Virus record (IMG/VR): IMGVR_UViG_3300010885_055091
Span: 1 to 64,000 of that record
Reading direction: 5' to 3' (one strand)
DNA: 64,000 nucleotides
Source: a virus
This document shows positions 1 to 64,000 of the stretch, one piece after another. Within the stretch, counting starts at the first letter, position 1. Every line of letters starts with the position of its first letter. The translations under genes and the position numbers were made by a program. The notes under the pieces were generated by a model. It ran no database searches. It was not told where the DNA came from and was given only the letters and a program-made list of their open reading frames with translations.

Positions 1-1983
<1,983 letters not shown>

Positions 1984-2023
1984 TTATTAAGAATCTCTTA
2001 TTGTTTGTACTGTATTTTAAAAT

Positions 2024-2317
2024 ATGAAAACAAGTAAACTCTCTAGTTTGTTTGAATTTGGATTAATATTTGAGATCAATAGGCAGGTTTTGCATCCCTT
2101 GGGATATTCACTAGCATTTAAAAAGGGGGACGAGGAAGAACCTGACTCATTAGTTCTTCTAAAAACAGATGATGAGGAAGGCTGTTTATTTCCAGAATCC
2201 AATTTTATGGATGGTGCTTCTAGGTTTTCCATGTTCATGAGAAACCATGGAGAGGAAGCAATTAAAAACCGCGTTCAAAAATTAGGGTTTATTAGACAGA
2301 CTAGGTCTGATCAGTGA
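2024..2317 (+). CDS. Small phage protein of unknown function (97 aa)
   Basis: This is a 97-residue soluble-looking protein. The N-terminal half (FEFGLIFEINRQVLHPLGYS) resembles small phage accessory proteins in which an LHPLG motif precedes a short beta-rich domain. The middle is acidic (GDEEEPDS, KTDDEEG) and the C-terminus is charged and helical. I do not know a function. It is the first rightward gene after the divergent collagen-like fibre, starting at ATG after an AT-rich leader with no clear Shine-Dalgarno. Its TGA stop overlaps the GTG start of the next small gene by 4 nt, which suggests the two are translated together. Confidence 0.65.
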   Translation: MKTSKLSSLFEFGLIFEINRQVLHPLGYSLAFKKGDEEEPDSLVLLKTDDEEGCLFPESNFMDGASRFSMFMRNHGEEAIKNRVQKLGFIRQTRSDQ

Positions 2318-2487
2318 TATCTATATTTTTACTACTGGTAATTTCAGTAGGAATTATCGCTTTATTAAGTCGGATTAGTAGTCATTCGCCTCAAAGTCAT
2401 GACCTACATACTAATAAGCTCAGGCGTTTTTATTTAAACACTGCTATAGATAATGAAAGATTCTCGCGTCGTGATGAGTATCGTTAA
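2314..2487 (+). CDS. Short single-pass membrane peptide (57 aa)
   Basis: The frame opens with GTG at 2314, inside the stop of the previous gene (GTGA overlap), and ends with TAA at 2485-2487. The peptide begins with a hydrophobic stretch (ISIFLLLVISVGIIALLS, residues 2-19), followed by a polar, basic tail (SRRDEYR at the end). It therefore looks like an N-anchored small membrane protein with a basic cytoplasmic tail. Function is unknown; small phage membrane peptides can act in lysis, superinfection exclusion or host takeover, but nothing here selects among these. Support comes from the overlap geometry and the hydrophobic profile only. Confidence 0.5.
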   Translation: MISIFLLLVISVGIIALLSRISSHSPQSHDLHTNKLRRFYLNTAIDNERFSRRDEYR

Positions 2488-2612
2488 TTTTTTGTCGTCT
2501 TTATCTGATTCAGAATGAGATGATTTACCTCGTCCAATAGAGCAAAAAATCATCACACCACTCAGACACATAACATTATTTAAACTGTTAGTGACGGGAG
2601 AAAGAAGAAATT

Positions 2613-3086
2613 ATGAGCAGCATTTCTCGTATATCAAGTTTGATCCAGCAACTTGCTTCGACCGATCCTAAAAATCCTGAGGTTGAGGTCATTACAAATA
2701 TGCTGGTTACCGAACTCGGTTCAGGTCATACAGCTTCTGATTCGATGAATCCGGACGTGCTTCTTGGGCAAATCAAGAAACTGCACACTGCGGCAGTAGT
2801 TCCTGCTGCAAATTATGCTAAGATAGCAAATATTACTGCGGGATTAGCCCGTCTTGTCGAAATTTCTCGACGTCCTCAAAATTCGAAAATGCGTCCTCGC
2901 GTTGCCCAGATCGTGTCAAGATTGGCTGGGATATTCTCGGAGTGTGATACTGCCGATGAGTTATCGTCACATTCTCTTCTAGAGATTGAAGAAGCAGTCC
3001 ATAAGTTATATAGTAATGGCACACTGAATAAGCCCAGCACATATAACTTTCAGACCCGTGGTAAGGGACATCACGGCGAGTCTTGA
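2613..3086 (+). CDS. Hypothetical helical protein (157 aa)
   Basis: I do not recognise this 157-residue protein. It is predicted by eye to be mostly helical, with no membrane segment and no cysteine cluster (one Cys). A weakly repeated pattern of hydrophobic residues (ISSLIQQLA, LLGQIKKL, IANITAGLARLVEI, VAQIVSRLAGIF) suggests a helical bundle. The start ATG has a clear purine-rich ribosome binding site (GGGAG/AAGAAG upstream). Base use is noticeably less AT-rich than in the neighbouring small genes. It is followed after 6 nt by the acidic repeat gene, so the two are probably one operon. It could be a minor virion or regulatory protein. Confidence 0.7.
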   Translation: MSSISRISSLIQQLASTDPKNPEVEVITNMLVTELGSGHTASDSMNPDVLLGQIKKLHTAAVVPAANYAKIANITAGLARLVEISRRPQNSKMRPRVAQIVSRLAGIFSECDTADELSSHSLLEIEEAVHKLYSNGTLNKPSTYNFQTRGKGHHGES

Positions 3087-3092
3087 GGTATT

Positions 3093-3689
<597 letters not shown>

Positions 3690-3992
3690 CTACTCTCTAG
3701 CTCTTTTAGTTCTTTGGCTTCTATAGATTCGTAGTCTGGCGCAGTTAGCACAAAGTAGTACGCATTTCGATGCCTCTGATATTATCGTGGATTTCGATTT
3801 AATCAGCATTTTTGAAATATTGTGTTGTGCGGCGTTTTCTCTAACGAAGTCCATTTGACAATGATGAAATCCTTCGCCGCAATCTTTACATGGGTTTGAT
3901 TTTAATATATTCAACAATTCCCTAGCTTCAAATTTTCGTCTTGCATTTTGTTGCTTTCTATGGATTTTTATGCTATCTAAAGAATGATTCAT
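3690..3992 (-). CDS. HNH-type protein with altered catalytic positions (100 aa)
   Basis: The 100-residue protein has the layout of small phage HNH nucleases: a basic N-terminus, CKDC at about residue 35, a middle segment QMDF ... ISKM, then KCVLLCANC near the end. In active relatives the QMDF-like segment normally continues as D-H, and CANC is followed by H-R. Here the sequence reads MDFVRE and CANCARLR, so both expected histidines are missing. The zinc-binding cysteine pairs are kept. It is therefore HNH-derived by pattern, but probably catalytically dead or specialised. It is the only leftward gene between the accessory genes and the tail operon, and it is convergent with the acidic repeat gene with no space between the stops. 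Confidence 0.7.
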   Translation of the reverse strand: MNHSLDSIKIHRKQQNARRKFEARELLNILKSNPCKDCGEGFHHCQMDFVRENAAQHNISKMLIKSKSTIISEASKCVLLCANCARLRIYRSQRTKRARE

Positions 3993-4053
3993 ATTTTATA
4001 ATTAATAAATACATTAACAGATTAATAACTAGTAGTAATTAGAGGATTTAAAA

Positions 4054-4740
4054 ATGGCAAGACCTAATGACACTTATCTGTACACAGTAGGTAGTAGTCC
4101 TAATACAAGAGTAGCTATTTCTCAAAAGAATAGAGTATTTAGTAAGCCTTACAGTGGCCAGAGTCCCGGCCTTTTTAAACAAGTAGGGGTTCTTGCCACT
4201 TTCGACTACACGGAATCCCGATCAATTGATCCGGTTCGAGGGGTAGGTTTTGGGGATAAAATCGCTGAGTTAGTGCCGGGTGTTACCGACCCAATGGGCA
4301 TGACCCTGAACCGCACCCTTTTATATACCGCTGGGATTGTTCAGGAACTAGGATATAAGGGTGGTGTTGATGGTATTGTTCGTTCATTACGCCAGCATAA
4401 ATGGCCATTTGATATACAATCCGAACTTGTATTTTCAGAGTTAGTAAACAAGGCTGACAATAATCAGTTTGGGGGTGGGCAAAATGAAATTGGCGGTCCA
4501 GGTGGAGGGTTCTCCTTAATAACTTATTTTAAGGGATGCTGGCTAGAACAATATTCAGTAAGCTTCCCTAGTGATTCTGCAATCGTAATGGAAGATGCCT
4601 CTGCTAAGGTCACGGACGTTACGGACGGAACCACACAATACCAGCCAGGCGATCCTAACTCTTACGGCGAATCTCTCGAATCTGGAAACAACCCATTCTT
4701 ACAGTCGGGTTCAGGTTCTTTACTCTACGGTCCATTTTAG
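4054..4740 (+). CDS. Putative tail tube protein (228 aa)
   Basis: This 228-residue protein sits directly before the chaperone-type genes and the tape measure, the usual place of the major tail tube gene. It has no signal peptide or membrane segment. It has a compact beta-rich body (residues about 35-190) with the segment GVGFGDKIAELVPG and ends with W-L-E-Q-Y-S-V-S-F ... IVMEDASAKVTDV, a pattern seen in gp19-like tubes where the last strands close the ring; the tail after it is Gly/Ser-rich. It has a good Shine-Dalgarno (GAGG, 8 nt before ATG) and is followed by the strongest terminator of the region, as expected for a high-copy structural protein. It could be another ring-forming virion protein; the family call rests on context and faint pattern. 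Confidence 0.55.
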   Translation: MARPNDTYLYTVGSSPNTRVAISQKNRVFSKPYSGQSPGLFKQVGVLATFDYTESRSIDPVRGVGFGDKIAELVPGVTDPMGMTLNRTLLYTAGIVQELGYKGGVDGIVRSLRQHKWPFDIQSELVFSELVNKADNNQFGGGQNEIGGPGGGFSLITYFKGCWLEQYSVSFPSDSAIVMEDASAKVTDVTDGTTQYQPGDPNSYGESLESGNNPFLQSGSGSLLYGPF

Positions 4741-4748
4741 TCACCGTA

Positions 4749-4791
4749 ACAACAAAGGCCAATGGGTTTTATACCTGTTGGCCTTTGTTGT
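4749..4791 (+). terminator. Strong hairpin terminator after the putative tube gene
   Basis: A perfect 14-bp inverted repeat (ACAACAAAGGCCAA, 4749-4762, against 4778-4791) encloses a 15-nt loop and begins 8 nt after the stop. The T-run after it is short. It would separate a highly expressed monocistronic message from the long tail operon that follows. Confidence 0.8.
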
Positions 4792-4811
4792 GTTTGGTAT
4801 AGTAATGTGTT

Positions 4812-5720
4812 ATGGAAGATTTTATACTAGAGTTAGAGAATAATCTATCGAACGTCGGTGCTAAAAAACTGTGGAAGAGACAAGTAGGAGCCACTTTATT
4901 GTGGTTGGCTCCTATTACTTTATCCGGTCAGGAAAGAGTAAATGAAGTATTGTCGAATTCTGACTCACTTGGTATGAATGTAGTAAATGAAACTAAACGA
5001 GTGACTCTCGCATATGCCATGGTCGGTATAAATGACTTGGACTTAAGAGAATACCGAGATAGCACCCCCAGATTTCCTCATAAAGGTAAAGATGGTAAAA
5101 CATTCAAGGTATCCTTGGATAAATATTTATACTTTAAGATGCAGGATTGGAGTTCTCAATTCATAGATGATGCCTTTAGTATTTACGCTGATTTATTGGA
5201 GACTGATCAGAAGGAAAATCTAAAGGGTATAAAATTCGAGAATGCTTTGTCGCCCACTGATGAACTTCTCGAACTCGAAAGACGATCTTCGGAGATTCGT
5301 CAACAGTTGAATATGCCCTTATTGGTAGAACCACCAAACCTTGAAGCTAAGGAATATAAATTAACTGACCAAAAAGCAGCGATACTAAAGGAAACTGATT
5401 CAAAGCCTGTTGTTGAATTAGATTTCGATCCCTTTGCTCGTGTAGTGTCTAATCTGGCGTCACCCGCAGAAGAAAAAGCAGACACTGCGGTCAAGGCGGA
5501 GGGCGCTCCTGATATGAGTGTGACCTCTCCGGCCCAGAATTTCACCGCCACCCCGAAGGGAGCTCCAATGATAGATGTGGAGCTCATCTCTCCCTTTGCT
5601 TCGCAAAGCAACACGAATTCGGACGTTATAGATAAACCGTCCGAAAAATTGACCTCGGCTCCTATAATTGACCCTCAAGTAATAAATGTCAATCCACGCT
5701 TTTCACCTCCATTGAGGTAA
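4812..5720 (+). CDS. Putative tail assembly chaperone, first partner (302 aa)
   Basis: The first 170 residues are helical and globular (WKRQVGATLLWLAPITLSGQ ... LDKYLYFKMQDWSSQFIDD). From about residue 170 to 302 the chain is acidic and Ala/Ser/Pro-rich, probably disordered. Position between tube and tape measure, followed by a second gene of the same type, is the classic location of the G/GT-type chaperones that coat the tape measure during assembly. In this pair there is no sign of frameshift expression: the second gene is in the same frame and separated by a single TAA. No ribosome binding site is obvious before the ATG. Function is inferred from position; homology is not evident by eye. 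Confidence 0.5.
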   Translation: MEDFILELENNLSNVGAKKLWKRQVGATLLWLAPITLSGQERVNEVLSNSDSLGMNVVNETKRVTLAYAMVGINDLDLREYRDSTPRFPHKGKDGKTFKVSLDKYLYFKMQDWSSQFIDDAFSIYADLLETDQKENLKGIKFENALSPTDELLELERRSSEIRQQLNMPLLVEPPNLEAKEYKLTDQKAAILKETDSKPVVELDFDPFARVVSNLASPAEEKADTAVKAEGAPDMSVTSPAQNFTATPKGAPMIDVELISPFASQSNTNSDVIDKPSEKLTSAPIIDPQVINVNPRFSPPLR

Positions 5721-5723
5721 AAA

Positions 5724-6860
5724 TTGGAAGATGCGCGCCAAAAGAAGAATAGTGGGCGCATAGAAGTAAGCGTCCCTAAAAATTATTCTCCAATCGATGA
5801 TTCTGTTTGGGAAGATGCAGAATCATATATATTTCAAGGATTCCTAACTAGTCACGCAGTTATTCAGAATCAATTTTTTGTTTTTAAAACTCTGAATCAT
5901 CTGGAAATGCGCCAGATAGAATTCATGCGGCCTTCTACTAATTCGGATTTAGAACGCAGAAATTTCTTTAGAGCAGCATTTATTGCCCAAAGTATATTCA
6001 TAGTAAATGGAAATAATTCTTTAGTAGATCGAGAGAAGAGCATTACAAAGTTAGTAAAAGTGATTTCTAAGTTAGGTTCCGCACATCAGGAAAAAATATT
6101 CGAAAATCTTAAGTCACTAAATGAACGAGCTTCTCGTGCTTTTCCTCTTATAGAAATATACTCATTTGAAAACAGGTCAAGATTCAAGTGGCTCCAGCAT
6201 GGCGGCACCCCCATCAATAGTGTCAATAATACTGGAATCTCAGGGACGGATTCTTTGGGACTGAATTGGGCGCAGTCTATGTGGACTGCTCTAAATAAAA
6301 TATATGATAGAAAAGATCAAGATGAAAAAGATTGGCAAAATGCGAAGTTTATAGGCGGTTGCTTCGCGGGTAAGGGCATAAGGGCCTTAGATGATAAAGA
6401 TAGGATGAGAGCCGAGAGGGAAAAAAAGGAAAAAGAAGAATTAAAATTAAAGGTATTAAGACAATACTTAAATCGTTCGACCAAGAAATTAGAATCGCCA
6501 GTTGAGACCGTTATACTTCCAGACGGAAGACAGGCGGAAGTAATTAATAGATTTAGAGCTGACAGTGCTGAAGATTTGGCTCGTCAGCTTTCATCTGCTT
6601 TGAACAATGAAAAAGACTCTCACGATTTAGCGGTAGAAACTCATTTTAGGAATGTAAATGGTCGAAGTCTTGAAATCCATAACGAGAGACAAAATCTTAT
6701 CAATATATCGAGCCATAAACCACTGAATGAAAACTCAGGGTCATCTGTTTTAACGAGAAGTGAAGCTGAAGAAAGAGTCAAAAGACTCAAAGATTTATTA
6801 ATCAGTCCGGAACAACATATTATTCCGGAAATTAAGAATTCAAGTTCTGATACACGGTGA
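5724..6860 (+). CDS. Putative tail assembly chaperone, second partner (378 aa)
   Basis: A TTG start at 5724 is supported by GAGG six bases upstream, placed within the last codons of the preceding gene. The protein is helical (residues 50-170: LEMRQIEFMRPSTNSDLE, RRNFFRAAFIAQSIFIV) with a central W-rich loop (FKWLQHGG, LNWAQSMWTALNKIYD) and a charged coiled segment EREKKEKEELKLKVLRQYL at about 228-250. The C-terminal quarter is polar. The reading frame is the same as in the upstream gene, with one TAA and one AAA codon between them. It is likely a tape measure chaperone or tail assembly factor by position; an alternative is a minor tail component. Confidence 0.5.
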   Translation: MEDARQKKNSGRIEVSVPKNYSPIDDSVWEDAESYIFQGFLTSHAVIQNQFFVFKTLNHLEMRQIEFMRPSTNSDLERRNFFRAAFIAQSIFIVNGNNSLVDREKSITKLVKVISKLGSAHQEKIFENLKSLNERASRAFPLIEIYSFENRSRFKWLQHGGTPINSVNNTGISGTDSLGLNWAQSMWTALNKIYDRKDQDEKDWQNAKFIGGCFAGKGIRALDDKDRMRAEREKKEKEELKLKVLRQYLNRSTKKLESPVETVILPDGRQAEVINRFRADSAEDLARQLSSALNNEKDSHDLAVETHFRNVNGRSLEIHNERQNLINISSHKPLNENSGSSVLTRSEAEERVKRLKDLLISPEQHIIPEIKNSSSDTR

Positions 6861-6867
6861 AATTACG

Positions 6868-9800
6868 ATGGCCGACCGTGAATTAAATATCAATATACCT
6901 GTATCTCCTACTTTAGATAGAAAGGCAGTTACAGATTTACGCCGGGACTTAAGCCAAATGATGAATTCTATCGAGAAGATAGATAATAATATAGGGGGAA
7001 AAACCATCAAATCAGCTGCGGCCACAGCAAAACAATTAAAAGATATCGCTAAAAGCGCTGCGCAGTTTACAAGTGCCTTATCGAGAGGTACATCAGACGC
7101 TTTCAAGGAATTTGATAAATTATCTAAAGAAATAAATCAAAAACGGAACGAGGCTAAAAAGTATGCGGAAGAGTTATCAACGTTAGGTGATGATAGTCCT
7201 GCAAAAGCCCAGTTGGAAACTAAACTAGCCGAGACAGAAGCTAAACTAGATGATTTAACGAAATCGGGAAGTGCTTTGATGAAGGGGAATCAAAAGTACT
7301 TAAAAGTTGTAAAACTATTAAGCAAGGAACAGGAAAAACAGTTAAAAAAGGCTAAATCAATGGCTTCTTACGGTAAGGGTGATCTTGCCAAAGGAGTATT
7401 CGGAAGCTTAAAAAGAGGTGGTCCCGGTGCTGTTGCGGGGGTAGCAGAAGCACTAGGTGAGGGTATGTTATCGAGTCGTTCTCGAAAAGCTTTAGCTGCA
7501 AAGCGAGAAGAAAAGCGCCTCACCAAATTATCAAGGAGACAATTAAAAGCAGGAGACGTAGCTGGGTCCGAATCATCATCATTGGCTGCTGCCTCTTCCG
7601 GTGCTCAAGCAGCTAAATTACTAGCTAGTTTAGGCCCCATGGCGCTTGCAATAGCCGGGACCGTAGCTGCTGTAGGAGGTCTTGCCTATGGATTGGTCAA
7701 GGCTAGTCAGTATATATCGGGTCTCAATAAATCACTGGTTGAAAATATTCCAACCGTAGCTGATTCTACTTATTCTACTAGTAATTATACTAAAGCGTTG
7801 GACGAAATGCGGACCTCGTTGCTTGAAAATGAAGAAACTATTAATATGTTAGGAGGTACTCTAGAACAGTCAGCAAAGGGTGCCAATGCCTTCAGCACTG
7901 GTGTTGGTGGCTTTGTGCGAGGATATAATTTAATCGAGCAAATGGATGGGGGGATGAAGGCTTTTCAGACAAATTTAATCGTATATGGGAAAAGTTTAGG
8001 AATGACTACTGAGGAAGTAGGAACCCGAATAGCTTCATTTTATACTGATTATGGTTACGGTGCTAAATCTGCAAATGATATGTTCGTGGCATTAATAGAT
8101 AATGCTCGTGCTGCTAATATGCCGGTTAATAAATTCATGAACATATTTGACGAAACTATTCCTGGGCTCAGTTTATATACGAATAGGATGGAAGAACTTA
8201 CCAATATCATGAGAATGCTTAGTAAAACTATGAGTCCGGACCAAGTTCGTCAATTCATGCAAGCCCTTGGGCGTGGGTTTAAGGGCAAAGGTCCCATGGA
8301 TAGACTCCATGATGTCTTAATAGCTGGCCAAGAAAAGTCAGGAGAATTTAAAATGTCCGGCATACTTAAAGAAGATTTCGCTGGAAAAATGACAGACCTT
8401 ACAAGGGATATGGGTGATGAGTTATCCGTAAGTCTTCGCCGAGCCTTTGCTTCAGGTAACGAAACAGAATTCTTACGAGCCATCAAAAAAGCAGAAACAA
8501 ACCCAACAATACCACCTGCAAAATTGGGTGCGTTAAAGGATACATTTTATGCTGAAAAGATGAGACAAAAGGGAGACCCCCTGAGTTTAGCTACGGCTGC
8601 AAAAGCAGGTAGTACTGTGTCATTAGTCAAAAGTATACAAGCTAAGGGTCAAAATATATTTGGTGATAAATTCGATCGATTTCAAGGAATTTCGGAAATT
8701 GCAGGCCAGAAAATCGGAATTAGCAGTGAGGAACAGGAGGCTTATAATAGTATGATTGCGGCGATAAAAGAAAACATGGTAGCCATCCATGATAATGGTA
8801 CGACACAATCTCGTGCGCTTGATAAAGCGTTAGCTGAACAAGTAGGTAGAAGGCTAGGAAAAAACCCCCTCGATCTTACTCTCCAAGAATTCCAGACTGC
8901 TACACAAGATGATATGTTAAAGGCGTTATCATATCATCAAGAGAACTTAAATAAAATGGATGATGATAAAGACATACAAAAACTTATACGTGATAAAACT
9001 ACCTCTATAGATGAGAAAATAACTCAGGTTATAGCCAGACTTCTTCATAAAATATCCGAAACTGTGATGAATATATATGATAAAATAAGCAGTTGGTTTA
9101 CTTCGTCTACAGCCGTCGATAAAAGTGAAAAACGTTATATTCCTAAATTAGAATCATATAGAGAACAGTATATGGCTCTAGATGATAAAGATGTAAAAAA
9201 TAAAGGAATGATATCGAAATCAGAATATAGTGGTGTGTATAGACGTGCCATTGAACTAGCGGGCACGGATTTAGGCAGAGATAAATTAGGAAATTCGCAA
9301 GTAGTAATGCAAAAGGCAGTTGAAGAAACGTTTGATACCAATATTTTGAAGAATTTAGATGCAGACCAATTGCGTTCTGTCGGCATAAGTCCCGATCAAT
9401 TTATAAAGGGGACTTTTACCCAACAAGAAGATGGTAGTCTTAAAAAAGAAGAATTAAATCTCCTTGATGTAATGAAGAGAGGAGAATTCGGATATCTTAG
9501 TCCCAGAGAATTTTTAGCTCTAGCTGAAATACCAGGCATGAAACTTGGTCGCGGTGCCTCCAGTAGAGGAACACATAATTATGACATGCCCGTGGAGAAG
9601 ATAAAGCCTAAAGCAGAAGCTGATGATACAATAAGAGATGTAGAAGCTCATAAAGCGAAATTCGCGGAAGGCGGGTTTGGGATGGCTTCGGGAGCTAATA
9701 GCTCGTCGTTTGGTGCCAATGCGATGTCGAGTTTTATGAAGGTGTTTCAAAGCGTTGGCAGTGTTTTTGGTGGTTCGCCTGTTGGCACAGGCTCAACAAC

Positions 9801-10341
9801 CGCAGAAAGTCCTGTTGCAAAAACCGCCGAATCTACAGCTGATACAGCTGATACCCTAAATAAGGGAGTCGTAAATGAAATAGGTAATGTGGCTGAACTA
9901 GTGGGCAAGAATGCAAATGCATTTTTTGCGTCAATGAAGGAAGCGGTCCGAGGAGGCGTTGAAGTGCCTTTATATGACCATGCTTTATTTTTAGCCAAGA
10001 TCCAAGCCGACCCTGATTATGCTAAACTTGGGACTGCTAAAAATTTACCTCCCCAGGGACTTCATGTGCTTTCAGGTTTTTTCAAAAATGATGGAGAAAC
10101 TTTTGATGATGCATTCTCCAGAACATTTAATAATACGCCGCAATTTGCTGATGGTGGAGTGATGCCACACACGGGTTTGGCTTTGCTTCATGCTGGAGAA
10201 ATTGTGACCAACCCGGCGAAGGGTCAAAGTACTGGTCCCGCTTCCGTAGTGATTAACTTACCATTTATGTCGAATGCTACTCCCGGACAAGTTGCTCGGG
10301 CTGTGGCTGGAGAAATGTACCGAATTTTCAATATTAAGTGA
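6868..10341 (+). CDS. Tail tape measure protein (1157 aa)
   Basis: The architecture is that of a tape measure: a long helical N-terminal part (residues 1-220) with coiled-coil segments (KEINQKRNEAKKYAEELSTL, KLAETEAKLDDL), a hydrophobic membrane-compatible segment at about 250-280 (LLASLGPMALAIAGTVAAVG), a long helical middle, and a C-terminal end with the common pattern FADGGVMPH ... LLHAGEIVTNPAKG at about 1085-1125. It sets tail length and is thought to help DNA or channel passage into the cell. No lysozyme or peptidase motif was recognised inside. ATG follows the previous stop by 7 nt; the TGA stop overlaps the next gene's possible GTG start. Confidence 0.88.
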   Translation: MADRELNINIPVSPTLDRKAVTDLRRDLSQMMNSIEKIDNNIGGKTIKSAAATAKQLKDIAKSAAQFTSALSRGTSDAFKEFDKLSKEINQKRNEAKKYAEELSTLGDDSPAKAQLETKLAETEAKLDDLTKSGSALMKGNQKYLKVVKLLSKEQEKQLKKAKSMASYGKGDLAKGVFGSLKRGGPGAVAGVAEALGEGMLSSRSRKALAAKREEKRLTKLSRRQLKAGDVAGSESSSLAAASSGAQAAKLLASLGPMALAIAGTVAAVGGLAYGLVKASQYISGLNKSLVENIPTVADSTYSTSNYTKALDEMRTSLLENEETINMLGGTLEQSAKGANAFSTGVGGFVRGYNLIEQMDGGMKAFQTNLIVYGKSLGMTTEEVGTRIASFYTDYGYGAKSANDMFVALIDNARAANMPVNKFMNIFDETIPGLSLYTNRMEELTNIMRMLSKTMSPDQVRQFMQALGRGFKGKGPMDRLHDVLIAGQEKSGEFKMSGILKEDFAGKMTDLTRDMGDELSVSLRRAFASGNETEFLRAIKKAETNPTIPPAKLGALKDTFYAEKMRQKGDPLSLATAAKAGSTVSLVKSIQAKGQNIFGDKFDRFQGISEIAGQKIGISSEEQEAYNSMIAAIKENMVAIHDNGTTQSRALDKALAEQVGRRLGKNPLDLTLQEFQTATQDDMLKALSYHQENLNKMDDDKDIQKLIRDKTTSIDEKITQVIARLLHKISETVMNIYDKISSWFTSSTAVDKSEKRYIPKLESYREQYMALDDKDVKNKGMISKSEYSGVYRRAIELAGTDLGRDKLGNSQVVMQKAVEETFDTNILKNLDADQLRSVGISPDQFIKGTFTQQEDGSLKKEELNLLDVMKRGEFGYLSPREFLALAEIPGMKLGRGASSRGTHNYDMPVEKIKPKAEADDTIRDVEAHKAKFAEGGFGMASGANSSSFGANAMSSFMKVFQSVGSVFGGSPVGTGSTTAESPVAKTAESTADTADTLNKGVVNEIGNVAELVGKNANAFFASMKEAVRGGVEVPLYDHALFLAKIQADPDYAKLGTAKNLPPQGLHVLSGFFKNDGETFDDAFSRTFNNTPQFADGGVMPHTGLALLHAGEIVTNPAKGQSTGPASVVINLPFMSNATPGQVARAVAGEMYRIFNIK

Positions 10342-10946
10342 ACATGCCTGGACCATCCATAAAATACCCCAGATACTCGGGCGGACTATTACCACAGGAT
10401 TACCAAGGAGGTAAACCTATACTATTTACTGTAGCTCAATTTGGCGGCACAGACCCCATGTATGACGTAGCCCTCGCATTGTATGTGAACCCTAGTGAAC
10501 TATCTGAAACTTATACGAAATCCAAAAATGTGGTGATGACTTATGGGGGGTTTGTCGAATGGGTGTGGCCCGATGAAATATCGAGCGTTTCTGCTAGTGG
10601 TTCTACAGGAGGTTTCATAAGTCCCTCGCAAGGATACACTGCAGCTTCTTCTAAACAGGTGGGAGCTTTCGGGGCATTGACGGGGAGAAGAGGAACACTA
10701 GCATATGAACGGTTTACTGATTTATTGGAATTATTTAGGTCTAATGGAATGGTGTATGATTCAGATGGTACTCCCGTTGTGCGTTCGACTGTTTTAATGA
10801 TTTGGGATAAAGGTGTATATAATGGACACTTCAGCACCTTTAGTATAAATGAGGATGATGTTAATCCCTTCACCTTAAATCTGTCCTGGGAATTTAAAAT
10901 AGAGAGCGTTGTTTATAAAATATTAGGGAACCCTAGAGAAAGATGA
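10338..10946 (+). CDS. Tail hub-type protein, short paralogue (202 aa)
   Basis: The protein is beta-rich and matches the C-terminal domain of the next gene in order and spacing: an NPSEL (other copy: NPTSF) strand, Y-x2-L-L-E-L-F-R-S-N-G-M-V-Y (other copy: Y-x2-L-Q-S-M-L-M-M-Y-Q-N-N-G-W-I-Y), then V-L-M-I-W-D-K-G-V-Y-N-G-H-F-S-T-F, then FTLNLSWEFKI. Lying immediately after the tape measure, it probably forms part of the tail-tip hub or connects tube to hub. Two starts are possible: GTG 10338, overlapping the tape measure stop (GTGA), or ATG 10344. Neither has a good ribosome binding site. The stop overlaps the next ATG by 4 nt (ATGA), so coupled translation is likely. Confidence 0.65.
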   Translation: MNMPGPSIKYPRYSGGLLPQDYQGGKPILFTVAQFGGTDPMYDVALALYVNPSELSETYTKSKNVVMTYGGFVEWVWPDEISSVSASGSTGGFISPSQGYTAASSKQVGAFGALTGRRGTLAYERFTDLLELFRSNGMVYDSDGTPVVRSTVLMIWDKGVYNGHFSTFSINEDDVNPFTLNLSWEFKIESVVYKILGNPRER

Positions 10947-12661
10947 CTAATCAAAGCAATCAGAGCGGTGGTTTTAATATTTCTCAGTTATATACTCAGA
11001 ATACATATTTTAATATTACTGGTTTTCTTGATAATTTAAATAAGAACAGTGTTATAGCTCATGAAGCGGTGAATGAATCATTTTATTCAATAGTATCAAC
11101 AAATAGACATGCTTCAGACCGTCCTTTTATCATAGGATTCATCCCCCCAGATTTCAATATAAACTTTATTCCTTATATATCAAAATTAGGGAAAAAAGTA
11201 GCAGCTACCACCTCCAAAGGTGTACAAATAAAACAGCCTAATGCTAAAACAGGCCAAAATACAATACTTACACAGCAGGAAATTTCGGCACAAGTAGCAG
11301 TAGCATCTAAAGGATTCAAGTTTAGTTTACTTAAACAGTGGACCGATGAAGATTTTGACTCCATTGTAGGTGAATTGGCTGGAAAGGTGCCACAAATGGA
11401 CCCTGTTGATTTATGGTGGGGAATAGCTGCCGAGTCTGCGTTTAATCCTAATGCAGTTAATTGGGGGGGAGATAAGACTAAGCAGACACCTAGTGCTGCT
11501 GGCTTAATCCAATTTAACCCTGGTGGGCCTATTCAAAAAAAAGAAGACGCTGGAAAAGCGTTGGGGCCAGGAGAAATTATGACTTATGATGATTGGTTAA
11601 CCATTAAGGATAAATCTGTTTCTGAACAGGCCCCCTATATAGCTGACTATTTCGCAATAAAGGCAAAGGCCAAGAAGAAGGGGAGCAGCGATTCCCTTTA
11701 TCCTTTTCAAGATCCATGGAACGTATACGCAGCCGTTAACGGTGGTTCTTATGATGCGACTTCTCCTGACGAGCAAATAATTTATCCTGCTGGATCGGCT
11801 GCGGCTAATGGGAATAAGGCATATCAAGATGATGATGGTAATGTGACGGTCGGACAGGTAAAGGATACTGTAGGTACTCTCTATCCTCGTTCCGGGGCAG
11901 GTTGGGATTATTGGAAACAAAACGTTAGAGCTGCTCAGGAAAGGTTAAAATCCGGACCACCTACTCGTGATTTCGTAGACTCTAGAACTCCTGGTGCTCA
12001 GGGGTTAGGAGTGGCTGGCGGAATTATGACGAGTATAAATATAATAGATAAACCTGAAGATCCTTATGCAGCGTACGGTAGAAACTTGTTGGTAGATGAC
12101 GGCAGGAAAAAGTATACAGATGCCGTAGTAAGAGAATTAAATCAACAAGTGGAGCGGGTCTCTGCCACTCCTTCATTATTATTATACATAAATCCAACTT
12201 CCTTTAACAGATCTCATCAGCATACCATAGATTATGCAGGTGGTTGGAGAGGTAATATTATAAGTATGTGGCTAGAACAGCCCATACAAATTCAAGGATC
12301 CGGAACTACTTCTGGTCAATATGTGGTTGATTCTCTCGGAAACGGCGGAATTACTAATACGAATAGAATATATAGTTTATCATATGCAAATCTTCAGTCA
12401 ATGCTAATGATGTATCAAAATAATGGTTGGATATATTCAGGAGAATTATACAATGCATCTAACAAGGGAGTTCCCGTTATTGGGATGTCGATTTTTATAT
12501 ATTATGATGGTCACATTTACATTGGTTCCTTCGATTCATTTAAAATCAGTGATAATGCTTTAAAGCCTTTTAGCTTAGACTATGATTTTACTTTTACGGT
12601 AAGATATGATGTAGCTTTGTTGGATTCTGTAGGAGAAGCTAACGCTCAAGGAATTCCGTAA
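10943..12661 (+). CDS. Hub-type protein with transglycosylase-like domain (572 aa)
   Basis: Three parts are visible. Residues 1-140 are a variable N-terminus. Residues about 145-320 resemble a lytic transglycosylase: WWGIAAESAFNPNAVN, in which the Glu before S-A-F-N-P is the expected catalytic acid, followed by SAAGLIQF and a later NVYAAVNGG segment. Residues about 405-565 repeat the domain seen in the preceding gene (YINPTSFNRSHQH ... YASLQ-type helix ... FIYYDGHIYIGSFDSFKI). The domain would open peptidoglycan locally during infection while the C-terminal module holds the protein in the tail tip. ATG overlaps the previous stop by 4 nt. Catalytic activity is inferred from the motif only. Confidence 0.72.
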   Translation: MTNQSNQSGGFNISQLYTQNTYFNITGFLDNLNKNSVIAHEAVNESFYSIVSTNRHASDRPFIIGFIPPDFNINFIPYISKLGKKVAATTSKGVQIKQPNAKTGQNTILTQQEISAQVAVASKGFKFSLLKQWTDEDFDSIVGELAGKVPQMDPVDLWWGIAAESAFNPNAVNWGGDKTKQTPSAAGLIQFNPGGPIQKKEDAGKALGPGEIMTYDDWLTIKDKSVSEQAPYIADYFAIKAKAKKKGSSDSLYPFQDPWNVYAAVNGGSYDATSPDEQIIYPAGSAAANGNKAYQDDDGNVTVGQVKDTVGTLYPRSGAGWDYWKQNVRAAQERLKSGPPTRDFVDSRTPGAQGLGVAGGIMTSINIIDKPEDPYAAYGRNLLVDDGRKKYTDAVVRELNQQVERVSATPSLLLYINPTSFNRSHQHTIDYAGGWRGNIISMWLEQPIQIQGSGTTSGQYVVDSLGNGGITNTNRIYSLSYANLQSMLMMYQNNGWIYSGELYNASNKGVPVIGMSIFIYYDGHIYIGSFDSFKISDNALKPFSLDYDFTFTVRYDVALLDSVGEANAQGIP

Positions 12662-12662
12662 T

Positions 12663-15600
12663 ATGACAAGAGTTTCTGGCTGGAGTGGAACGCATGTAAA
12701 TAACAGTAGACCTTATGTCACTATATCGGCTGATGCTTATGTAGCGATTCAAGGCGAAACCACAATTTTAGGATGCGGCGAGTGTCGCCGAGTTATAAAT
12801 TTTAACGAGTATATGACAGGATTGTCTGTAGATACTTCTACTGATAATCCTCCGGGAAATGCTTCCATAAATTTTACTGTTCCTGATACTGCAATTAATG
12901 ATTGGTATGCAGAAGATAACTTAGTTTTACTTCCTATGATGGAGGTAGAAATATATGCAAAGGGGTATTTTCTAATAGGGGGTGTCCCTCAATATTATAA
13001 GATATTCTGGGGTTTAATTACTAACATATCAAAATCTTGGTCCAATGGTGTTACGACAGTTAGCCTTTCCTGTCGTGACATTTTATATTGGTGGGAAAAA
13101 ACCAGTACGACCATTAATCCGGCATTTCTCGATCCAGTAGGAAATAGCACGGGCGGTAATTTCGTTCTGTGGGGTAATAATTTTGCTGGAGCTCACCCAT
13201 TTGCTGTCATAATTGCTTTAGCCCGTGAGTCGATGGGTGACTGGTCATTCACTGCGGGCTCACTGAACGAAAATTTCATTCCTGAGCAAGGCGCTGAACG
13301 TGAGTATAATAATGATATGATCGGTGGAATCATGTTATACTGGCAGGCTAAATTTGCCAACATGTGGTCTAGCTTAGTCATATATGGAACCACTGGAGCA
13401 GTTTATCCGACTTGGGGAGACGGATTGGCGGTCTCTAATCCACTTAAATTAGCTGCTGCTATATTTGAACAGGAAGCGAATCTAAGAGGAAGTGATGAGA
13501 CTAACACAGTAATAAAATATGATCCATCCGAGATAGCAGCATATAAGAAGGATATAGGTAAAGTGGCTCAATTCGGGTTTTTCCAGCCCGAAATTCAGAC
13601 GAAATTATCTATCGCTAAACAGGCTGCTGAGCAAATAGGATACGAATTTTATTGTGATACAACAGGAGATATAATTTGTAAGCCCCCCTTCTTCAACTTA
13701 AATGTTTTACCTAATAAGCCAGTATCTTGGATCCAAGATATTGACCTAATCGATGAACAGTTTCAGGATTCAGAAGGCGAAATAATAACTCACATTGTAG
13801 CCAGTGGTCATGCATTCGGGGGTGTTACTGATTGGGGTATAAACGACGAGTTTACTACTCCAAGAACCGGTGCTTTCGATTATCACCTATTGCGAAAATA
13901 TGGGTATAGACGTCATGATTTTCAAGTAGAATGGGCTGGTTCTATGCGAAGAATGTATTACTACATTCTTGACTTTATGGACAGACTTAATGCGCGGCGC
14001 ATGAACGGAAGCGTTACTATCCCGATGAGACCCGAACTTCGAATGGGGTTTCCGGTTTACATTCCACGGCATGATGCCTTTTATTATATCAATGCAATCC
14101 AGCACAGTTTTAGCATCGGGTCACAAGCTACCACTACTCTTACATTGATGGCAAAGAGAAGTAAGTTCCTGGCTCCAAAAAATATAGGGAAAATTGAAAG
14201 ATTTGGGCAAGCTACTGCCTCGGTTTCAGCTCAGAATAGTGCTCCCGTTCAAGATCCGCTTAATACCCCTGCTAATCAGCAACGGAAGCAAAATGCTATC
14301 ACTTATAAAATTTCCTTTCCTGATGTAGGGGGTAATACCGGAGCTTCAACCGATGGGGCGAAGCCCATAATTATGAGGCACCCTAAGACGGGCAAACTCC
14401 TTGGTTATCCTAGAGTAGTAATGGTCCTAAGAAGGACATACAATAATCAGGAATTGCTTGACTTGCTAACCAAGACACCTGGAAATAAAAAACAGCAGCA
14501 GAACAAGAAAGGCAAAGGCAAAAACGCTAAACCTACCACAGGGTTATCGGGCAGTATTTATCAATCTTCCAGAGATCAAGCATGGCAATTATTGAATGAT
14601 AAAGATAAAACTGACTTAATTTCAAGAATAAAACAAAACAGGTATGAAACAAGCGCTGCTAATGAAGGTGCATTTGATTATGCGGAAGATGTTGATGGAC
14701 AGTTTAAAGAATTTCAATTAATAAAGATTACCTCCATTACCTGGAGTGATACATTGTCTGGTGGTCAAAAAGAACAATTCTCTGCAAGTAATGACCAGGC
14801 ATCAAAGGTAAAATATCAAGGAGAAGAGAAGAAGATCGAAGGAGAAATTAAAACTATCCAGAAAGAAATTGATAAGCTTAATATCACCCTTACCAAAAAA
14901 ATAAACGAAAAAATAAAAGAACTCGCAGTAGTTGCAAAGGAATCTGGTATACCGAATGCCGGGGTTACTATAAAGAAGAAAACTAAACCGAATGGGACCA
15001 TATCCTGGGAGATAGTCATCATACCAAGCGTTTCTAGTCTGGAAATTCGAGACTTAGGGGCAAAGACTCCTGTCAATCTAGATGAAGAAAAAGTTAAGGC
15101 ATTTGAAGATTCAGTTAAGAAGAACTCTGCTTTTTCAGAATTAGGGACCGAGATTAATGATACCGGTAAGCAAATAAACGATCTTATTCTGAAGAAGAAA
15201 GAACTAGAACTGGATAAAAATAAATATAAATTCGCGGCTGGTCGTGTGTTGAATGATCCTTCCGTATTGGTAAGACCAGTTTCTGATGAATTTGGTTATG
15301 AAGTGGTTGGGCATTTTAGATATGGGCGCGGGGCTTATATGGATAGAGGTAGAGTCACATTTGCCTCAGACGCTTCGGCCAATCAGATTAACATCCAATT
15401 TGCAGCAACGGGCTCTCTGCTTACAGAGAGCGTATCTGTTCCTCAACAAAGCACAGTAGACTTTTCCAAAGCATTTGAAAAAATGCGTCCAGATGATTGG
15501 GCGACAGCAGCCAGTAGTAGAAGTGGTGGTACTGATACCCCTAGTGACTTCTTGATGACTAGTGAAAATACGTATGTAGCGGACATAAACCAAAATATTG

Positions 15601-16487
15601 GTAAGAGTGTTTTTATTGAGGTGGATTCTATCCGCAAATCACGATTGTTATCCGACCTGAAACCATCGGTGGACTTGGAAAACTTCAGCACAGCCTTTGA
15701 TAATTGTGCTTGTGGGGTGGGTCGCACTAACTGGATATCAGTATTACCTTCTAATATAATAAGGGATGTTTTAAGAAGTTCGGGATCTCTACCCGTGCAA
15801 TTTGTGGAGGCGGGAAGAAACGTATCCAGTGCTTTAGGGGTTACCAAAGAAGAAAAAATTGAGGTGATATCCGGAGAAGTATCCATGGGCAACTTCTGGG
15901 TAGCATTGAATAAATATTTATCTGAAAAATTTAATAGAGAAATTGATTCCAATGTTCGTAGAGAAAGAATATATAGTGGTGAAAGTCAGACGCGAGTAAG
16001 TGAGAATTATGCTGATTTCGCTGGTAATCGAAATCTATTTGATTTACCGGGTGGAGGGTCTTTGTTCGATAGGGCAGCCAATGGGGACCAAGACGCTATT
16101 GGTGCTCTTCAGAATGAAGCAAATCAGCTATTCGGACTCAATTCCCAGGGAATATCAAATGTCTCATCGAATTTCAACCAATTAGGTGATGAAATATCTT
16201 CTTATTATAATAAAAATAAAGACCGAGTAGAAGCAGCTGTTGGTGCTACGGCAGACTATTATAAGAATATAGGAAAGGCGTACGGGCTTGAAGGAACTTT
16301 AGAAGAACAGTTAGCTATACAAAATTATTGGGAGAACTTAGAGCAGGGATTCGGGGCTTCGAGTGTTCCCTCTTATCCTCCAGGAACCCCACCGCAGTTC
16401 GCATCAATACTGAATCCTGGACAATATGCTAGCGGTTCAGTAAGGCCTGATAATGTAGCTCTTAAAGGTCCGCCTCCCAATACTTAA
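12663..16487 (+). CDS. Baseplate hub protein, very large (1274 aa)
   Basis: The first 540 residues are beta-rich, with a pattern like gp27/GpD-type hub proteins: an early beta-barrel (residues 20-140, ending VTTVSLSCRDILYWWE), a central part with large aromatic content, and a second barrel ending in NAIQHSFSIGSQATTTLTLM at about 475-500. After a basic KKQQQNKKGKGKNAK linker (about 605-620) comes a C-terminal half with coiled-coil segments (KIEGEIKTIQKEIDKLNITL near 725-745; KKKELELDKNKYKF near 850) and further globular regions. This is much longer than usual hub proteins. The position between transglycosylase-like protein and spike supports a central hub role. ATG starts one base after the previous stop region; the end overlaps a convergent minus-strand gene by 4 nt. 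Confidence 0.65.
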   Translation: MTRVSGWSGTHVNNSRPYVTISADAYVAIQGETTILGCGECRRVINFNEYMTGLSVDTSTDNPPGNASINFTVPDTAINDWYAEDNLVLLPMMEVEIYAKGYFLIGGVPQYYKIFWGLITNISKSWSNGVTTVSLSCRDILYWWEKTSTTINPAFLDPVGNSTGGNFVLWGNNFAGAHPFAVIIALARESMGDWSFTAGSLNENFIPEQGAEREYNNDMIGGIMLYWQAKFANMWSSLVIYGTTGAVYPTWGDGLAVSNPLKLAAAIFEQEANLRGSDETNTVIKYDPSEIAAYKKDIGKVAQFGFFQPEIQTKLSIAKQAAEQIGYEFYCDTTGDIICKPPFFNLNVLPNKPVSWIQDIDLIDEQFQDSEGEIITHIVASGHAFGGVTDWGINDEFTTPRTGAFDYHLLRKYGYRRHDFQVEWAGSMRRMYYYILDFMDRLNARRMNGSVTIPMRPELRMGFPVYIPRHDAFYYINAIQHSFSIGSQATTTLTLMAKRSKFLAPKNIGKIERFGQATASVSAQNSAPVQDPLNTPANQQRKQNAITYKISFPDVGGNTGASTDGAKPIIMRHPKTGKLLGYPRVVMVLRRTYNNQELLDLLTKTPGNKKQQQNKKGKGKNAKPTTGLSGSIYQSSRDQAWQLLNDKDKTDLISRIKQNRYETSAANEGAFDYAEDVDGQFKEFQLIKITSITWSDTLSGGQKEQFSASNDQASKVKYQGEEKKIEGEIKTIQKEIDKLNITLTKKINEKIKELAVVAKESGIPNAGVTIKKKTKPNGTISWEIVIIPSVSSLEIRDLGAKTPVNLDEEKVKAFEDSVKKNSAFSELGTEINDTGKQINDLILKKKELELDKNKYKFAAGRVLNDPSVLVRPVSDEFGYEVVGHFRYGRGAYMDRGRVTFASDASANQINIQFAATGSLLTESVSVPQQSTVDFSKAFEKMRPDDWATAASSRSGGTDTPSDFLMTSENTYVADINQNIGKSVFIEVDSIRKSRLLSDLKPSVDLENFSTAFDNCACGVGRTNWISVLPSNIIRDVLRSSGSLPVQFVEAGRNVSSALGVTKEEKIEVISGEVSMGNFWVALNKYLSEKFNREIDSNVRRERIYSGESQTRVSENYADFAGNRNLFDLPGGGSLFDRAANGDQDAIGALQNEANQLFGLNSQGISNVSSNFNQLGDEISSYYNKNKDRVEAAVGATADYYKNIGKAYGLEGTLEEQLAIQNYWENLEQGFGASSVPSYPPGTPPQFASILNPGQYASGSVRPDNVALKGPPPNT

Positions 16488-16864
16488 GACTTTAAAATCT
16501 TTAGAAAATTCCCGTTACAGTATTTAGAATTTAAGACATATAAAATTATTTGTTCCAGAGTCCTATTTGGAGGACTCAGTAGTATATAGGTATCCACTTC
16601 TTTCGTAGAAACGTCCACTAAGTGCTTTATTTTCTTAATGTCAAATCTCATTGACATGTTATATCCATTTTCCGGATCACCATCTAATACAATTCCACTT
16701 CGTTCATTCGCATTGATAAATGATATTAATTTTGAATCGTTAGTTTCGAAATTTAAAGATATCTCGTGAGATTCCATTGGCTGGATTGTAAAATCTATTT
16801 CCCACTTTGCCTCATCTATTAAATTTCCTGAGAGGGTAGTTATTTGTAATATGGTTTTCATCAT
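16484..16864 (-). CDS. Hypothetical protein opposing the tail operon (126 aa)
   Basis: I do not recognise this 126-residue beta-rich protein (KTILQITTLSGNLIDEAKWE at the start; KYCNGNFLKILKS at the end). It begins M-M-K with a good Shine-Dalgarno (AGGGA, about 5 nt upstream). It runs against the direction of all surrounding tail genes; its stop overlaps the end of the hub gene by 4 nt and its start faces the spike gene. A leftward gene here must be expressed from its own promoter, so it may be an accessory or inserted gene rather than a structural part. Confidence 0.65.
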   Translation of the reverse strand: MMKTILQITTLSGNLIDEAKWEIDFTIQPMESHEISLNFETNDSKLISFINANERSGIVLDGDPENGYNMSMRFDIKKIKHLVDVSTKEVDTYILLSPPNRTLEQIILYVLNSKYCNGNFLKILKS

Positions 16865-16872
16865 TGATTCCC

Positions 16873-16880
16873 TATAAATA
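16873..16880 (+). promoter_or_regulatory. TATAAATA box, possible T4-type late promoter
   Basis: An exact TATAAATA octamer, the T4-type late promoter core, lies 16 nt upstream of the spike gene ATG, in the divergent gap where a promoter is needed after the opposing minus-strand gene. An octamer of A and T can occur by chance in such AT-rich DNA, and no other exact copy was found before the other large genes. The resulting leader would be only about 10 nt. Confidence 0.3.
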
Positions 16881-16896
16881 GTACCGTATAAGAAAT

Positions 16897-19104
16897 ATGG
16901 AAGAAAAATTTTACCCTTTATTGCTTAAACCAGGAACTCCTGGTGGTATATATCAGTTATCTTTATCTCACCCGGATGCAAAAAAATATTTATGGGTAGG
17001 ATACATTATTCACGTAGATGTTGAGACGATGGTGTGCTCAGTAGGGTTTAATACTTCACCTGATGAGAAACTAGATATACCACTGCCTGCAATGGGAGGT
17101 GGTGGTCCTCGTTCTTTCAGTGGAACCATTCCTGAAAAGGGGGCGACCGTTATATGTGGTTGGAAGCCGATGGGTCCTGGGAGTAATAGTCATTTCCCAT
17201 TCATCCTCTCCATACTTTCTGCCGGTGTTTATAATTCTAGGGATTATGCTCCGTTTCTTCCTGCACCCCCGGAGCAAATAGATGAGGTCTTATCTCTAAG
17301 ACCGGATTTAGAATTTGACCCAAAACTACAGACCAATACTGTTAGATTAAAATTAAGGAAAGCATATTCTGGAGATTTCTTAGCGTCTGCAAGTTCGGGT
17401 TCTGACATTTTATTAGATAGAAATGTGGTAATTACTAACCGTTCCGGAAATGAGTTCATCCTAAGAGATTCTGATCAGACTGCTGTGCTTCAAACAATCA
17501 ATGAATTTACAGCGAATGCAGCTGGATACTATAGAAGAGGACTAATAAAGAGAAACGCTTTTTCATTTTTATCAGATTATTTTCCATTAAACGAACAGAC
17601 CAATGGTACAAATCCTTTCGATATTGAAGAGGGGGAACTATTCAAGCAGAAAATTCCGGTTACGAGCCCTGTATATGACATTTTATTTCAATATGGACTA
17701 ATAGATGAAGATGGAGTAAGAACCTTTAGTTTTACGGAGGGAATGTTAGAATACCCGTATATTGTAACCAGTGATGGCAGAAGAATTAATTATGTGTATC
17801 CTGGATCTGCAGAGTCCGGATACAATAATGTTGAAGAAGCGTATATAGAGGATAGAAGAGAGTTAAGACATGTTTCGGACGGCGTAATGCCGGTGACTGA
17901 TGAAGGTGACGGATTTTTCTCTGATGAATCGAAAAGAGAAGTCTTCATAGAAGATGTTCACGGGACTGTCGTAGGGAATAACTTTGTCACAAATGAAGGC
18001 AGGGCATTATATAAAAAGGTACTGAAGATGCAGTTGTTCTCCGATTCTGATCAGGGAGAACTTTGCAACTATCCTACTTTTGAGTCTATAGATAATGCTA
18101 CAGACTTAGGTGTCCTAGATTCTCACGCTTTAGCCCGTCTGTATCGGATTCAGTCTCCCACTACAAATAATCAGTGGGTCTTTGGTATTAATAAAGAGGG
18201 TCGAACATTCCTTCATATTCCAGCCTCACAGACCGGTTTACCTGATGATAAAGGAAAATCTCTAGATCTAAATATCATGGGTCTGGTTAAAGGAATTATA
18301 GGAAAAGATCCTAATACTGGACTAAGTCTCGATCTCCGATTAAAGGGCGGGATGAACTTCGAACTTGGTACCTCAAGTGCTTCAGGGAACAATTTTAATT
18401 TTACCGGGCCAATTACCGTGAACTATTTGGGAGGGACCTCCGTTGATGATTCCCCGACTGTGAGTCATATCGTAGATGGAAGTACTTCAAGAGTCATTTC
18501 TGGATCAGATTTTAAATATACCAAGGGCACAAATGTTAGAGTTTCGGGGGGCTTGGATGCTACTGAAGCAGATGGGGTGAGTGTCGTGGCGAGTTCTGGT
18601 GGTTATAAGTTGTCTTCAGGTGGAGAACACGGCGTAACCGTATTGGGGGCCTCGAATGAGTACTATGCCCAAGATAAATCATCCAAATTCGCTCTTGGTA
18701 AACGAAATTTGACATTAGCTGGTGTAGATTCAAGCACAGTCTTGACTGGCAATGCGAGTAGAACGGTAGTTGCTGGTAATATAACTGATAGTGTAGTTAC
18801 TGGTAATATAACGAAATCTACGGTATTGGGTAATATTATACTTGCTACTGCGGCAGGTGCTATCGGTATAACCAATGGATTGGGTGCCTTAGCATTGGCA
18901 GCTTCTGCTGGGCCTATCTCTCTATCATCCACCACTGCTGTTACATTAACGGGCTTAGTAACAGCCATAACCAGCCCAGTTACAAGCATTGGGATAGCTA
19001 AGGTAGGTGTGGCTGTTGCTGGTATTCCAGGTCCAAATGCTCCGCACTTGGACTATCTGACAGGAATTCCAATCTTGGGTATTCCTACGATTGCGGTGGG
19101 TTAA
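16897..19104 (+). CDS. Central spike / baseplate protein with OB-like N-terminus (735 aa)
   Basis: Residues about 30-110 look like the OB-fold of gpV/gp5-type spikes: W-V-G-Y-I-I-H-V-D-V, DIPLPAMGGGGPRSFSG, IPEKGATVICGW, each a typical strand or turn for this fold. The middle (150-450) contains the shell used by baseplate spikes to sit on the hub. The last 230 residues are Gly/Ala/Ser/Thr/Val-rich with short repeated strands (TVVAGNITDSVVTGNITKST), consistent with a beta-helical needle stem. It pierces the outer envelope in the inferred model. No lysozyme domain is present, so the cell-wall enzyme is likely the preceding transglycosylase-like protein. The TAA stop overlaps the next ATG by one base. 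Confidence 0.68.
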   Translation: MEEKFYPLLLKPGTPGGIYQLSLSHPDAKKYLWVGYIIHVDVETMVCSVGFNTSPDEKLDIPLPAMGGGGPRSFSGTIPEKGATVICGWKPMGPGSNSHFPFILSILSAGVYNSRDYAPFLPAPPEQIDEVLSLRPDLEFDPKLQTNTVRLKLRKAYSGDFLASASSGSDILLDRNVVITNRSGNEFILRDSDQTAVLQTINEFTANAAGYYRRGLIKRNAFSFLSDYFPLNEQTNGTNPFDIEEGELFKQKIPVTSPVYDILFQYGLIDEDGVRTFSFTEGMLEYPYIVTSDGRRINYVYPGSAESGYNNVEEAYIEDRRELRHVSDGVMPVTDEGDGFFSDESKREVFIEDVHGTVVGNNFVTNEGRALYKKVLKMQLFSDSDQGELCNYPTFESIDNATDLGVLDSHALARLYRIQSPTTNNQWVFGINKEGRTFLHIPASQTGLPDDKGKSLDLNIMGLVKGIIGKDPNTGLSLDLRLKGGMNFELGTSSASGNNFNFTGPITVNYLGGTSVDDSPTVSHIVDGSTSRVISGSDFKYTKGTNVRVSGGLDATEADGVSVVASSGGYKLSSGGEHGVTVLGASNEYYAQDKSSKFALGKRNLTLAGVDSSTVLTGNASRTVVAGNITDSVVTGNITKSTVLGNIILATAAGAIGITNGLGALALAASAGPISLSSTTAVTLTGLVTAITSPVTSIGIAKVGVAVAGIPGPNAPHLDYLTGIPILGIPTIAVG

Positions 19105-19685
19105 TGCCTTCTTTGGAGAGAATATTTCCTGCTATCAGTGGGGCCTTAAATGGGGCGGGCTGTGTAGGTGCTTCTAGTTATCAGTTATCTAGTGCAATAT
19201 CGAATGGTTTGTTTGGTTTTCTTAATACATCAGTCACAGTTTTTACTATAGACTCTGGTACTGCGGGTGTAGGCAAAGGAACGTTGGGTGTTGTAATTTA
19301 CTTGCCTGCCTTATTGACACCCACATTATTATCCAATGCTAAGGGTGCTTTAATAAATGGATCCATAAGCGAAAGTATGTTAGTAGGCTTAAGCCTAAGT
19401 ATATGTGGAGTGGTTTCCTCTGCAATTCCTATGACTGTTCATCCAATTGTCGGAGTGGGAACGGGCGTAGGAAGACTGCTTATTAAAGAACCAGGAACGG
19501 GAATCGGAATATTTTTACAGTCATTTGCAGCGGCGGGTCTAATTAGCCCGATGGCAATTTCCTTATCAAATGTCATTAGTAACTCATTAAACGCTACTAT
19601 ATCGACTGCTTCCGTGTTGGTTCAAATAGCAGGGCCTCCATCACCCGTCCCTGCTAGTGGTGTTGGAACGGGTGTACTTATCTAA
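19104..19685 (+). CDS. Hydrophobic Gly/Ala-rich protein after the spike (193 aa)
   Basis: I do not recognise this protein. It is unusually poor in charged residues, rich in Gly, Ser, Ala, Val, Ile and Leu, and contains repeated GVGTGVG-like segments (PIVGVGTGVGRLL, ASGVGTGVLI at the end). It has no single clear membrane helix; the spread of small residues fits tightly packed beta structure. Location immediately after the spike gene, coupled by a TAATG overlap, is where a spike-tip (PAAR-like) protein is often encoded, but the expected PAAR motifs are not visible. It may cap the spike or associate with it; this is inference. Confidence 0.6.
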   Translation: MPSLERIFPAISGALNGAGCVGASSYQLSSAISNGLFGFLNTSVTVFTIDSGTAGVGKGTLGVVIYLPALLTPTLLSNAKGALINGSISESMLVGLSLSICGVVSSAIPMTVHPIVGVGTGVGRLLIKEPGTGIGIFLQSFAAAGLISPMAISLSNVISNSLNATISTASVLVQIAGPPSPVPASGVGTGVLI

Positions 19686-19699
19686 GGGTATTGTGTTTC

Positions 19700-22600
19700 A
19701 TGTCATTTGATACTTCAGGAGCTGTGCTTGAGGGAGTGAGACTTTCTCAAAGCGTAAATACTCTTGTGCTACCGCCAAGAACCTTGGTACAGCCTCAGGA
19801 TACCCATGATTTTAACAAGATTTCTCAAAGAGCTGAATATTGTATATTTGTAACTGGTCAGTCAAAAGATGCAGATGGTATTTATATTAATGATCCGAAT
19901 TTGAAGTTTAGATGGACTCGTAATGATTCAATATTTAGATTTTCTTACGATAACGTAAGTCGTAGATGGTTTCCAGCTCCCGGTAGTTCTCCCACAAGGC
20001 TAGGAGTGATTTCTAATGAAAATAGACTAACTGCTCCAATTCCAGTAGATAATGGAGTATCGAATTACCAAGTATATGTAAGTGTTCCGAGAGTATACGA
20101 ATTTCAATATGTTTTGGTGCTAAGTTTCTCTAATCCGCCTCCTGGAACGGTAGAAATAAATAGAGAGACTGGTGAGTTAAACTTTAGTGAACAAGACATA
20201 TCAAACCCAGACCTTGCAAATCAAATAGTTTATATCAGTCGCCAGAGCTTCTTTAATCGAGCCAGATTTAATGGAAATATCATAACCATTAATTCAGATG
20301 GGTCCTACGAGGCCTTTCTGAATCCAATCCCTACTTCTGGAGAATACCCTCTTTTAAGAATTGGTTATACTGAATATTTAGTATCCATTTCATATCCAAA
20401 TGAATCTTCGATGCCCGTCCCCACTTCTTCTGGGATCATAAATTATGCTTTAGACACTGGGAGGGCATTTATTTATGATTCCGAAGCTAATTCAGGCGAA
20501 ACCATATTTTATGATGGTGTAATCAACGGAGAAACTTCCGCAAATCAATATCAACTTGCTGTTATTCCCGACACTTCACCGTTCTTACCCTTGTCAATAT
20601 ATATAGGGCAGTCTACAGATTTCATTAATTTAGATGATACTACACGTTTCTTATTCTGGGGATCTAGAAGCGAAAAGGATTATTACTTAAACGTGTCAGT
20701 AGTAGATGAAAATCCTACGTTTACGGATTCAGGGACCATCGAAATCAATAAAGTAAACGGAAATGTTTACATGAATTCCTATGATTGTGACCGTCTTAAG
20801 GGGTCATTTCTTCGTTATCTTGATAGCTATCTTGAGATTGAAAATGGTATAACTTTTCAAATATTTAGAAGTGGTGCCAATGAAACGGGATTTGTAAACA
20901 GCTATGATTTTTTCGAATATTATAAAATAACGAATTCTGTTATGTCTGATAACATCAGCGGGTCTCCATTTCTTTTTTTACCGAGCCGTCCGATAGATGA
21001 TTCTTACCTGTCGTATCGAGTCACTGATGCCCCAGGAAGTAGCGGTACGTTTAGTGGAAGTCTTAAGAAAGCAGAAAATCCTGAAGATTTAGGTCTAGGT
21101 TATAAGGTAGACTTTAGTACTAAGACTCTTTCTTTCTCTAAAAGGGTAGAAGAGAATAAGACTGTAGGAGTTACTACCAATATTTTAAAATTAAAATATG
21201 CCGCTTTAATACCTGGTGGATTCGAAATAAAGAAGAACAATGAACCGCTAGATTCTTCTGACTATTCTTTAGATATCGGTGCCGGTTTAGTCACTTTTTT
21301 AGAATCTGTAGGAGAAAATGACGAATTAAATGCTTTTGATGTTCTAGGTCATGCCCAAGGAGATACTTTCACATCATTTAGTTTTCAGTTTAATGCTCTT
21401 TATGTTAATAAATATATTTTGGTATCGATTGGGGAGAATGTTGGTTTTTATCGCATAAAAGATTTCATAAATGGTAATACAATTAGAGTTGAGGGGCTGT
21501 TCCCTAAAGACGAAAATGTTACCGTTGATATAAAGTCCACAAAAGAGATCATATGTGATAGGGTCTGGACCTCCATTAATCCAAGAATGAAATTGTTCAC
21601 TCTGGAGAAGAAAAATCCAGATACAGGCGAATATGAATATCATGACCAATCTAATTATTCCATAATACCTGAATTGGGTCAAATAACCCTAAATGAAACA
21701 CCTGACCCCAATGATGTCTTCAGAGCTAATTATTTATGGATAAATTCTCCCATAGAAGGAATCAATAGAAATGTTTCTGAACTTAACGTAAAGGTCACTA
21801 AAGAAGAAAAAATCGAAATTCTTGCCAGCAAAATACGTTTAGAAAAAGCTAGTTATGTAAAAGGTAAAAACTACGTTAGTATAAACCAAGACAATAAATC
21901 AATAGTCCCATTAAAGGGATTCAGAGTAATCGCAGACGGTATAACTGTTCCTGCAAGTCAGATTCGGTTTATCAACAATAACTCAATATTCTTAGGTATT
22001 ATTTTAGAAAATCAAGAGATATATGTTGATTATTGGATAGAAGAAAATACTGGGGGTTCTAGAGTATTTACTCTCATAAATACTCCTATTGATATAGATA
22101 TTCCTGAATTTATTCCCGACAATGATAATAAAATACTAGTGATAAATGAGGATTTTACAGGAATCATAAAACCTGGGAGTGCCATATGTGTTCAAGACAC
22201 TAATATATACATCGTTGAAGCTAGCGTATATGACTCGTTAAAAGACACTACGTCGATTGTGTTCGAATCTCCTATCCAAGTAAGTTACAAAGGCATATTT
22301 AAAACTTGCGACCCCGTATCATTAAACCAAGTTACACAAGCATCGAAAACATGTCCTAAGGGATCCAATTCAGTCATAATCTCCGGATCAGTAGACGTTA
22401 AAGAAAATTACCTTATTAAAATAAACGACTTTCCCTTCATAGTTATAACATCTTCTTATGACATTAAAAAGGACGTTACTTCTATATCATTTAAATCTGT
22501 CCTTCCTGTAAATGCTATCATCCCATCTATTTTTATAAGTTTAGGACCGGTTGTCGATCCTAAACCCGATTTTTCTACACGTAAGTCAGCGGTTTTCCCT

Positions 22601-25000
22601 AGTCCATTTACGTTGCTAAGAGGCGGGGTAAACCCTCGTGTTTTAAGTAATGAGATCGACTACATCATTACTGATGGCGGATCAATAACCCTGAGAAATA
22701 ACCTGGAATATGGGCAAACATTAGAATGTTCATATGTTGCTCGTCAGTACATTCCATCCGACACACGATTCGAGTTTAATTATTCCTATGCGATTGCTCC
22801 TGACGAAAGCAGCAATGGCCTTTTAGGCCAGGCTTTATTATCGAATTATAATTTATACTCCCCTGATTCATTTTTCTTTAGAGCCGAAACATTCAAGTCA
22901 TATATACCCGAGTTAGCTGATGCTTTATCTACTCCGACCACTTCTACCACTTCCGGGCCAGTATTCAGTAATTTTGGATCTATACGTAATAAGGACTTCG
23001 GCATTCCATCATTATACTTTGATGAGACAAGATACCAAAACCTGGATACTGTAACTAAACGGTTATTACTATTCTATAATAATTTCACAAATTATTATGA
23101 AGACCTTCTATCAAATTATGACGGTCGTGTAGTGGGAGGTACAGACGGTAAATTCAAGTATAATCTTACTTCCCAGCAAGTACAAAAATACTCAGATATC
23201 AATAATGATATAGATGACAGTGTTTTATTGTATCACGAATTTGGGCTAATTAGTTTTATTCCTCCGGAAATTGGGATTTATCCTGTATATGGATTCATGT
23301 GGGAGTCTAATAAGTACTCTCGATTGTTCAGCACAGTTATAAATAAAAACTTTGTAGTCAATGACAAGGCGCCGCCCGACCTTATTGAAAACCTATTTTC
23401 CATCATGGGAAATGTAGGCGTAAAAAATATAGAATCCATGAGCGTAATAAGGTATGCTCTAGCTATTGAGTCATTTAAAAGAATTAATTTCAATACTGTT
23501 AGAATAGAAAAGAATGGTGACCCCAAAACACTTACGCCGCCATTTAAAGTAGGACAACCAGTTTTTATTTATGAAAATAATGGTACCATATTAAATCAAA
23601 GTGACCCTATTTACATATCTAAAATAGAACAAGACCCTAATGGATTTTATCTTGTTTCTTTTTTAAACATTCCAATACCAATCAATATCCCCCTATATGG
23701 CGGAATGGCCAAAAACGGTAAAGCCATTGATAATCAAGGAGAAAACGTAATATACTTCGATAACATCGATGTCTATACTGATTTTAGCACGGGGGAACTG
23801 ACAAATATCACGATTGAAGTTCCATTCGTAAATCCATTGGAATTTCAGAGGGCATTCGTCGCGAATTCCGTTTTAAATACGACGGTTACTTACAATAATA
23901 ATAGAACATCTCCTCAGAGGATTCCAGTATTAAAAGGGTCTATTTACAACGATGATGGTCTACCAAGTAATCCTCCACTAAGAAGAGACAGCGAAATTCT
24001 ACTATTACAAGATGAACTTGAATTCTGGGCAAGCGTTTTAATTCATGGCGGTAAGGTGGGTCCTACAGGTCCAGGGTCTTTGGATATAATATTTGATAGT
24101 AATTTAAATGTGAATGTCGGAGATGTGGTCGTCTTTTTAAATGGTCCGAACCTAGGACAAGAAAGGCTAGTAATACAAATAATAGACCCCAGCAGGTTTA
24201 GGGTTAACTCGGCTTTTGCTAATTCTACTGTATCTCAAAGCATAATAGAAAAGGTGAGTGTTGTAATACAGCACAAAAGTATACTCTCGAAAGAATTAGA
24301 TATAATAAAAAACAATGCTGATGTAAAAGCAGTCGCTCCAGCTTTGATCGGTTTGGTAAACTCAGAAATAACGTGCCTAGACTCGATCATTAACGAAATG
24401 GGGGAGACTGTCTATGAAGGAAGTGGTTTGACAACGTTAAACACTATCACGGACACCAGCAAAATATTTGAAAACTTAGAAAACTCATATGTTTGGGTAA
24501 CCGAAGGAAGTAATTATGGTTTATATCAGATAGATTCGTTTTTGAATGATACTGTTACTATTATCACGGAAAAACCATTTTATGCTTTCACCCAGCCTAT
24601 TGTTACAAAATATAAAGTCATTAAGCTGTTCGGTTGGTTATCTACCTTGGGTCCTGAATTCTTAGCTCCGTGTTACAAATCGACTAATAAATTCTATGAG
24701 GAGACTAAGGAATGGTACGAAACCAATAGTTGGGGCGACATAACGGAAAGAGTAAACAATGTATCCAAAAGACAACTAGAGCTATTCGAAAATCTCGATA
24801 GAATTTCTCAGATAATGAATTCAGGGGATTCATTATATAACCGGAGGTACTTATGGATTCAACAGAGAACGGATCGTCTGGACGGGTGGATTCCTCTTCG
24901 GAATCAAGCGATAAACAAGAGAATAGCGGACACGGCCAAGCTGGTGAACAATCAAGTGAGGATATCAACAGTCAATGCTCTGAGAAGTCTGGGTCAGTAA
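19700..25000 (+). CDS. Giant baseplate-associated structural protein (1766 aa)
   Basis: This very long beta-rich protein has no recognisable enzyme motif. Many short modules of the style GTVEINRETGELNFSEQDIS and DSGTIEINKVNGNVYM alternate with strand-turn-strand units (for example VEASVYDSLKDTTSIVFES and VITSSYDIKKDVTSISFKS, residues about 850-940), pointing to repeated immunoglobulin-like or related domains. The last 200 residues are helical (TKEWYETNSWGDITERVNN, NLDRISQIMNSGDSLYN). The start is chosen as ATG 19700 (M-S-F-D); an in-frame TTG at 19691 is also possible. The 3' 148 nt also encode the start of the next gene in another frame. Placement between spike and wedge genes suggests a large baseplate component. 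Confidence 0.7.
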   Translation: MSFDTSGAVLEGVRLSQSVNTLVLPPRTLVQPQDTHDFNKISQRAEYCIFVTGQSKDADGIYINDPNLKFRWTRNDSIFRFSYDNVSRRWFPAPGSSPTRLGVISNENRLTAPIPVDNGVSNYQVYVSVPRVYEFQYVLVLSFSNPPPGTVEINRETGELNFSEQDISNPDLANQIVYISRQSFFNRARFNGNIITINSDGSYEAFLNPIPTSGEYPLLRIGYTEYLVSISYPNESSMPVPTSSGIINYALDTGRAFIYDSEANSGETIFYDGVINGETSANQYQLAVIPDTSPFLPLSIYIGQSTDFINLDDTTRFLFWGSRSEKDYYLNVSVVDENPTFTDSGTIEINKVNGNVYMNSYDCDRLKGSFLRYLDSYLEIENGITFQIFRSGANETGFVNSYDFFEYYKITNSVMSDNISGSPFLFLPSRPIDDSYLSYRVTDAPGSSGTFSGSLKKAENPEDLGLGYKVDFSTKTLSFSKRVEENKTVGVTTNILKLKYAALIPGGFEIKKNNEPLDSSDYSLDIGAGLVTFLESVGENDELNAFDVLGHAQGDTFTSFSFQFNALYVNKYILVSIGENVGFYRIKDFINGNTIRVEGLFPKDENVTVDIKSTKEIICDRVWTSINPRMKLFTLEKKNPDTGEYEYHDQSNYSIIPELGQITLNETPDPNDVFRANYLWINSPIEGINRNVSELNVKVTKEEKIEILASKIRLEKASYVKGKNYVSINQDNKSIVPLKGFRVIADGITVPASQIRFINNNSIFLGIILENQEIYVDYWIEENTGGSRVFTLINTPIDIDIPEFIPDNDNKILVINEDFTGIIKPGSAICVQDTNIYIVEASVYDSLKDTTSIVFESPIQVSYKGIFKTCDPVSLNQVTQASKTCPKGSNSVIISGSVDVKENYLIKINDFPFIVITSSYDIKKDVTSISFKSVLPVNAIIPSIFISLGPVVDPKPDFSTRKSAVFPSPFTLLRGGVNPRVLSNEIDYIITDGGSITLRNNLEYGQTLECSYVARQYIPSDTRFEFNYSYAIAPDESSNGLLGQALLSNYNLYSPDSFFFRAETFKSYIPELADALSTPTTSTTSGPVFSNFGSIRNKDFGIPSLYFDETRYQNLDTVTKRLLLFYNNFTNYYEDLLSNYDGRVVGGTDGKFKYNLTSQQVQKYSDINNDIDDSVLLYHEFGLISFIPPEIGIYPVYGFMWESNKYSRLFSTVINKNFVVNDKAPPDLIENLFSIMGNVGVKNIESMSVIRYALAIESFKRINFNTVRIEKNGDPKTLTPPFKVGQPVFIYENNGTILNQSDPIYISKIEQDPNGFYLVSFLNIPIPINIPLYGGMAKNGKAIDNQGENVIYFDNIDVYTDFSTGELTNITIEVPFVNPLEFQRAFVANSVLNTTVTYNNNRTSPQRIPVLKGSIYNDDGLPSNPPLRRDSEILLLQDELEFWASVLIHGGKVGPTGPGSLDIIFDSNLNVNVGDVVVFLNGPNLGQERLVIQIIDPSRFRVNSAFANSTVSQSIIEKVSVVIQHKSILSKELDIIKNNADVKAVAPALIGLVNSEITCLDSIINEMGETVYEGSGLTTLNTITDTSKIFENLENSYVWVTEGSNYGLYQIDSFLNDTVTIITEKPFYAFTQPIVTKYKVIKLFGWLSTLGPEFLAPCYKSTNKFYEETKEWYETNSWGDITERVNNVSKRQLELFENLDRISQIMNSGDSLYNRRYLWIQQRTDRLDGWIPLRNQAINKRIADTAKLVNNQVRISTVNALRSLGQ

Positions 25001-25149
25001 AATGGCAAAATAACGTTCAGGCAAATTTTAGAAATGTCACGGCTCCACTTGAATATATTAAAACCCTTTTGGAAGTGGCTATTCAAATGCATAAGAAAGA
25101 ACTAATGGGTATGCAGGAGAAAACTAAACAATATAAGAATAATGGATAA
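24853..25149 (+). CDS. Small acidic/Ser-rich protein overlapping the giant gene (98 aa)
   Basis: A perfect GGAGGT ribosome binding site at 24843-24848, four bases before the ATG, marks this as a real start even though it lies 148 nt inside the 3' end of the preceding gene in a different frame. Residues 1-48 are Ser/Glu/Gly/Asn-rich and probably disordered. Residues 50-98 form an amphipathic helix (LEYIKTLLEVAIQMHKKELM). There is no membrane segment. It ends 5 nt before the next gene. A role as a small structural adaptor or assembly factor in the baseplate is possible; I recognise no family. Confidence 0.7.
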   Translation: MDSTENGSSGRVDSSSESSDKQENSGHGQAGEQSSEDINSQCSEKSGSVKWQNNVQANFRNVTAPLEYIKTLLEVAIQMHKKELMGMQEKTKQYKNNG

Positions 25150-25154
25150 TTACG

Positions 25155-27542
25155 ATGAGCGAAAATAATGCAGAATGGGAAAAAGTAAACCTTAAACTTC
25201 TCCCACTTGATGCTTTAAAACCCCCACTTGTAGTTGCCTTAGTAGCTTTACAATTTGTCGAGTCATTATTAGAAATCGCTCTCTTAGTAATTAAAGCGGT
25301 GGGTCTTTTTCTCATTAATCCGCTTGTAGCACTAATAGCACTTATTCTTGCCGCTGTCAGATTGATCATAAACCAGCTTAGAGCCACAGGATTCTCGTTT
25401 TTACTGATAATCCCAGATTTTCAAAGGGGAGACGTAGCAGGAATCTTAAACTCAGTATCTGGCGGATTTAGCGGTTTTGAACGAAAAATAGTTTATAAAA
25501 TGAGGGATAAATCAGATCTATATAGACCTGCTTATCCGGAAGGCAGCGTCGTAGCATGTGTCATCGGGTTTTTTAGTGTATCTAACGCTTATCAGTTATA
25601 CTTGATCATAAAAAAGATCCTAGATATGTTCTTCGGGGCTGCTCCATTTACTTCTTTAGTTCCGTCTCCGGTCAACCTCAAGGTAAATCTTACTGCTGAT
25701 TCAAATGATCCTTACTCTGCTATTTTAGATGTTAGAGACAGTGCTTTAAGGTTAGCTAACACAATTAAAAAAATAAGCAAAGATCAATTACGACCTTCTT
25801 TAATGTTGTCTTGGTCCATGTCTTCAAATCCTGGAGGGTCAAATGCTCCCGGATTCATGAATTCATTGGTTAGTGCATATTTAGCATTCCGCTTACCTGG
25901 ATTCATTATTGAAAGGAGTGAATTGCCAAAAGGGAAAGAAGTTAAAATACAAATAGAAACAGACATAAATGGTACTCTCATTGAAGATATTCAAAAAGAG
26001 TATGGGATCCCAACCAACCCTACTTTTAAACTATTGAGAGAACCAGATGGTAGTACCTCATATAGACTTTTTGAAAAGCGAACATTCTTTGATACAGGGG
26101 ATGTAGGAAGCAACATACTTGATACTTTCTCTAATACATATAGATATCTAGATAAAAACGTCGATTATGGAAAGACTTACTACTACAGAGTAAGAGCTGT
26201 TTTTGGGGACCCGTCAGATTATTGCGAGGCTAGTGAAGATGCTATTAGAGAGGAAAATTCTGAATTCGTAGAAGTAAAAAATAACATACCGAGAATAAAT
26301 TATTCAGGAAATGGCGATGATGTGATTGTAGGCTCTTATAGCCGAGTAGTATCAAGCACTGTTCCTCAAAACATAGACGGATGGGATCCTTATACAGATA
26401 TTTTTAACGCCACGATGGCGGGATTTTTGTTAAATTTCGAAATTCCTGCTATTCCTGCCTCGGATGATGCATTTAAACGAAGACAGACCACTGGGTGGGG
26501 GACTCTTGATTACGTAGGTTCGCAATTAGCAATTTATAAGTTACTGAAAAATGACTCTAATAAGTTCAAGAACTTTCTTCCAGTAATAATGGTAGTAAGA
26601 AAATTATTGAATCTTGTTATTAATAGTATTCTTTCCAATGCAAATCTAAGCGCAGATTTACAGACACAGTATGAATTAGTCAGGGATGATGTAGAAAGAT
26701 TACTTGGTAATCCCAAATCTATTCAAGGATTCGATCCAATAGGGATTACTTGGACATTTCCTAAATACAAAAAGAATCCCTTTAGTAATACAATAACACC
26801 ATCTTCTCTAGCGACTATTGATTCATATCTATCTAAAGAGTTATCATATAAAAAGGGTCAAAGGAATCTAAACGGACCTTATCCAGTAGGCCCCTGGTCT
26901 ACCAAAACTAATGATATAACTTATACTTCATTCGATGATAACAAGCGAGCAATACTAGGAGAATTATTAAGCTCGGTCTATTCATGTCTTACTGTGACAA
27001 CTGGTTATCTTAGGTGGTACGGGGTCACTCTAGGTGAGCTTTTTGGCCCTCTGATGCGCTTCTTAATGGCTCTTAACCAATTCATTAATTCCATTCTAAA
27101 AGCCTTAAGAGGAGCCCTCCAAGAAGCAGAAAAGATTATTCGTAATATAATGGATAAGATCAGGAGATTAGAAGAATTAGTGAAAGCTATCATAGCGTTA
27201 ATCAATTTATTGAACTTAGATTTTACCCTTGGTATATTGGCATATGGCACTACAGGCGGAGGAGTAGAATCTTTAATCACTAGGATCACCACTGCTGAGA
27301 ATAAGCCAATAACTAGTCCCAGTGATTTACACTCTGGATTCGTTTTAACTGCTGGAACAGTAGGAAAGGGAGCCATTGATGCGATAAACGCCATATTGAC
27401 CATAATTGGCGTAGGTGCCATTGATACTGGCGAGGGTGAACCCACTGATTCACCCTCGGATCTTCAGGGGGCGAATCAGGTCATTATCCCTCAAATACCG
27501 GGCGTTACTATTCCTAAACCTTCTGGAAATCAAGGTAGCTGA
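25155..27542 (+). CDS. Large structural protein with hydrophobic N-terminus (795 aa)
   Basis: Residues about 20-85 carry three hydrophobic segments (PPLVVALVALQFVESLLEIA, LLVIKAVGLFLINPLVALIA, LIILAAV-type), unusual for a tail protein and compatible with membrane insertion or with a buried trimer core. Around residues 165-380 there is an FnIII-like segment ending YGKTYYYRVRAVFGD. The region 640-710 is helical and again hydrophobic. The C-terminus is Pro/Gly-rich. It lies between the nested small gene and the wedge genes, so it is probably a virion component. Membrane contact at DNA entry is a possible reading of the hydrophobic start. No family was recognised beyond the FnIII-like pattern. 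Confidence 0.65.
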   Translation: MSENNAEWEKVNLKLLPLDALKPPLVVALVALQFVESLLEIALLVIKAVGLFLINPLVALIALILAAVRLIINQLRATGFSFLLIIPDFQRGDVAGILNSVSGGFSGFERKIVYKMRDKSDLYRPAYPEGSVVACVIGFFSVSNAYQLYLIIKKILDMFFGAAPFTSLVPSPVNLKVNLTADSNDPYSAILDVRDSALRLANTIKKISKDQLRPSLMLSWSMSSNPGGSNAPGFMNSLVSAYLAFRLPGFIIERSELPKGKEVKIQIETDINGTLIEDIQKEYGIPTNPTFKLLREPDGSTSYRLFEKRTFFDTGDVGSNILDTFSNTYRYLDKNVDYGKTYYYRVRAVFGDPSDYCEASEDAIREENSEFVEVKNNIPRINYSGNGDDVIVGSYSRVVSSTVPQNIDGWDPYTDIFNATMAGFLLNFEIPAIPASDDAFKRRQTTGWGTLDYVGSQLAIYKLLKNDSNKFKNFLPVIMVVRKLLNLVINSILSNANLSADLQTQYELVRDDVERLLGNPKSIQGFDPIGITWTFPKYKKNPFSNTITPSSLATIDSYLSKELSYKKGQRNLNGPYPVGPWSTKTNDITYTSFDDNKRAILGELLSSVYSCLTVTTGYLRWYGVTLGELFGPLMRFLMALNQFINSILKALRGALQEAEKIIRNIMDKIRRLEELVKAIIALINLLNLDFTLGILAYGTTGGGVESLITRITTAENKPITSPSDLHSGFVLTAGTVGKGAIDAINAILTIIGVGAIDTGEGEPTDSPSDLQGANQVIIPQIPGVTIPKPSGNQGS

Positions 27543-27552
27543 GTGAATAATC

Positions 27553-28326
27553 ATGGCATTTAATTTTTATGGAGTTTTCACCACCGGTCAATTTGACAAA
27601 TTCTATTATTTTTCAAAAATACAAGAGCAGGACCTAAAGAATAGAGTAGCTTATTTAGAAAAAAGACTGTCTCAGGTTGGAACAATAGAAACCAATTATG
27701 ATCCTGTAACCAATTATCCTGTTCAGTATGAGCCTGATATTCCTTATTCTTACCTTTATAAGTTATTCGTGGCCTACAAGGCCTTAGGGGGAAATCCTGA
27801 AGAAGATTTTTTGATTCGTAAAAGAGATTTGCCTGTATTCCTGAAACCAGGCGAAGATTTAACTAACGACATATACGATTTAACAGGCGGCGATTCCAAA
27901 GAATTTAGTAATGGAAGGTTTAACCGAATGGGAAATATTCGTGCTGATAGGCCAATGGGTATTCAGACAGAAAGAATGAAGCATTGGCAGCTTGAGGTGA
28001 TAAAATACAAAAGAGAATATCTGGAATATAAAATCAAAAGGGCTTTAGATCTTAGTGATGAAATATCTGAAGAATTAAAATTATTAAAATTAATGGTAGA
28101 TGAAAATGAACCTAGTCGTAGTTTAGACGGGATAGTTTCAGAAGTATCAAATCTGGCGTTTTCTAGAGGGGCCATGTTCGTCATTCAAGATATGAATGAT
28201 ATTTGGGGTCTTAAGATAGGACCAATTACCGATGTCATGAATCAACAAGATCTTGAGAATTACCAAGCATTTGGGGAAAGATTGCCTGGTGGTTCTACTG
28301 ATCAGACCCTTACTACGGATATCTAG
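27553..28326 (+). CDS. Hypothetical baseplate-region protein (257 aa)
   Basis: I do not recognise this protein. It is charged and largely helical, with coiled-coil tendency at residues 20-40 (KIQEQDLKNRVAYLEKRLSQ) and at 140-190 (KHWQLEVIKYKREYLEYKIK then SDEISEELKLLKLM). It lies 10 nt after the large hydrophobic-N-terminus gene and just before the gp25-like gene, so a wedge or connector role is likely by position. There is no signal peptide and no cysteine. Confidence 0.6.
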   Translation: MAFNFYGVFTTGQFDKFYYFSKIQEQDLKNRVAYLEKRLSQVGTIETNYDPVTNYPVQYEPDIPYSYLYKLFVAYKALGGNPEEDFLIRKRDLPVFLKPGEDLTNDIYDLTGGDSKEFSNGRFNRMGNIRADRPMGIQTERMKHWQLEVIKYKREYLEYKIKRALDLSDEISEELKLLKLMVDENEPSRSLDGIVSEVSNLAFSRGAMFVIQDMNDIWGLKIGPITDVMNQQDLENYQAFGERLPGGSTDQTLTTDI

Positions 28327-28359
28327 TTTTAGACTTCCTAATGCATTTTAATTTTAGAT

Positions 28360-29544
28360 ATGAGTTATGATTTTTATATAGACAAGGTATGTCCTCATAC
28401 CATTGTAGATGAATTGGGAGTCTTAAGTGACTTCGATGCGGCTTTGCCGTCGAAGATATCATTCCCACTTTCTAGACCGCCATCAAATTTTTCAGTAAAA
28501 ATAAACGTGGATGGTGTTGATATTCCACCATCAGGGCTCTATACTAAGGCTGTAGCCATATTCAATAAGGTAGATCCTTATCGAATAATCTCCAATGTTA
28601 ATGACCTAATATTATTCCGTATGAATAATGAACCTGTTAGGACTATTCAGCTTCCTGCTGGGAATGCAGTTTCTGCGAAGACTTTAGCTAAGTTCTTGAG
28701 CCGAATTATTCCTGACCTGAACATAGAAGCTGAAAATGGGAAAGTAGTATTTAGTTCTCAGTCACCATACAATGGTATTTTATTTAGTTTCCCGGACCCT
28801 AGGTGGACTGATAAGGTGTCCGCCCTCATAAGTACTTCTAGAATAATGGCTGCTTACAAGACTTTGGGACTTAATCCAGGAAAGTGCGGTATTGGTAGAA
28901 AAATATTTAGTGGGTATTCGGTAAAACTTAATCAATATACATTCGTAGAACAGTATATTGTAGAATTTGATGATCCAGTCTACAATAGTAAACCAGTAGT
29001 ATTTGTTACATATCAGACTATTGCCCCATATTGCCCCAGATGCCTAGGTAGCCGAGTTGAATATGACTATTCAATATACAATGGTTCGTATAATACGGTC
29101 CGTAATACTGATTTACTAATTCAAGAATTCAGCAAGTTTCTATTTACCATTAAGGGGACGCACTGGAAGTGGCCATGGATAGGGTCTAATCTATCTAGTA
29201 GAATAGGAGCTAAGGGAAATACTGGGCTTGGGTTAGCTTCTACGTTTGTTCAGATGGATATAGAGAATGCATTTTCAGTATATCAGAACATAAAGAAGCA
29301 GCAATTGTTGAACTTCCCCGGACAAAATGTTACAGATGCGGAATATCCGATTAGTCTCATGGATACGAAAGTCGAAAATAAGAATGACCCGACCATATTC
29401 TACGCTAATTTTACCGTCATGAGTAAATCTACAGAGCCTGTTCAGATAACCAGACAGTTATCTGAACCTGACATATATCAAATTACGACCAGTCCCGGAG
29501 CTGTTTTACAACAAGCGGCAAGAGGATTTCAGCAGGTATTATGA
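28360..29544 (+). CDS. Baseplate wedge protein with gp25/W-like C-terminal half (394 aa)
   Basis: The N-terminal 200 residues are a beta-rich extension of unknown kind. At about residue 223 a CPRC pair lies within IAPYCPRCLGSRVEYDYSIY. From about 245, NTDLLIQEFSKFLFTIKGTH followed by W-I-G-S-N-L-S-S-R-I-G matches the pattern of gp25/W-type wedge proteins (first helix, T-x-x-G turn, then G-S-x-L). In known contractile tails this protein links baseplate wedge to the tail sheath. The gene is directly followed by the J-like gene, the usual order. The N-terminal extension and the CxxC are additions to the ordinary W domain. Confidence 0.6.
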   Translation: MSYDFYIDKVCPHTIVDELGVLSDFDAALPSKISFPLSRPPSNFSVKINVDGVDIPPSGLYTKAVAIFNKVDPYRIISNVNDLILFRMNNEPVRTIQLPAGNAVSAKTLAKFLSRIIPDLNIEAENGKVVFSSQSPYNGILFSFPDPRWTDKVSALISTSRIMAAYKTLGLNPGKCGIGRKIFSGYSVKLNQYTFVEQYIVEFDDPVYNSKPVVFVTYQTIAPYCPRCLGSRVEYDYSIYNGSYNTVRNTDLLIQEFSKFLFTIKGTHWKWPWIGSNLSSRIGAKGNTGLGLASTFVQMDIENAFSVYQNIKKQQLLNFPGQNVTDAEYPISLMDTKVENKNDPTIFYANFTVMSKSTEPVQITRQLSEPDIYQITTSPGAVLQQAARGFQQVL

Positions 29545-29573
29545 GATGAGGTGTTAATTGATTAAGGAAATAA

Positions 29574-32500
29574 ATGGCCACTGCACCCAGACTTAACTAT
29601 TTCGATAATTCGGGTACGACTGTTAATTTGGTGGTATATACTAATACTTCTAGTATATACTTAACTGGCGCTCTGGACGCAGATACTGTCGATGTTCAAA
29701 TTAGTATCAATGGCAGTGGGTTCATATCCGATCCTACGCTCATAGGACTAAATTTACCTAATTTTTCTGTTCCGAATTTGAATAGCTTTCCTGCTGGACT
29801 ACAGTTAGAAGCAGGTCTTAATACCATAGAGTTAAGAGCAGTCGACATATCAGGTAGTGTTAGCCCAGTCACTATAGCGAGTATAACAGTATCCACAGAG
29901 TACAACGTAACACTCATAGAAGCTTCGCCAACAGGCGTTGTGATGAATAGATTTAGTGATTATGTCGAGATAGGATGGACTCTTGCTCAAGATATTGGAT
30001 TTTATACTCCGACTCCCATATCTGGATATAATGTATATGCTAGTACAGGCCCAGGAGGCACTGGTTCAGGATACTTGAGACTTAATACCCAACTCATTCC
30101 AGTAGATAATCCCTCTGAATACACGGAGTCTGAAATCGATACTAGAGAGGTATCCTACGATTTTCCGTTTTCGGAACAAGATGTGGCTCAAAGTCTTTCC
30201 ATAAAATTTGATAAGGTTTCATCCAGCGATTATCAATTTAGAGAGAGATTGTATGAAAATGTTTACCCCCTGTTACTTTCCCCTAACTACAGAGTAAAAC
30301 TAACCTTTTCTCGTTTAGAACAGACTAGAAGGTTTAAGTTCCGACATAATAGAAATGATGATTTATCCTCTGGAGTTCTGAATAACGACACATTCGGGTT
30401 CATCCTCCCTTATATTCCTATTTATTATGTCGTTACGGCAGTTTATGTAGATAATGAAAGAAACACGATGGTTGAGAGCAGATATTCAGAGGAATTAGTG
30501 GGGTCCCCGCTTCCAATGGATATAAATGTCCGGGGACTTAGGATTAGAGACCAATCCGTCGTAGCGCAGGAGTATATTAAAACTCTTCAGTCTGTGGCTC
30601 CTGAACTGTCTTTAATACCCGGATCAACCATTAGAGAAGTTCATATTGAACCATTTTCTAATGAAATCCAAAAGTCGTACTTTTTGATGGACTTTGTTAA
30701 TAGAGCAAAATCTTTTCCCGCCCTACTAGCCATTGATGACCCGTCAAATTCTAACTTTAGCATTCCTGTGGCTAACTCGCAGTATAAGTCGAACCTGAAA
30801 ACTGCGTTATCAGTTCCTACAGATACCACAGTACAAGAACTCATAAACAATGCCTTCGATTCTCTTGCTAAAAATTTCGGGGTAATTCGTAAGGGTCGTA
30901 CATTAGCTTCTGTAAATCAAACATTCTATACCACAACCAAACCTTTAAGAGATCTATATGTAAATCAGGGAACAGTCGTTAGGTCCGGTACTAATCCGGG
31001 AGTTCCACGGTTTATGGCTAACGGCCAGGTTGTTTTACCTGCCGCAAGTGCATCTAGATATTATAATTATGATAAGAAAAGATATGAAATAAAAGTACCT
31101 ATGATTGCCGAAACAGCTGGTGCTTCAGGCAACGTGCCTGCCGGGAGCTTAGATTCTATTGTCTCTGGATCTTTTGGACTACTTACAATAAATGAAGAAG
31201 CAGCTTTTGGTGGTACCGAAAGCCAGAGTAATTTAGAATTAGCCACAGAATCATCGCGTGTTCTTGTTTCTTTGGATACGGGTACTGCTGGTGGATATGA
31301 AAAACTAGCCGCCAGTATCCCCGGTGTCCAGGATTATGTTTTGGTAAGTTCAGGTGATGAATATATGATGCGGGATTGGGATCCCGTAAGAATGAAGCAC
31401 GTCGGTGGAAAAGCAGATATATATGTTAAGGGAACTATAGAAAGAACCATTAATGAGACGTTTGCTTTTGAATTTAATATAGCTAGAAATGTTAGATTTG
31501 ATGTAATAGATCCCATAAATTTAGTATTTCGTGCTAGAGATTCAAGGTTATCTGTAGATAACCCTATTCAGGAAGTGTTATTCAATCCTTCTCAAGATTT
31601 AGGACTATTTAACTTTAGCAATTTTCCAACATCTGCCTATGACTTGATAGGGGTAGAAATAGTAGATTTTAGGACCATTAGATTAAGCCTTTTGGTTCCT
31701 CAACCAGACACTGCTCTCGATGATTTTATAACGGGTAGCTATAGATATCGCAACAACAATAAATTCACACCATCAGTCCAGCCGGTCATATCTGTATCAT
31801 CTGTTGTAGGAGAAATAAGTGGTATCATAAGTCCGGGTAATGGATATCTATTATATAAAACCCAAGACCCACTAATAGATGGCGAAAGTAGTCTAGCCAA
31901 TGACTACGTAGAAATAAAACAAGTAGATAATGTGCCTTCTGGTGATGTAATAATCGTAAATGATGAGACACATGTACTAATCGGCCAAATTGAAGAGGGG
32001 TTACTTAACATTGGCATAAACCTGTCTACCATTTTGGTGCTTTCCGAAGATAGAACTACCATCTTCAATGGTCCAGACACTGAAGACCCTGATTATTCCT
32101 TAATGTCAGGCACATCGACAACTGCCATCAGGATAGTAAGAACTATCGATTCTAATATTCCTGACGGTTCGGTTGTATCCGTGGATTATGAACATGATGA
32201 AAATTTCGAGGTTACGTACACGGTAAATGACCTTCTGACACGTCTGCAACTTGAAGTAAATAGAATGAAGCACATCACCGCTGATGTGGTAGCCAAGCAA
32301 GCTATTGCAAATCCACTAGACATACAAGCAACTATTCAATTGCGTCCCGGATATGAACAAAGCACTGTAAATAATAACATTAGGACTGGTTATTCTAATC
32401 TAATATTATCTAGGGAAATAGGCGAGCCCATTCACGTTTCTGACATTACGGCTGTCATTGATAACTCTGATGGTGTAGACTTCGTAGTTCAGCCGTTTGC

Positions 32501-33026
32501 AAAATTGACTCTCCAGAATGGGGCGCAAAGAGTAAGAGACAGTATACCGAGTTTTAATAATTTTATTCCCTCATTGTCTCGTGGAACTAATGCAGTATAT
32601 ATCTTAACAGATTCGTTCCCATTTGCTACAGTAGATAGTGGTGGTCCGGAGAACGTACATAAAGACGTATTTAAAGATAACATTGCTATGGCAACTTCAC
32701 CTACCTTAAATAGGATAGGTGATATAGTAAATCAGGCATATATTATTGGGGATGATGGTGCTGTTATAGCTGGATACTCTGATGATTTAACTATTCTTAA
32801 CTCTGGGTATACTGCAAATCAAATTGACAATGTTAGAATGGAACTAACTGCTAATAAAGTAGTGGTGTCTTTGGACTATGGGGTTACACCAGCTGACACT
32901 CCCGACTCACATTCATTTAGTGTTAGTTATTTTGTCTACAATGACTCTGGAGTTAAGGATATTATTACTTCAAGTGTTGAATACTTAAACCCAGGAAATT
33001 TAACGCTTACGTTTAGAAAGGCCTAA
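29574..33026 (+). CDS. Baseplate wedge protein, J/gp6-like (1150 aa)
   Basis: The hallmark of baseplate J proteins is present at residues about 512-562: AETAGASGNVPAGSLDSI followed by EEAAFGGTESQSNLELATE. Before it, residues 320-420 have the helical VAQEYIKTLQSVAPELSLIP segment with the G-S-x-x-R-E turn typical for the family. Residues 1-220 add Ig/FnIII-like material (residues about 110-190: YVEIGWTLAQDIGFY ... ISGYNVYAST). The C-terminal third is a further beta-rich region (DVVAKQAIANPLDIQATIQL). The wedge protein joins neighbouring baseplate sectors. AAGGA gives a good ribosome binding site. It is larger than ordinary J proteins because of the added domains. Confidence 0.83.
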   Translation: MATAPRLNYFDNSGTTVNLVVYTNTSSIYLTGALDADTVDVQISINGSGFISDPTLIGLNLPNFSVPNLNSFPAGLQLEAGLNTIELRAVDISGSVSPVTIASITVSTEYNVTLIEASPTGVVMNRFSDYVEIGWTLAQDIGFYTPTPISGYNVYASTGPGGTGSGYLRLNTQLIPVDNPSEYTESEIDTREVSYDFPFSEQDVAQSLSIKFDKVSSSDYQFRERLYENVYPLLLSPNYRVKLTFSRLEQTRRFKFRHNRNDDLSSGVLNNDTFGFILPYIPIYYVVTAVYVDNERNTMVESRYSEELVGSPLPMDINVRGLRIRDQSVVAQEYIKTLQSVAPELSLIPGSTIREVHIEPFSNEIQKSYFLMDFVNRAKSFPALLAIDDPSNSNFSIPVANSQYKSNLKTALSVPTDTTVQELINNAFDSLAKNFGVIRKGRTLASVNQTFYTTTKPLRDLYVNQGTVVRSGTNPGVPRFMANGQVVLPAASASRYYNYDKKRYEIKVPMIAETAGASGNVPAGSLDSIVSGSFGLLTINEEAAFGGTESQSNLELATESSRVLVSLDTGTAGGYEKLAASIPGVQDYVLVSSGDEYMMRDWDPVRMKHVGGKADIYVKGTIERTINETFAFEFNIARNVRFDVIDPINLVFRARDSRLSVDNPIQEVLFNPSQDLGLFNFSNFPTSAYDLIGVEIVDFRTIRLSLLVPQPDTALDDFITGSYRYRNNNKFTPSVQPVISVSSVVGEISGIISPGNGYLLYKTQDPLIDGESSLANDYVEIKQVDNVPSGDVIIVNDETHVLIGQIEEGLLNIGINLSTILVLSEDRTTIFNGPDTEDPDYSLMSGTSTTAIRIVRTIDSNIPDGSVVSVDYEHDENFEVTYTVNDLLTRLQLEVNRMKHITADVVAKQAIANPLDIQATIQLRPGYEQSTVNNNIRTGYSNLILSREIGEPIHVSDITAVIDNSDGVDFVVQPFAKLTLQNGAQRVRDSIPSFNNFIPSLSRGTNAVYILTDSFPFATVDSGGPENVHKDVFKDNIAMATSPTLNRIGDIVNQAYIIGDDGAVIAGYSDDLTILNSGYTANQIDNVRMELTANKVVVSLDYGVTPADTPDSHSFSVSYFVYNDSGVKDIITSSVEYLNPGNLTLTFRKA

Positions 33027-33027
33027 A

Positions 33028-33846
33028 ATGGCTATAGTAAGAGCAAATCCTAATGCTTATGAAAGTGGAGAAGTATATTTAAATGCTTTACAGGATGAGA
33101 CATCAAAAAACTTCACACTTTTATTGGGGCTCCTTAGTTCATACTGGAAGTCAAACTCGGATGGTCCATTTTATGCAAGATCGCTTAAAGCTATAGCAAT
33201 TGCTTTAGCTCAAGTAAGACTAAATCTGGATCAGATATTCAATGATACTGAGTATGCTTTAACTCGTGGCGAGTTCCTAAACCAGGTAGTAAAATCCTTG
33301 GTATTTCCGGAAGGACAATCATTGGAGCTGTCTTATTCAGATGTTGAATTTAGAGAGCTTTATGTAGAACTAATTAAAATATACTTTAAGGGAAGCATTC
33401 CAGAATCCATCGAAAAAGCCGTAGAACTGGTTACTGGAAAGGATGTAATCCTTCATATTAATTATGAAGATGCTCGCAAGCCAGGTTCGGGATTAGATAT
33501 ATCAGACCAATTTGGATTTTCTGTGGATATTGCCCTTAATAGTCCTTCTGAAATCAACACAATACTCGCAGATCGAAATATTCGAGTGCTATTGCACATC
33601 ATAAGACCAGCCCACACTTTATATACCGTAAGATATATCTTGAATGACGAATATTTGGGAAATAATGCCTTGCCGTATATAGGTCCTAGGAAACCCAAGA
33701 AAATAATGGATAGTCAGGAATTTAGTATTTTTAACTACAAGTATGAAGATTATAGGAAATTTGCTTTAGGGGTATATGGTGTAGATGAAAATGGGTTTAA
33801 AAAGTCATACTCCATTCTCGGGGAAGATCATAGTTCTTCTTTTTGA
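33028..33846 (+). CDS. Baseplate protein, gpI-like by position (272 aa)
   Basis: The gene starts one base after the J-like stop. The protein is helical in its first 150 residues (TLLLGLLSSYWKSNSDGPFY, ALRGEF-type turn ALTRGEFLNQVV, ELYVELIKIYFKGSIPESI) and beta-rich after that (VRVLLHIIRPAHTLYTVRYI). A first helix bundle followed by a small beta domain, next to J, is the layout of P2 gpI-type proteins, which hold tail fibres at the baseplate. No strict sequence motif was seen. It is followed by a hairpin terminator, which marks the end of the long tail-baseplate operon. Confidence 0.55.
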   Translation: MAIVRANPNAYESGEVYLNALQDETSKNFTLLLGLLSSYWKSNSDGPFYARSLKAIAIALAQVRLNLDQIFNDTEYALTRGEFLNQVVKSLVFPEGQSLELSYSDVEFRELYVELIKIYFKGSIPESIEKAVELVTGKDVILHINYEDARKPGSGLDISDQFGFSVDIALNSPSEINTILADRNIRVLLHIIRPAHTLYTVRYILNDEYLGNNALPYIGPRKPKKIMDSQEFSIFNYKYEDYRKFALGVYGVDENGFKKSYSILGEDHSSSF

Positions 33847-33860
33847 ATTTTCATTCAGTA

Positions 33861-33900
33861 TAGGTATAAAAATGGGATTTACTTCTCATTTTTATACCTA
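33861..33900. terminator. Hairpin terminator after the baseplate operon
   Basis: A perfect 14-bp inverted repeat (TAGGTATAAAAATG at 33861-33874 against 33887-33900) with a 12-nt loop lies between the gpI-like gene and the fibre genes. There is no T-run directly after it, so it may work with a factor or protect mRNA ends. Confidence 0.7.
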
Positions 33901-33921
33901 ACCCAAATAAGATATCAGTAA

Positions 33922-36237
33922 ATGACTATCATCGTAGACTATATAGTCACAGTTCTATCGGATAAAACTATCCGAGTCCTATTTCAAGAAGAAGTAAACC
34001 CGAGTAACGCTTTAACAATATCTAACTATGCTTTTTCTGTATTGCCTGGTACCAGTTATCTGCCTTCTCTAGTGGAGGCAAAATCCTTTAATACTGATAA
34101 TAGACAGTACGAACTCATATTTTCGGAATCATTCACTCACACTTCTGTTTATTCTGTTCAGATATCTGGGGTTTCTACTCCAAACGGCGATGGTGTTGTC
34201 ACTCCTTCTGCCCATAACTGGACTGCCAACGTTCCGGCAGGAGCAGTACCGCTCTTATGCATATTCTCTATTTTGGGGCACTGTGACCTAGTGTTTGATA
34301 GAGAGGTAGGACAATACTCTTCCGGGGCTTCTGGAAGCATAACTAATGGCGTTGACCCTAGCGACTCTTTAATACTTGTTCCTTGGAACTCTAGCATACC
34401 ATTAAATAACGTTAGATTTCAAATTCCTGCGACTGTAGATTCTGGTGATGAGTGGTATGTCTCATTTATTGATATACTTGATATTAGCCAAAATCAATCA
34501 TTAGGAACGATTAAATTAAGCGTTCCGGACACCATCCCGAAGCCCCTCACTTATTCGGAAGCCACCACCATCCGTACTACTAACTCATTCTTAACAAATT
34601 ATAACTACTATTTCGGATTCAATAATATAAGATTATTTTTTAATTTTGCGACAAATGCTAGCGTTTATGACACTACGAATTACAATATTTATCAAATTGA
34701 AACTCATCTAAGCCCCGACAATTACCACTTCGTGACTGAGCCCGATTGTACAAATTTGGTAGAATTTTGTGACTTATTAAATGACATAAAATTACAATAT
34801 AATAAACATCTTCTAGCTCCTGGCGTCCATTTGATCAGGGACCCTTCTCAATTAGTAGTGACTCAGAATGCTATGGACATGGAATCTGCTTATCTATTGA
34901 TATTAGATCTATATGAGAAGTATAGAGGTCATGCTGAATCAGAATCTTTACATAATTCTAAAGATGGAATAAACTTGCCGAATGATGGGTTACCGATTAA
35001 GGCAGCCACAGTCCTGTACGATTATGCTAATTCTCTTAAGGCTTCCTTTAATTCTCACTTAACTATAGAATATTTGGTCCCATTTGTTTCTTACCCATTT
35101 TTGGGCGCTATTTCGTCCGATTTTAGTAGTTTTCCGGGCAATCCGTTAAATTCTATTAGTTCTTGGAGTGCAGACCTTAGAGTCAAATCTCGTTCTCCTC
35201 GTACTCAATACAGAATAGAGTGCACTGTTTCATCTGAAGATGGTAGTAGCACTACTGATCTTTTAACAGGTACTTCACTAGTGAAGTCAGCTTCATCAGA
35301 AGCTTCTCTAATTAGTCATACTTTTTTAAATACGGATTCTGTTGTTATTACGAGTGATCATGAATTTTTTAATTTCGAAAATCAATATGAATATAAGAAC
35401 GAAGGAAAAGCTTTAGAGTATGAAGAATCTGAAGAATATTCATCTATCCAATCTCTCTTATGGGCTTTGCAAGAGGCTTGGATTCAATATGATTCACATA
35501 GAACAAATCAGTCTCATTACTTTCTGGATACCATTAATTTCGTTTCAGGTTCGGATATTCCTACTATCGATACAATAGTAGATTCAGTTAATAAGTTAAG
35601 AGATAAATATTTAAATCATAAAATTGGTGCCAAGTGGCACAATATTCCGGACGATTCTTATTTTAAAGCTGCTTACGCTACTGATATTCATTCAGCTATT
35701 AAGCTATTGTCTAAAATAAGATCTTCTATGAATCATCATACTAATAATGGAGTTTTACATAACGGGTCGAGCCAAGAGTGGATTTCTGCTCCTTTATTTG
35801 ATTCTATCGTGTTTAGGACGGGATATCAGAAAATAGATGCTGATTTGACTTTAGAGTTTCCAGCTGTTGTAAAGGTGGTTTATTTGGGAGCACCCTCCAA
35901 CATCTTCTTTGAACAAAGATTTTCTTATACTTTTAAGGGTGTAGGTTTTAACCCTCACATTTCGGATGTGGTGCCTATTCCAGCAGTAAGCTGGTATAGG
36001 CAAAATAGTGGATATTCCTCGGATAACTTGCAAGTTTTCTTTTCTAAGAAAATGGAGGAACTTTCCTTAGATAATGTGTCAATACTACCGGTCACTCCAG
36101 GGGATTCTATTTACATAAATAGAAGAATGTGGATTTCCGAAAACGTAATAGAATTGGGTATTGCAGGCATGTCAGCAGCCCTTTATACTTTGAACATCAG
36201 TGGGATTTCAGATAAAGCGGGGAACCAGGTCTCGTAA
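33922..36237 (+). CDS. Fibre-like protein with Ig-like ends and paired-His repeats (771 aa)
   Basis: Residues 1-95 and about 676-771 have the strand pattern of SbsA-type bacterial Ig-like domains (TVLSDKTIRVLFQEEVNPSN at the start; LQVFFSKKMEELSLDNVSIL and GISDKAGNQVS at the end). Between them, two clusters (about 273-388 and 508-620) contain roughly six copies of a helix-turn unit: LLNDIKLQYNKHLLAPGVH, LRDKYLNHKIGAKWH, LLSKIRSSMNHHTNNGVLH. Each has one His at the helix end and a second His 6-10 residues later. The same unit fills the next, giant gene. It is probably a structural fibre or connector; the repeats may bind metal. ATG has no strong ribosome binding site. The stop overlaps the next ATG by one base. 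Confidence 0.7.
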   Translation: MTIIVDYIVTVLSDKTIRVLFQEEVNPSNALTISNYAFSVLPGTSYLPSLVEAKSFNTDNRQYELIFSESFTHTSVYSVQISGVSTPNGDGVVTPSAHNWTANVPAGAVPLLCIFSILGHCDLVFDREVGQYSSGASGSITNGVDPSDSLILVPWNSSIPLNNVRFQIPATVDSGDEWYVSFIDILDISQNQSLGTIKLSVPDTIPKPLTYSEATTIRTTNSFLTNYNYYFGFNNIRLFFNFATNASVYDTTNYNIYQIETHLSPDNYHFVTEPDCTNLVEFCDLLNDIKLQYNKHLLAPGVHLIRDPSQLVVTQNAMDMESAYLLILDLYEKYRGHAESESLHNSKDGINLPNDGLPIKAATVLYDYANSLKASFNSHLTIEYLVPFVSYPFLGAISSDFSSFPGNPLNSISSWSADLRVKSRSPRTQYRIECTVSSEDGSSTTDLLTGTSLVKSASSEASLISHTFLNTDSVVITSDHEFFNFENQYEYKNEGKALEYEESEEYSSIQSLLWALQEAWIQYDSHRTNQSHYFLDTINFVSGSDIPTIDTIVDSVNKLRDKYLNHKIGAKWHNIPDDSYFKAAYATDIHSAIKLLSKIRSSMNHHTNNGVLHNGSSQEWISAPLFDSIVFRTGYQKIDADLTLEFPAVVKVVYLGAPSNIFFEQRFSYTFKGVGFNPHISDVVPIPAVSWYRQNSGYSSDNLQVFFSKKMEELSLDNVSILPVTPGDSIYINRRMWISENVIELGIAGMSAALYTLNISGISDKAGNQVS
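34740..35780 (+). repeat. Paired-histidine repeats in the 771-aa protein
   Basis: Two clusters (34740-35085 and 35446-35780) encode about six degenerate units of the form L-L-x-x-[LI]-x-x-x-Y-x-x-H followed by 6-10 residues and a second His. The DNA of the copies is not similar, so they are old and kept at protein level. Confidence 0.65.
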
Positions 36238-39200
36238 TGGCATCACTAAATTTTTCTGGTTTTAGTTCCGTCAAGGATAGGACTGTATTTACTAACAAAG
36301 GCCCCATAGTAAAATCCCCACTTACTGTTTTATCAGGTCCTAATCTATATATTAATTCTCCAAATGAAATAAATATCCCCACAGGGAATTTTGATGCTTC
36401 ATATGTGAACAAAAATGTTCAGATTATTGGAAGTCCGCTTTCTAGAAATGATGGTACGTACCGAATAGTTGCTGTTAGAGCTTATAATATACTAAAGTTA
36501 GATGCTAATTTTGACTATGCGGATTCGGATAAGATCGAACAAGACATAGTAAAATTAGCTAATGACATTAGATTTAAATTCAATGCGCACTTGCTTAATA
36601 CTGACTCTCATGGAGAAAAGGACCTCGTAAATTCGGTTACTACCCCTCCTGCTGTTAGTTTATCGAATGCAATAGTTTTACTTAATGAAATTAAGACAAA
36701 AATAAGTATCCATTCTCTATTAAGCGACAATCCGTTATTCATTCACAAGTTCGCTGATCCCGATTCTAGTTTATTCACTGTTGATGCATTTGATCTTGAT
36801 AGTACCTTTCTTTTGGTTAATGCTTTAAGAAAGCGATACGAAGCTCACAGACAAGACATAGGAATTCATCTAAAAGATGACTTCGCGAATAGGTTGGCCA
36901 TAAACTCTGCCAAAGCTTACGTAGGTTCAGGATCAATGATCGGCCCATTTAATTGGGAAATCCAAGATCCCCGATATGGGGTAGTCGCGGATGATCCTTC
37001 TGACGTAAGTGTGTTGGTTAATGGTAATCCCGCTGATGTGGATTATGTGTTCGGGTTGCTTGGTGCCGTGGTCTTAACAGATAAACCAAATCACGGAGAT
37101 TCTGTATTAGTAGATTATAAATATTTAAAAAATCCCCCTACCCAATTCGAAAGACTAAATAGCTTCGAATTTGTTTTGAATCAAGAGGGTAATAACGGAT
37201 ACTCCGGTGTTCCAGGACACCTTTACAGACAGAGATCTTACCTGATTAATCCTGGTGATCCTAGACTAATAAAATCGCCTTTTTCCCCAAGGAAGATAAA
37301 TTATAAATATAAGGCATATGAAAATAAATATACAGCTAAGCTTAATGACCCGAGTTCATTGCTTTTAAATAGTCCTACTAACCGAATAATGTATTCGGTA
37401 TTTAATGAATCGGTATTTGAGTATATAATTAGATATGATCCGGTGGTTCTTCCTAATAATGCGATTGACCCTTGGGTGTTTTATGGAGAAGGTGTTACAA
37501 GATTAACTGTCGAGTATCCAACGCTCATAATAGAAGATACTACGAGGAATTATTCTAGTAATCCGGGTCCCCCTTTTTATTCACATTCACTAGACTTAAG
37601 ATACCCAAGCTTCATATCAGCGGCTTACAGATTTTATGCAGATTATGGATCTAATCTTACTTTAGATGGAGAATTCAACGGAGTAGGATTCGGTTTTACT
37701 GATGGTCAAAAAGCGGTAATCGTAGGTGGTTTACTGTCTGACGCAAATAACCTGTCGTCCGCCATATTTCTTTGTAATGACATAAAGAATAAGTATTCTT
37801 CTCATATTGATTCTGCTATATTTCACCGACCAAAGGATAATGAAAACATAGTACTAATTGTTGATGCATATGACTTAGATAGCTTGCTAAGACTGACGAA
37901 TCATTTAGTTTCCATTTACAATAGTCACATTGTACTAGGGTCTAATTATATTCACAAGAATTCTGATTTTTCGAATTCTGTAACCTCGACAGAGGTCAAT
38001 CAGTTAGAAGAAGCAATACTAAGACTCAATGAATTAAAAAGCAAGTTTAATACTCACAGAAGTTTCGTACCCGTACATTATAACAATGATAACATCAACA
38101 TTGTAGATAAAGTAAAACAAGTAGGTGTATTCAAGAATGAGGGATTTCTCGAAGAAGCGTCTGCTTGGCAGTCTTTTGCGTATAATTGGACTGTTGAGAC
38201 TACGTACCGCCTCTACATTACCCCAGATGGAAATGCTAGTATCTTTCTGAGTGGTGATGTTAATCCTAGAACATCAGTGGATTATTCAGAATTACCAAAT
38301 GCTTCCGATTTAGACCTGCAATTTGACCCTGTCTACCAAACATTTTTTGGCGCGTTGGGTGATGCCAGCTCTAGCAAGAGTTATTGGAGGTTCAGTAGAA
38401 TTGATGTACTACCAATAAATTCACTGCAAATACTGAAAAACAAACAGGTAAGCTATACATTTGATACGCTTCCTGAATACACTATGAATCCGTGGATTAC
38501 TGTCGGTCAAGGCGGGACTGAATATTTACTTCCCGTTGATAAACTTCAGTTAGATTCAACGTCTTTTATAAGTAACGCCGATGCTGAATCTACAGGAAAA
38601 GTCACAGGCGAATATAGAGGGTATCTTCGGATCGAACCCTCGTTAACAGACCGGAACGTCATTACTGTAGATTTTTCTTTATTCAGCCCATTTTATAGCT
38701 TCGGTGTAGATAATCGATCTTTAGGAGTTCATATAGGAGATGGTACTTTTGCTACGCAATTGTGCTTCTTACAGGCTAATCCTAGTCCCGCTCATATAAG
38801 AGGATTGGTGTATGAAGGAGCCTTTTCGATTTCTACGGGAGACACAGCCGTTTTCTCTGTGGATAACGGCCATATTATAGTGGTTACAAGCCCAAATAAT
38901 ATAATTACTGTTAATGACTTAGTAGTTTTAATTAATTCCCAGAGTGGCTTAAATATCGCTTCCGTTTACCAAAATCCATATACATTGCAAGAAACTATTC
39001 AATTTACCAGTATTAACACTGGTTCTGGTAGCAATCTAAGAATTATAAGTGGTCCTATATTCGATAAACTCGGAATTCCAGTAGGAATCTTTATATTTGG
39101 GAGTGATACTCAGCCTGAGTATAAATTTGGTTATACTGGTTTAAGTATTCCGAACTTTGACGATCCAACTTGGTTAACTTCCGGATCTCAAAAGTCAGAG

Positions 39201-42200
39201 ATGTTAGAAAGAACACTAGTAATTACTGACAATAGTGTAATAGATTTTAGGTCTTACACTCAGTCGAATCCTCTAGTCGTAAATCCGGTCATAATACCAA
39301 ATGAAAACTGGAAAGTAGATTTTAGATTTAAACTAACTTCATTTGAGTCTGGCAACACTATTGTTACTCCTGGTAATTATAAATTTTGTGGTGCTCTAGT
39401 TAATTTAGATGAAGGACCTAATGGAAAGAATTTAGAATTACACCTGTCGATAAGTCCAATAGATGAAAAGTATGCTGTAATTTATTCATTCAATAATCTA
39501 ACCAATACATTAGAGGAAGTGGCGGCTTTCGGATTCAACTGGGGTGACAATAAAAATCACTCATATAGTATTTATACCGATAAGGTGAACGATAATTTAT
39601 CTTTCTTTATAGATGGTGCGTATTTCGGTTCCTTCACATATTCAGGATTAAAAAATGGGTCTTATGGTCCCTCTTTAACATTTGGTTCTGGAGGGTCCCT
39701 TCTAAACAATGGGGATCTTGCTTCAGCAAAGTCCACTACTGAATGGAATTCTTTGTGCGTAATCCATGATTCTACTGTAGGCAACTCATATCTTCAATCT
39801 CAAAGATTCATGGGGTTGTACCGTGGAGGTCCTATCGATAGACTTTCTTCTTATTATCTTTCTCAGGTAGACTGGAAACAACCGCATTCCTATAGAATAT
39901 TACGAGATCCTATTAGTGGGGTAAGTGTTTATCTAGATAATTCGGCAGCTCCTGTCATTTCTGCTTCTTTTGACGTGTTAACTCTCCCTTTGAGCGTTTT
40001 GGATTTTCTTTCTGGAATAGTCCCAAGCGGAAATTTTATCGCATTTGGTTCTTTTAATCAGCAAGAAATATCCAGGTCTATATGGCTTGATGACATTAAA
40101 TACTCTATTGGAAAATTAAACGATACGAATGGGTTCGTCCCCCCTCACCAAGTTTTAAACCAGTCAAACTTGGTGAGTTCCTATGAGCATTTGAAACTAA
40201 AATCCGTTCATTCTCACCATGGATTTAGTTCGTACTCTGAGGGCACTCCTACAGATGACCTCTTAGCAAGCGATGATGTACAAGGGCTAATTACTTTAGG
40301 GGAGGGAATTCCCTTAATAACACAATCACAAAATATTCCGAATTTGGGTGGTCTTGTTACAGACGTTACGCCCTCTGATTCCATAGCCGCTGCAAGCTTC
40401 ATATTCCAAAATGGTCAGGTATCGAATTTTTCTGATGACCTTGTAAATGTCGCTGACATTGATGCAGTTTTAAGTCCCCTGCAGTCATTAAATAACTTAA
40501 TAAGTGAAACCAATATATTAAGACTAAAATATTTAGATCACATTTCTAAAACTAATTTCGGAGTGTTTGTAATTCACCAGAATGCTGACTTGGTTAATGA
40601 TGTAGTTAGCGGTCCAGTAGCACCTGGAGATTTGTCTGGCCTCATTAATTGTCTTAAGGATTTACGTGATGAATATAACTCGCATAGAATAGAAGCAACT
40701 GTTCATTACAACGATGATACCTTTCACGAAGTCGTTTTTGCTGATCCCACTGATTTAGAATCTTGCATTAACTCACATAACTTATTATCAGAAACGTTAA
40801 ATCTTCACATAAAAAGCTACTTGCCACATAGGTTAAGCGGAGAAAGTTCTGACAAGGTTCCTTACATACTAGCATCCCTAAATTTATTTAGGGATTTATT
40901 TCACTCCCATATGACCAATGAAAATGGGAACTTTGTGCACAAAGATATGGGAGTCGATTCTCCTGATACGAATAATGCTAATTTCTTAGTTACTGAGTAT
41001 GTAAATGATATTAGTCAGGCATTCCCTCAGATAAAAGCATTGATTGAAGTTTTTAACTTTCATCTGTCCAATAAGACACCACACGATAATATTTTTGATA
41101 TTACAAATACGATTTCTTTACCGTATCCTAATGGTATTGATGACCTGTACAACCAAATAATCATTCTGACTACGAAATTTAATGATCACTTATCAAACAC
41201 TGGTGGTGCGTATCATGACGGAAATGATATATATAACATCTTCGCTGCAAACGCGAATATAGAATATTTAGTAAGATACCTTTACAGTGCAAGAGACCTA
41301 CTGAACATTCATGTTAATGATTCTTCACTACATAACTTCTTAGATGACGATAATCAGTACTTAAATGAACTGAATTTTCTAATAAATGGTCCTAAAACCA
41401 CATGTAACCCTTCCGATTATTGTACATTTGCGAATGAACTAAAAGAAAAATTCATAAACCACTTTAAGTCGAGTACACACTTGACTGTAGACTTCTTAAA
41501 CGTTGATTTCTTAGAAGCTCAACCAAACGCCGTAAATCTTAATACAGCCATGGATCTGGTTACTTCTTGTTTGATTTCGATAAATCAACATAACCAGTCT
41601 TTGGTGAACGAGTTACAAGCGCATAATGGAATAGATGATGTGAATGAAGGCTTTACATCTATTAGTTATAACCCGTTAAGCTTAGTCTTTATGTACGTGA
41701 GTCAGGTTTGCGAGTTATTTAATCAACATATTGATTATAAAGAGTCTCACGTTAAAACTACTAGCTCGATACAATTCGGGAGCGGTCTTTCATTACAGGA
41801 TAGCGTCGATAATTTAAATATACTTAAGTCTTCTTACAATGACCATTTATTGAGTCCCGGAATCCATGTTAGGAACGATACGGCAAACGCCATAACTTCG
41901 CCTGATGCGTCCGATTTAGGTTCTCTCATAGTGTTATTAAACGAGACTGTAACCAAATATAATCAACATAGAATTCGACCTGGTGTTCATTCTAGTACTG
42001 CTATCATAAAACTCTCATCTCCTCCAAATTCCTTATATGATGGTTTGAAGATATGGACTATCGATTCAGGGACTCCGAATTTGATTTCGTCATTTTCTGA
42101 TGATGAAACATATAAAATACATGGGTTAAGTAACAGTAAAACACTAAAATTGAATTATTCCGGAGTAAACCTTCCAGAGAATATTTCAATTTGCAGTGTC

Positions 42201-42905
42201 AACACTGGCCCATTTCCTCTTATTCATAACACTTATTTATTAGTGTATTTGAATTATGCTAATGAACCAGTAAGGGTGATCTTTACATCCAGTGAAACAA
42301 CAGGCCAGGAAGTAGTAGATAAAATAAATAATACTTCGGGAATACCCCTAAATTTCGCTAGTTTATCTACTGATCAAAGAATAACTCTCACTAACCCCAC
42401 ATCTGGGGCCGGAACGTCTTTATCTGTTGATGGAACTACTCTTGACGTTCTGGGATTTAGAAATTCTCAGCCAATACCTTGGGCTCTATACGCTGATGAT
42501 TCCACCTCCGTATCAGTTGGTGTTGTGTCTTCTACCCCGGATTATTTATCATATACTACAACAGGTACAGGCACCAAGACTGCTTATGTGAATTCAAATG
42601 GGTTGACTGACTCGGTATCCCTTGGTTTCTCAATAAAATATAAGATAAAACTTAATACTTGGTCTTACGATGCTAATGGAGAGACCGGAATCTTCATAGG
42701 GTGTTCAGGTAAATCGGGTCCTGGATTCACAGTAGGTTTGGGATTTGGGGAGTTTTTTGGGAATAAGACAGTATATATGAAAGATATGAATTCCGGAAAG
42801 ATTTTAGCTTCAAAGGTATTCAATTGGGCGGATGGGGTGTTTCATGAATACATCATCGAAAGATCAATGCTTGATGATTCCATCATGTTTAAAATAAAAT
42901 ACTGA
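36237..42905 (+). CDS. Giant fibre protein with paired-His repeats and lectin-like domains (2222 aa)
   Basis: At 2222 residues this is the longest gene in the window. Paired-His helical repeats occur in three groups: about 101-220 (3 copies), 510-625 (3) and 1415-1922 (12). Typical units are LRKRYEAHRQDIGIH, LNELKSKFNTHRSFVPVH and LKSSYNDHLLSPGIHVRND, often followed by D-L-x-S-x-I. Between them lie a flagellin-IN-like beta domain (866-948; a second at 1988-2075), a concanavalin/LamG-like pair (about 1020-1310: WKVDFRFKL ... HSYSIYTDK ... LSFFIDGAYFGSF, then HSYRILRDPISGVSVYLDN) and a C-terminal lectin-like start (2124-2222) that ends early in M-F-K-I-K-Y. It is inferred to be a long host-recognition fibre, with lectin domains for glycan contact and helical repeats as a shaft. 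It is coupled to the previous gene by TAATG. Confidence 0.72.
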   Translation: MASLNFSGFSSVKDRTVFTNKGPIVKSPLTVLSGPNLYINSPNEINIPTGNFDASYVNKNVQIIGSPLSRNDGTYRIVAVRAYNILKLDANFDYADSDKIEQDIVKLANDIRFKFNAHLLNTDSHGEKDLVNSVTTPPAVSLSNAIVLLNEIKTKISIHSLLSDNPLFIHKFADPDSSLFTVDAFDLDSTFLLVNALRKRYEAHRQDIGIHLKDDFANRLAINSAKAYVGSGSMIGPFNWEIQDPRYGVVADDPSDVSVLVNGNPADVDYVFGLLGAVVLTDKPNHGDSVLVDYKYLKNPPTQFERLNSFEFVLNQEGNNGYSGVPGHLYRQRSYLINPGDPRLIKSPFSPRKINYKYKAYENKYTAKLNDPSSLLLNSPTNRIMYSVFNESVFEYIIRYDPVVLPNNAIDPWVFYGEGVTRLTVEYPTLIIEDTTRNYSSNPGPPFYSHSLDLRYPSFISAAYRFYADYGSNLTLDGEFNGVGFGFTDGQKAVIVGGLLSDANNLSSAIFLCNDIKNKYSSHIDSAIFHRPKDNENIVLIVDAYDLDSLLRLTNHLVSIYNSHIVLGSNYIHKNSDFSNSVTSTEVNQLEEAILRLNELKSKFNTHRSFVPVHYNNDNINIVDKVKQVGVFKNEGFLEEASAWQSFAYNWTVETTYRLYITPDGNASIFLSGDVNPRTSVDYSELPNASDLDLQFDPVYQTFFGALGDASSSKSYWRFSRIDVLPINSLQILKNKQVSYTFDTLPEYTMNPWITVGQGGTEYLLPVDKLQLDSTSFISNADAESTGKVTGEYRGYLRIEPSLTDRNVITVDFSLFSPFYSFGVDNRSLGVHIGDGTFATQLCFLQANPSPAHIRGLVYEGAFSISTGDTAVFSVDNGHIIVVTSPNNIITVNDLVVLINSQSGLNIASVYQNPYTLQETIQFTSINTGSGSNLRIISGPIFDKLGIPVGIFIFGSDTQPEYKFGYTGLSIPNFDDPTWLTSGSQKSEMLERTLVITDNSVIDFRSYTQSNPLVVNPVIIPNENWKVDFRFKLTSFESGNTIVTPGNYKFCGALVNLDEGPNGKNLELHLSISPIDEKYAVIYSFNNLTNTLEEVAAFGFNWGDNKNHSYSIYTDKVNDNLSFFIDGAYFGSFTYSGLKNGSYGPSLTFGSGGSLLNNGDLASAKSTTEWNSLCVIHDSTVGNSYLQSQRFMGLYRGGPIDRLSSYYLSQVDWKQPHSYRILRDPISGVSVYLDNSAAPVISASFDVLTLPLSVLDFLSGIVPSGNFIAFGSFNQQEISRSIWLDDIKYSIGKLNDTNGFVPPHQVLNQSNLVSSYEHLKLKSVHSHHGFSSYSEGTPTDDLLASDDVQGLITLGEGIPLITQSQNIPNLGGLVTDVTPSDSIAAASFIFQNGQVSNFSDDLVNVADIDAVLSPLQSLNNLISETNILRLKYLDHISKTNFGVFVIHQNADLVNDVVSGPVAPGDLSGLINCLKDLRDEYNSHRIEATVHYNDDTFHEVVFADPTDLESCINSHNLLSETLNLHIKSYLPHRLSGESSDKVPYILASLNLFRDLFHSHMTNENGNFVHKDMGVDSPDTNNANFLVTEYVNDISQAFPQIKALIEVFNFHLSNKTPHDNIFDITNTISLPYPNGIDDLYNQIIILTTKFNDHLSNTGGAYHDGNDIYNIFAANANIEYLVRYLYSARDLLNIHVNDSSLHNFLDDDNQYLNELNFLINGPKTTCNPSDYCTFANELKEKFINHFKSSTHLTVDFLNVDFLEAQPNAVNLNTAMDLVTSCLISINQHNQSLVNELQAHNGIDDVNEGFTSISYNPLSLVFMYVSQVCELFNQHIDYKESHVKTTSSIQFGSGLSLQDSVDNLNILKSSYNDHLLSPGIHVRNDTANAITSPDASDLGSLIVLLNETVTKYNQHRIRPGVHSSTAIIKLSSPPNSLYDGLKIWTIDSGTPNLISSFSDDETYKIHGLSNSKTLKLNYSGVNLPENISICSVNTGPFPLIHNTYLLVYLNYANEPVRVIFTSSETTGQEVVDKINNTSGIPLNFASLSTDQRITLTNPTSGAGTSLSVDGTTLDVLGFRNSQPIPWALYADDSTSVSVGVVSSTPDYLSYTTTGTGTKTAYVNSNGLTDSVSLGFSIKYKIKLNTWSYDANGETGIFIGCSGKSGPGFTVGLGFGEFFGNKTVYMKDMNSGKILASKVFNWADGVFHEYIIERSMLDDSIMFKIKY
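36540..38110 (+). repeat. Paired-histidine repeats, groups 1 and 2 of the giant fibre
   Basis: Group 1 (36540-36895) and group 2 (37765-38110) each encode three units of about 40 residues with the Y-N-x-H ... V-H-x-x-x-D pattern, for example LRKRYEAHRQDIGIH and LNELKSKFNTHRSFVPVH. They flank a beta-rich region and resemble the larger array further on. Confidence 0.7.
40480..42000 (+). repeat. Twelve-copy paired-histidine repeat array of the giant fibre
   Basis: About 12 consecutive units of 36-48 residues are encoded without other domains between them, from LISETNILRLKYLDH to LLNETVTKYNQHRIRPGVH. The conserved frame is: hydrophobic helix, [YF]-x-x-H, short variable loop, His, x3, Asp, x2, Asn, then D-L-x-S-x-I leading to the next helix. 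Some copies have lost the second His or the Asp. Confidence 0.75.
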
Positions 42906-42939
42906 AGACAATAAAATACTTATGGTAAAATAAACTATA

Positions 42940-43338
42940 ATGGGTAATTCTTTATATAACTACTCAAAGGAACTACTACTAAGCGGTTCTTTAGATTTAT
43001 TAACGGATGATATAAAGGCAATCTTAGTAGACAATACTTACGTACCGAACACGAGTACGGATCAATATGTAGACCCCGTTTTAGGTTTTGCCATAACTAC
43101 TGGAATTTCGCTGTTGAATAAATCAATCTCTGCTGGGACTTTTTCCGCAGACCCTATCACTTTTAGTGCTGTTATGGGAAACATTTACTTTATTATCATT
43201 TATCGAGATACGGGCGACCCGACTACAAGTCCACTGATTTGCTTATTCGATTCGGTACCAGGATTTCCAGTTAATGCTACTGGTGATGATTACACAATCA
43301 ATTGGAACTCTGGCTCTAATCAATTGTTCAGCGTGTAA
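42940..43338 (+). CDS. Small tail-tip or fibre protein (132 aa)
   Basis: This is a 132-residue beta-rich protein with the pattern of a small phage family: Y-N-Y-S-K-E-L-L-L-S-G-S-L-D-L-L-T-D-D-I-K-A-I-L-V-D near the start, an IFFVY-like strand in the middle (NIYFIIIYRDTGD) and DDYTINWNSGSNQLFSV at the end. In phages these small proteins lie near tail fibre genes and are often annotated only as structural. The start is ATG after an AT-rich leader without an obvious ribosome binding site. TAATG couples it to the next gene. Confidence 0.65.
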   Translation: MGNSLYNYSKELLLSGSLDLLTDDIKAILVDNTYVPNTSTDQYVDPVLGFAITTGISLLNKSISAGTFSADPITFSAVMGNIYFIIIYRDTGDPTTSPLICLFDSVPGFPVNATGDDYTINWNSGSNQLFSV

Positions 43339-43799
43339 TGGCAAATATTAATTTAAATCCTCCAAAAATCACATCGGAAGAATCCATATACCTAGCGGAA
43401 TTCTTTGGGTCTACTCCTATTATGGGCGGGTCCGTTCCCATTAATCAGCTTTCTGGCGAATTAAAAGACCCTATCTTAGGGAATTCAGAAGGCAATATAT
43501 TCTTCTCCCCATCTTTTAATACCCCGAACACTAACAATTCTATCTATGTCGAAAGTATAGAGGAAATTTGTGATGCAGGAGACTCTTACGTTGGTTTAAC
43601 CAAGACTCCCCCCATTAATTCCAGACCTTTCGTGTTTGGGCCATACGTATCATCTGGAAGGATATATCCACCAGATTTCTCAGTAGATTACGTACCGAGT
43701 TTTAATAATGTATTTGATTTCATGGGAACTCGCGAAAATAATGCCAAGGGTGTGTTCGTTGATTTAATGACTATGGAAGAAACTATCATCTTCTATTGA
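43338..43799 (+). CDS. Hypothetical small structural protein (153 aa)
   Basis: I do not recognise this protein. It is Pro/Asn/Ser-rich with few charged residues (INLNPPKITSEESIYLAEFF at the start; NNVFDFMGTRENNAKGVFVD near the end). The beta-strand pattern and its coupling to small tail proteins on both sides suggest a virion surface or attachment component. TAATG overlap with the previous gene; the next gene starts 24 nt later. Confidence 0.6.
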   Translation: MANINLNPPKITSEESIYLAEFFGSTPIMGGSVPINQLSGELKDPILGNSEGNIFFSPSFNTPNTNNSIYVESIEEICDAGDSYVGLTKTPPINSRPFVFGPYVSSGRIYPPDFSVDYVPSFNNVFDFMGTRENNAKGVFVDLMTMEETIIFY

Positions 43800-43823
43800 G
43801 CGTAGAGTAACTGGGAGCATAAA

Positions 43824-44471
43824 ATGCCAAAAGAGATATTCAATAAAATGGGTTTTAATAACACTGCCACCATGAGTAGCACGATGGTAGAGTCCCTTTT
43901 TGGTATTAGCGGCGAGATTTTTTGGGAGTTAATAGATTCAAGGACAGGTGAGACCACCAAGGGTCATATCAAAAACATAGTCACACTAGATGCAGGAATC
44001 CTGGTGGCTAGACTAATGAAATCTACGGCTACCCCAAATGTGTCCGAGCCGAAATTCGGAGTATATGCTTTAGCAGTAGGAACCGGTGATGTTGGCTGGA
44101 ATCAAATGAACCCACCTCCTGCTAATGTTTACCAGCGTTCTCTATATAATGAAATTGCTCGGAAAACCGTTGCTTCATCCTCATTTATAGACTCGGCAGG
44201 AGCTATTAGTGGTGTTCCTTCGCACGTAGTAGACTTTAATATTACTTTCGCAGATAATGAGGCAGTCGGACCTCTTACTGAGATGGGATTACTGGGGGGA
44301 GATATTAATACTAATATGTCTATCCGCAATCCGGTTATGCCTCCGAATGGGTCATATGATCCCACAGCGGATGTTACTGGGAAAGATACCCTTTGCAATT
44401 ATGTTACCTTCCCAGTATTAAACAAGCCACCGAGCAGTACTTTAAGCTGGACTTGGCGCTTAACTTTTTAG
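43824..44471 (+). CDS. Tail fibre-associated structural protein (215 aa)
   Basis: The pattern matches a phage structural family seen near fibre genes: an early GEIFWELIDSRTGETTKGH, then KFGVYALAVGTGDVGWNQMN, LYNEIARK, a strand pair ... VVDFNITFADNEAVGPLTEMG, LLGGD, and the end CNYVTFPVLNKPPSSTLSW followed by TWRLTF. The invariant A-V-G-T-G-D-x-x-W and E-x-G-L-x-G-G turns are kept. Function in such families is not defined in detail; attachment at the tail tip is likely. GGGAG gives a ribosome binding site. The last 16 nt lie inside the left copy of the 32-bp direct repeat that flanks the mobile element. Confidence 0.7.
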   Translation: MPKEIFNKMGFNNTATMSSTMVESLFGISGEIFWELIDSRTGETTKGHIKNIVTLDAGILVARLMKSTATPNVSEPKFGVYALAVGTGDVGWNQMNPPPANVYQRSLYNEIARKTVASSSFIDSAGAISGVPSHVVDFNITFADNEAVGPLTEMGLLGGDINTNMSIRNPVMPPNGSYDPTADVTGKDTLCNYVTFPVLNKPPSSTLSWTWRLTF

Positions 44472-44487
44472 TGTATATTTAATATGT
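44456..44487. repeat. Left copy of 32-bp direct repeat flanking the nuclease gene
   Basis: This 32-bp sequence (begins GCGCTTAACTTTTTAG) is repeated without change at 46399-46430. It covers the last codons and TAG stop of the upstream gene and the leader up to the nuclease GTG. The match stops exactly at both ends. Confidence 0.92.
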
Positions 44488-46384
44488 GAGAAAAGACATT
44501 TCCGGATTATTAGTTCATATAGATTTAGATGCGACAGAATTAAAATTTGGCGTCTTAAAAGACAATCAGTCAAGATGTGTCGTGTCTTGCCATGGGTGTC
44601 TAGAGACTCATGACTCTAAGATAATACTCTTAAAGAGTCATATTTCAAAAAGGGAATTTTATTACTGTAGTAGCTGTTTAGGCAAAATGTCTTGGACAGA
44701 GGAAAAGAAGAAGAAAATTAAAGATTACTGGTCAGTCCCTGAAAATATATTGAAGGAGCATGAAATTAGAAAGGATAAATGGAAAAACGGAAAATATAGG
44801 TCTCAGATGGAAAATATTATCCAAGAAAGGTCTGCGACTCCAGCATTCAAGAATAAAATGTCCGTTTTATCTTTAAAGAAGTGGGAGGACCCTTCTTACC
44901 ACTTAAATATCTCTGACCAGATTAAAAATAAGTGGGAAGACCCGGAATATCGTAATAAGCAGGAAGCTTATAAAACAGATGAGTGGAAGTCTGAGCATTC
45001 AAAAACGCAGACGTTACTTTGGACTGATGAAAGCTATAAACAGAACATATCACGTAAAATATCGGAAGCATGGAATGATGACGAATATAGGAATAATCAA
45101 GTAATTAAGCAGACACAGGTTTGGCTGAATCCTGATCATAAAGAAAAACAGTCACGCATGATGAAAGAAAAATGGAAAGATCCTTCTTTCAGAGCGAAAT
45201 ATGAAAATCTTTGGAAGTCTAAGTCATGGCGGAAAAACCTTTCCGACACTTTAAAGAAAATATGTAGTAATCCAGAATATAAAGCAAAATTAAGTGAAAC
45301 CTCGAAATCTAGATGGGGAAATCCAGAATATAGAGAAAAAGTATCAAAAGGGGTTAGTCGGGCGTGGGATGACCCCGATTACAGGCAAAATAAGGCAGAA
45401 AGTGCTAAGGCTTTTTGGGATAACGAAGATAATCGGCAAAAATTTGCATTAATTAGAGCTGCTCAATCTGGACGTCGTTCTAATATTGAAAAAATAGTAA
45501 GCGAAATTTTAAAGGGATTAAATATTAATTTTGAAGAACAAAAAGCTCTTGGTGTTTATGTTTTTGATTTTTATCTCAATGAATATGATTTATATATAGA
45601 ATGCCAGGGGGAATATTGGCATTCTTTGCCTGGTAGAAAAGAAAGAGATGCCGCAAAGTATACTTATCTTGAGAAGGCAGCTCCCAAGTCCAGAATTTTA
45701 TATCTATATGAACATGAATTTATAAATCCCAATACTATATTATCTAAATTAATGAATGCCACGATACCACAAAACATGCCAGGTAATGACTTTATTGAAA
45801 GCTTCAGATTTCAGGATCTGCTTATTAAGACAGTAGAAAGAGAGGAAGGAGCAAGTTTTTTAAATGCTTTTCACTATGCGGCGAATGGTAGGGCCGGGAA
45901 AAGTATTTATGGAGTCTATTTGGGTAGTGTGTTGATTGCTGTAGCGAAGTTTTCTTCCGTAATACGCCAAGAATCAGCTTCGTCATTAGGACTTCATCCG
46001 AAGAATGTTTGTGAATTGGATAGATTCTGCATTCATCCTAGATATCATAAACGAAATTTCGCTAGTTGGGTTTTGTCTAGAGTGACTAAAATGGTATTAA
46101 GTGACACTAGAATAAATTATATAATATCATTTGCAGATAGTACCTATGGACATAATGGAACCATCTATAAAGCAGCCAATTGGGGGTACGTAAGTAATGT
46201 TAAGGCTGATTATTATTATGTGAATGAAGAAGGGTTTATCCTCCACAAGAAAACTCTTTATAATAGAGCAGTGAAGATGAAATGTACCGAAAAACAATAT
46301 GCTGAAACACATAATTACATGAAATGCTGGGGCCGAGAAAAGTTCAAATTCATATACCCACGAATAGTAAAGACACTCTCCTAA
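44486..46384 (+). CDS. Homing-type nuclease fused to Mom-like GNAT domain (632 aa)
   Basis: Four parts are visible. (1) A zinc finger: C35-x2-C38 and C61-x2-C64. (2) About eleven NUMOD3-like DNA-binding repeats (about 95-325) built on W-x-D-P-x-[YF]-[RK], for example KKWEDPSYHLNIS and SRWGNPEYREKVS. (3) A Vsr-like PD-(D/E)XK nuclease (about 330-430): SNIEKIVSEIL, VYVFDFYLNEYDLYIECQG, EYWH, then LYLYEHEF. (4) A Mom-like GNAT domain (about 445-625) with FADSTYGHNGTIYKAANW and a final KFKFIYPR. Known Mom uses this fold to modify adenine in phage DNA. Here nuclease and modification-type domains are joined. GTG start: TAA lies two codons upstream in frame. It is flanked by 32-bp repeats, so it is a mobile free-standing gene. 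Confidence 0.8.
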   Translation: MRKDISGLLVHIDLDATELKFGVLKDNQSRCVVSCHGCLETHDSKIILLKSHISKREFYYCSSCLGKMSWTEEKKKKIKDYWSVPENILKEHEIRKDKWKNGKYRSQMENIIQERSATPAFKNKMSVLSLKKWEDPSYHLNISDQIKNKWEDPEYRNKQEAYKTDEWKSEHSKTQTLLWTDESYKQNISRKISEAWNDDEYRNNQVIKQTQVWLNPDHKEKQSRMMKEKWKDPSFRAKYENLWKSKSWRKNLSDTLKKICSNPEYKAKLSETSKSRWGNPEYREKVSKGVSRAWDDPDYRQNKAESAKAFWDNEDNRQKFALIRAAQSGRRSNIEKIVSEILKGLNINFEEQKALGVYVFDFYLNEYDLYIECQGEYWHSLPGRKERDAAKYTYLEKAAPKSRILYLYEHEFINPNTILSKLMNATIPQNMPGNDFIESFRFQDLLIKTVEREEGASFLNAFHYAANGRAGKSIYGVYLGSVLIAVAKFSSVIRQESASSLGLHPKNVCELDRFCIHPRYHKRNFASWVLSRVTKMVLSDTRINYIISFADSTYGHNGTIYKAANWGYVSNVKADYYYVNEEGFILHKKTLYNRAVKMKCTEKQYAETHNYMKCWGREKFKFIYPRIVKTLS

Positions 46385-46398
46385 CCAAAATATATATA
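44488..46398 (+). mobile_element. Homing endonuclease cassette between 32-bp direct repeats
   Basis: Removing 1943 bp (one repeat copy plus the cassette) would restore an ordinary junction: the upstream gene's TAG, 12 nt, then the ATG of the 46427 gene. The 3' edge is independently marked by the relic at 47174-47259, whose similarity ends at the same TATATATA as the cassette does. The repeat may be a target duplication made by repair of a staggered cut; the mechanism is inferred. Confidence 0.65.
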
Positions 46399-46430
46399 GC
46401 GCTTAACTTTTTAGTGTATATTTAATATGT
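46399..46430. repeat. Right copy of 32-bp direct repeat
   Basis: Identical to 44456-44487. It contains the ATG (46427-46429) of the downstream gene and its AT-rich leader. The duplication therefore kept a complete translation start for the gene behind the insertion. Confidence 0.92.
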
Positions 46431-46897
46431 TTGAATTGACTGAATCAAGGTGGTGGTATTATCATGATTCTACGGCACATTTCACATTTGATGGTATTTT
46501 CGACGGGGAATCCTTCGTATTTGTAGTTCCAGTCAAATATAGTTTTTCTACAGAGGAAGATTCATATGGACTGATCCTTAACGTTCTTATCCCTGATGAG
46601 TCAGAATGTACCACTGGTGGCACTCTCAAATTAGATGGTGTTGAGGTCCCCAGAAGTGATGAACGTCATAAGAGATTCTTGAAGGAAAAAGACCTCAGCA
46701 ACAAGCAGATCGGATGGTCTGCTTTATCTGATCAACTCCTTGAGTTCGTTACCGCTAATGTGGAGGCGTTGAACGAGAGATTAAGGGATGAGCGGGCCGA
46801 TGACGAAGCTTATTGTGTGGAGCAGTGCCTCAAAGATCGCGCGCCGACCGATGACCTCCTCGCGCGCTTGAAGAAGCCCGATTCATTGTCGAACTAG
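46427..46897 (+). CDS. Hypothetical protein downstream of the mobile element (156 aa)
   Basis: I do not recognise this protein. Residues 1-90 are beta-rich (RWWYYHDSTAHFTFDGIF, FVFVVPVKYSFSTE), and residues 95-156 are helical and highly charged (LLEFVTANVEALNERLRDE, RADDEAYCVEQCLKDRAP). The 3' third has visibly higher GC than its neighbours (runs such as GCGCGCCGACC). Its ATG lies inside the right 32-bp repeat, so before insertion it followed the 215-aa structural gene by 12 nt. The function is probably accessory rather than structural. Confidence 0.6.
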   Translation: MFELTESRWWYYHDSTAHFTFDGIFDGESFVFVVPVKYSFSTEEDSYGLILNVLIPDESECTTGGTLKLDGVEVPRSDERHKRFLKEKDLSNKQIGWSALSDQLLEFVTANVEALNERLRDERADDEAYCVEQCLKDRAPTDDLLARLKKPDSLSN

Positions 46898-47327
46898 ATC
46901 AATTGTGGATCCAAATGAGCGATCTTTGGAATTCATCTATTGCTCTATCATGATTTACATTTCTGCTAAAAAATTGAATGAAGGTACGTGAAGAGTTTTT
47001 CAGATATTGATTCATGAAGCTTGACGCTTGAACGGAGCGAAGCTAAACTTGCCGAAGCAAACCTGAACGAGCTGCCGTGGTTATTTTAGAGACGTTTAAA
47101 GATATAACGAGTTTTAGGAAGCTCTTTAAATTTACAAGACCATGAAGAGCCACATGGTCTGCTTCTTTCAGCCTAATTACAAGAAATGCTGGGCCGAGAG
47201 AAGTCCAAATTCGTATATCCACGAATAGTAAAGACACTCTCCTAACCAAAGTATATATATTTTTAACCTATTTCAGGTGTAAAGTATGTAGGCTCTGATT
47301 TTTAAACAGAGTGGAAAAAGAGGAAAT
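46898..47327. other. 430-nt gap holding decayed sequence
   Basis: No convincing gene starts here. The right half contains the nuclease relic (listed separately). A stretch at about 47020-47090 reads in one frame as a short coding-like piece, L-E-R-S-E-A-K-L-A-E-A-N-L-N-E-L-P-W, closed by stops on both sides, which may be a remnant of another gene. A weak hairpin (CTCTG/CAGAG) lies about 20 nt before the HU-like gene, followed by its ribosome binding site (GAGGAA). Confidence 0.55.
47174..47259 (+). pseudogene. Relic of the 3' end of a nuclease-GNAT gene
   Basis: These 86 nt match the last codons, stop and 3' tail of the intact nuclease gene (46312-46398), with about six substitutions and one deleted G that breaks the frame. 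It begins at the H-N-Y-M-K-C-W-G-R-E region and runs through the conserved TCCTAACCAAA to TATATATA. The similarity stops at the same base as the cassette's own 3' edge. No 5' part was found. Confidence 0.8.
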
Positions 47328-47621
47328 ATGACTAAAAAAGAACTGATTTCATCACTTGCTGCTTCAGCTGAACTGACTCACAACGATATTGCTAAGGTGC
47401 TCAAAGGCCTTACTGATGTTTGTCTGGATGAATTGAAGACGAACAAGTCTTTCGTTCTTAACGATATGGTTCGACTCCGTTTAGTGGATAAGCCCGCTCT
47501 TCCGGCGCGTCAAATGAAGAGTCCTGCTACTGGTCAGATGATCAGTGTCCCGGCGAAGCCAGCAAGCAAGAAGCTCAAGGTGACTGTTGCAAAGCAGCTC
47601 CGAGATCTTGTTAAGGGCTGA
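47328..47621 (+). CDS. HU/IHF-like DNA-binding protein (97 aa)
   Basis: The length and pattern fit the HU family: an N-terminal helical pair (MTKKELISSLAASAELTHND, then VLKGLTDVCLDELKTN), a strand set around VLNDMVRLRLVDKPA, the DNA-contacting beta-arm near RQMKSPATGQMISVPAK, and a closing helix VAKQLRDLVKG. The usual F-G-x-F strand is changed to N-D-M-V-R-L. Such proteins bend DNA; phage versions may compact the genome or remodel host chromatin. GAGGAA before the ATG is a good ribosome binding site. It is the only likely DNA-binding gene in this part of the structural region, and it follows the decayed gap. Confidence 0.8.
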   Translation: MTKKELISSLAASAELTHNDIAKVLKGLTDVCLDELKTNKSFVLNDMVRLRLVDKPALPARQMKSPATGQMISVPAKPASKKLKVTVAKQLRDLVKG

Positions 47622-47655
47622 TTTCTGCCCGATAAACCTTCTTTGGCCTGGATGA

Positions 47656-50217
47656 ATGATGGGCGGTTATGAGAATTTAGGGCCAATCATAAGCCAAAAC
47701 CCCCAGGCGGTAACGCCTGGGGGCGGTAGTTATTCAGCTGATGAGAGATCATATGATTCCGTAGTATTCCAGCAGAATCATCCGCCAATGGACTGGGAGA
47801 TGAATCTCATCCAGTCTGTGGTCGGCAATGCTGGTCTTAGAAATCTAGCTTCTAAATTATTCAGCAGTACGTTCATATCCGGAAACGTATTAGAATCAAA
47901 TGCTCCAGGAGCATTTTACGAATTTTTACCAGCAGTAGCTGGTAATGAAAACATTATTAGATTTTCGGCTTGTGATTTATTAGTAAACGGTTGGGCTCTT
48001 CGTTTAGAATATTCAAATACTGATGTCGATGGTAAGAACTTAGTTCAATTAACTGCTCCACCATTAACCGGTATTAGGCAGGATCTTCTAATATTAGAAG
48101 TATGGAGAGCACTGCTTTCTCCTCTCCCTTCTGTAGATAACAAGAGTCTGGGTGGCTTGATACTACGAAATGGTAATGCCAATGCTCCTGATACAGTAAA
48201 CTTATCGGATGACCTAATAGACCCGAATTATCTAGCAGAGACATCTAGAAGAGTTCAGATTCAGTATAGGATTCGCATCATAGAATCGGTAGACATTCTT
48301 TCCTATCCTGACGGCTTGGGCGATCCATCAATTACTGCACATACGGTTCCATATCTTGGCGGTTCTGATGTAAATGGAAATGATTTGCCTGCGTACGTCT
48401 ACACTGCCGTAGCTGGAGACTCAGGATTATGGCGTTCCGGGGCTGGAGACGCTGCTTCAGCCACTGATATAGGGTCAGTCGATGGCTATATATGTTCATT
48501 ACCATTGTGTGTCGTAGTCAGACGTAATTCCGACACTTGGGACAAAACCACAAATCTCAATGGTGGGGTATTAATCGGTGGAGTCAGTCCTCGACCAGAC
48601 GGTTTATTTTCTGATCAGATAGCCTCGGGGGACCTAATAGATCTGAGAAAATATACTGCCTGGAATGCACAAGAATTCAAGAATGATGCTGTCGATGCAT
48701 TAATGCAGAATTCCTTGTCCACCCAATATGAAGAATCTGCCTTGGGAACTGGCGGAAACACCTTCCTGATGAAGGATCCGATAGGTACTTCTTCACATAT
48801 TTGGGATGCGGATGGTGTTAGAACCTCATATTCAGATAAACCAGTGGTTCATCCAATTGCGTTGTCATTTACTATTCCAATGGCAACCAATACACTGACT
48901 TGTGATCTCACTATAAATGTTGATTTGCCATGGGCTTCAGGTATCAATATACTGGCAAATGCTCCTGCAGGAACCAATTTACTTAGCATTAGTAAATGCT
49001 TCATAAATGATGGCGTAGGAAACATTTATGATGCTTTTGATTCTTCCGTAGCCTATCACATATTAAACATAGTTTATTCTATTTCGGGAACGGAAATCGA
49101 TACAGCCACCATAGAATTTAACCAAAATATTCCTGTCGGGACTGTTTTTTTAGAAGCTTTGGTAGAATATCCACCAAATGTGGGCCTTTCTAGAAATGTC
49201 ATCTCAATAGATAAGGTCTGGGTTCCTAATAATTTTGATGCTTGGGTAGATACCTCGGAATTCACTGCCACATCAGATGCGGATCGTAGTAGCATAAATA
49301 CTTCTTTTAATATTGATTTAGTAAATAGACAGGTTACGTTCGCTTATCCCTCGAATCTCATAAGCGATACGTTTTATAACCACACTCTCTCTCAATTCAT
49401 GATCCCCGACTGTGTCGATGCAAGCAGCGTTGTGATTACAGGTAAAGCAGTGGTTGGGATTGAATATAATGCTGGTTGCACAGTCATAGAGTTTAATCCC
49501 CCTGAAATGGCTCTTGGTGTTGGACTAGCTGTCGATTATGTGGCTTATCGTCCACCAGTCCCATTAGGAATGGTGCCTTATGACTCTATCGATGTTTTTT
49601 ATCAAACTCGATCGATTCAATCGATACCAGTTCCAGTAGGAATGTATTCCCCATCATTTTATCGGCGTACAGATATTGAAAGAGTGTTCTTCATATCTTC
49701 CGGGTCTGGATCCTACGATTCAGCAGAATATGATGCTTCTACGCAATTAGCGATACCAAGACTTCCAATAGTCGATTATTCCGACAGTTTATTCTCTGGA
49801 TACCATGAGTCTTCTGTCGTAACAAACGGTAATGATAATGGGATCAGTGAAGTCTTAGTGACTGAGAAATCCTATTTGGCTTCTGACGGCTTTTATCTTT
49901 CTACCGCAGGTGGAACTACACAAGATGCTGATGGTAGGAATTACTGGCCTTACTCGCCCAATATAATATTAAAAGCATTTAATGCTACTGATTTCAACAT
50001 AAGCACTCGTCGTAAATTAGCTAGTGATTTCGTCTTGGAGCTTAAGGAAGATTTCCCATCACTTGGAAGGAAAGGAAGTCTTTATCTGGCTATGGCTACG
50101 GGTTATTCATATAACTCTCGCATAAATAAAATACATACTTCAGATTCAGTAGAACTTGACGGAGTTTCCCTCTTCAGATTAAGGGGAAACCCACTTTATT
50201 ATCGGAGGTCCTCTTGA
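47656..50217 (+). CDS. Adhesin-type structural protein, paralogue A (853 aa)
   Basis: The first 430 residues match the gene at 50927 in order: SYDSVVFQQNHPPMDWEMNL (paralogue AAVVFQVGKPPLDSELNL), LILEVWRALL, TSRRVQIQYRIRI, GDSGLWRSGAGDA, and RPDGLFSDQ followed by I-A-S-G-D-L-I-D-L-R. The remaining 420 residues are beta-rich and not shared. The shared part is probably the virion-anchoring or trimer-forming region; the rest would be exposed. The start ATG 47656 is followed directly by another ATG; no strong ribosome binding site was seen. A stable hairpin lies 44 nt into the gene. The gene ends with a TTG overlap into the next. Confidence 0.7.
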   Translation: MMGGYENLGPIISQNPQAVTPGGGSYSADERSYDSVVFQQNHPPMDWEMNLIQSVVGNAGLRNLASKLFSSTFISGNVLESNAPGAFYEFLPAVAGNENIIRFSACDLLVNGWALRLEYSNTDVDGKNLVQLTAPPLTGIRQDLLILEVWRALLSPLPSVDNKSLGGLILRNGNANAPDTVNLSDDLIDPNYLAETSRRVQIQYRIRIIESVDILSYPDGLGDPSITAHTVPYLGGSDVNGNDLPAYVYTAVAGDSGLWRSGAGDAASATDIGSVDGYICSLPLCVVVRRNSDTWDKTTNLNGGVLIGGVSPRPDGLFSDQIASGDLIDLRKYTAWNAQEFKNDAVDALMQNSLSTQYEESALGTGGNTFLMKDPIGTSSHIWDADGVRTSYSDKPVVHPIALSFTIPMATNTLTCDLTINVDLPWASGINILANAPAGTNLLSISKCFINDGVGNIYDAFDSSVAYHILNIVYSISGTEIDTATIEFNQNIPVGTVFLEALVEYPPNVGLSRNVISIDKVWVPNNFDAWVDTSEFTATSDADRSSINTSFNIDLVNRQVTFAYPSNLISDTFYNHTLSQFMIPDCVDASSVVITGKAVVGIEYNAGCTVIEFNPPEMALGVGLAVDYVAYRPPVPLGMVPYDSIDVFYQTRSIQSIPVPVGMYSPSFYRRTDIERVFFISSGSGSYDSAEYDASTQLAIPRLPIVDYSDSLFSGYHESSVVTNGNDNGISEVLVTEKSYLASDGFYLSTAGGTTQDADGRNYWPYSPNIILKAFNATDFNISTRRKLASDFVLELKEDFPSLGRKGSLYLAMATGYSYNSRINKIHTSDSVELDGVSLFRLRGNPLYYRRSS
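47700..47723 (+). other. Perfect 10-bp GC-rich hairpin with GUAA tetraloop
   Basis: The arms CCCCCAGGCG (47700-47709) and CGCCTGGGGG (47714-47723) enclose GTAA, a GNRA tetraloop. In this AT-rich DNA such a stem stands out. It falls in codons 16-23 of the paralogue A gene, shortly after the start, where it could slow or regulate ribosomes, or stop read-through from the HU gene. There is no T-run after it, so it is not a clear terminator. Confidence 0.7.
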
Positions 50218-50864
50218 AATTTTTAGTCGATAAATTCACGGGCTCCATTTCTGGGGCTTATTCCGATATTGATAATAAACCCGTATCTGGAGCAATGATA
50301 ATTAGTGTTCCTTCCGACTTTAAATTCAATATAGATCCTACTATAGATAGTCCTACTTTATCTGATTTGTTGACCCAAAAATATGCCAACATTTCTGATA
50401 AAGTCAGCGGCATTTTTCCATACACCAATACGGTAAATCAGGAATTCATTGACCCTTCTGCAATATTGAACACTGCATATTCTAACTTATATTCCATAGG
50501 ACCAAATAGACGGACCGTCCTAAAGCCTACAGGTATCCTATCTGTAGGAACTGCTGGCTCAGGTTATAGCTTTGCTAATATACCGACCGATTTTTATTGT
50601 GAGTATAATGTTTACGAAATAACTGCTGATTCTAACGGTAATGCGTGGGGTCCACCAGTCTACAGGGTTAACACATCTTTTGATCCTATTATGGATGTTG
50701 AATTTCGCTTGCTGGACAATACGGGCGCAGATTTACAAACTCTTGTGTCTGGCTATAATCAGGCTAGTGTCGGTATGTACACGGGGGATTTTTTGGTGGG
50801 AATCGAAAATCTCAGTACACGCACTTTTGTATTATCAGATTTTTGTTTGTATTGGAAAGAGTAA
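50214..50864 (+). CDS. Hypothetical structural protein (216 aa)
   Basis: I do not recognise this protein. The TTG start at 50214 is fixed by a strong GGAGG six bases upstream and overlaps the previous TGA stop. The chain is beta-rich with many Asn/Asp/Ser/Thr turns (KFLVDKFTGSISGAYSDIDN at the start; NLSTRTFVLSDFCLYWKE at the end) and no membrane segment. It lies between the two paralogous adhesin-type genes and is translationally coupled to the first, so it is probably a partner or cap of these proteins. Confidence 0.65.
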   Translation: MKFLVDKFTGSISGAYSDIDNKPVSGAMIISVPSDFKFNIDPTIDSPTLSDLLTQKYANISDKVSGIFPYTNTVNQEFIDPSAILNTAYSNLYSIGPNRRTVLKPTGILSVGTAGSGYSFANIPTDFYCEYNVYEITADSNGNAWGPPVYRVNTSFDPIMDVEFRLLDNTGADLQTLVSGYNQASVGMYTGDFLVGIENLSTRTFVLSDFCLYWKE

Positions 50865-50926
50865 AGTACACTTAAGGTCGCATCATTCCTAGATGCATAC
50901 CCTTATGATGACGGAGACTATTTGAA

Positions 50927-53900
50927 ATGCCCATTAATCCACTCGGAGCCGGAGTAAGCAGATACATTAATGATAGAGACCGGCAGTATGCTGCTGTAGT
51001 TTTTCAGGTTGGTAAGCCACCCCTGGATTCTGAATTAAATTTAATATCTCTCATTGATTTAGAGTCCAAAGCTGAGGAAGCACGCAGCCGCGTGGCATCC
51101 GGCTGGCTGATGAATGAAATAAACCCTTATGCTGATTTCTTAACCCGGCCAGAATTTTCGAATCAGTTTTATTTCGGTAATAACTTCGCTGGAGAGTCCC
51201 GCAATATCACTTGGGCCATAGTAAATGGATGGCCCATACCTGTAGCAGGTACCAAAACGGGCGCTCCTCCATTAGCTGCTAATAATGTCGACTATTGGAA
51301 TCGAATTACCCTAAACCCTCCATCCACTTCTACTGGCGGCAATAGAGCAGAATTTGCTTTTCTAGAAGTTTGGCTTCAGCGTGTTGATGTAGACCCAGCA
51401 GCACCAGCGATTGCTCCTGGAAAACCGCTACGTGGTTATATATATAAATTTGGCAATGTAGAGGGTGGATTTTCCCCACTGCCAGATGAATTGGTAGACC
51501 CCGACATTAATTTTGAGACCACCAAGCGTGTTCAAATACAATACAGAATCCGCGTTGTTGCTGATATTAATTTAGTATCCAATCCCGAGGGATTCGATCC
51601 TACATTAGTGTTTGCTCAGGGTAGCCTTTCAGGCCCGTCAGTCGTTCCATTCTCCAATATGCGAGAAGCCTTAGGCGACCCAGGATTGTGGCGTGCTGGA
51701 ACCGGCGACCCAACTACTTTCGGAACTGCAGATGGGTTCGTATATGCTATACCGATTTGTGGTGTTTTTAGAAGAAATGCTGCGGGATTCAGCGACGTCG
51801 GTAACTTAGCTGGTTCATTTAATAGAAATTCAAAGGCTTTAACGCGGGTGAATGCACTCACATTTACCGCTCCCATCGCCTTGCAAGCTAGTTTATCCTC
51901 TTTCGCTACTAGCTTTTCCATAGCCAGCATATCCGGAACTCCTCTAGATACCTTGACCTCATTTGGTGAGGCATACTTTAGAATAGATGATGAGATAGTA
52001 AGAGTCACCAGCGTAATTCAGATATCAGCCATAAATTATACAATCAATATTGAAAGAGGGCAACTTAATACAATAGCACGCTCACATTTATTCGGGACCG
52101 AGTTATTTATATATACTGTTCGGCCAGACGGGTTGTTTGCGGATCAGGTGTCCAATACTGATATTTTAGACTTGCGTCACTCAATAGCTGATAAATTTGA
52201 TTATGATAGCATACTTCAATCTAACGTCGTAGAATTACTCAAAGGAAACCTACGAAGTACCTGGAAGAGGTACGGCACAACCAACACTGCTGGTCCAGTA
52301 ATCCTATATGGTGATAGAATCACAGATTCTTCAATATTTACGGGCGGTCTTACTAGACTAGATGCTCCAGATGGTAATCGCAGAGCATACTCAGATGCCT
52401 CTGTAATGCAAAAATTCGTATTACCCGTCACAGTTCCTAGCAATTCCCTCACACTAGGGAATAATATCCAGACCACTGTCAGTCCATATACTGGGACAGT
52501 AGTATGGTCCGGATCAGCTCCCGCTCACCCAACTGGTAGCCGACTTAACGGTACTTACCCAACTTGGTGGAACGGCGACCAAATCACGGTAAACATACTT
52601 CCATTCCAAAATGGTGTTTCGATTGCTGATGCAAATCAGATAAGATTTATTACCCCATCAGAATTATCGGATTCTATCCTCGTTAGATTCGAGGGAATGA
52701 CATCTGATCCTAACGGGGGTGATCCACTAGAATTACCCCCAACCGCTCCAACAGCTTCGGACCCTTATTTAAACATCCCGATTTCTGGTCAAAGAATACT
52801 TAGAAACGGACAAGGAATCAGTGTAGTCGTTGATGGTTCCGGTAATCTAGTGATTACTTTAGCTAGCGGCGCTATCGATTCTGAATTCCAAGAATTCGTA
52901 GATGCTATTCAGGGAGAAACCGATCCAGGTCGAGTATCTCAGTACAAGATGTATGTGGAGTTTACTGTTCTATATGGAACTGGTCGTGGTCTATCTCACC
53001 GACCCGACTGGATCCATATGGTCCAGTATAGAGGAACCCCGACTAACGTAACAAAGACTCTACGTCGTAGTGGTCTTTCTACACTGTCGCCAATGGTACC
53101 TACCTACATAGGCGATTCTCCATTAGTTCAGACCGGAAACGATCGTAATTTAGCCAAAACGTCGGAGGTCATGTTTGATCCCGGCTCTAAAACTGTTTAC
53201 GTCGCTCCATACAGAATGCTGACCATTCCTCCTCTGGTTGCCAGGAATGGTGCTCTACTAAATTGGTATAATGGTGGAGCGAACACCCAAGGCTCAATGC
53301 CGCAATTAGACCAGGATGGCGTGAATACCGTTCATCCTGTTGTTGATCCCCTTACACTCTTCTTCACGGGGTCTGTTACTAAGTATGTCGAATTACCATT
53401 CCAGTACTTACCAAAACCAGGATTTCATTATGTTCCAATAGTTCCGATTACTGATTTGGTATATTCATCAGGTATCAATTTCCTAATGAAGTCGAGCCAG
53501 GGAGTTGTAGGAAATACTCCGGACTATAACCGAAATTATGTCTCCTACCCAGCCAATACCCCCGGTTACTATATAGTGACACCGGAAGTAGGAGAAGTGT
53601 ATGGAAATAGCAACGGTAATAAATCCATATACGGTGAAAAGATAACGATAGAAAAGGTAACAGGTAGAGAGGGACAGGCTTTTAAGGGAATCAAATTTCC
53701 ACCCTTCTTAGGACCGGCAAGAATTACTGGCATTTATCTCAGAAGTGGTCTTGATGTCTCTCCCGCTTCCACTCCCTTTAATAATGACCGAATATTTATT
53801 GGTGGGATAGGGACAGACGTCAATCTTCTGCGAGACAGCTTCGACGGACCAACGTTCCTCTTGGACGTTGATACGAACGGGGATCTATACTTTGTATTAA

Positions 53901-55558
53901 ATGCCGAGGTTATAGACTTCAAGAGAGCTCCTGCAGGAACCACTTTTGATAACGCACAATTCCTGGTCGAATGCACTTTGTTTTCTTATGACCGAGGATT
54001 CCTCCAGACAAATGGTCGCATTCTTTGCGCTAGAACGCTAGGATCATCTGTAGCTCAGACTATTCCGGGATGGGACGGTTATTTATCTACGAACTTTAGC
54101 GTTTCCACGTTAGGTTTAATAGTCCCTGCTCCTTTGAGTGATATCGCGAGTAACAACGAGGTAACTCTATACTACTCTCGGTCTCCATATCAGGGAGACC
54201 CATTCGGCACCCAGACAGCGTATTCCGATGATCCTTATAGACTCGGACCTCTGACTACTGGAGAGGCTTTAACTCTTCATAATAGTCCTCTTGGTCCTGT
54301 TCAAACACTAACTCTTCCCAATAAGGGGAATTTCGAAATATTAAGCTCTGTACGATTCGTGACTAGTCTTGGAACTGGTCGACTTTCGGGAGCGAATCCA
54401 ATACCACTGCTTCTTCCCAGCGAGTCACCACTAAATCCTCCTGACTACGCAGGAACTCTAGTGGACCAGACTAGAGAATATTCATTAAATCGAGTCGGCT
54501 ATGACGACTGGTTTACTTCGAAATGGCCGTCAGATCCATCCTCATTATCCACTAGGCCCCCTACGGTTCCGGGGGCTATTTCAGAACGTTTCGATAATGA
54601 TATACATCCGGAATTTGCAGGGTGTGTTTCTAATTTACCTCTTGGTGCTTATTTTAGAGATAAGGACTTCGTAGGTAAAACTCTTTATCAAATGCGAACA
54701 GCAAGTAATATCGGCGGAAATCCCGTTGGTACACTCACCTTCACCAATTATGAAGCGTCAATGGTTAAGGGCGTTGACGGTAGGTCTACCTGGCAAGGTC
54801 GAGATTATCTTTGCGGTAATAGTAGTAGTACATCAGGGTTCGGCACAGAATCATTAGCAAGAGTTGATGGAACCTATAATCTAGGTGATACCAAGGTCTT
54901 TAAGACCACTCGTGGCGGGGCTGCTTATTCCACCACTGGTCCTTGGCCTGGTGGAATACTAACTGGTTCATTCATCAAGACAAGACCAAATTCCGATGTT
55001 GGTGCAGTCTTACTTTGCAATGCCTATCTCGTAAGATCTCATCCTGAACAGTCACAGGGTGTAGAACTTCATCCCGGCAATGAACTACAAATGATACTGG
55101 TAACGCAGGCCGTTCCGGCTTATTTGCGGGACAATGAAATAGTTCATTCAGCTAGCGGAATCAGTGAGGGATATACTGCAGTAGAAAGATATAGGTTATT
55201 GGGGAAGCCTTTAGAAAAGCGGAGAGGCAGACTACCTAATGACGTTTTGCCAGCAGGCAAGCCCTTGTACGGAAATAATACTTCGTTGCTGTTCGGTTCA
55301 GCTGATCCACCATTGGTGGCTGCAATACAAGAATCGATAGCTGTACTGGTTGACCTTCAAACAGTATTTGATTTATCGAAGAAGCCTGCAGACCCCTCCA
55401 CAGTACAGATGTTCGTAAATGGAGTTAAACTCCAATACGGAATAGATTATACCGTGGGTGGCGTTGATGATAAGGTCGTTACATATAGTCCTAGCCCTCC
55501 CGTTAGACCGGAATTATTAACCACTGATCTTGTGGAATTCTGGTATTTGGCTATCTAG
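50927..55558 (+). CDS. Adhesin-type structural protein, paralogue B (1543 aa)
   Basis: The N-terminal part is related to the gene at 47656 (YAAVVFQVGKPPLDSELNLI; TTKRVQIQYRIRVVADINL; GDPGLWRAGTGDP; RPDGLFADQ followed by V-S-N-T-D-I-L-D-L-R-H). An inserted beta domain at about 305-400 contains AYFRIDDEIVRVTS and NIERGQLNTIARSH. The following 1000 residues are a long beta-rich chain, and the end (QMFVNGVKLQYGIDYTVGG) resembles fibre C-terminal beta modules. There is a good ribosome binding site (GGAGAC, 11 nt before ATG). It is a probable tail-attached adhesin by context; no enzyme motif was recognised. The gene ends just before a strong hairpin terminator. Confidence 0.7.
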   Translation: MPINPLGAGVSRYINDRDRQYAAVVFQVGKPPLDSELNLISLIDLESKAEEARSRVASGWLMNEINPYADFLTRPEFSNQFYFGNNFAGESRNITWAIVNGWPIPVAGTKTGAPPLAANNVDYWNRITLNPPSTSTGGNRAEFAFLEVWLQRVDVDPAAPAIAPGKPLRGYIYKFGNVEGGFSPLPDELVDPDINFETTKRVQIQYRIRVVADINLVSNPEGFDPTLVFAQGSLSGPSVVPFSNMREALGDPGLWRAGTGDPTTFGTADGFVYAIPICGVFRRNAAGFSDVGNLAGSFNRNSKALTRVNALTFTAPIALQASLSSFATSFSIASISGTPLDTLTSFGEAYFRIDDEIVRVTSVIQISAINYTINIERGQLNTIARSHLFGTELFIYTVRPDGLFADQVSNTDILDLRHSIADKFDYDSILQSNVVELLKGNLRSTWKRYGTTNTAGPVILYGDRITDSSIFTGGLTRLDAPDGNRRAYSDASVMQKFVLPVTVPSNSLTLGNNIQTTVSPYTGTVVWSGSAPAHPTGSRLNGTYPTWWNGDQITVNILPFQNGVSIADANQIRFITPSELSDSILVRFEGMTSDPNGGDPLELPPTAPTASDPYLNIPISGQRILRNGQGISVVVDGSGNLVITLASGAIDSEFQEFVDAIQGETDPGRVSQYKMYVEFTVLYGTGRGLSHRPDWIHMVQYRGTPTNVTKTLRRSGLSTLSPMVPTYIGDSPLVQTGNDRNLAKTSEVMFDPGSKTVYVAPYRMLTIPPLVARNGALLNWYNGGANTQGSMPQLDQDGVNTVHPVVDPLTLFFTGSVTKYVELPFQYLPKPGFHYVPIVPITDLVYSSGINFLMKSSQGVVGNTPDYNRNYVSYPANTPGYYIVTPEVGEVYGNSNGNKSIYGEKITIEKVTGREGQAFKGIKFPPFLGPARITGIYLRSGLDVSPASTPFNNDRIFIGGIGTDVNLLRDSFDGPTFLLDVDTNGDLYFVLNAEVIDFKRAPAGTTFDNAQFLVECTLFSYDRGFLQTNGRILCARTLGSSVAQTIPGWDGYLSTNFSVSTLGLIVPAPLSDIASNNEVTLYYSRSPYQGDPFGTQTAYSDDPYRLGPLTTGEALTLHNSPLGPVQTLTLPNKGNFEILSSVRFVTSLGTGRLSGANPIPLLLPSESPLNPPDYAGTLVDQTREYSLNRVGYDDWFTSKWPSDPSSLSTRPPTVPGAISERFDNDIHPEFAGCVSNLPLGAYFRDKDFVGKTLYQMRTASNIGGNPVGTLTFTNYEASMVKGVDGRSTWQGRDYLCGNSSSTSGFGTESLARVDGTYNLGDTKVFKTTRGGAAYSTTGPWPGGILTGSFIKTRPNSDVGAVLLCNAYLVRSHPEQSQGVELHPGNELQMILVTQAVPAYLRDNEIVHSASGISEGYTAVERYRLLGKPLEKRRGRLPNDVLPAGKPLYGNNTSLLFGSADPPLVAAIQESIAVLVDLQTVFDLSKKPADPSTVQMFVNGVKLQYGIDYTVGGVDDKVVTYSPSPPVRPELLTTDLVEFWYLAI

Positions 55559-55576
55559 TCGTCAGGCTTCTTTTGA

Positions 55577-55612
55577 GCTATCAATAGTGGTTATCTGACC
55601 ACTATTGATAGC
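55577..55612 (+). terminator. Strong hairpin terminator before the tailspikes
   Basis: A perfect 15-bp inverted repeat (GCTATCAATAGTGGT against ACCACTATTGATAGC) with a 6-nt loop lies 18 nt after the paralogue B stop and is followed by TTATATTTA. It separates the adhesin genes from the tailspike genes. Confidence 0.85.
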
Positions 55613-55628
55613 TTATATTTAGAGTTTA

Positions 55629-55720
55629 ATGGGGTTTAAAACTAAATGACTCGTCCTCGTTCGCAACAGATCAACGATCCCGTTACACGTTATTCGAAGA
55701 TCCCCTTACATGATAACCCC
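55629..55720 (+). repeat. First copy of 92-bp repeat at tailspike starts
   Basis: This block covers the leader and first 25 codons of the first tailspike gene and recurs at 60643-60734 with two base differences. The encoded start is MTRPRSQQINDPVTRYSKIP in both. The identity is much higher than in the following coding sequence. Confidence 0.93.
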
Positions 55721-58700
55721 ATATCAGGGTCAAGCTCTACCCTGATAACGGGGTCTGCTTATAATGACTTCTTAGATAAGTCCATATTAAAATTCACAGG
55801 AGGCGTTGAGGTACCGTGCCCAGCAGTTCTTATAGCTTCTTTGGCGGATCCTTATTTACTAGTTGCGGGAAACTCATTTAAGGTCTCTGTTAATTTAAAT
55901 CAAGCTGTAGAAATTAAAATCACTGCTGCACAATTGGTGGTTCTTGGTGCCAGTAGTTTCGCTACCGTAGACAGGGTAATCACCCTGATAAATAGCACAT
56001 TATCTTCGGTAAATATAACTTGGGCAAACGTAGCTGATGTTACTGACTCCGGTTATTTAAGATTAACAAGTCCGACTTCGGGTTCCTCATCATCTATTTC
56101 AATATCAGGGCTTCCAGCCACATTACAAAAATTAGGTTTCGGGAACGTAGCCACATCCATATCCTACGGTAAGGATGTTTCACGGGGAATAGTTACCGTT
56201 GAACCGGATTCGTTCGGTGGGTACGCTCAAGCAGTATGGGAAGACGGTAGCCCATTAAACGCCATATCGAATACCTTTTATTTCAACAATTCATCAGCTT
56301 ACGGTTTATCGCAGAAAGTACCGACTGGACAACCTGTATATGGTAGAATTTCCGAAACCACGGCTCCTTCGTTAGAAATAAACTGGTATAGCAAATGTGA
56401 AGGATCAAACCCAGTAGTTTCCAAAAACCCATCATTCAGTTCGTTGGGTGCTGGCGAAACTTTAGTATTTTCCTCATATGATTTATATGGCAACTCCAGC
56501 AATAGCTTTACGGCTACATTTAGTGCTGGACCAACTTCTCTACAAGATGTTATAAACGTAATAAATAATGCGTGGAACAGCATAACTGGTGGTCTTCAAG
56601 GCAGAGTTATAAGTCGAGTAACTTCCCCTTATTTCGTTGTTGGATCGTTATATTTTAAATTAAATAATAACGCGACCATTACCGCAAATTTTGATGGAAC
56701 AGAAAAAACTGCCACTTTAATAATAGCCAGAATCAACACTGCTGTCGCTGCGGCCATGCAGTCGTCCCAAGGAGAAGCTTATGTGATAGGCTCCGACTCT
56801 TTTGGTATTAGATCTAAAACTGGTTTCGGGGAATCAAGTTCAGTAGAAATATTAGGATTTAGTAGTTCTGATACCGAGAGGTGTCTTGGATGTCCTGTCG
56901 GTATATATAAAGGGTGGGAATTCTGTAAAGCCCGTGGTTCAAATATACAGTTATCTGCGGCTTCCCCGACTTCTTATTACATAATTGGTGCGGGTTCTAC
57001 AGCTCTAACCTTTTTAGGTTTATCTCATTACAGCACGGGCGTCAAGACCTCAATATTAAACAGATATATTAGAACAGAATTTCCTTCATATGATTCAACT
57101 ATCGTACCTTTAAATTTCGCGGTCACTCTTTTAACACCAGAATATCTAGAGGCTGGAGATGTTCCTGATGACATCTTCACTAAGGAACGATTTACAGATT
57201 TAGTATCCTCTAATGCCTATAAATATCCGTTAGCCTCAAGCAACACAAATGCAGCACGAGCAGGACAACAAGCCAGATATGGCCTAGACGGTTATATTCA
57301 AGCTGCAACTCTGCCTTATGAATTAGGAAGCGTTAAAGCGGGAAATGTTTATTTTCCATTAAATGGTGCTGTTTTATCTTTTCAATATACACTAAATTCG
57401 CAAGACTTAATATTCGAGGGCTTCCATCCTTTAAACCCTTCAATTCGTCTTTATATTCACGATGACCAGACTGGTAGACCTGCTTGGTGTACATCAGTCA
57501 ATGCTGTAAAGACGAATGTAAACGCATACACCCCAGATTTACCGGCTGAAGCCTCTTCAATCGTAGACCTTAGCGAAGAGGGGATTAGTATTAGCTTCCG
57601 AGATGCAAACAGTGCTACTCCGTATGTTCCAGAAAATGACTTTTCTTTCGCTCCATCAAGTTCTCCATCATTTGTAAAGGAGTTGTCCTTTTCTAAAAAT
57701 ACTTTCATTAATTTTAAACTTGGATCTGCAGCAATTAGTGATAAAAATATTTCAGATAATACTACAATAAATTTTTATAAGTTCACAAGTCCTGCTGGGA
57801 GCAACCAAGGAGACTCCGCTTTAAGACTTAACAGCAGGATAGTGGAAGACAAGACAATATTTCAGTCTATTAATGGACGCATTGAAATTTCATGTGGCGA
57901 CGGCATCAGTACCTTTGGAGATTTTAACGGGATTGACGCTATATGGAAAATATGTTCCATACTTTCGGTCCTACCAGCTTCGGATACACGACCAGTCTTC
58001 ATCGCATTAAAGTCCGGTACTTACCATAATGATAATGCAAAACCTTTAGTATTTTCGAATAGAAATGTTACAATCATAGGAGAGGGTGACGTAAACATAA
58101 TTACACCTTCCCCATCAGATGACGGTACCATTACCTTTAATGGTACCGTAGACCCATCTTCAATTTCAAATCATATAAAATTAGAAAATATTAGGATATT
58201 TGCTAATATTTTTAGAGCAATAGAATGTGAGAATGTTACCATAGAATTAATAAACTGTTATATTGAAGGCTTGGGATTGTCTATCAGGGCAACGAGCACA
58301 TCGGGTTCCTCCACATATTCCAATGGTGCTGCAGCCTACGTCAGGCAATGCACCATCGCTCATTCAAGTGTTAAAGATACCAATAGTTTAGTATACCTTA
58401 AATCATTAAATGATGACTCTCCTCCTGTCGTGTTCGACTCTTGTGTTTTTGACTGTAGCAACTGTATTGATTTTACCGTTCTTTTGGTAGAAGGACTATC
58501 AAAGAGAAATTCATATGAGGAGGTCTCGTTTAAAAATTCATCCTTTAAATTAGGAAAATATACGACACCAACAGTCGCATCAGTTCCTCCTTACACTCTT
58601 CCGAATTTAAATCATGATAACGGGTTATTAGCTCTACATCCCGCTAATGATGGTAGGACTGCAGAAGGTCTTATAATCGAATCAGTAATTTTTGAAGACT

Positions 58701-60631
58701 GCAGTATAGAAAACGCAGTGCAAGACTCCATTATTCTGCAGTTATGTAGTGCTAGTGTTTCTCAATATGCTGCTGAATTTGCATCACCAAACAATTGGGG
58801 TCAGGTTAACAACCTCACCTTCAGTCGATGTAATTTTAACGTTTTATTCGGTGAAGAAACCCCGTATTCAACTATCGCAAAGTTCATAGTGGGGCAAGGA
58901 GTTCTCAATACAGTTCTAGATTCTTGTAATTTATATCTTAAAACACAAAATGCAGTATTGGGGATGTCCGGTCAGTTACCCGACTGGTTTAAGTTTGTGA
59001 ATCCTTCTGGTTATCGTGATATTGATTTAAACGCCACGAGTCTAATTTCTTTCAGCACGATGTTTGCCTTTGGTGGTAATAATACCAGAGTCATAAACAC
59101 GAATTTTAATGATATATTTAGTAAATTCGGATTAACTGGAGTGTCCACCGTTATTTATGGTCTTTCTCTCGATTCTTTCATTGTAGAAAATTGCAGGATC
59201 TTAGGAACTGATGAACAAAGCGGTAATGGGGTTGAAGATTCTACCAATATTTTCATAATAAATGAAGACCCATCTTCCCCATCATTTCTATCCAGAAGGG
59301 CCGTATCTATTTCAGGTTTAGACATAGTAGGAAAAAATCTCACGAACGGGTACGAATGGAATAAAGAGTATGGATCAATTTGCAGTTTCATAGGGAATAA
59401 TTTTAATATCGATAAATGTAGGATTGAAGGATGGACTAATACTCTTAGTCCTGTTTTGAAAAGTCGCACATATGGAATAAAGTTCAACGGTCATAATTAT
59501 AAAATACTTAATTGTACAATTGCAGATACACAATGGGGTATATATAACATAAGCTTCGAGTATACCCCATTATTTGCTGAATGGGGAAATTATGTGATTT
59601 CGAACAATACGATAAGAGTGGGTGATTACCAACCAGCAGCTGAACTGTCTTCTGGAATATACTTAACTAATAGCGGTTTCGCACCCACGTCGGATCCTAT
59701 CATTATCAGTAACAATAACGTCAGTACAGGATACTGCACAGATATAATAGATGCTGCCATAGACTGCATGATAACCCCAGAAGATGCTAGTATATTAGAT
59801 GATTCGCCTCTACTACACATACACGACAACACCATTAAAATAAGTACCGATTTAAAAAACGCAATATCTATTTTACCATCCGCTTTGGAAACAAGTCCTG
59901 GAGACATTCACAATCCCAAAGCAATAGTGTATGGTAATACCGGACAAAAAATACAAGACTTGTCGATACTTACACCATTTTGTTATTTAGCGAATTATAC
60001 TGCCGGTACTGGATATACGGCGATAAATCATAATAACGTACTACCAGGCAGTTTAATAGGTGCAGAAACCGATACTAGCATAGTAGAATTTTTTCCAAAG
60101 CGCACATCCACTCCACTTAGTACTTATATTAATCCAGTTAGGTCGAGCAATCCAATTCATGTAGTTAATCTTCCCGATATTTGGAAACTGAACTTGAATA
60201 TTAGTCTTACCGTAGAACATCAGGGTATAAACGGTCTGTGGACAGCCCCTCCCGTTTTTTATATCATGACTACTAGAATAGTCTATTCGTATGACAATAT
60301 AACTTACATAGACCTCCCTGATTCAGAAGTGAGTTCTTCGTACTTTGAGGTTACGTCAATCATAGATCCTGGAATAGTTGATACATATATTTCTCCATTA
60401 ACTCTGACTGGAGAGTTACCAAATGTCTCAACTTTCCATGATGGAGTTTTTTTTGATGTAGAAGCCGCTTTCTTAATACTCCCTCCGATCTCGCCTCTTG
60501 CGCCTTCTCCAATTCCATCTAATGCTTTTAACTTGGAGTTAAGGTGGTCAGCATCCGTTAAAACTCCCAAAAAAGATTATTTAGACGGTGCCATCATGTT
60601 AAACAACACTCTTCGACTAAAAACAGTCTGA
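55646..60631 (+). CDS. Beta-helix tailspike, first copy (1661 aa)
   Basis: Residues 1-25 form the conserved virion-anchor start. Residues about 70-185 and 330-420 hold flagellin-IN-like beta domains (VITLINSTLSSVNITWANVA, LRLTSPTSGSSSSISISG). At about 750 the chain enters a right-handed parallel beta-helix: GDGISTFGDFNGIDAIWK, IALKSGTYHND, NVTIIGEGDVNI, then repeated short turns (NCYIEG, CTIAHSS, CVFDCSN) to about 1400. The C-terminal 180 residues are a separate beta domain. Beta-helix tailspikes often bind or cut surface polysaccharide; no catalytic pair can be assigned by eye. The whole protein is similar in plan to the next gene, so it is a tandem duplicate. It is probably a receptor-binding protein at the baseplate. 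Confidence 0.82.
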   Translation: MTRPRSQQINDPVTRYSKIPLHDNPISGSSSTLITGSAYNDFLDKSILKFTGGVEVPCPAVLIASLADPYLLVAGNSFKVSVNLNQAVEIKITAAQLVVLGASSFATVDRVITLINSTLSSVNITWANVADVTDSGYLRLTSPTSGSSSSISISGLPATLQKLGFGNVATSISYGKDVSRGIVTVEPDSFGGYAQAVWEDGSPLNAISNTFYFNNSSAYGLSQKVPTGQPVYGRISETTAPSLEINWYSKCEGSNPVVSKNPSFSSLGAGETLVFSSYDLYGNSSNSFTATFSAGPTSLQDVINVINNAWNSITGGLQGRVISRVTSPYFVVGSLYFKLNNNATITANFDGTEKTATLIIARINTAVAAAMQSSQGEAYVIGSDSFGIRSKTGFGESSSVEILGFSSSDTERCLGCPVGIYKGWEFCKARGSNIQLSAASPTSYYIIGAGSTALTFLGLSHYSTGVKTSILNRYIRTEFPSYDSTIVPLNFAVTLLTPEYLEAGDVPDDIFTKERFTDLVSSNAYKYPLASSNTNAARAGQQARYGLDGYIQAATLPYELGSVKAGNVYFPLNGAVLSFQYTLNSQDLIFEGFHPLNPSIRLYIHDDQTGRPAWCTSVNAVKTNVNAYTPDLPAEASSIVDLSEEGISISFRDANSATPYVPENDFSFAPSSSPSFVKELSFSKNTFINFKLGSAAISDKNISDNTTINFYKFTSPAGSNQGDSALRLNSRIVEDKTIFQSINGRIEISCGDGISTFGDFNGIDAIWKICSILSVLPASDTRPVFIALKSGTYHNDNAKPLVFSNRNVTIIGEGDVNIITPSPSDDGTITFNGTVDPSSISNHIKLENIRIFANIFRAIECENVTIELINCYIEGLGLSIRATSTSGSSTYSNGAAAYVRQCTIAHSSVKDTNSLVYLKSLNDDSPPVVFDSCVFDCSNCIDFTVLLVEGLSKRNSYEEVSFKNSSFKLGKYTTPTVASVPPYTLPNLNHDNGLLALHPANDGRTAEGLIIESVIFEDCSIENAVQDSIILQLCSASVSQYAAEFASPNNWGQVNNLTFSRCNFNVLFGEETPYSTIAKFIVGQGVLNTVLDSCNLYLKTQNAVLGMSGQLPDWFKFVNPSGYRDIDLNATSLISFSTMFAFGGNNTRVINTNFNDIFSKFGLTGVSTVIYGLSLDSFIVENCRILGTDEQSGNGVEDSTNIFIINEDPSSPSFLSRRAVSISGLDIVGKNLTNGYEWNKEYGSICSFIGNNFNIDKCRIEGWTNTLSPVLKSRTYGIKFNGHNYKILNCTIADTQWGIYNISFEYTPLFAEWGNYVISNNTIRVGDYQPAAELSSGIYLTNSGFAPTSDPIIISNNNVSTGYCTDIIDAAIDCMITPEDASILDDSPLLHIHDNTIKISTDLKNAISILPSALETSPGDIHNPKAIVYGNTGQKIQDLSILTPFCYLANYTAGTGYTAINHNNVLPGSLIGAETDTSIVEFFPKRTSTPLSTYINPVRSSNPIHVVNLPDIWKLNLNISLTVEHQGINGLWTAPPVFYIMTTRIVYSYDNITYIDLPDSEVSSSYFEVTSIIDPGIVDTYISPLTLTGELPNVSTFHDGVFFDVEAAFLILPPISPLAPSPIPSNAFNLELRWSASVKTPKKDYLDGAIMLNNTLRLKTV

Positions 60632-60642
60632 TTGCATTTTCT

Positions 60643-60734
60643 ATGGGGTATAAAACTAAATGACTCGTCCTCGTTCGCAACAGATCAACGATCCCGTTAC
60701 ACGTTATTCGAAGATCCCCTTATATGATAACCCC
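60643..60734 (+). repeat. Second copy of 92-bp repeat at tailspike starts
   Basis: Matches 55629-55720 with two differences (one T/A in the leader, one C/T in codon 22, changing His to Tyr). It starts 11 nt after the first tailspike stop. Confidence 0.93.
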
Positions 60735-63700
60735 GCATCAGGAAGCTTTTCTGCGATTATATCTGGAGCCCAATACACCAGCTCCATAAACGAGTCTGCT
60801 ACTAAATTAACGAATGGTGTAGAAGATCCTTGTCCGGCCAGTATCGTTGGTTCAGCTACGGATCCTTTCTTTTTGGCTATTGGAAATAAATTTCTAGTAT
60901 CCATTGATAACGCTATCCCGGTAGAAATAACGGTAACTGCAACCGAAATAGTGAATTTAACCGGTGTTGGAGATTTCACTACAGCCCATAGACTGGCGAA
61001 ACTTGTAAACGATACTCTGTTAGTTGAAAATCCTGATTGGTATGCTGTAGCGAGCCGAACTCCGGAGGGTTTTCTAAAATTAGCGTCACCTACGTTTGGT
61101 TCAGACTCTAGAGTAGAAATATCTGGAAACAATGCAATACTGACGGCTATCGGCTTTCCGATGGCAAATCCTCGGGTAAGCCTTGGCCGGGATATCACAA
61201 GAGGAATTGTTACCCAAAGCCCAGATAGGAAAGGCGGCTATCTCGATTTAGCTTGGGAGGATGGGAGACATGTAACTGCCATCAATAATGTTTATTATAC
61301 TAATGCTGATGCAGACAAACCATTTGTACAATCCATACCGACAGGTCAACCAATATTTGGTCGGTTATCGAAAACCGATTTACCGTCCTTAAACATTGAT
61401 TGGTATTCAAAGTGTGAAGGTTCAGACCCACTTCGCTCAGCATTTTCCGATTTCTCTTTATTGGGCGGTGGTGAGGACATAGAAATCTCCTACACCGACA
61501 TTTACGGAAACACCAATTGCCAGTTTACCACTATATTTAGTACTACTCCTACTACTTTTCAGGATGTAGCTGATGAGATAAATAACTCCTGGAATGTGGT
61601 TTCCAGGGGCCTAAGAGCCACAGTCATATCTGTGGTAGTGGCTCCATATATAGTATTCACTAATTTGACGTTAAAACTGAATGGTAATGCTCAAATAGTA
61701 GTTACATTAAATGGAACTCAAAAGACTGTCAGTCAAATAATCACTCACATAAACAACGAAATTGCTGCCGCTGGACAAGCGGCGCAAGGTGAGGCTTTCA
61801 ACGCTGGCGGTGGAAGATTTGGGATTCGGTCTTTATCTGCGGCTGTCGGTGAAACATCTACCATAGAAATAATCAGTACTAGTGATTTCGATGGGGAAAG
61901 AACCCTAGGACTTCCCATTGGTCTATATAAGGGCTGGGAACTGTGTAGAGTCGTTGGTGCAGAAATACAAATAGACCCGCCATCACCATCCGTTATATAT
62001 GAAATATCGGCTGGAGGTACGGCCATTCTTCCGTTAGGTCTTACTTCTTATCCAGTTAGTCCTATTAAGACTACTATTGTCAACAGATTCATAAAGTCAG
62101 AGTTTCCTTATTACGATTCGAAAGTACCTAGCACTAATGCTATTTCTATACTAATTCCGGAATTAATGGAAGCCGGAGATATTCCGGATAATATTTTTAC
62201 TAAAGAACGTTTTGCTGATCTTGTATCACCTAATTCTTATAAATACCCCCTTGCTGTAGATAACACGAATGCTGCTAGATTCGGGCAACAAGCCCGTTAT
62301 GGCCTAGACGGTTATATTCAACCTGAGACTCTTCCCTATGACCTAGGAAGCGTAAAGGTAGGGAAGTTCATATTTAATATAAATAGCGCTTCTTTATTGA
62401 TGTTCGAATATACAAAAAATGGTCAGGATCTATTCATAGAGGCTTTTAATGCAGGAAATCCTTCAGTACGTCATTATGTAATTGACGATCAAGCTGAAAA
62501 TCCTGGTTATTTAATAACTGTAAATGTAGAGAAAACCGCAGCGAACACTTACACACCAGATGTAGACCCTGACCCTTCCACCATCCTAGAACTTTCGGAT
62601 AGATTCTTGGGTTATAGCATCAGGAATATTAATTCTGGAGCTTATACACTAGGTGTCCATGACTTTACACTGTTAGGAGACATAACCTCTGACTCTAGAA
62701 CTCTTCAATTCGGATTAGCGACTTTATTATACTGGAAAACAGGTCCGGCAAATATTTTTGATGAAAACATATTTAATACCCCGGGCGCAGATATAGTTAA
62801 GTTTACTAGTCCCTTAGCAGATAATGAAGGTGACAGTGCGATCCGCCTCGCAGATAAGATTACCTCTAATAGTACGATATTTTCAATACTTAATGCTAGA
62901 TTAGAAGTCACATGTGGTGATGGAATAAATTCATATGGAGATTTCAACGGTTCTGACGCCATTTTTAAAGCTTGGCAGTATTTACATAATGATCCCGCAG
63001 ATGAAAGACCTGTCGTAATCAAGATTAAAGAAGGCACATATACTAATGCTGTTACTCTGACATTCACACGCAGTGTGACTATTGAAGGAATAGCTAAGGA
63101 TAAAGTATCCATAAATCGCACTACTCCAGGGGCTACTTTAAGATTCTTTAATACTCCAACGAACGCAAAGACTGACGTTATCTTAAGAAACCTATCCATT
63201 CTTAGTAACGAAAATTTTTGCATTTATAGTCGCGCAAATTTACTGGTAGAAAACTGCTATCTAAATAATATAGCTATATTCGGTAATCAAGAAAATGTAA
63301 TGTCCTCCTACTTAGCTCGATTCAGTAATTGTGAAATAGGTGCTTCCTCCGGTCTAAATATTCATCACAATATACATTTAATTTACGAAAATGACCCTTT
63401 ACTACCTGAAAAGATTCCGCTTCCTCCAGTAGTATTCGATAACTGTCTGATAAATAATAGTGATACCATTGATATAGGACTACTTAGAATTGACGGATCG
63501 TTTGACTATTCTGAGTTTTCAGGTGTTTATTTTGATAAATGCGTAATACGACTTGGAACCTATAGTAATGTTATTGCGCCTGACGGCATAAATACGAAAG
63601 GATTTAGAACTGAATATAATACTGGCCTAGTCGAACTACATCCCAAAACAGACGTCAGGACTGGTCCAGGGTTAGTAATTCATGAACTCAGATATGATAA

Positions 63701-64000
63701 GTGCCGTATAGAAGCATTAGATCAAAAATCTTTGATAATACAACTTACTGGGGATATAACCAGTAAAGAGCATGCAGATTATGCATCTCCTTCTGATTGG
63801 GGTAAAATTGAAAATTTGACATTTGATGGTACTGAAGTATATGCTCAACTTCAAGATGCACTTGAAAAAAGACTAGCCTATTTCTCTATTGGAGCAGGTG
63901 TAAAGAGTTTAAATATACTAAATACTAATTTTTATCCTTTGACTGTGGGGGACTTGGGATCTGTAGCTTATGTTCCAGAATGGTGGGTTTTTACCAATCC
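60660..64000 (+). CDS. Beta-helix tailspike, second copy, 3' end outside window
   Basis: ATG at 60660 opens a frame that stays open to the window edge (about 1113 codons). The N-terminal block is nearly identical to that of the first tailspike. The middle is clearly related but diverged (for example FGQQARYGLDGYIQPETLPY against AGQQARYGLDGYIQAATLPY). A beta-helix begins near residue 753 with GDGINSYGDFNGSDAIFK, IKIKEGTYTNA, SVTIEGIAKDKV and continues with short turn repeats (NCYLNN, NCEIGA, NCLINN). The anchor is conserved and the outer helix is more different, as expected if both sit on the same virion site or branch but read different surface sugars. No enzyme residues can be assigned. Confidence 0.85.
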   Translation, partial: MTRPRSQQINDPVTRYSKIPLYDNPASGSFSAIISGAQYTSSINESATKLTNGVEDPCPASIVGSATDPFFLAIGNKFLVSIDNAIPVEITVTATEIVNLTGVGDFTTAHRLAKLVNDTLLVENPDWYAVASRTPEGFLKLASPTFGSDSRVEISGNNAILTAIGFPMANPRVSLGRDITRGIVTQSPDRKGGYLDLAWEDGRHVTAINNVYYTNADADKPFVQSIPTGQPIFGRLSKTDLPSLNIDWYSKCEGSDPLRSAFSDFSLLGGGEDIEISYTDIYGNTNCQFTTIFSTTPTTFQDVADEINNSWNVVSRGLRATVISVVVAPYIVFTNLTLKLNGNAQIVVTLNGTQKTVSQIITHINNEIAAAGQAAQGEAFNAGGGRFGIRSLSAAVGETSTIEIISTSDFDGERTLGLPIGLYKGWELCRVVGAEIQIDPPSPSVIYEISAGGTAILPLGLTSYPVSPIKTTIVNRFIKSEFPYYDSKVPSTNAISILIPELMEAGDIPDNIFTKERFADLVSPNSYKYPLAVDNTNAARFGQQARYGLDGYIQPETLPYDLGSVKVGKFIFNINSASLLMFEYTKNGQDLFIEAFNAGNPSVRHYVIDDQAENPGYLITVNVEKTAANTYTPDVDPDPSTILELSDRFLGYSIRNINSGAYTLGVHDFTLLGDITSDSRTLQFGLATLLYWKTGPANIFDENIFNTPGADIVKFTSPLADNEGDSAIRLADKITSNSTIFSILNARLEVTCGDGINSYGDFNGSDAIFKAWQYLHNDPADERPVVIKIKEGTYTNAVTLTFTRSVTIEGIAKDKVSINRTTPGATLRFFNTPTNAKTDVILRNLSILSNENFCIYSRANLLVENCYLNNIAIFGNQENVMSSYLARFSNCEIGASSGLNIHHNIHLIYENDPLLPEKIPLPPVVFDNCLINNSDTIDIGLLRIDGSFDYSEFSGVYFDKCVIRLGTYSNVIAPDGINTKGFRTEYNTGLVELHPKTDVRTGPGLVIHELRYDKCRIEALDQKSLIIQLTGDITSKEHADYASPSDWGKIENLTFDGTEVYAQLQDALEKRLAYFSIGAGVKSLNILNTNFYPLTVGDLGSVAYVPEWWVFTN

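Follow-up and report, generated by a model that had tools for sequence, protein, structure and literature searches.

What is a protein that seems built both to cut DNA and to mark it doing between two conserved phage genes? The question is raised by an open reading frame at positions 44486..46384 of a virus sequence of 64,000 nucleotides (hereafter the window), taken from a longer virus record that measures 126,943 bases. A 257,205-base IMG/VR contig belongs to the same virus (99.99% over 17,896 bases), and a search among named phages found no close relative of window positions 40000-60000. A preliminary description of the locus had read the product as a zinc finger, NUMOD3-like repeats, a Vsr-like nuclease and a Mom-like GNAT domain in one chain, and had suggested a self-protecting homing element. 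All window features reported here lie on the plus strand.

The gene is a single open frame with a GTG start and encodes 632 amino acids. It was classed as a Hef-type homing endonuclease gene on the basis of the frame itself, of PHROG 559 (label: HNH endonuclease), which covers residues 54-608 (E 9.8e-19), and of 20 aligned relatives with 28-44% identity to the protein; the deposited annotation of the family is "Hef-like homing endonucleases". Structure prediction with AlphaFold from the main alignment of 21 sequences, window protein included, gave a pLDDT of 85.5 and a pTM of 0.49; the predicted chain runs from a zinc-site domain through 16 helices, spaced at a period of 17 residues, to a mixed nuclease core and a GNAT-like C-terminal domain. 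When a profile of the 21 sequences was compared with solved structures, two families scored below E 0.001, represented by 8BV8 (1e-9) and 3R3P (9.2e-9). The motifs VFDFYL, IECQGEYWH and FADSTYGHNGTIYKAANW, singled out in the preliminary description, are all present, at residues 359, 371 and 549.

The EDxHD nuclease core (residues 332-429; 45479..45772) was assigned from the fold and profile match to 3R3P, which is I-Bth0305I; the structural comparison with VIA-align gave a Z of 13.9 and an rmsd of 2.7 over 95 aligned residues at 23% identity. Residue conservation was counted in 85 rows, obtained from 92 nuclease ORFs by removing 7 short or identical ones. D361 and K391 were found in 85/85 rows, H379 in 84/85 and E372 in 82/85 (D in the other three), so that the putative catalytic acids are conserved; the position of D388 was D in 48 rows and H in 37. 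Pfam labels on this stretch, namely DUF559 (0.00057), MTES_1575 (0.0012) and Vsr (0.0096), were each below the cut-off. The Vsr-like nuclease proposed earlier stands as a nuclease core, but Vsr is not its closest family: membership was rejected at 16.2 bits against a cut-off of 27, and the specific match is I-Bth0305I.

The last domain (residues 439-629; 45800..46372) was identified as a Mom-type GNAT domain by Pfam Mom (PF25680; E 1.1e-25, 90.9 bits against a curated cut-off of 27.1), by its match to 8BV8, the Mom protein of phage Mu (VIA-align Z 17.0, rmsd 3.9, 179 aligned), and by its conserved residues. Other GNAT proteins made up most of the remaining VIA-align list, and the Mom-like GNAT fold put forward in the preliminary description is upheld by this comparison. 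The title of 8BV8 refers to an inactive S124A mutant; the alanine in that chain that we take to be S124A aligns to S527, and the roles of Mu Mom residues beyond S124 are presumptive. The 93 nuclease-fused Mom rows compared comprise 86 EDxHD and 7 HNH fusions, and three of them duplicate the window gene. Across all 93, H463, R513 and Y561 were invariant; S527 was S in 87 rows (T in the other 6), D551 was D in 89 (N in the other 4), and E510 was E in 91 (D in the other 2). Drifting positions in the EDxHD-fused rows were N524 (G in 40/86) and H556 (S in 35/86). This count, like the tree described below, leaves out 2 of 88 fused ORFs with a Mom match shorter than 125 residues, the nuclease-less L069 and L103 (cut by locus ends), L081 and the split ORF of phage F370. 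Judged by its sequence and its model, the C-terminal domain appears to be a true Mom-type transferase with active-site residues. The combination of a DNA-cutting and a DNA-modifying domain in one chain, as first described, is supported, the putative catalytic residues being conserved in both.

The N-terminal half consists of a zinc site formed by two C-x2-C pairs, 35/38 and 61/64 (44588..44677), and a helical repeat array (residues 72-327; 44699..45466) that is probably the DNA-binding half. Both cysteine pairs are where the preliminary description had placed them, and the four cysteines are invariant in 12/12 rows of an alignment (A2) selected for similar N-terminal halves; in the wider 21-row alignment the site is missing from L022, L025 and L027. 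Strands 30-34 and 41-45 and helices 46-56 and 62-69 are predicted for this region. The array is predicted as 16 helices in two AlphaFold models (pLDDT 85.5 and 88.7), with a repeat period of 17 residues by tryptophan spacing. Where about eleven W-x-D-P-x-[YF] units had been claimed, 4 strict occurrences were counted, and 9 of the relaxed form W-x-[DNE]-[PDE]-x-[YFNH], which in 5000 shuffles of the protein occurred 0.06 times on average and twice at most. The proposed identity of the repeats with NUMOD3 was rejected, as Pfam NUMOD3 gave no match at E <= 1. A match to GerD (Pfam E 4.3e-9, over the cut-off; 0.016 in the profile comparison with 4O8W) was taken as a chance likeness of helical repeats. 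Residues 1-330 alone gave no Foldseek match at E <= 0.001 and a best VIA-align Z of 5.3 (rmsd 3.1, 69 aligned), which does not amount to a new fold. The number of repeats differs between relatives, and the array is perhaps a modular DNA-reading device. Outside the window, in the same record, a 364-aa frame matches the repeat region only (G000:99156-99659; residues 92-257, 28%).

The family is widespread and partly described. Hef proteins of fletcherviruses align to residues 303-615 of the window protein at about 26% identity. With the Hef protein of CP30A as query, matches were found in 409/50,697 phage records, and 58/60 of the rows listed at even steps extended to at least residue 453, through most of the nuclease and Mom. 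The Mom domain of a relative, used as the sole query, matched 154 records, many of them annotated Mom-like proteins without a nuclease. A homolog in Escherichia phage vB_Eco_F26, a T4-type phage, lies between nrdA and nrdB, the place described for Hef of phage U5 (PMC3322345), and an annotation in Acinetobacter phage DLP3, "putative nuclease/acetyltransferase protein", indicates that others had already noticed both parts. Some of the matching proteins come from phages in culture, among them phages that infect Escherichia, Acinetobacter and Campylobacter, so that laboratory phages could be used to study whether a mark shields the gene-bearing genome. A pattern scan of bacterial and archaeal genomes gave 4 loci, 3 of which (L096, L097 and L098) are small contigs of one Lokiarchaeota MAG carrying five nuclease-Mom ORFs; they are perhaps viral contigs binned with the MAG.

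Other nuclease-Mom fusions were found in IMG/VR records and in fletcherviruses. Pfam Mom marked 49 places in 13/14 IMG/VR records, 1 to 8 in each, and none in G013 or in 14 control genomes. Forty were fused to EDxHD (one a 280-aa ORF with a partial core) and 7 to two HNH-like motifs, so that 47/49 share one ORF with a nuclease core or paired HNH-like motifs; the other two are a fragment (L084) and an unclear case (L081). The HNH motifs in the 7 fusions were read by eye from the alignment in all, with Pfam HNH over the cut-off in L040, below it in L042 and L046 and unlisted in 4. Conversely, the EDxHD core had 53 places in these records, and 51 were in frame with Mom. In 11 of the 51 the Mom was divergent and escaped Pfam at E 0.001, and in one the frame had an internal stop; the other 2 places were nuclease-only, the core being recognised by eye. 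The 34 EDxHD places of three fletcherviruses comprised 30 fused, 3 nuclease-only orthologs (360-362 aa) that retain the core residues, and 1 split. Across the 14 IMG/VR records and the three fletcherviruses, a full-length Mom in its own ORF occurred only in Campylobacter phage F370, as a 183-aa ORF beside its nuclease: at 85589-87207 nuclease and Mom lie in two adjoining ORFs, where CP30A has a single fused ORF, which is either a natural split or a broken gene. A further copy in the virus of the window (G001:230970) has a stop in the nuclease frame and an open Mom domain. The direction of decay was dropped as a test of self-protection, as no consistent direction was seen among copies.

A tree of 103 Mom domains, built by a quick method with SH-aLRT support only and with 46/97 inner branches below 80, gathered the HNH fusions into a single cluster (98) nested among EDxHD fusions in a wider one (99), and separated 10 hand-chosen nuclease-less Moms from the fused ones (86). 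These groupings indicate that the nuclease cutter was apparently replaced by paired HNH motifs while Mom stayed. The HNH cluster includes one REase fusion, L041, which combines another nuclease half (Pfam DUF7487, E 3.4e-24) with the Mom domain. Repeats similar by eye to those of L041 occur in the tail of an ORF without Mom at L155:2137-3408, the neighbour of which is an HNH-Mom ORF.

The two halves of the protein have had different histories. In 17 same-locus pairs from fletcherviruses, which share genomes and are not independent, dN/dS was 0.159, 0.114 and 0.116 for the N-terminal, nuclease and Mom parts, and dS was 0.09, 0.36 and 0.53. In a scan of 30 of the 34 fletchervirus genes (excluded were the three nuclease-only genes and Los1 2125-3885), the best match of a 150-base window lay at another locus in 7/472 N-terminal, 62/190 nuclease and 102/262 Mom windows. 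The excess dS of the nuclease and Mom parts goes with this exchange among loci; part of the contrast arises because N-terminal halves are too unlike one another for homologous exchange. By these comparisons the nuclease-Mom core swaps among paralogs while the N-terminal half remains with its locus, and we infer that each recognition half belongs to a particular site, the cut-and-mark core being general.

The claim of a homing element was supported for the family by presence and absence in close relatives. A whole Hef gene is present in CP30A and F370 and absent from Los1, with flanks that are 95-98% identical; 19 bases of the empty site in Los1, hairpin-like by eye, are replaced in the other two. 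Among 40 fletchervirus records this site matched in one piece in 25 and as two halves apart from each other in 15, GenBank and RefSeq copies being counted separately and the inserted gene checked in CP30A and F370 (2/15). Another Hef site, CP30A 76897-78342, was occupied in 40/40 records, with no empty allele. CP30A 66979-68298 was rejected as a presence/absence case against F370; it arose instead by recombination between two adjacent Hef genes, which stand separate in F370 and Los1. At the gathering score, Rfam gave no match in window 36000-56000 or in 20 of the 49 Mom places, hence no known intron, and an intron-encoded homing endonuclease found no support.

For the window gene itself, an empty site was found in the distant L035 and none in a close relative. 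Both genes flanking the homing gene have homologs in related large phages: upstream an intact conserved gene of PHROG 5417, with no assigned function (43824..44471; E 6.7e-16), and downstream the next conserved gene (47656..50217), the homolog of which in L035 starts a few bases past the stop of the upstream gene. L035 therefore has the two genes in direct succession, and its record (G013) contains no EDxHD place. L002 to L007 have a homing gene after the upstream gene, and L037 has other small ORFs there. The window gene is probably mobile. On a 242-kb phage contig the ortholog of the homing gene is immediately followed by a tmRNA gene with the tag ANDNAVRVAA (L004:9753-10091), and the same sequence was seen by eye behind the gene in L005. 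In L037:5315-5925 and L002:7537-8351 the same intergenic place holds series of small ORFs whose products end in VMES or IMES; C-x2-C pairs occur in some of them.

The surroundings of the window gene bear signs of disturbance. A 32-bp direct repeat spans the end of the upstream gene and the leader (44456..44487) and recurs, 100% identical, at 46399..46430. The last 87 bases of the homing gene (46312..46398) are 92% identical to a second copy of the tail at 47174..47259, presumably a remnant of another copy of the gene. Beginning at the last base of the right-hand repeat, 46430..46744 is a displaced copy of a stretch from inside a different gene of this virus (73-75% identical near G001:253781-254066); that gene lies about 207 kb further on the 257-kb contig. 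The copy bears a 156-aa ORF (46427..46897) that gave no PHROG match at E <= 0.1 and whose residues 2-114 share 56% identity with a portion of another ORF of this virus, 212 aa long. Repeat, tail copy and displaced fragment may be scars of breaks near the end of the upstream gene that were mended from wrong templates. A target duplication of the transposon type is not favoured for the 32-bp repeat, because L002, L004 and L006 are without a gene-flanking direct repeat of at least 16 bases and because the right-hand part is a patchwork.

On balance we think it probable, by a modest measure, that the window gene is a free-standing Hef-type homing endonuclease gene of a large phage whose product cuts and marks DNA as follows. 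The zinc site and helical repeats would choose the DNA target. The EDxHD core, to judge by its family and position, would cut both strands of a sister genome, or of one that co-infects, close to where the upstream gene ends. The gene would then be inserted when the break is repaired with the gene-bearing copy as template, a step for which presence and absence in relatives, not in the window phage, give support. The Mom domain, steered by the same N-terminal half, would most likely modify adenine in or near the target, and the modified DNA of the gene-bearing genome would then escape the fused nuclease. We tentatively prefer this escape as the reason for the fusion, while conceding that it may well be another, because the neighbouring gene, and with it possibly the target, is not disrupted by the insertion. 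The cuts of T4 free-standing endonucleases are described as falling elsewhere than at the insertion site (PMC2988022), so that how the gene-bearing genome is protected is worth asking. Mom may plausibly serve self-protection, and the nuclease-only copies argue against a strict need for it. Extended to the family, the idea is more speculative still: Hef-type proteins could be self-immune homing elements in which a shared recognition half guides both a cutter and a Mom marker, the gene-bearing genome is marked and so escapes, unmarked co-infecting genomes are cut and converted, and the nuclease-Mom cassette is an exchangeable unit that has been combined with many recognition halves, Mom having changed its nuclease type at least once.

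Two other purposes for the fusion have to be weighed. Restriction-modification is how Iyer et al. (2021, PMC7824862) interpret the jumbo-phage fusions of Mom with an REase, and the strong coupling of nuclease and Mom suits it equally with homing: Mom would mark the phage genome, the nuclease would hit host or superinfecting DNA, and homing would be incidental to a one-chain weapon. Genomes with as many as eight Pfam-level copies and differing N-terminal halves speak against this, as do insertion-site polymorphism and the homolog between nrdA and nrdB, which form the pattern of homing genes and not that of one immunity system; we hold it to be unlikely. Alternatively, the protein could be a homing nuclease whose Mom domain benefits the phage, modifying adenine genome-wide against host restriction and unrelated to its own nuclease. 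The Mom of Mu shields phage DNA from host restriction (PMC6483171), and the active site here is under strong constraint; yet one copy would be enough for that purpose, nearly every nuclease copy has its own Mom, and the Mom domain outlasted an exchange of nuclease type, all of which makes this reading improbable too. That the Mom domain has lost its catalytic activity and only binds DNA or protein, as the drift at N524 and H556 might suggest, is very improbable given the invariance of H463, R513 and Y561, S or T at S527 in 93/93 fused rows and the dN/dS of 0.116.

Should the homing and self-protection reading be true, one protein would join selfish homing genes and restriction-modification, and protection would come from a chemical mark and not from insertion destroying the target; a mark that shields the gene-bearing genome would be another way for a homing gene to spare its carrier. 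Apart from function, the profile and fold results assign the Hef family an EDxHD nuclease plus a Mom domain. The nuclease-Mom fusion itself is already in print (PMC7824862); among the papers found by literature search, that one alone describes Mom-REase fusions, and there may be further accounts. New here are the dispersed, multi-copy occurrence of the fusions, which in fletcherviruses are also polymorphic, the HNH swap with Mom kept, and the exchange of cores among paralogs.

Compared with known systems, the Mom-REase fusions of jumbo phages have the same domain pair as the window protein. The main text of PMC7824862 has no occurrence of 'homing' or 'Hef', and HNH partners, mobility and core exchange were not found there, unlike in the present analysis. 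The Mom of phage Mu, a methylcarbamoylase, shares the fold and active-site residues, the S124A position included; however, the chain in 8BV8 is Mom alone (232 residues), whereas the window Mom shares its chain with a nuclease and a recognition half. I-Bth0305I is an EDxHD homing endonuclease with the same catalytic fold and profile as the window core. It has an extended DNA-binding region (PMC3943268), a rule given there with which the zinc site and helical array, as predicted from our models, agree. The comparison was with its catalytic domain, since 3R3P holds that domain of 105 residues, in which the deposited chain has Ala where the window protein has D361 and H379. Closest are the Hef-like homing endonucleases of phage U5, the Campylobacter fletcherviruses and PHROG 559, with U5 counted here for its nrdA/nrdB position (PMC3322345). 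They have in common nuclease and Mom in one chain, and they are likewise free-standing between genes in several copies per genome, but their N-terminal half is unlike the zinc site and 17-residue helical repeats of the window protein.
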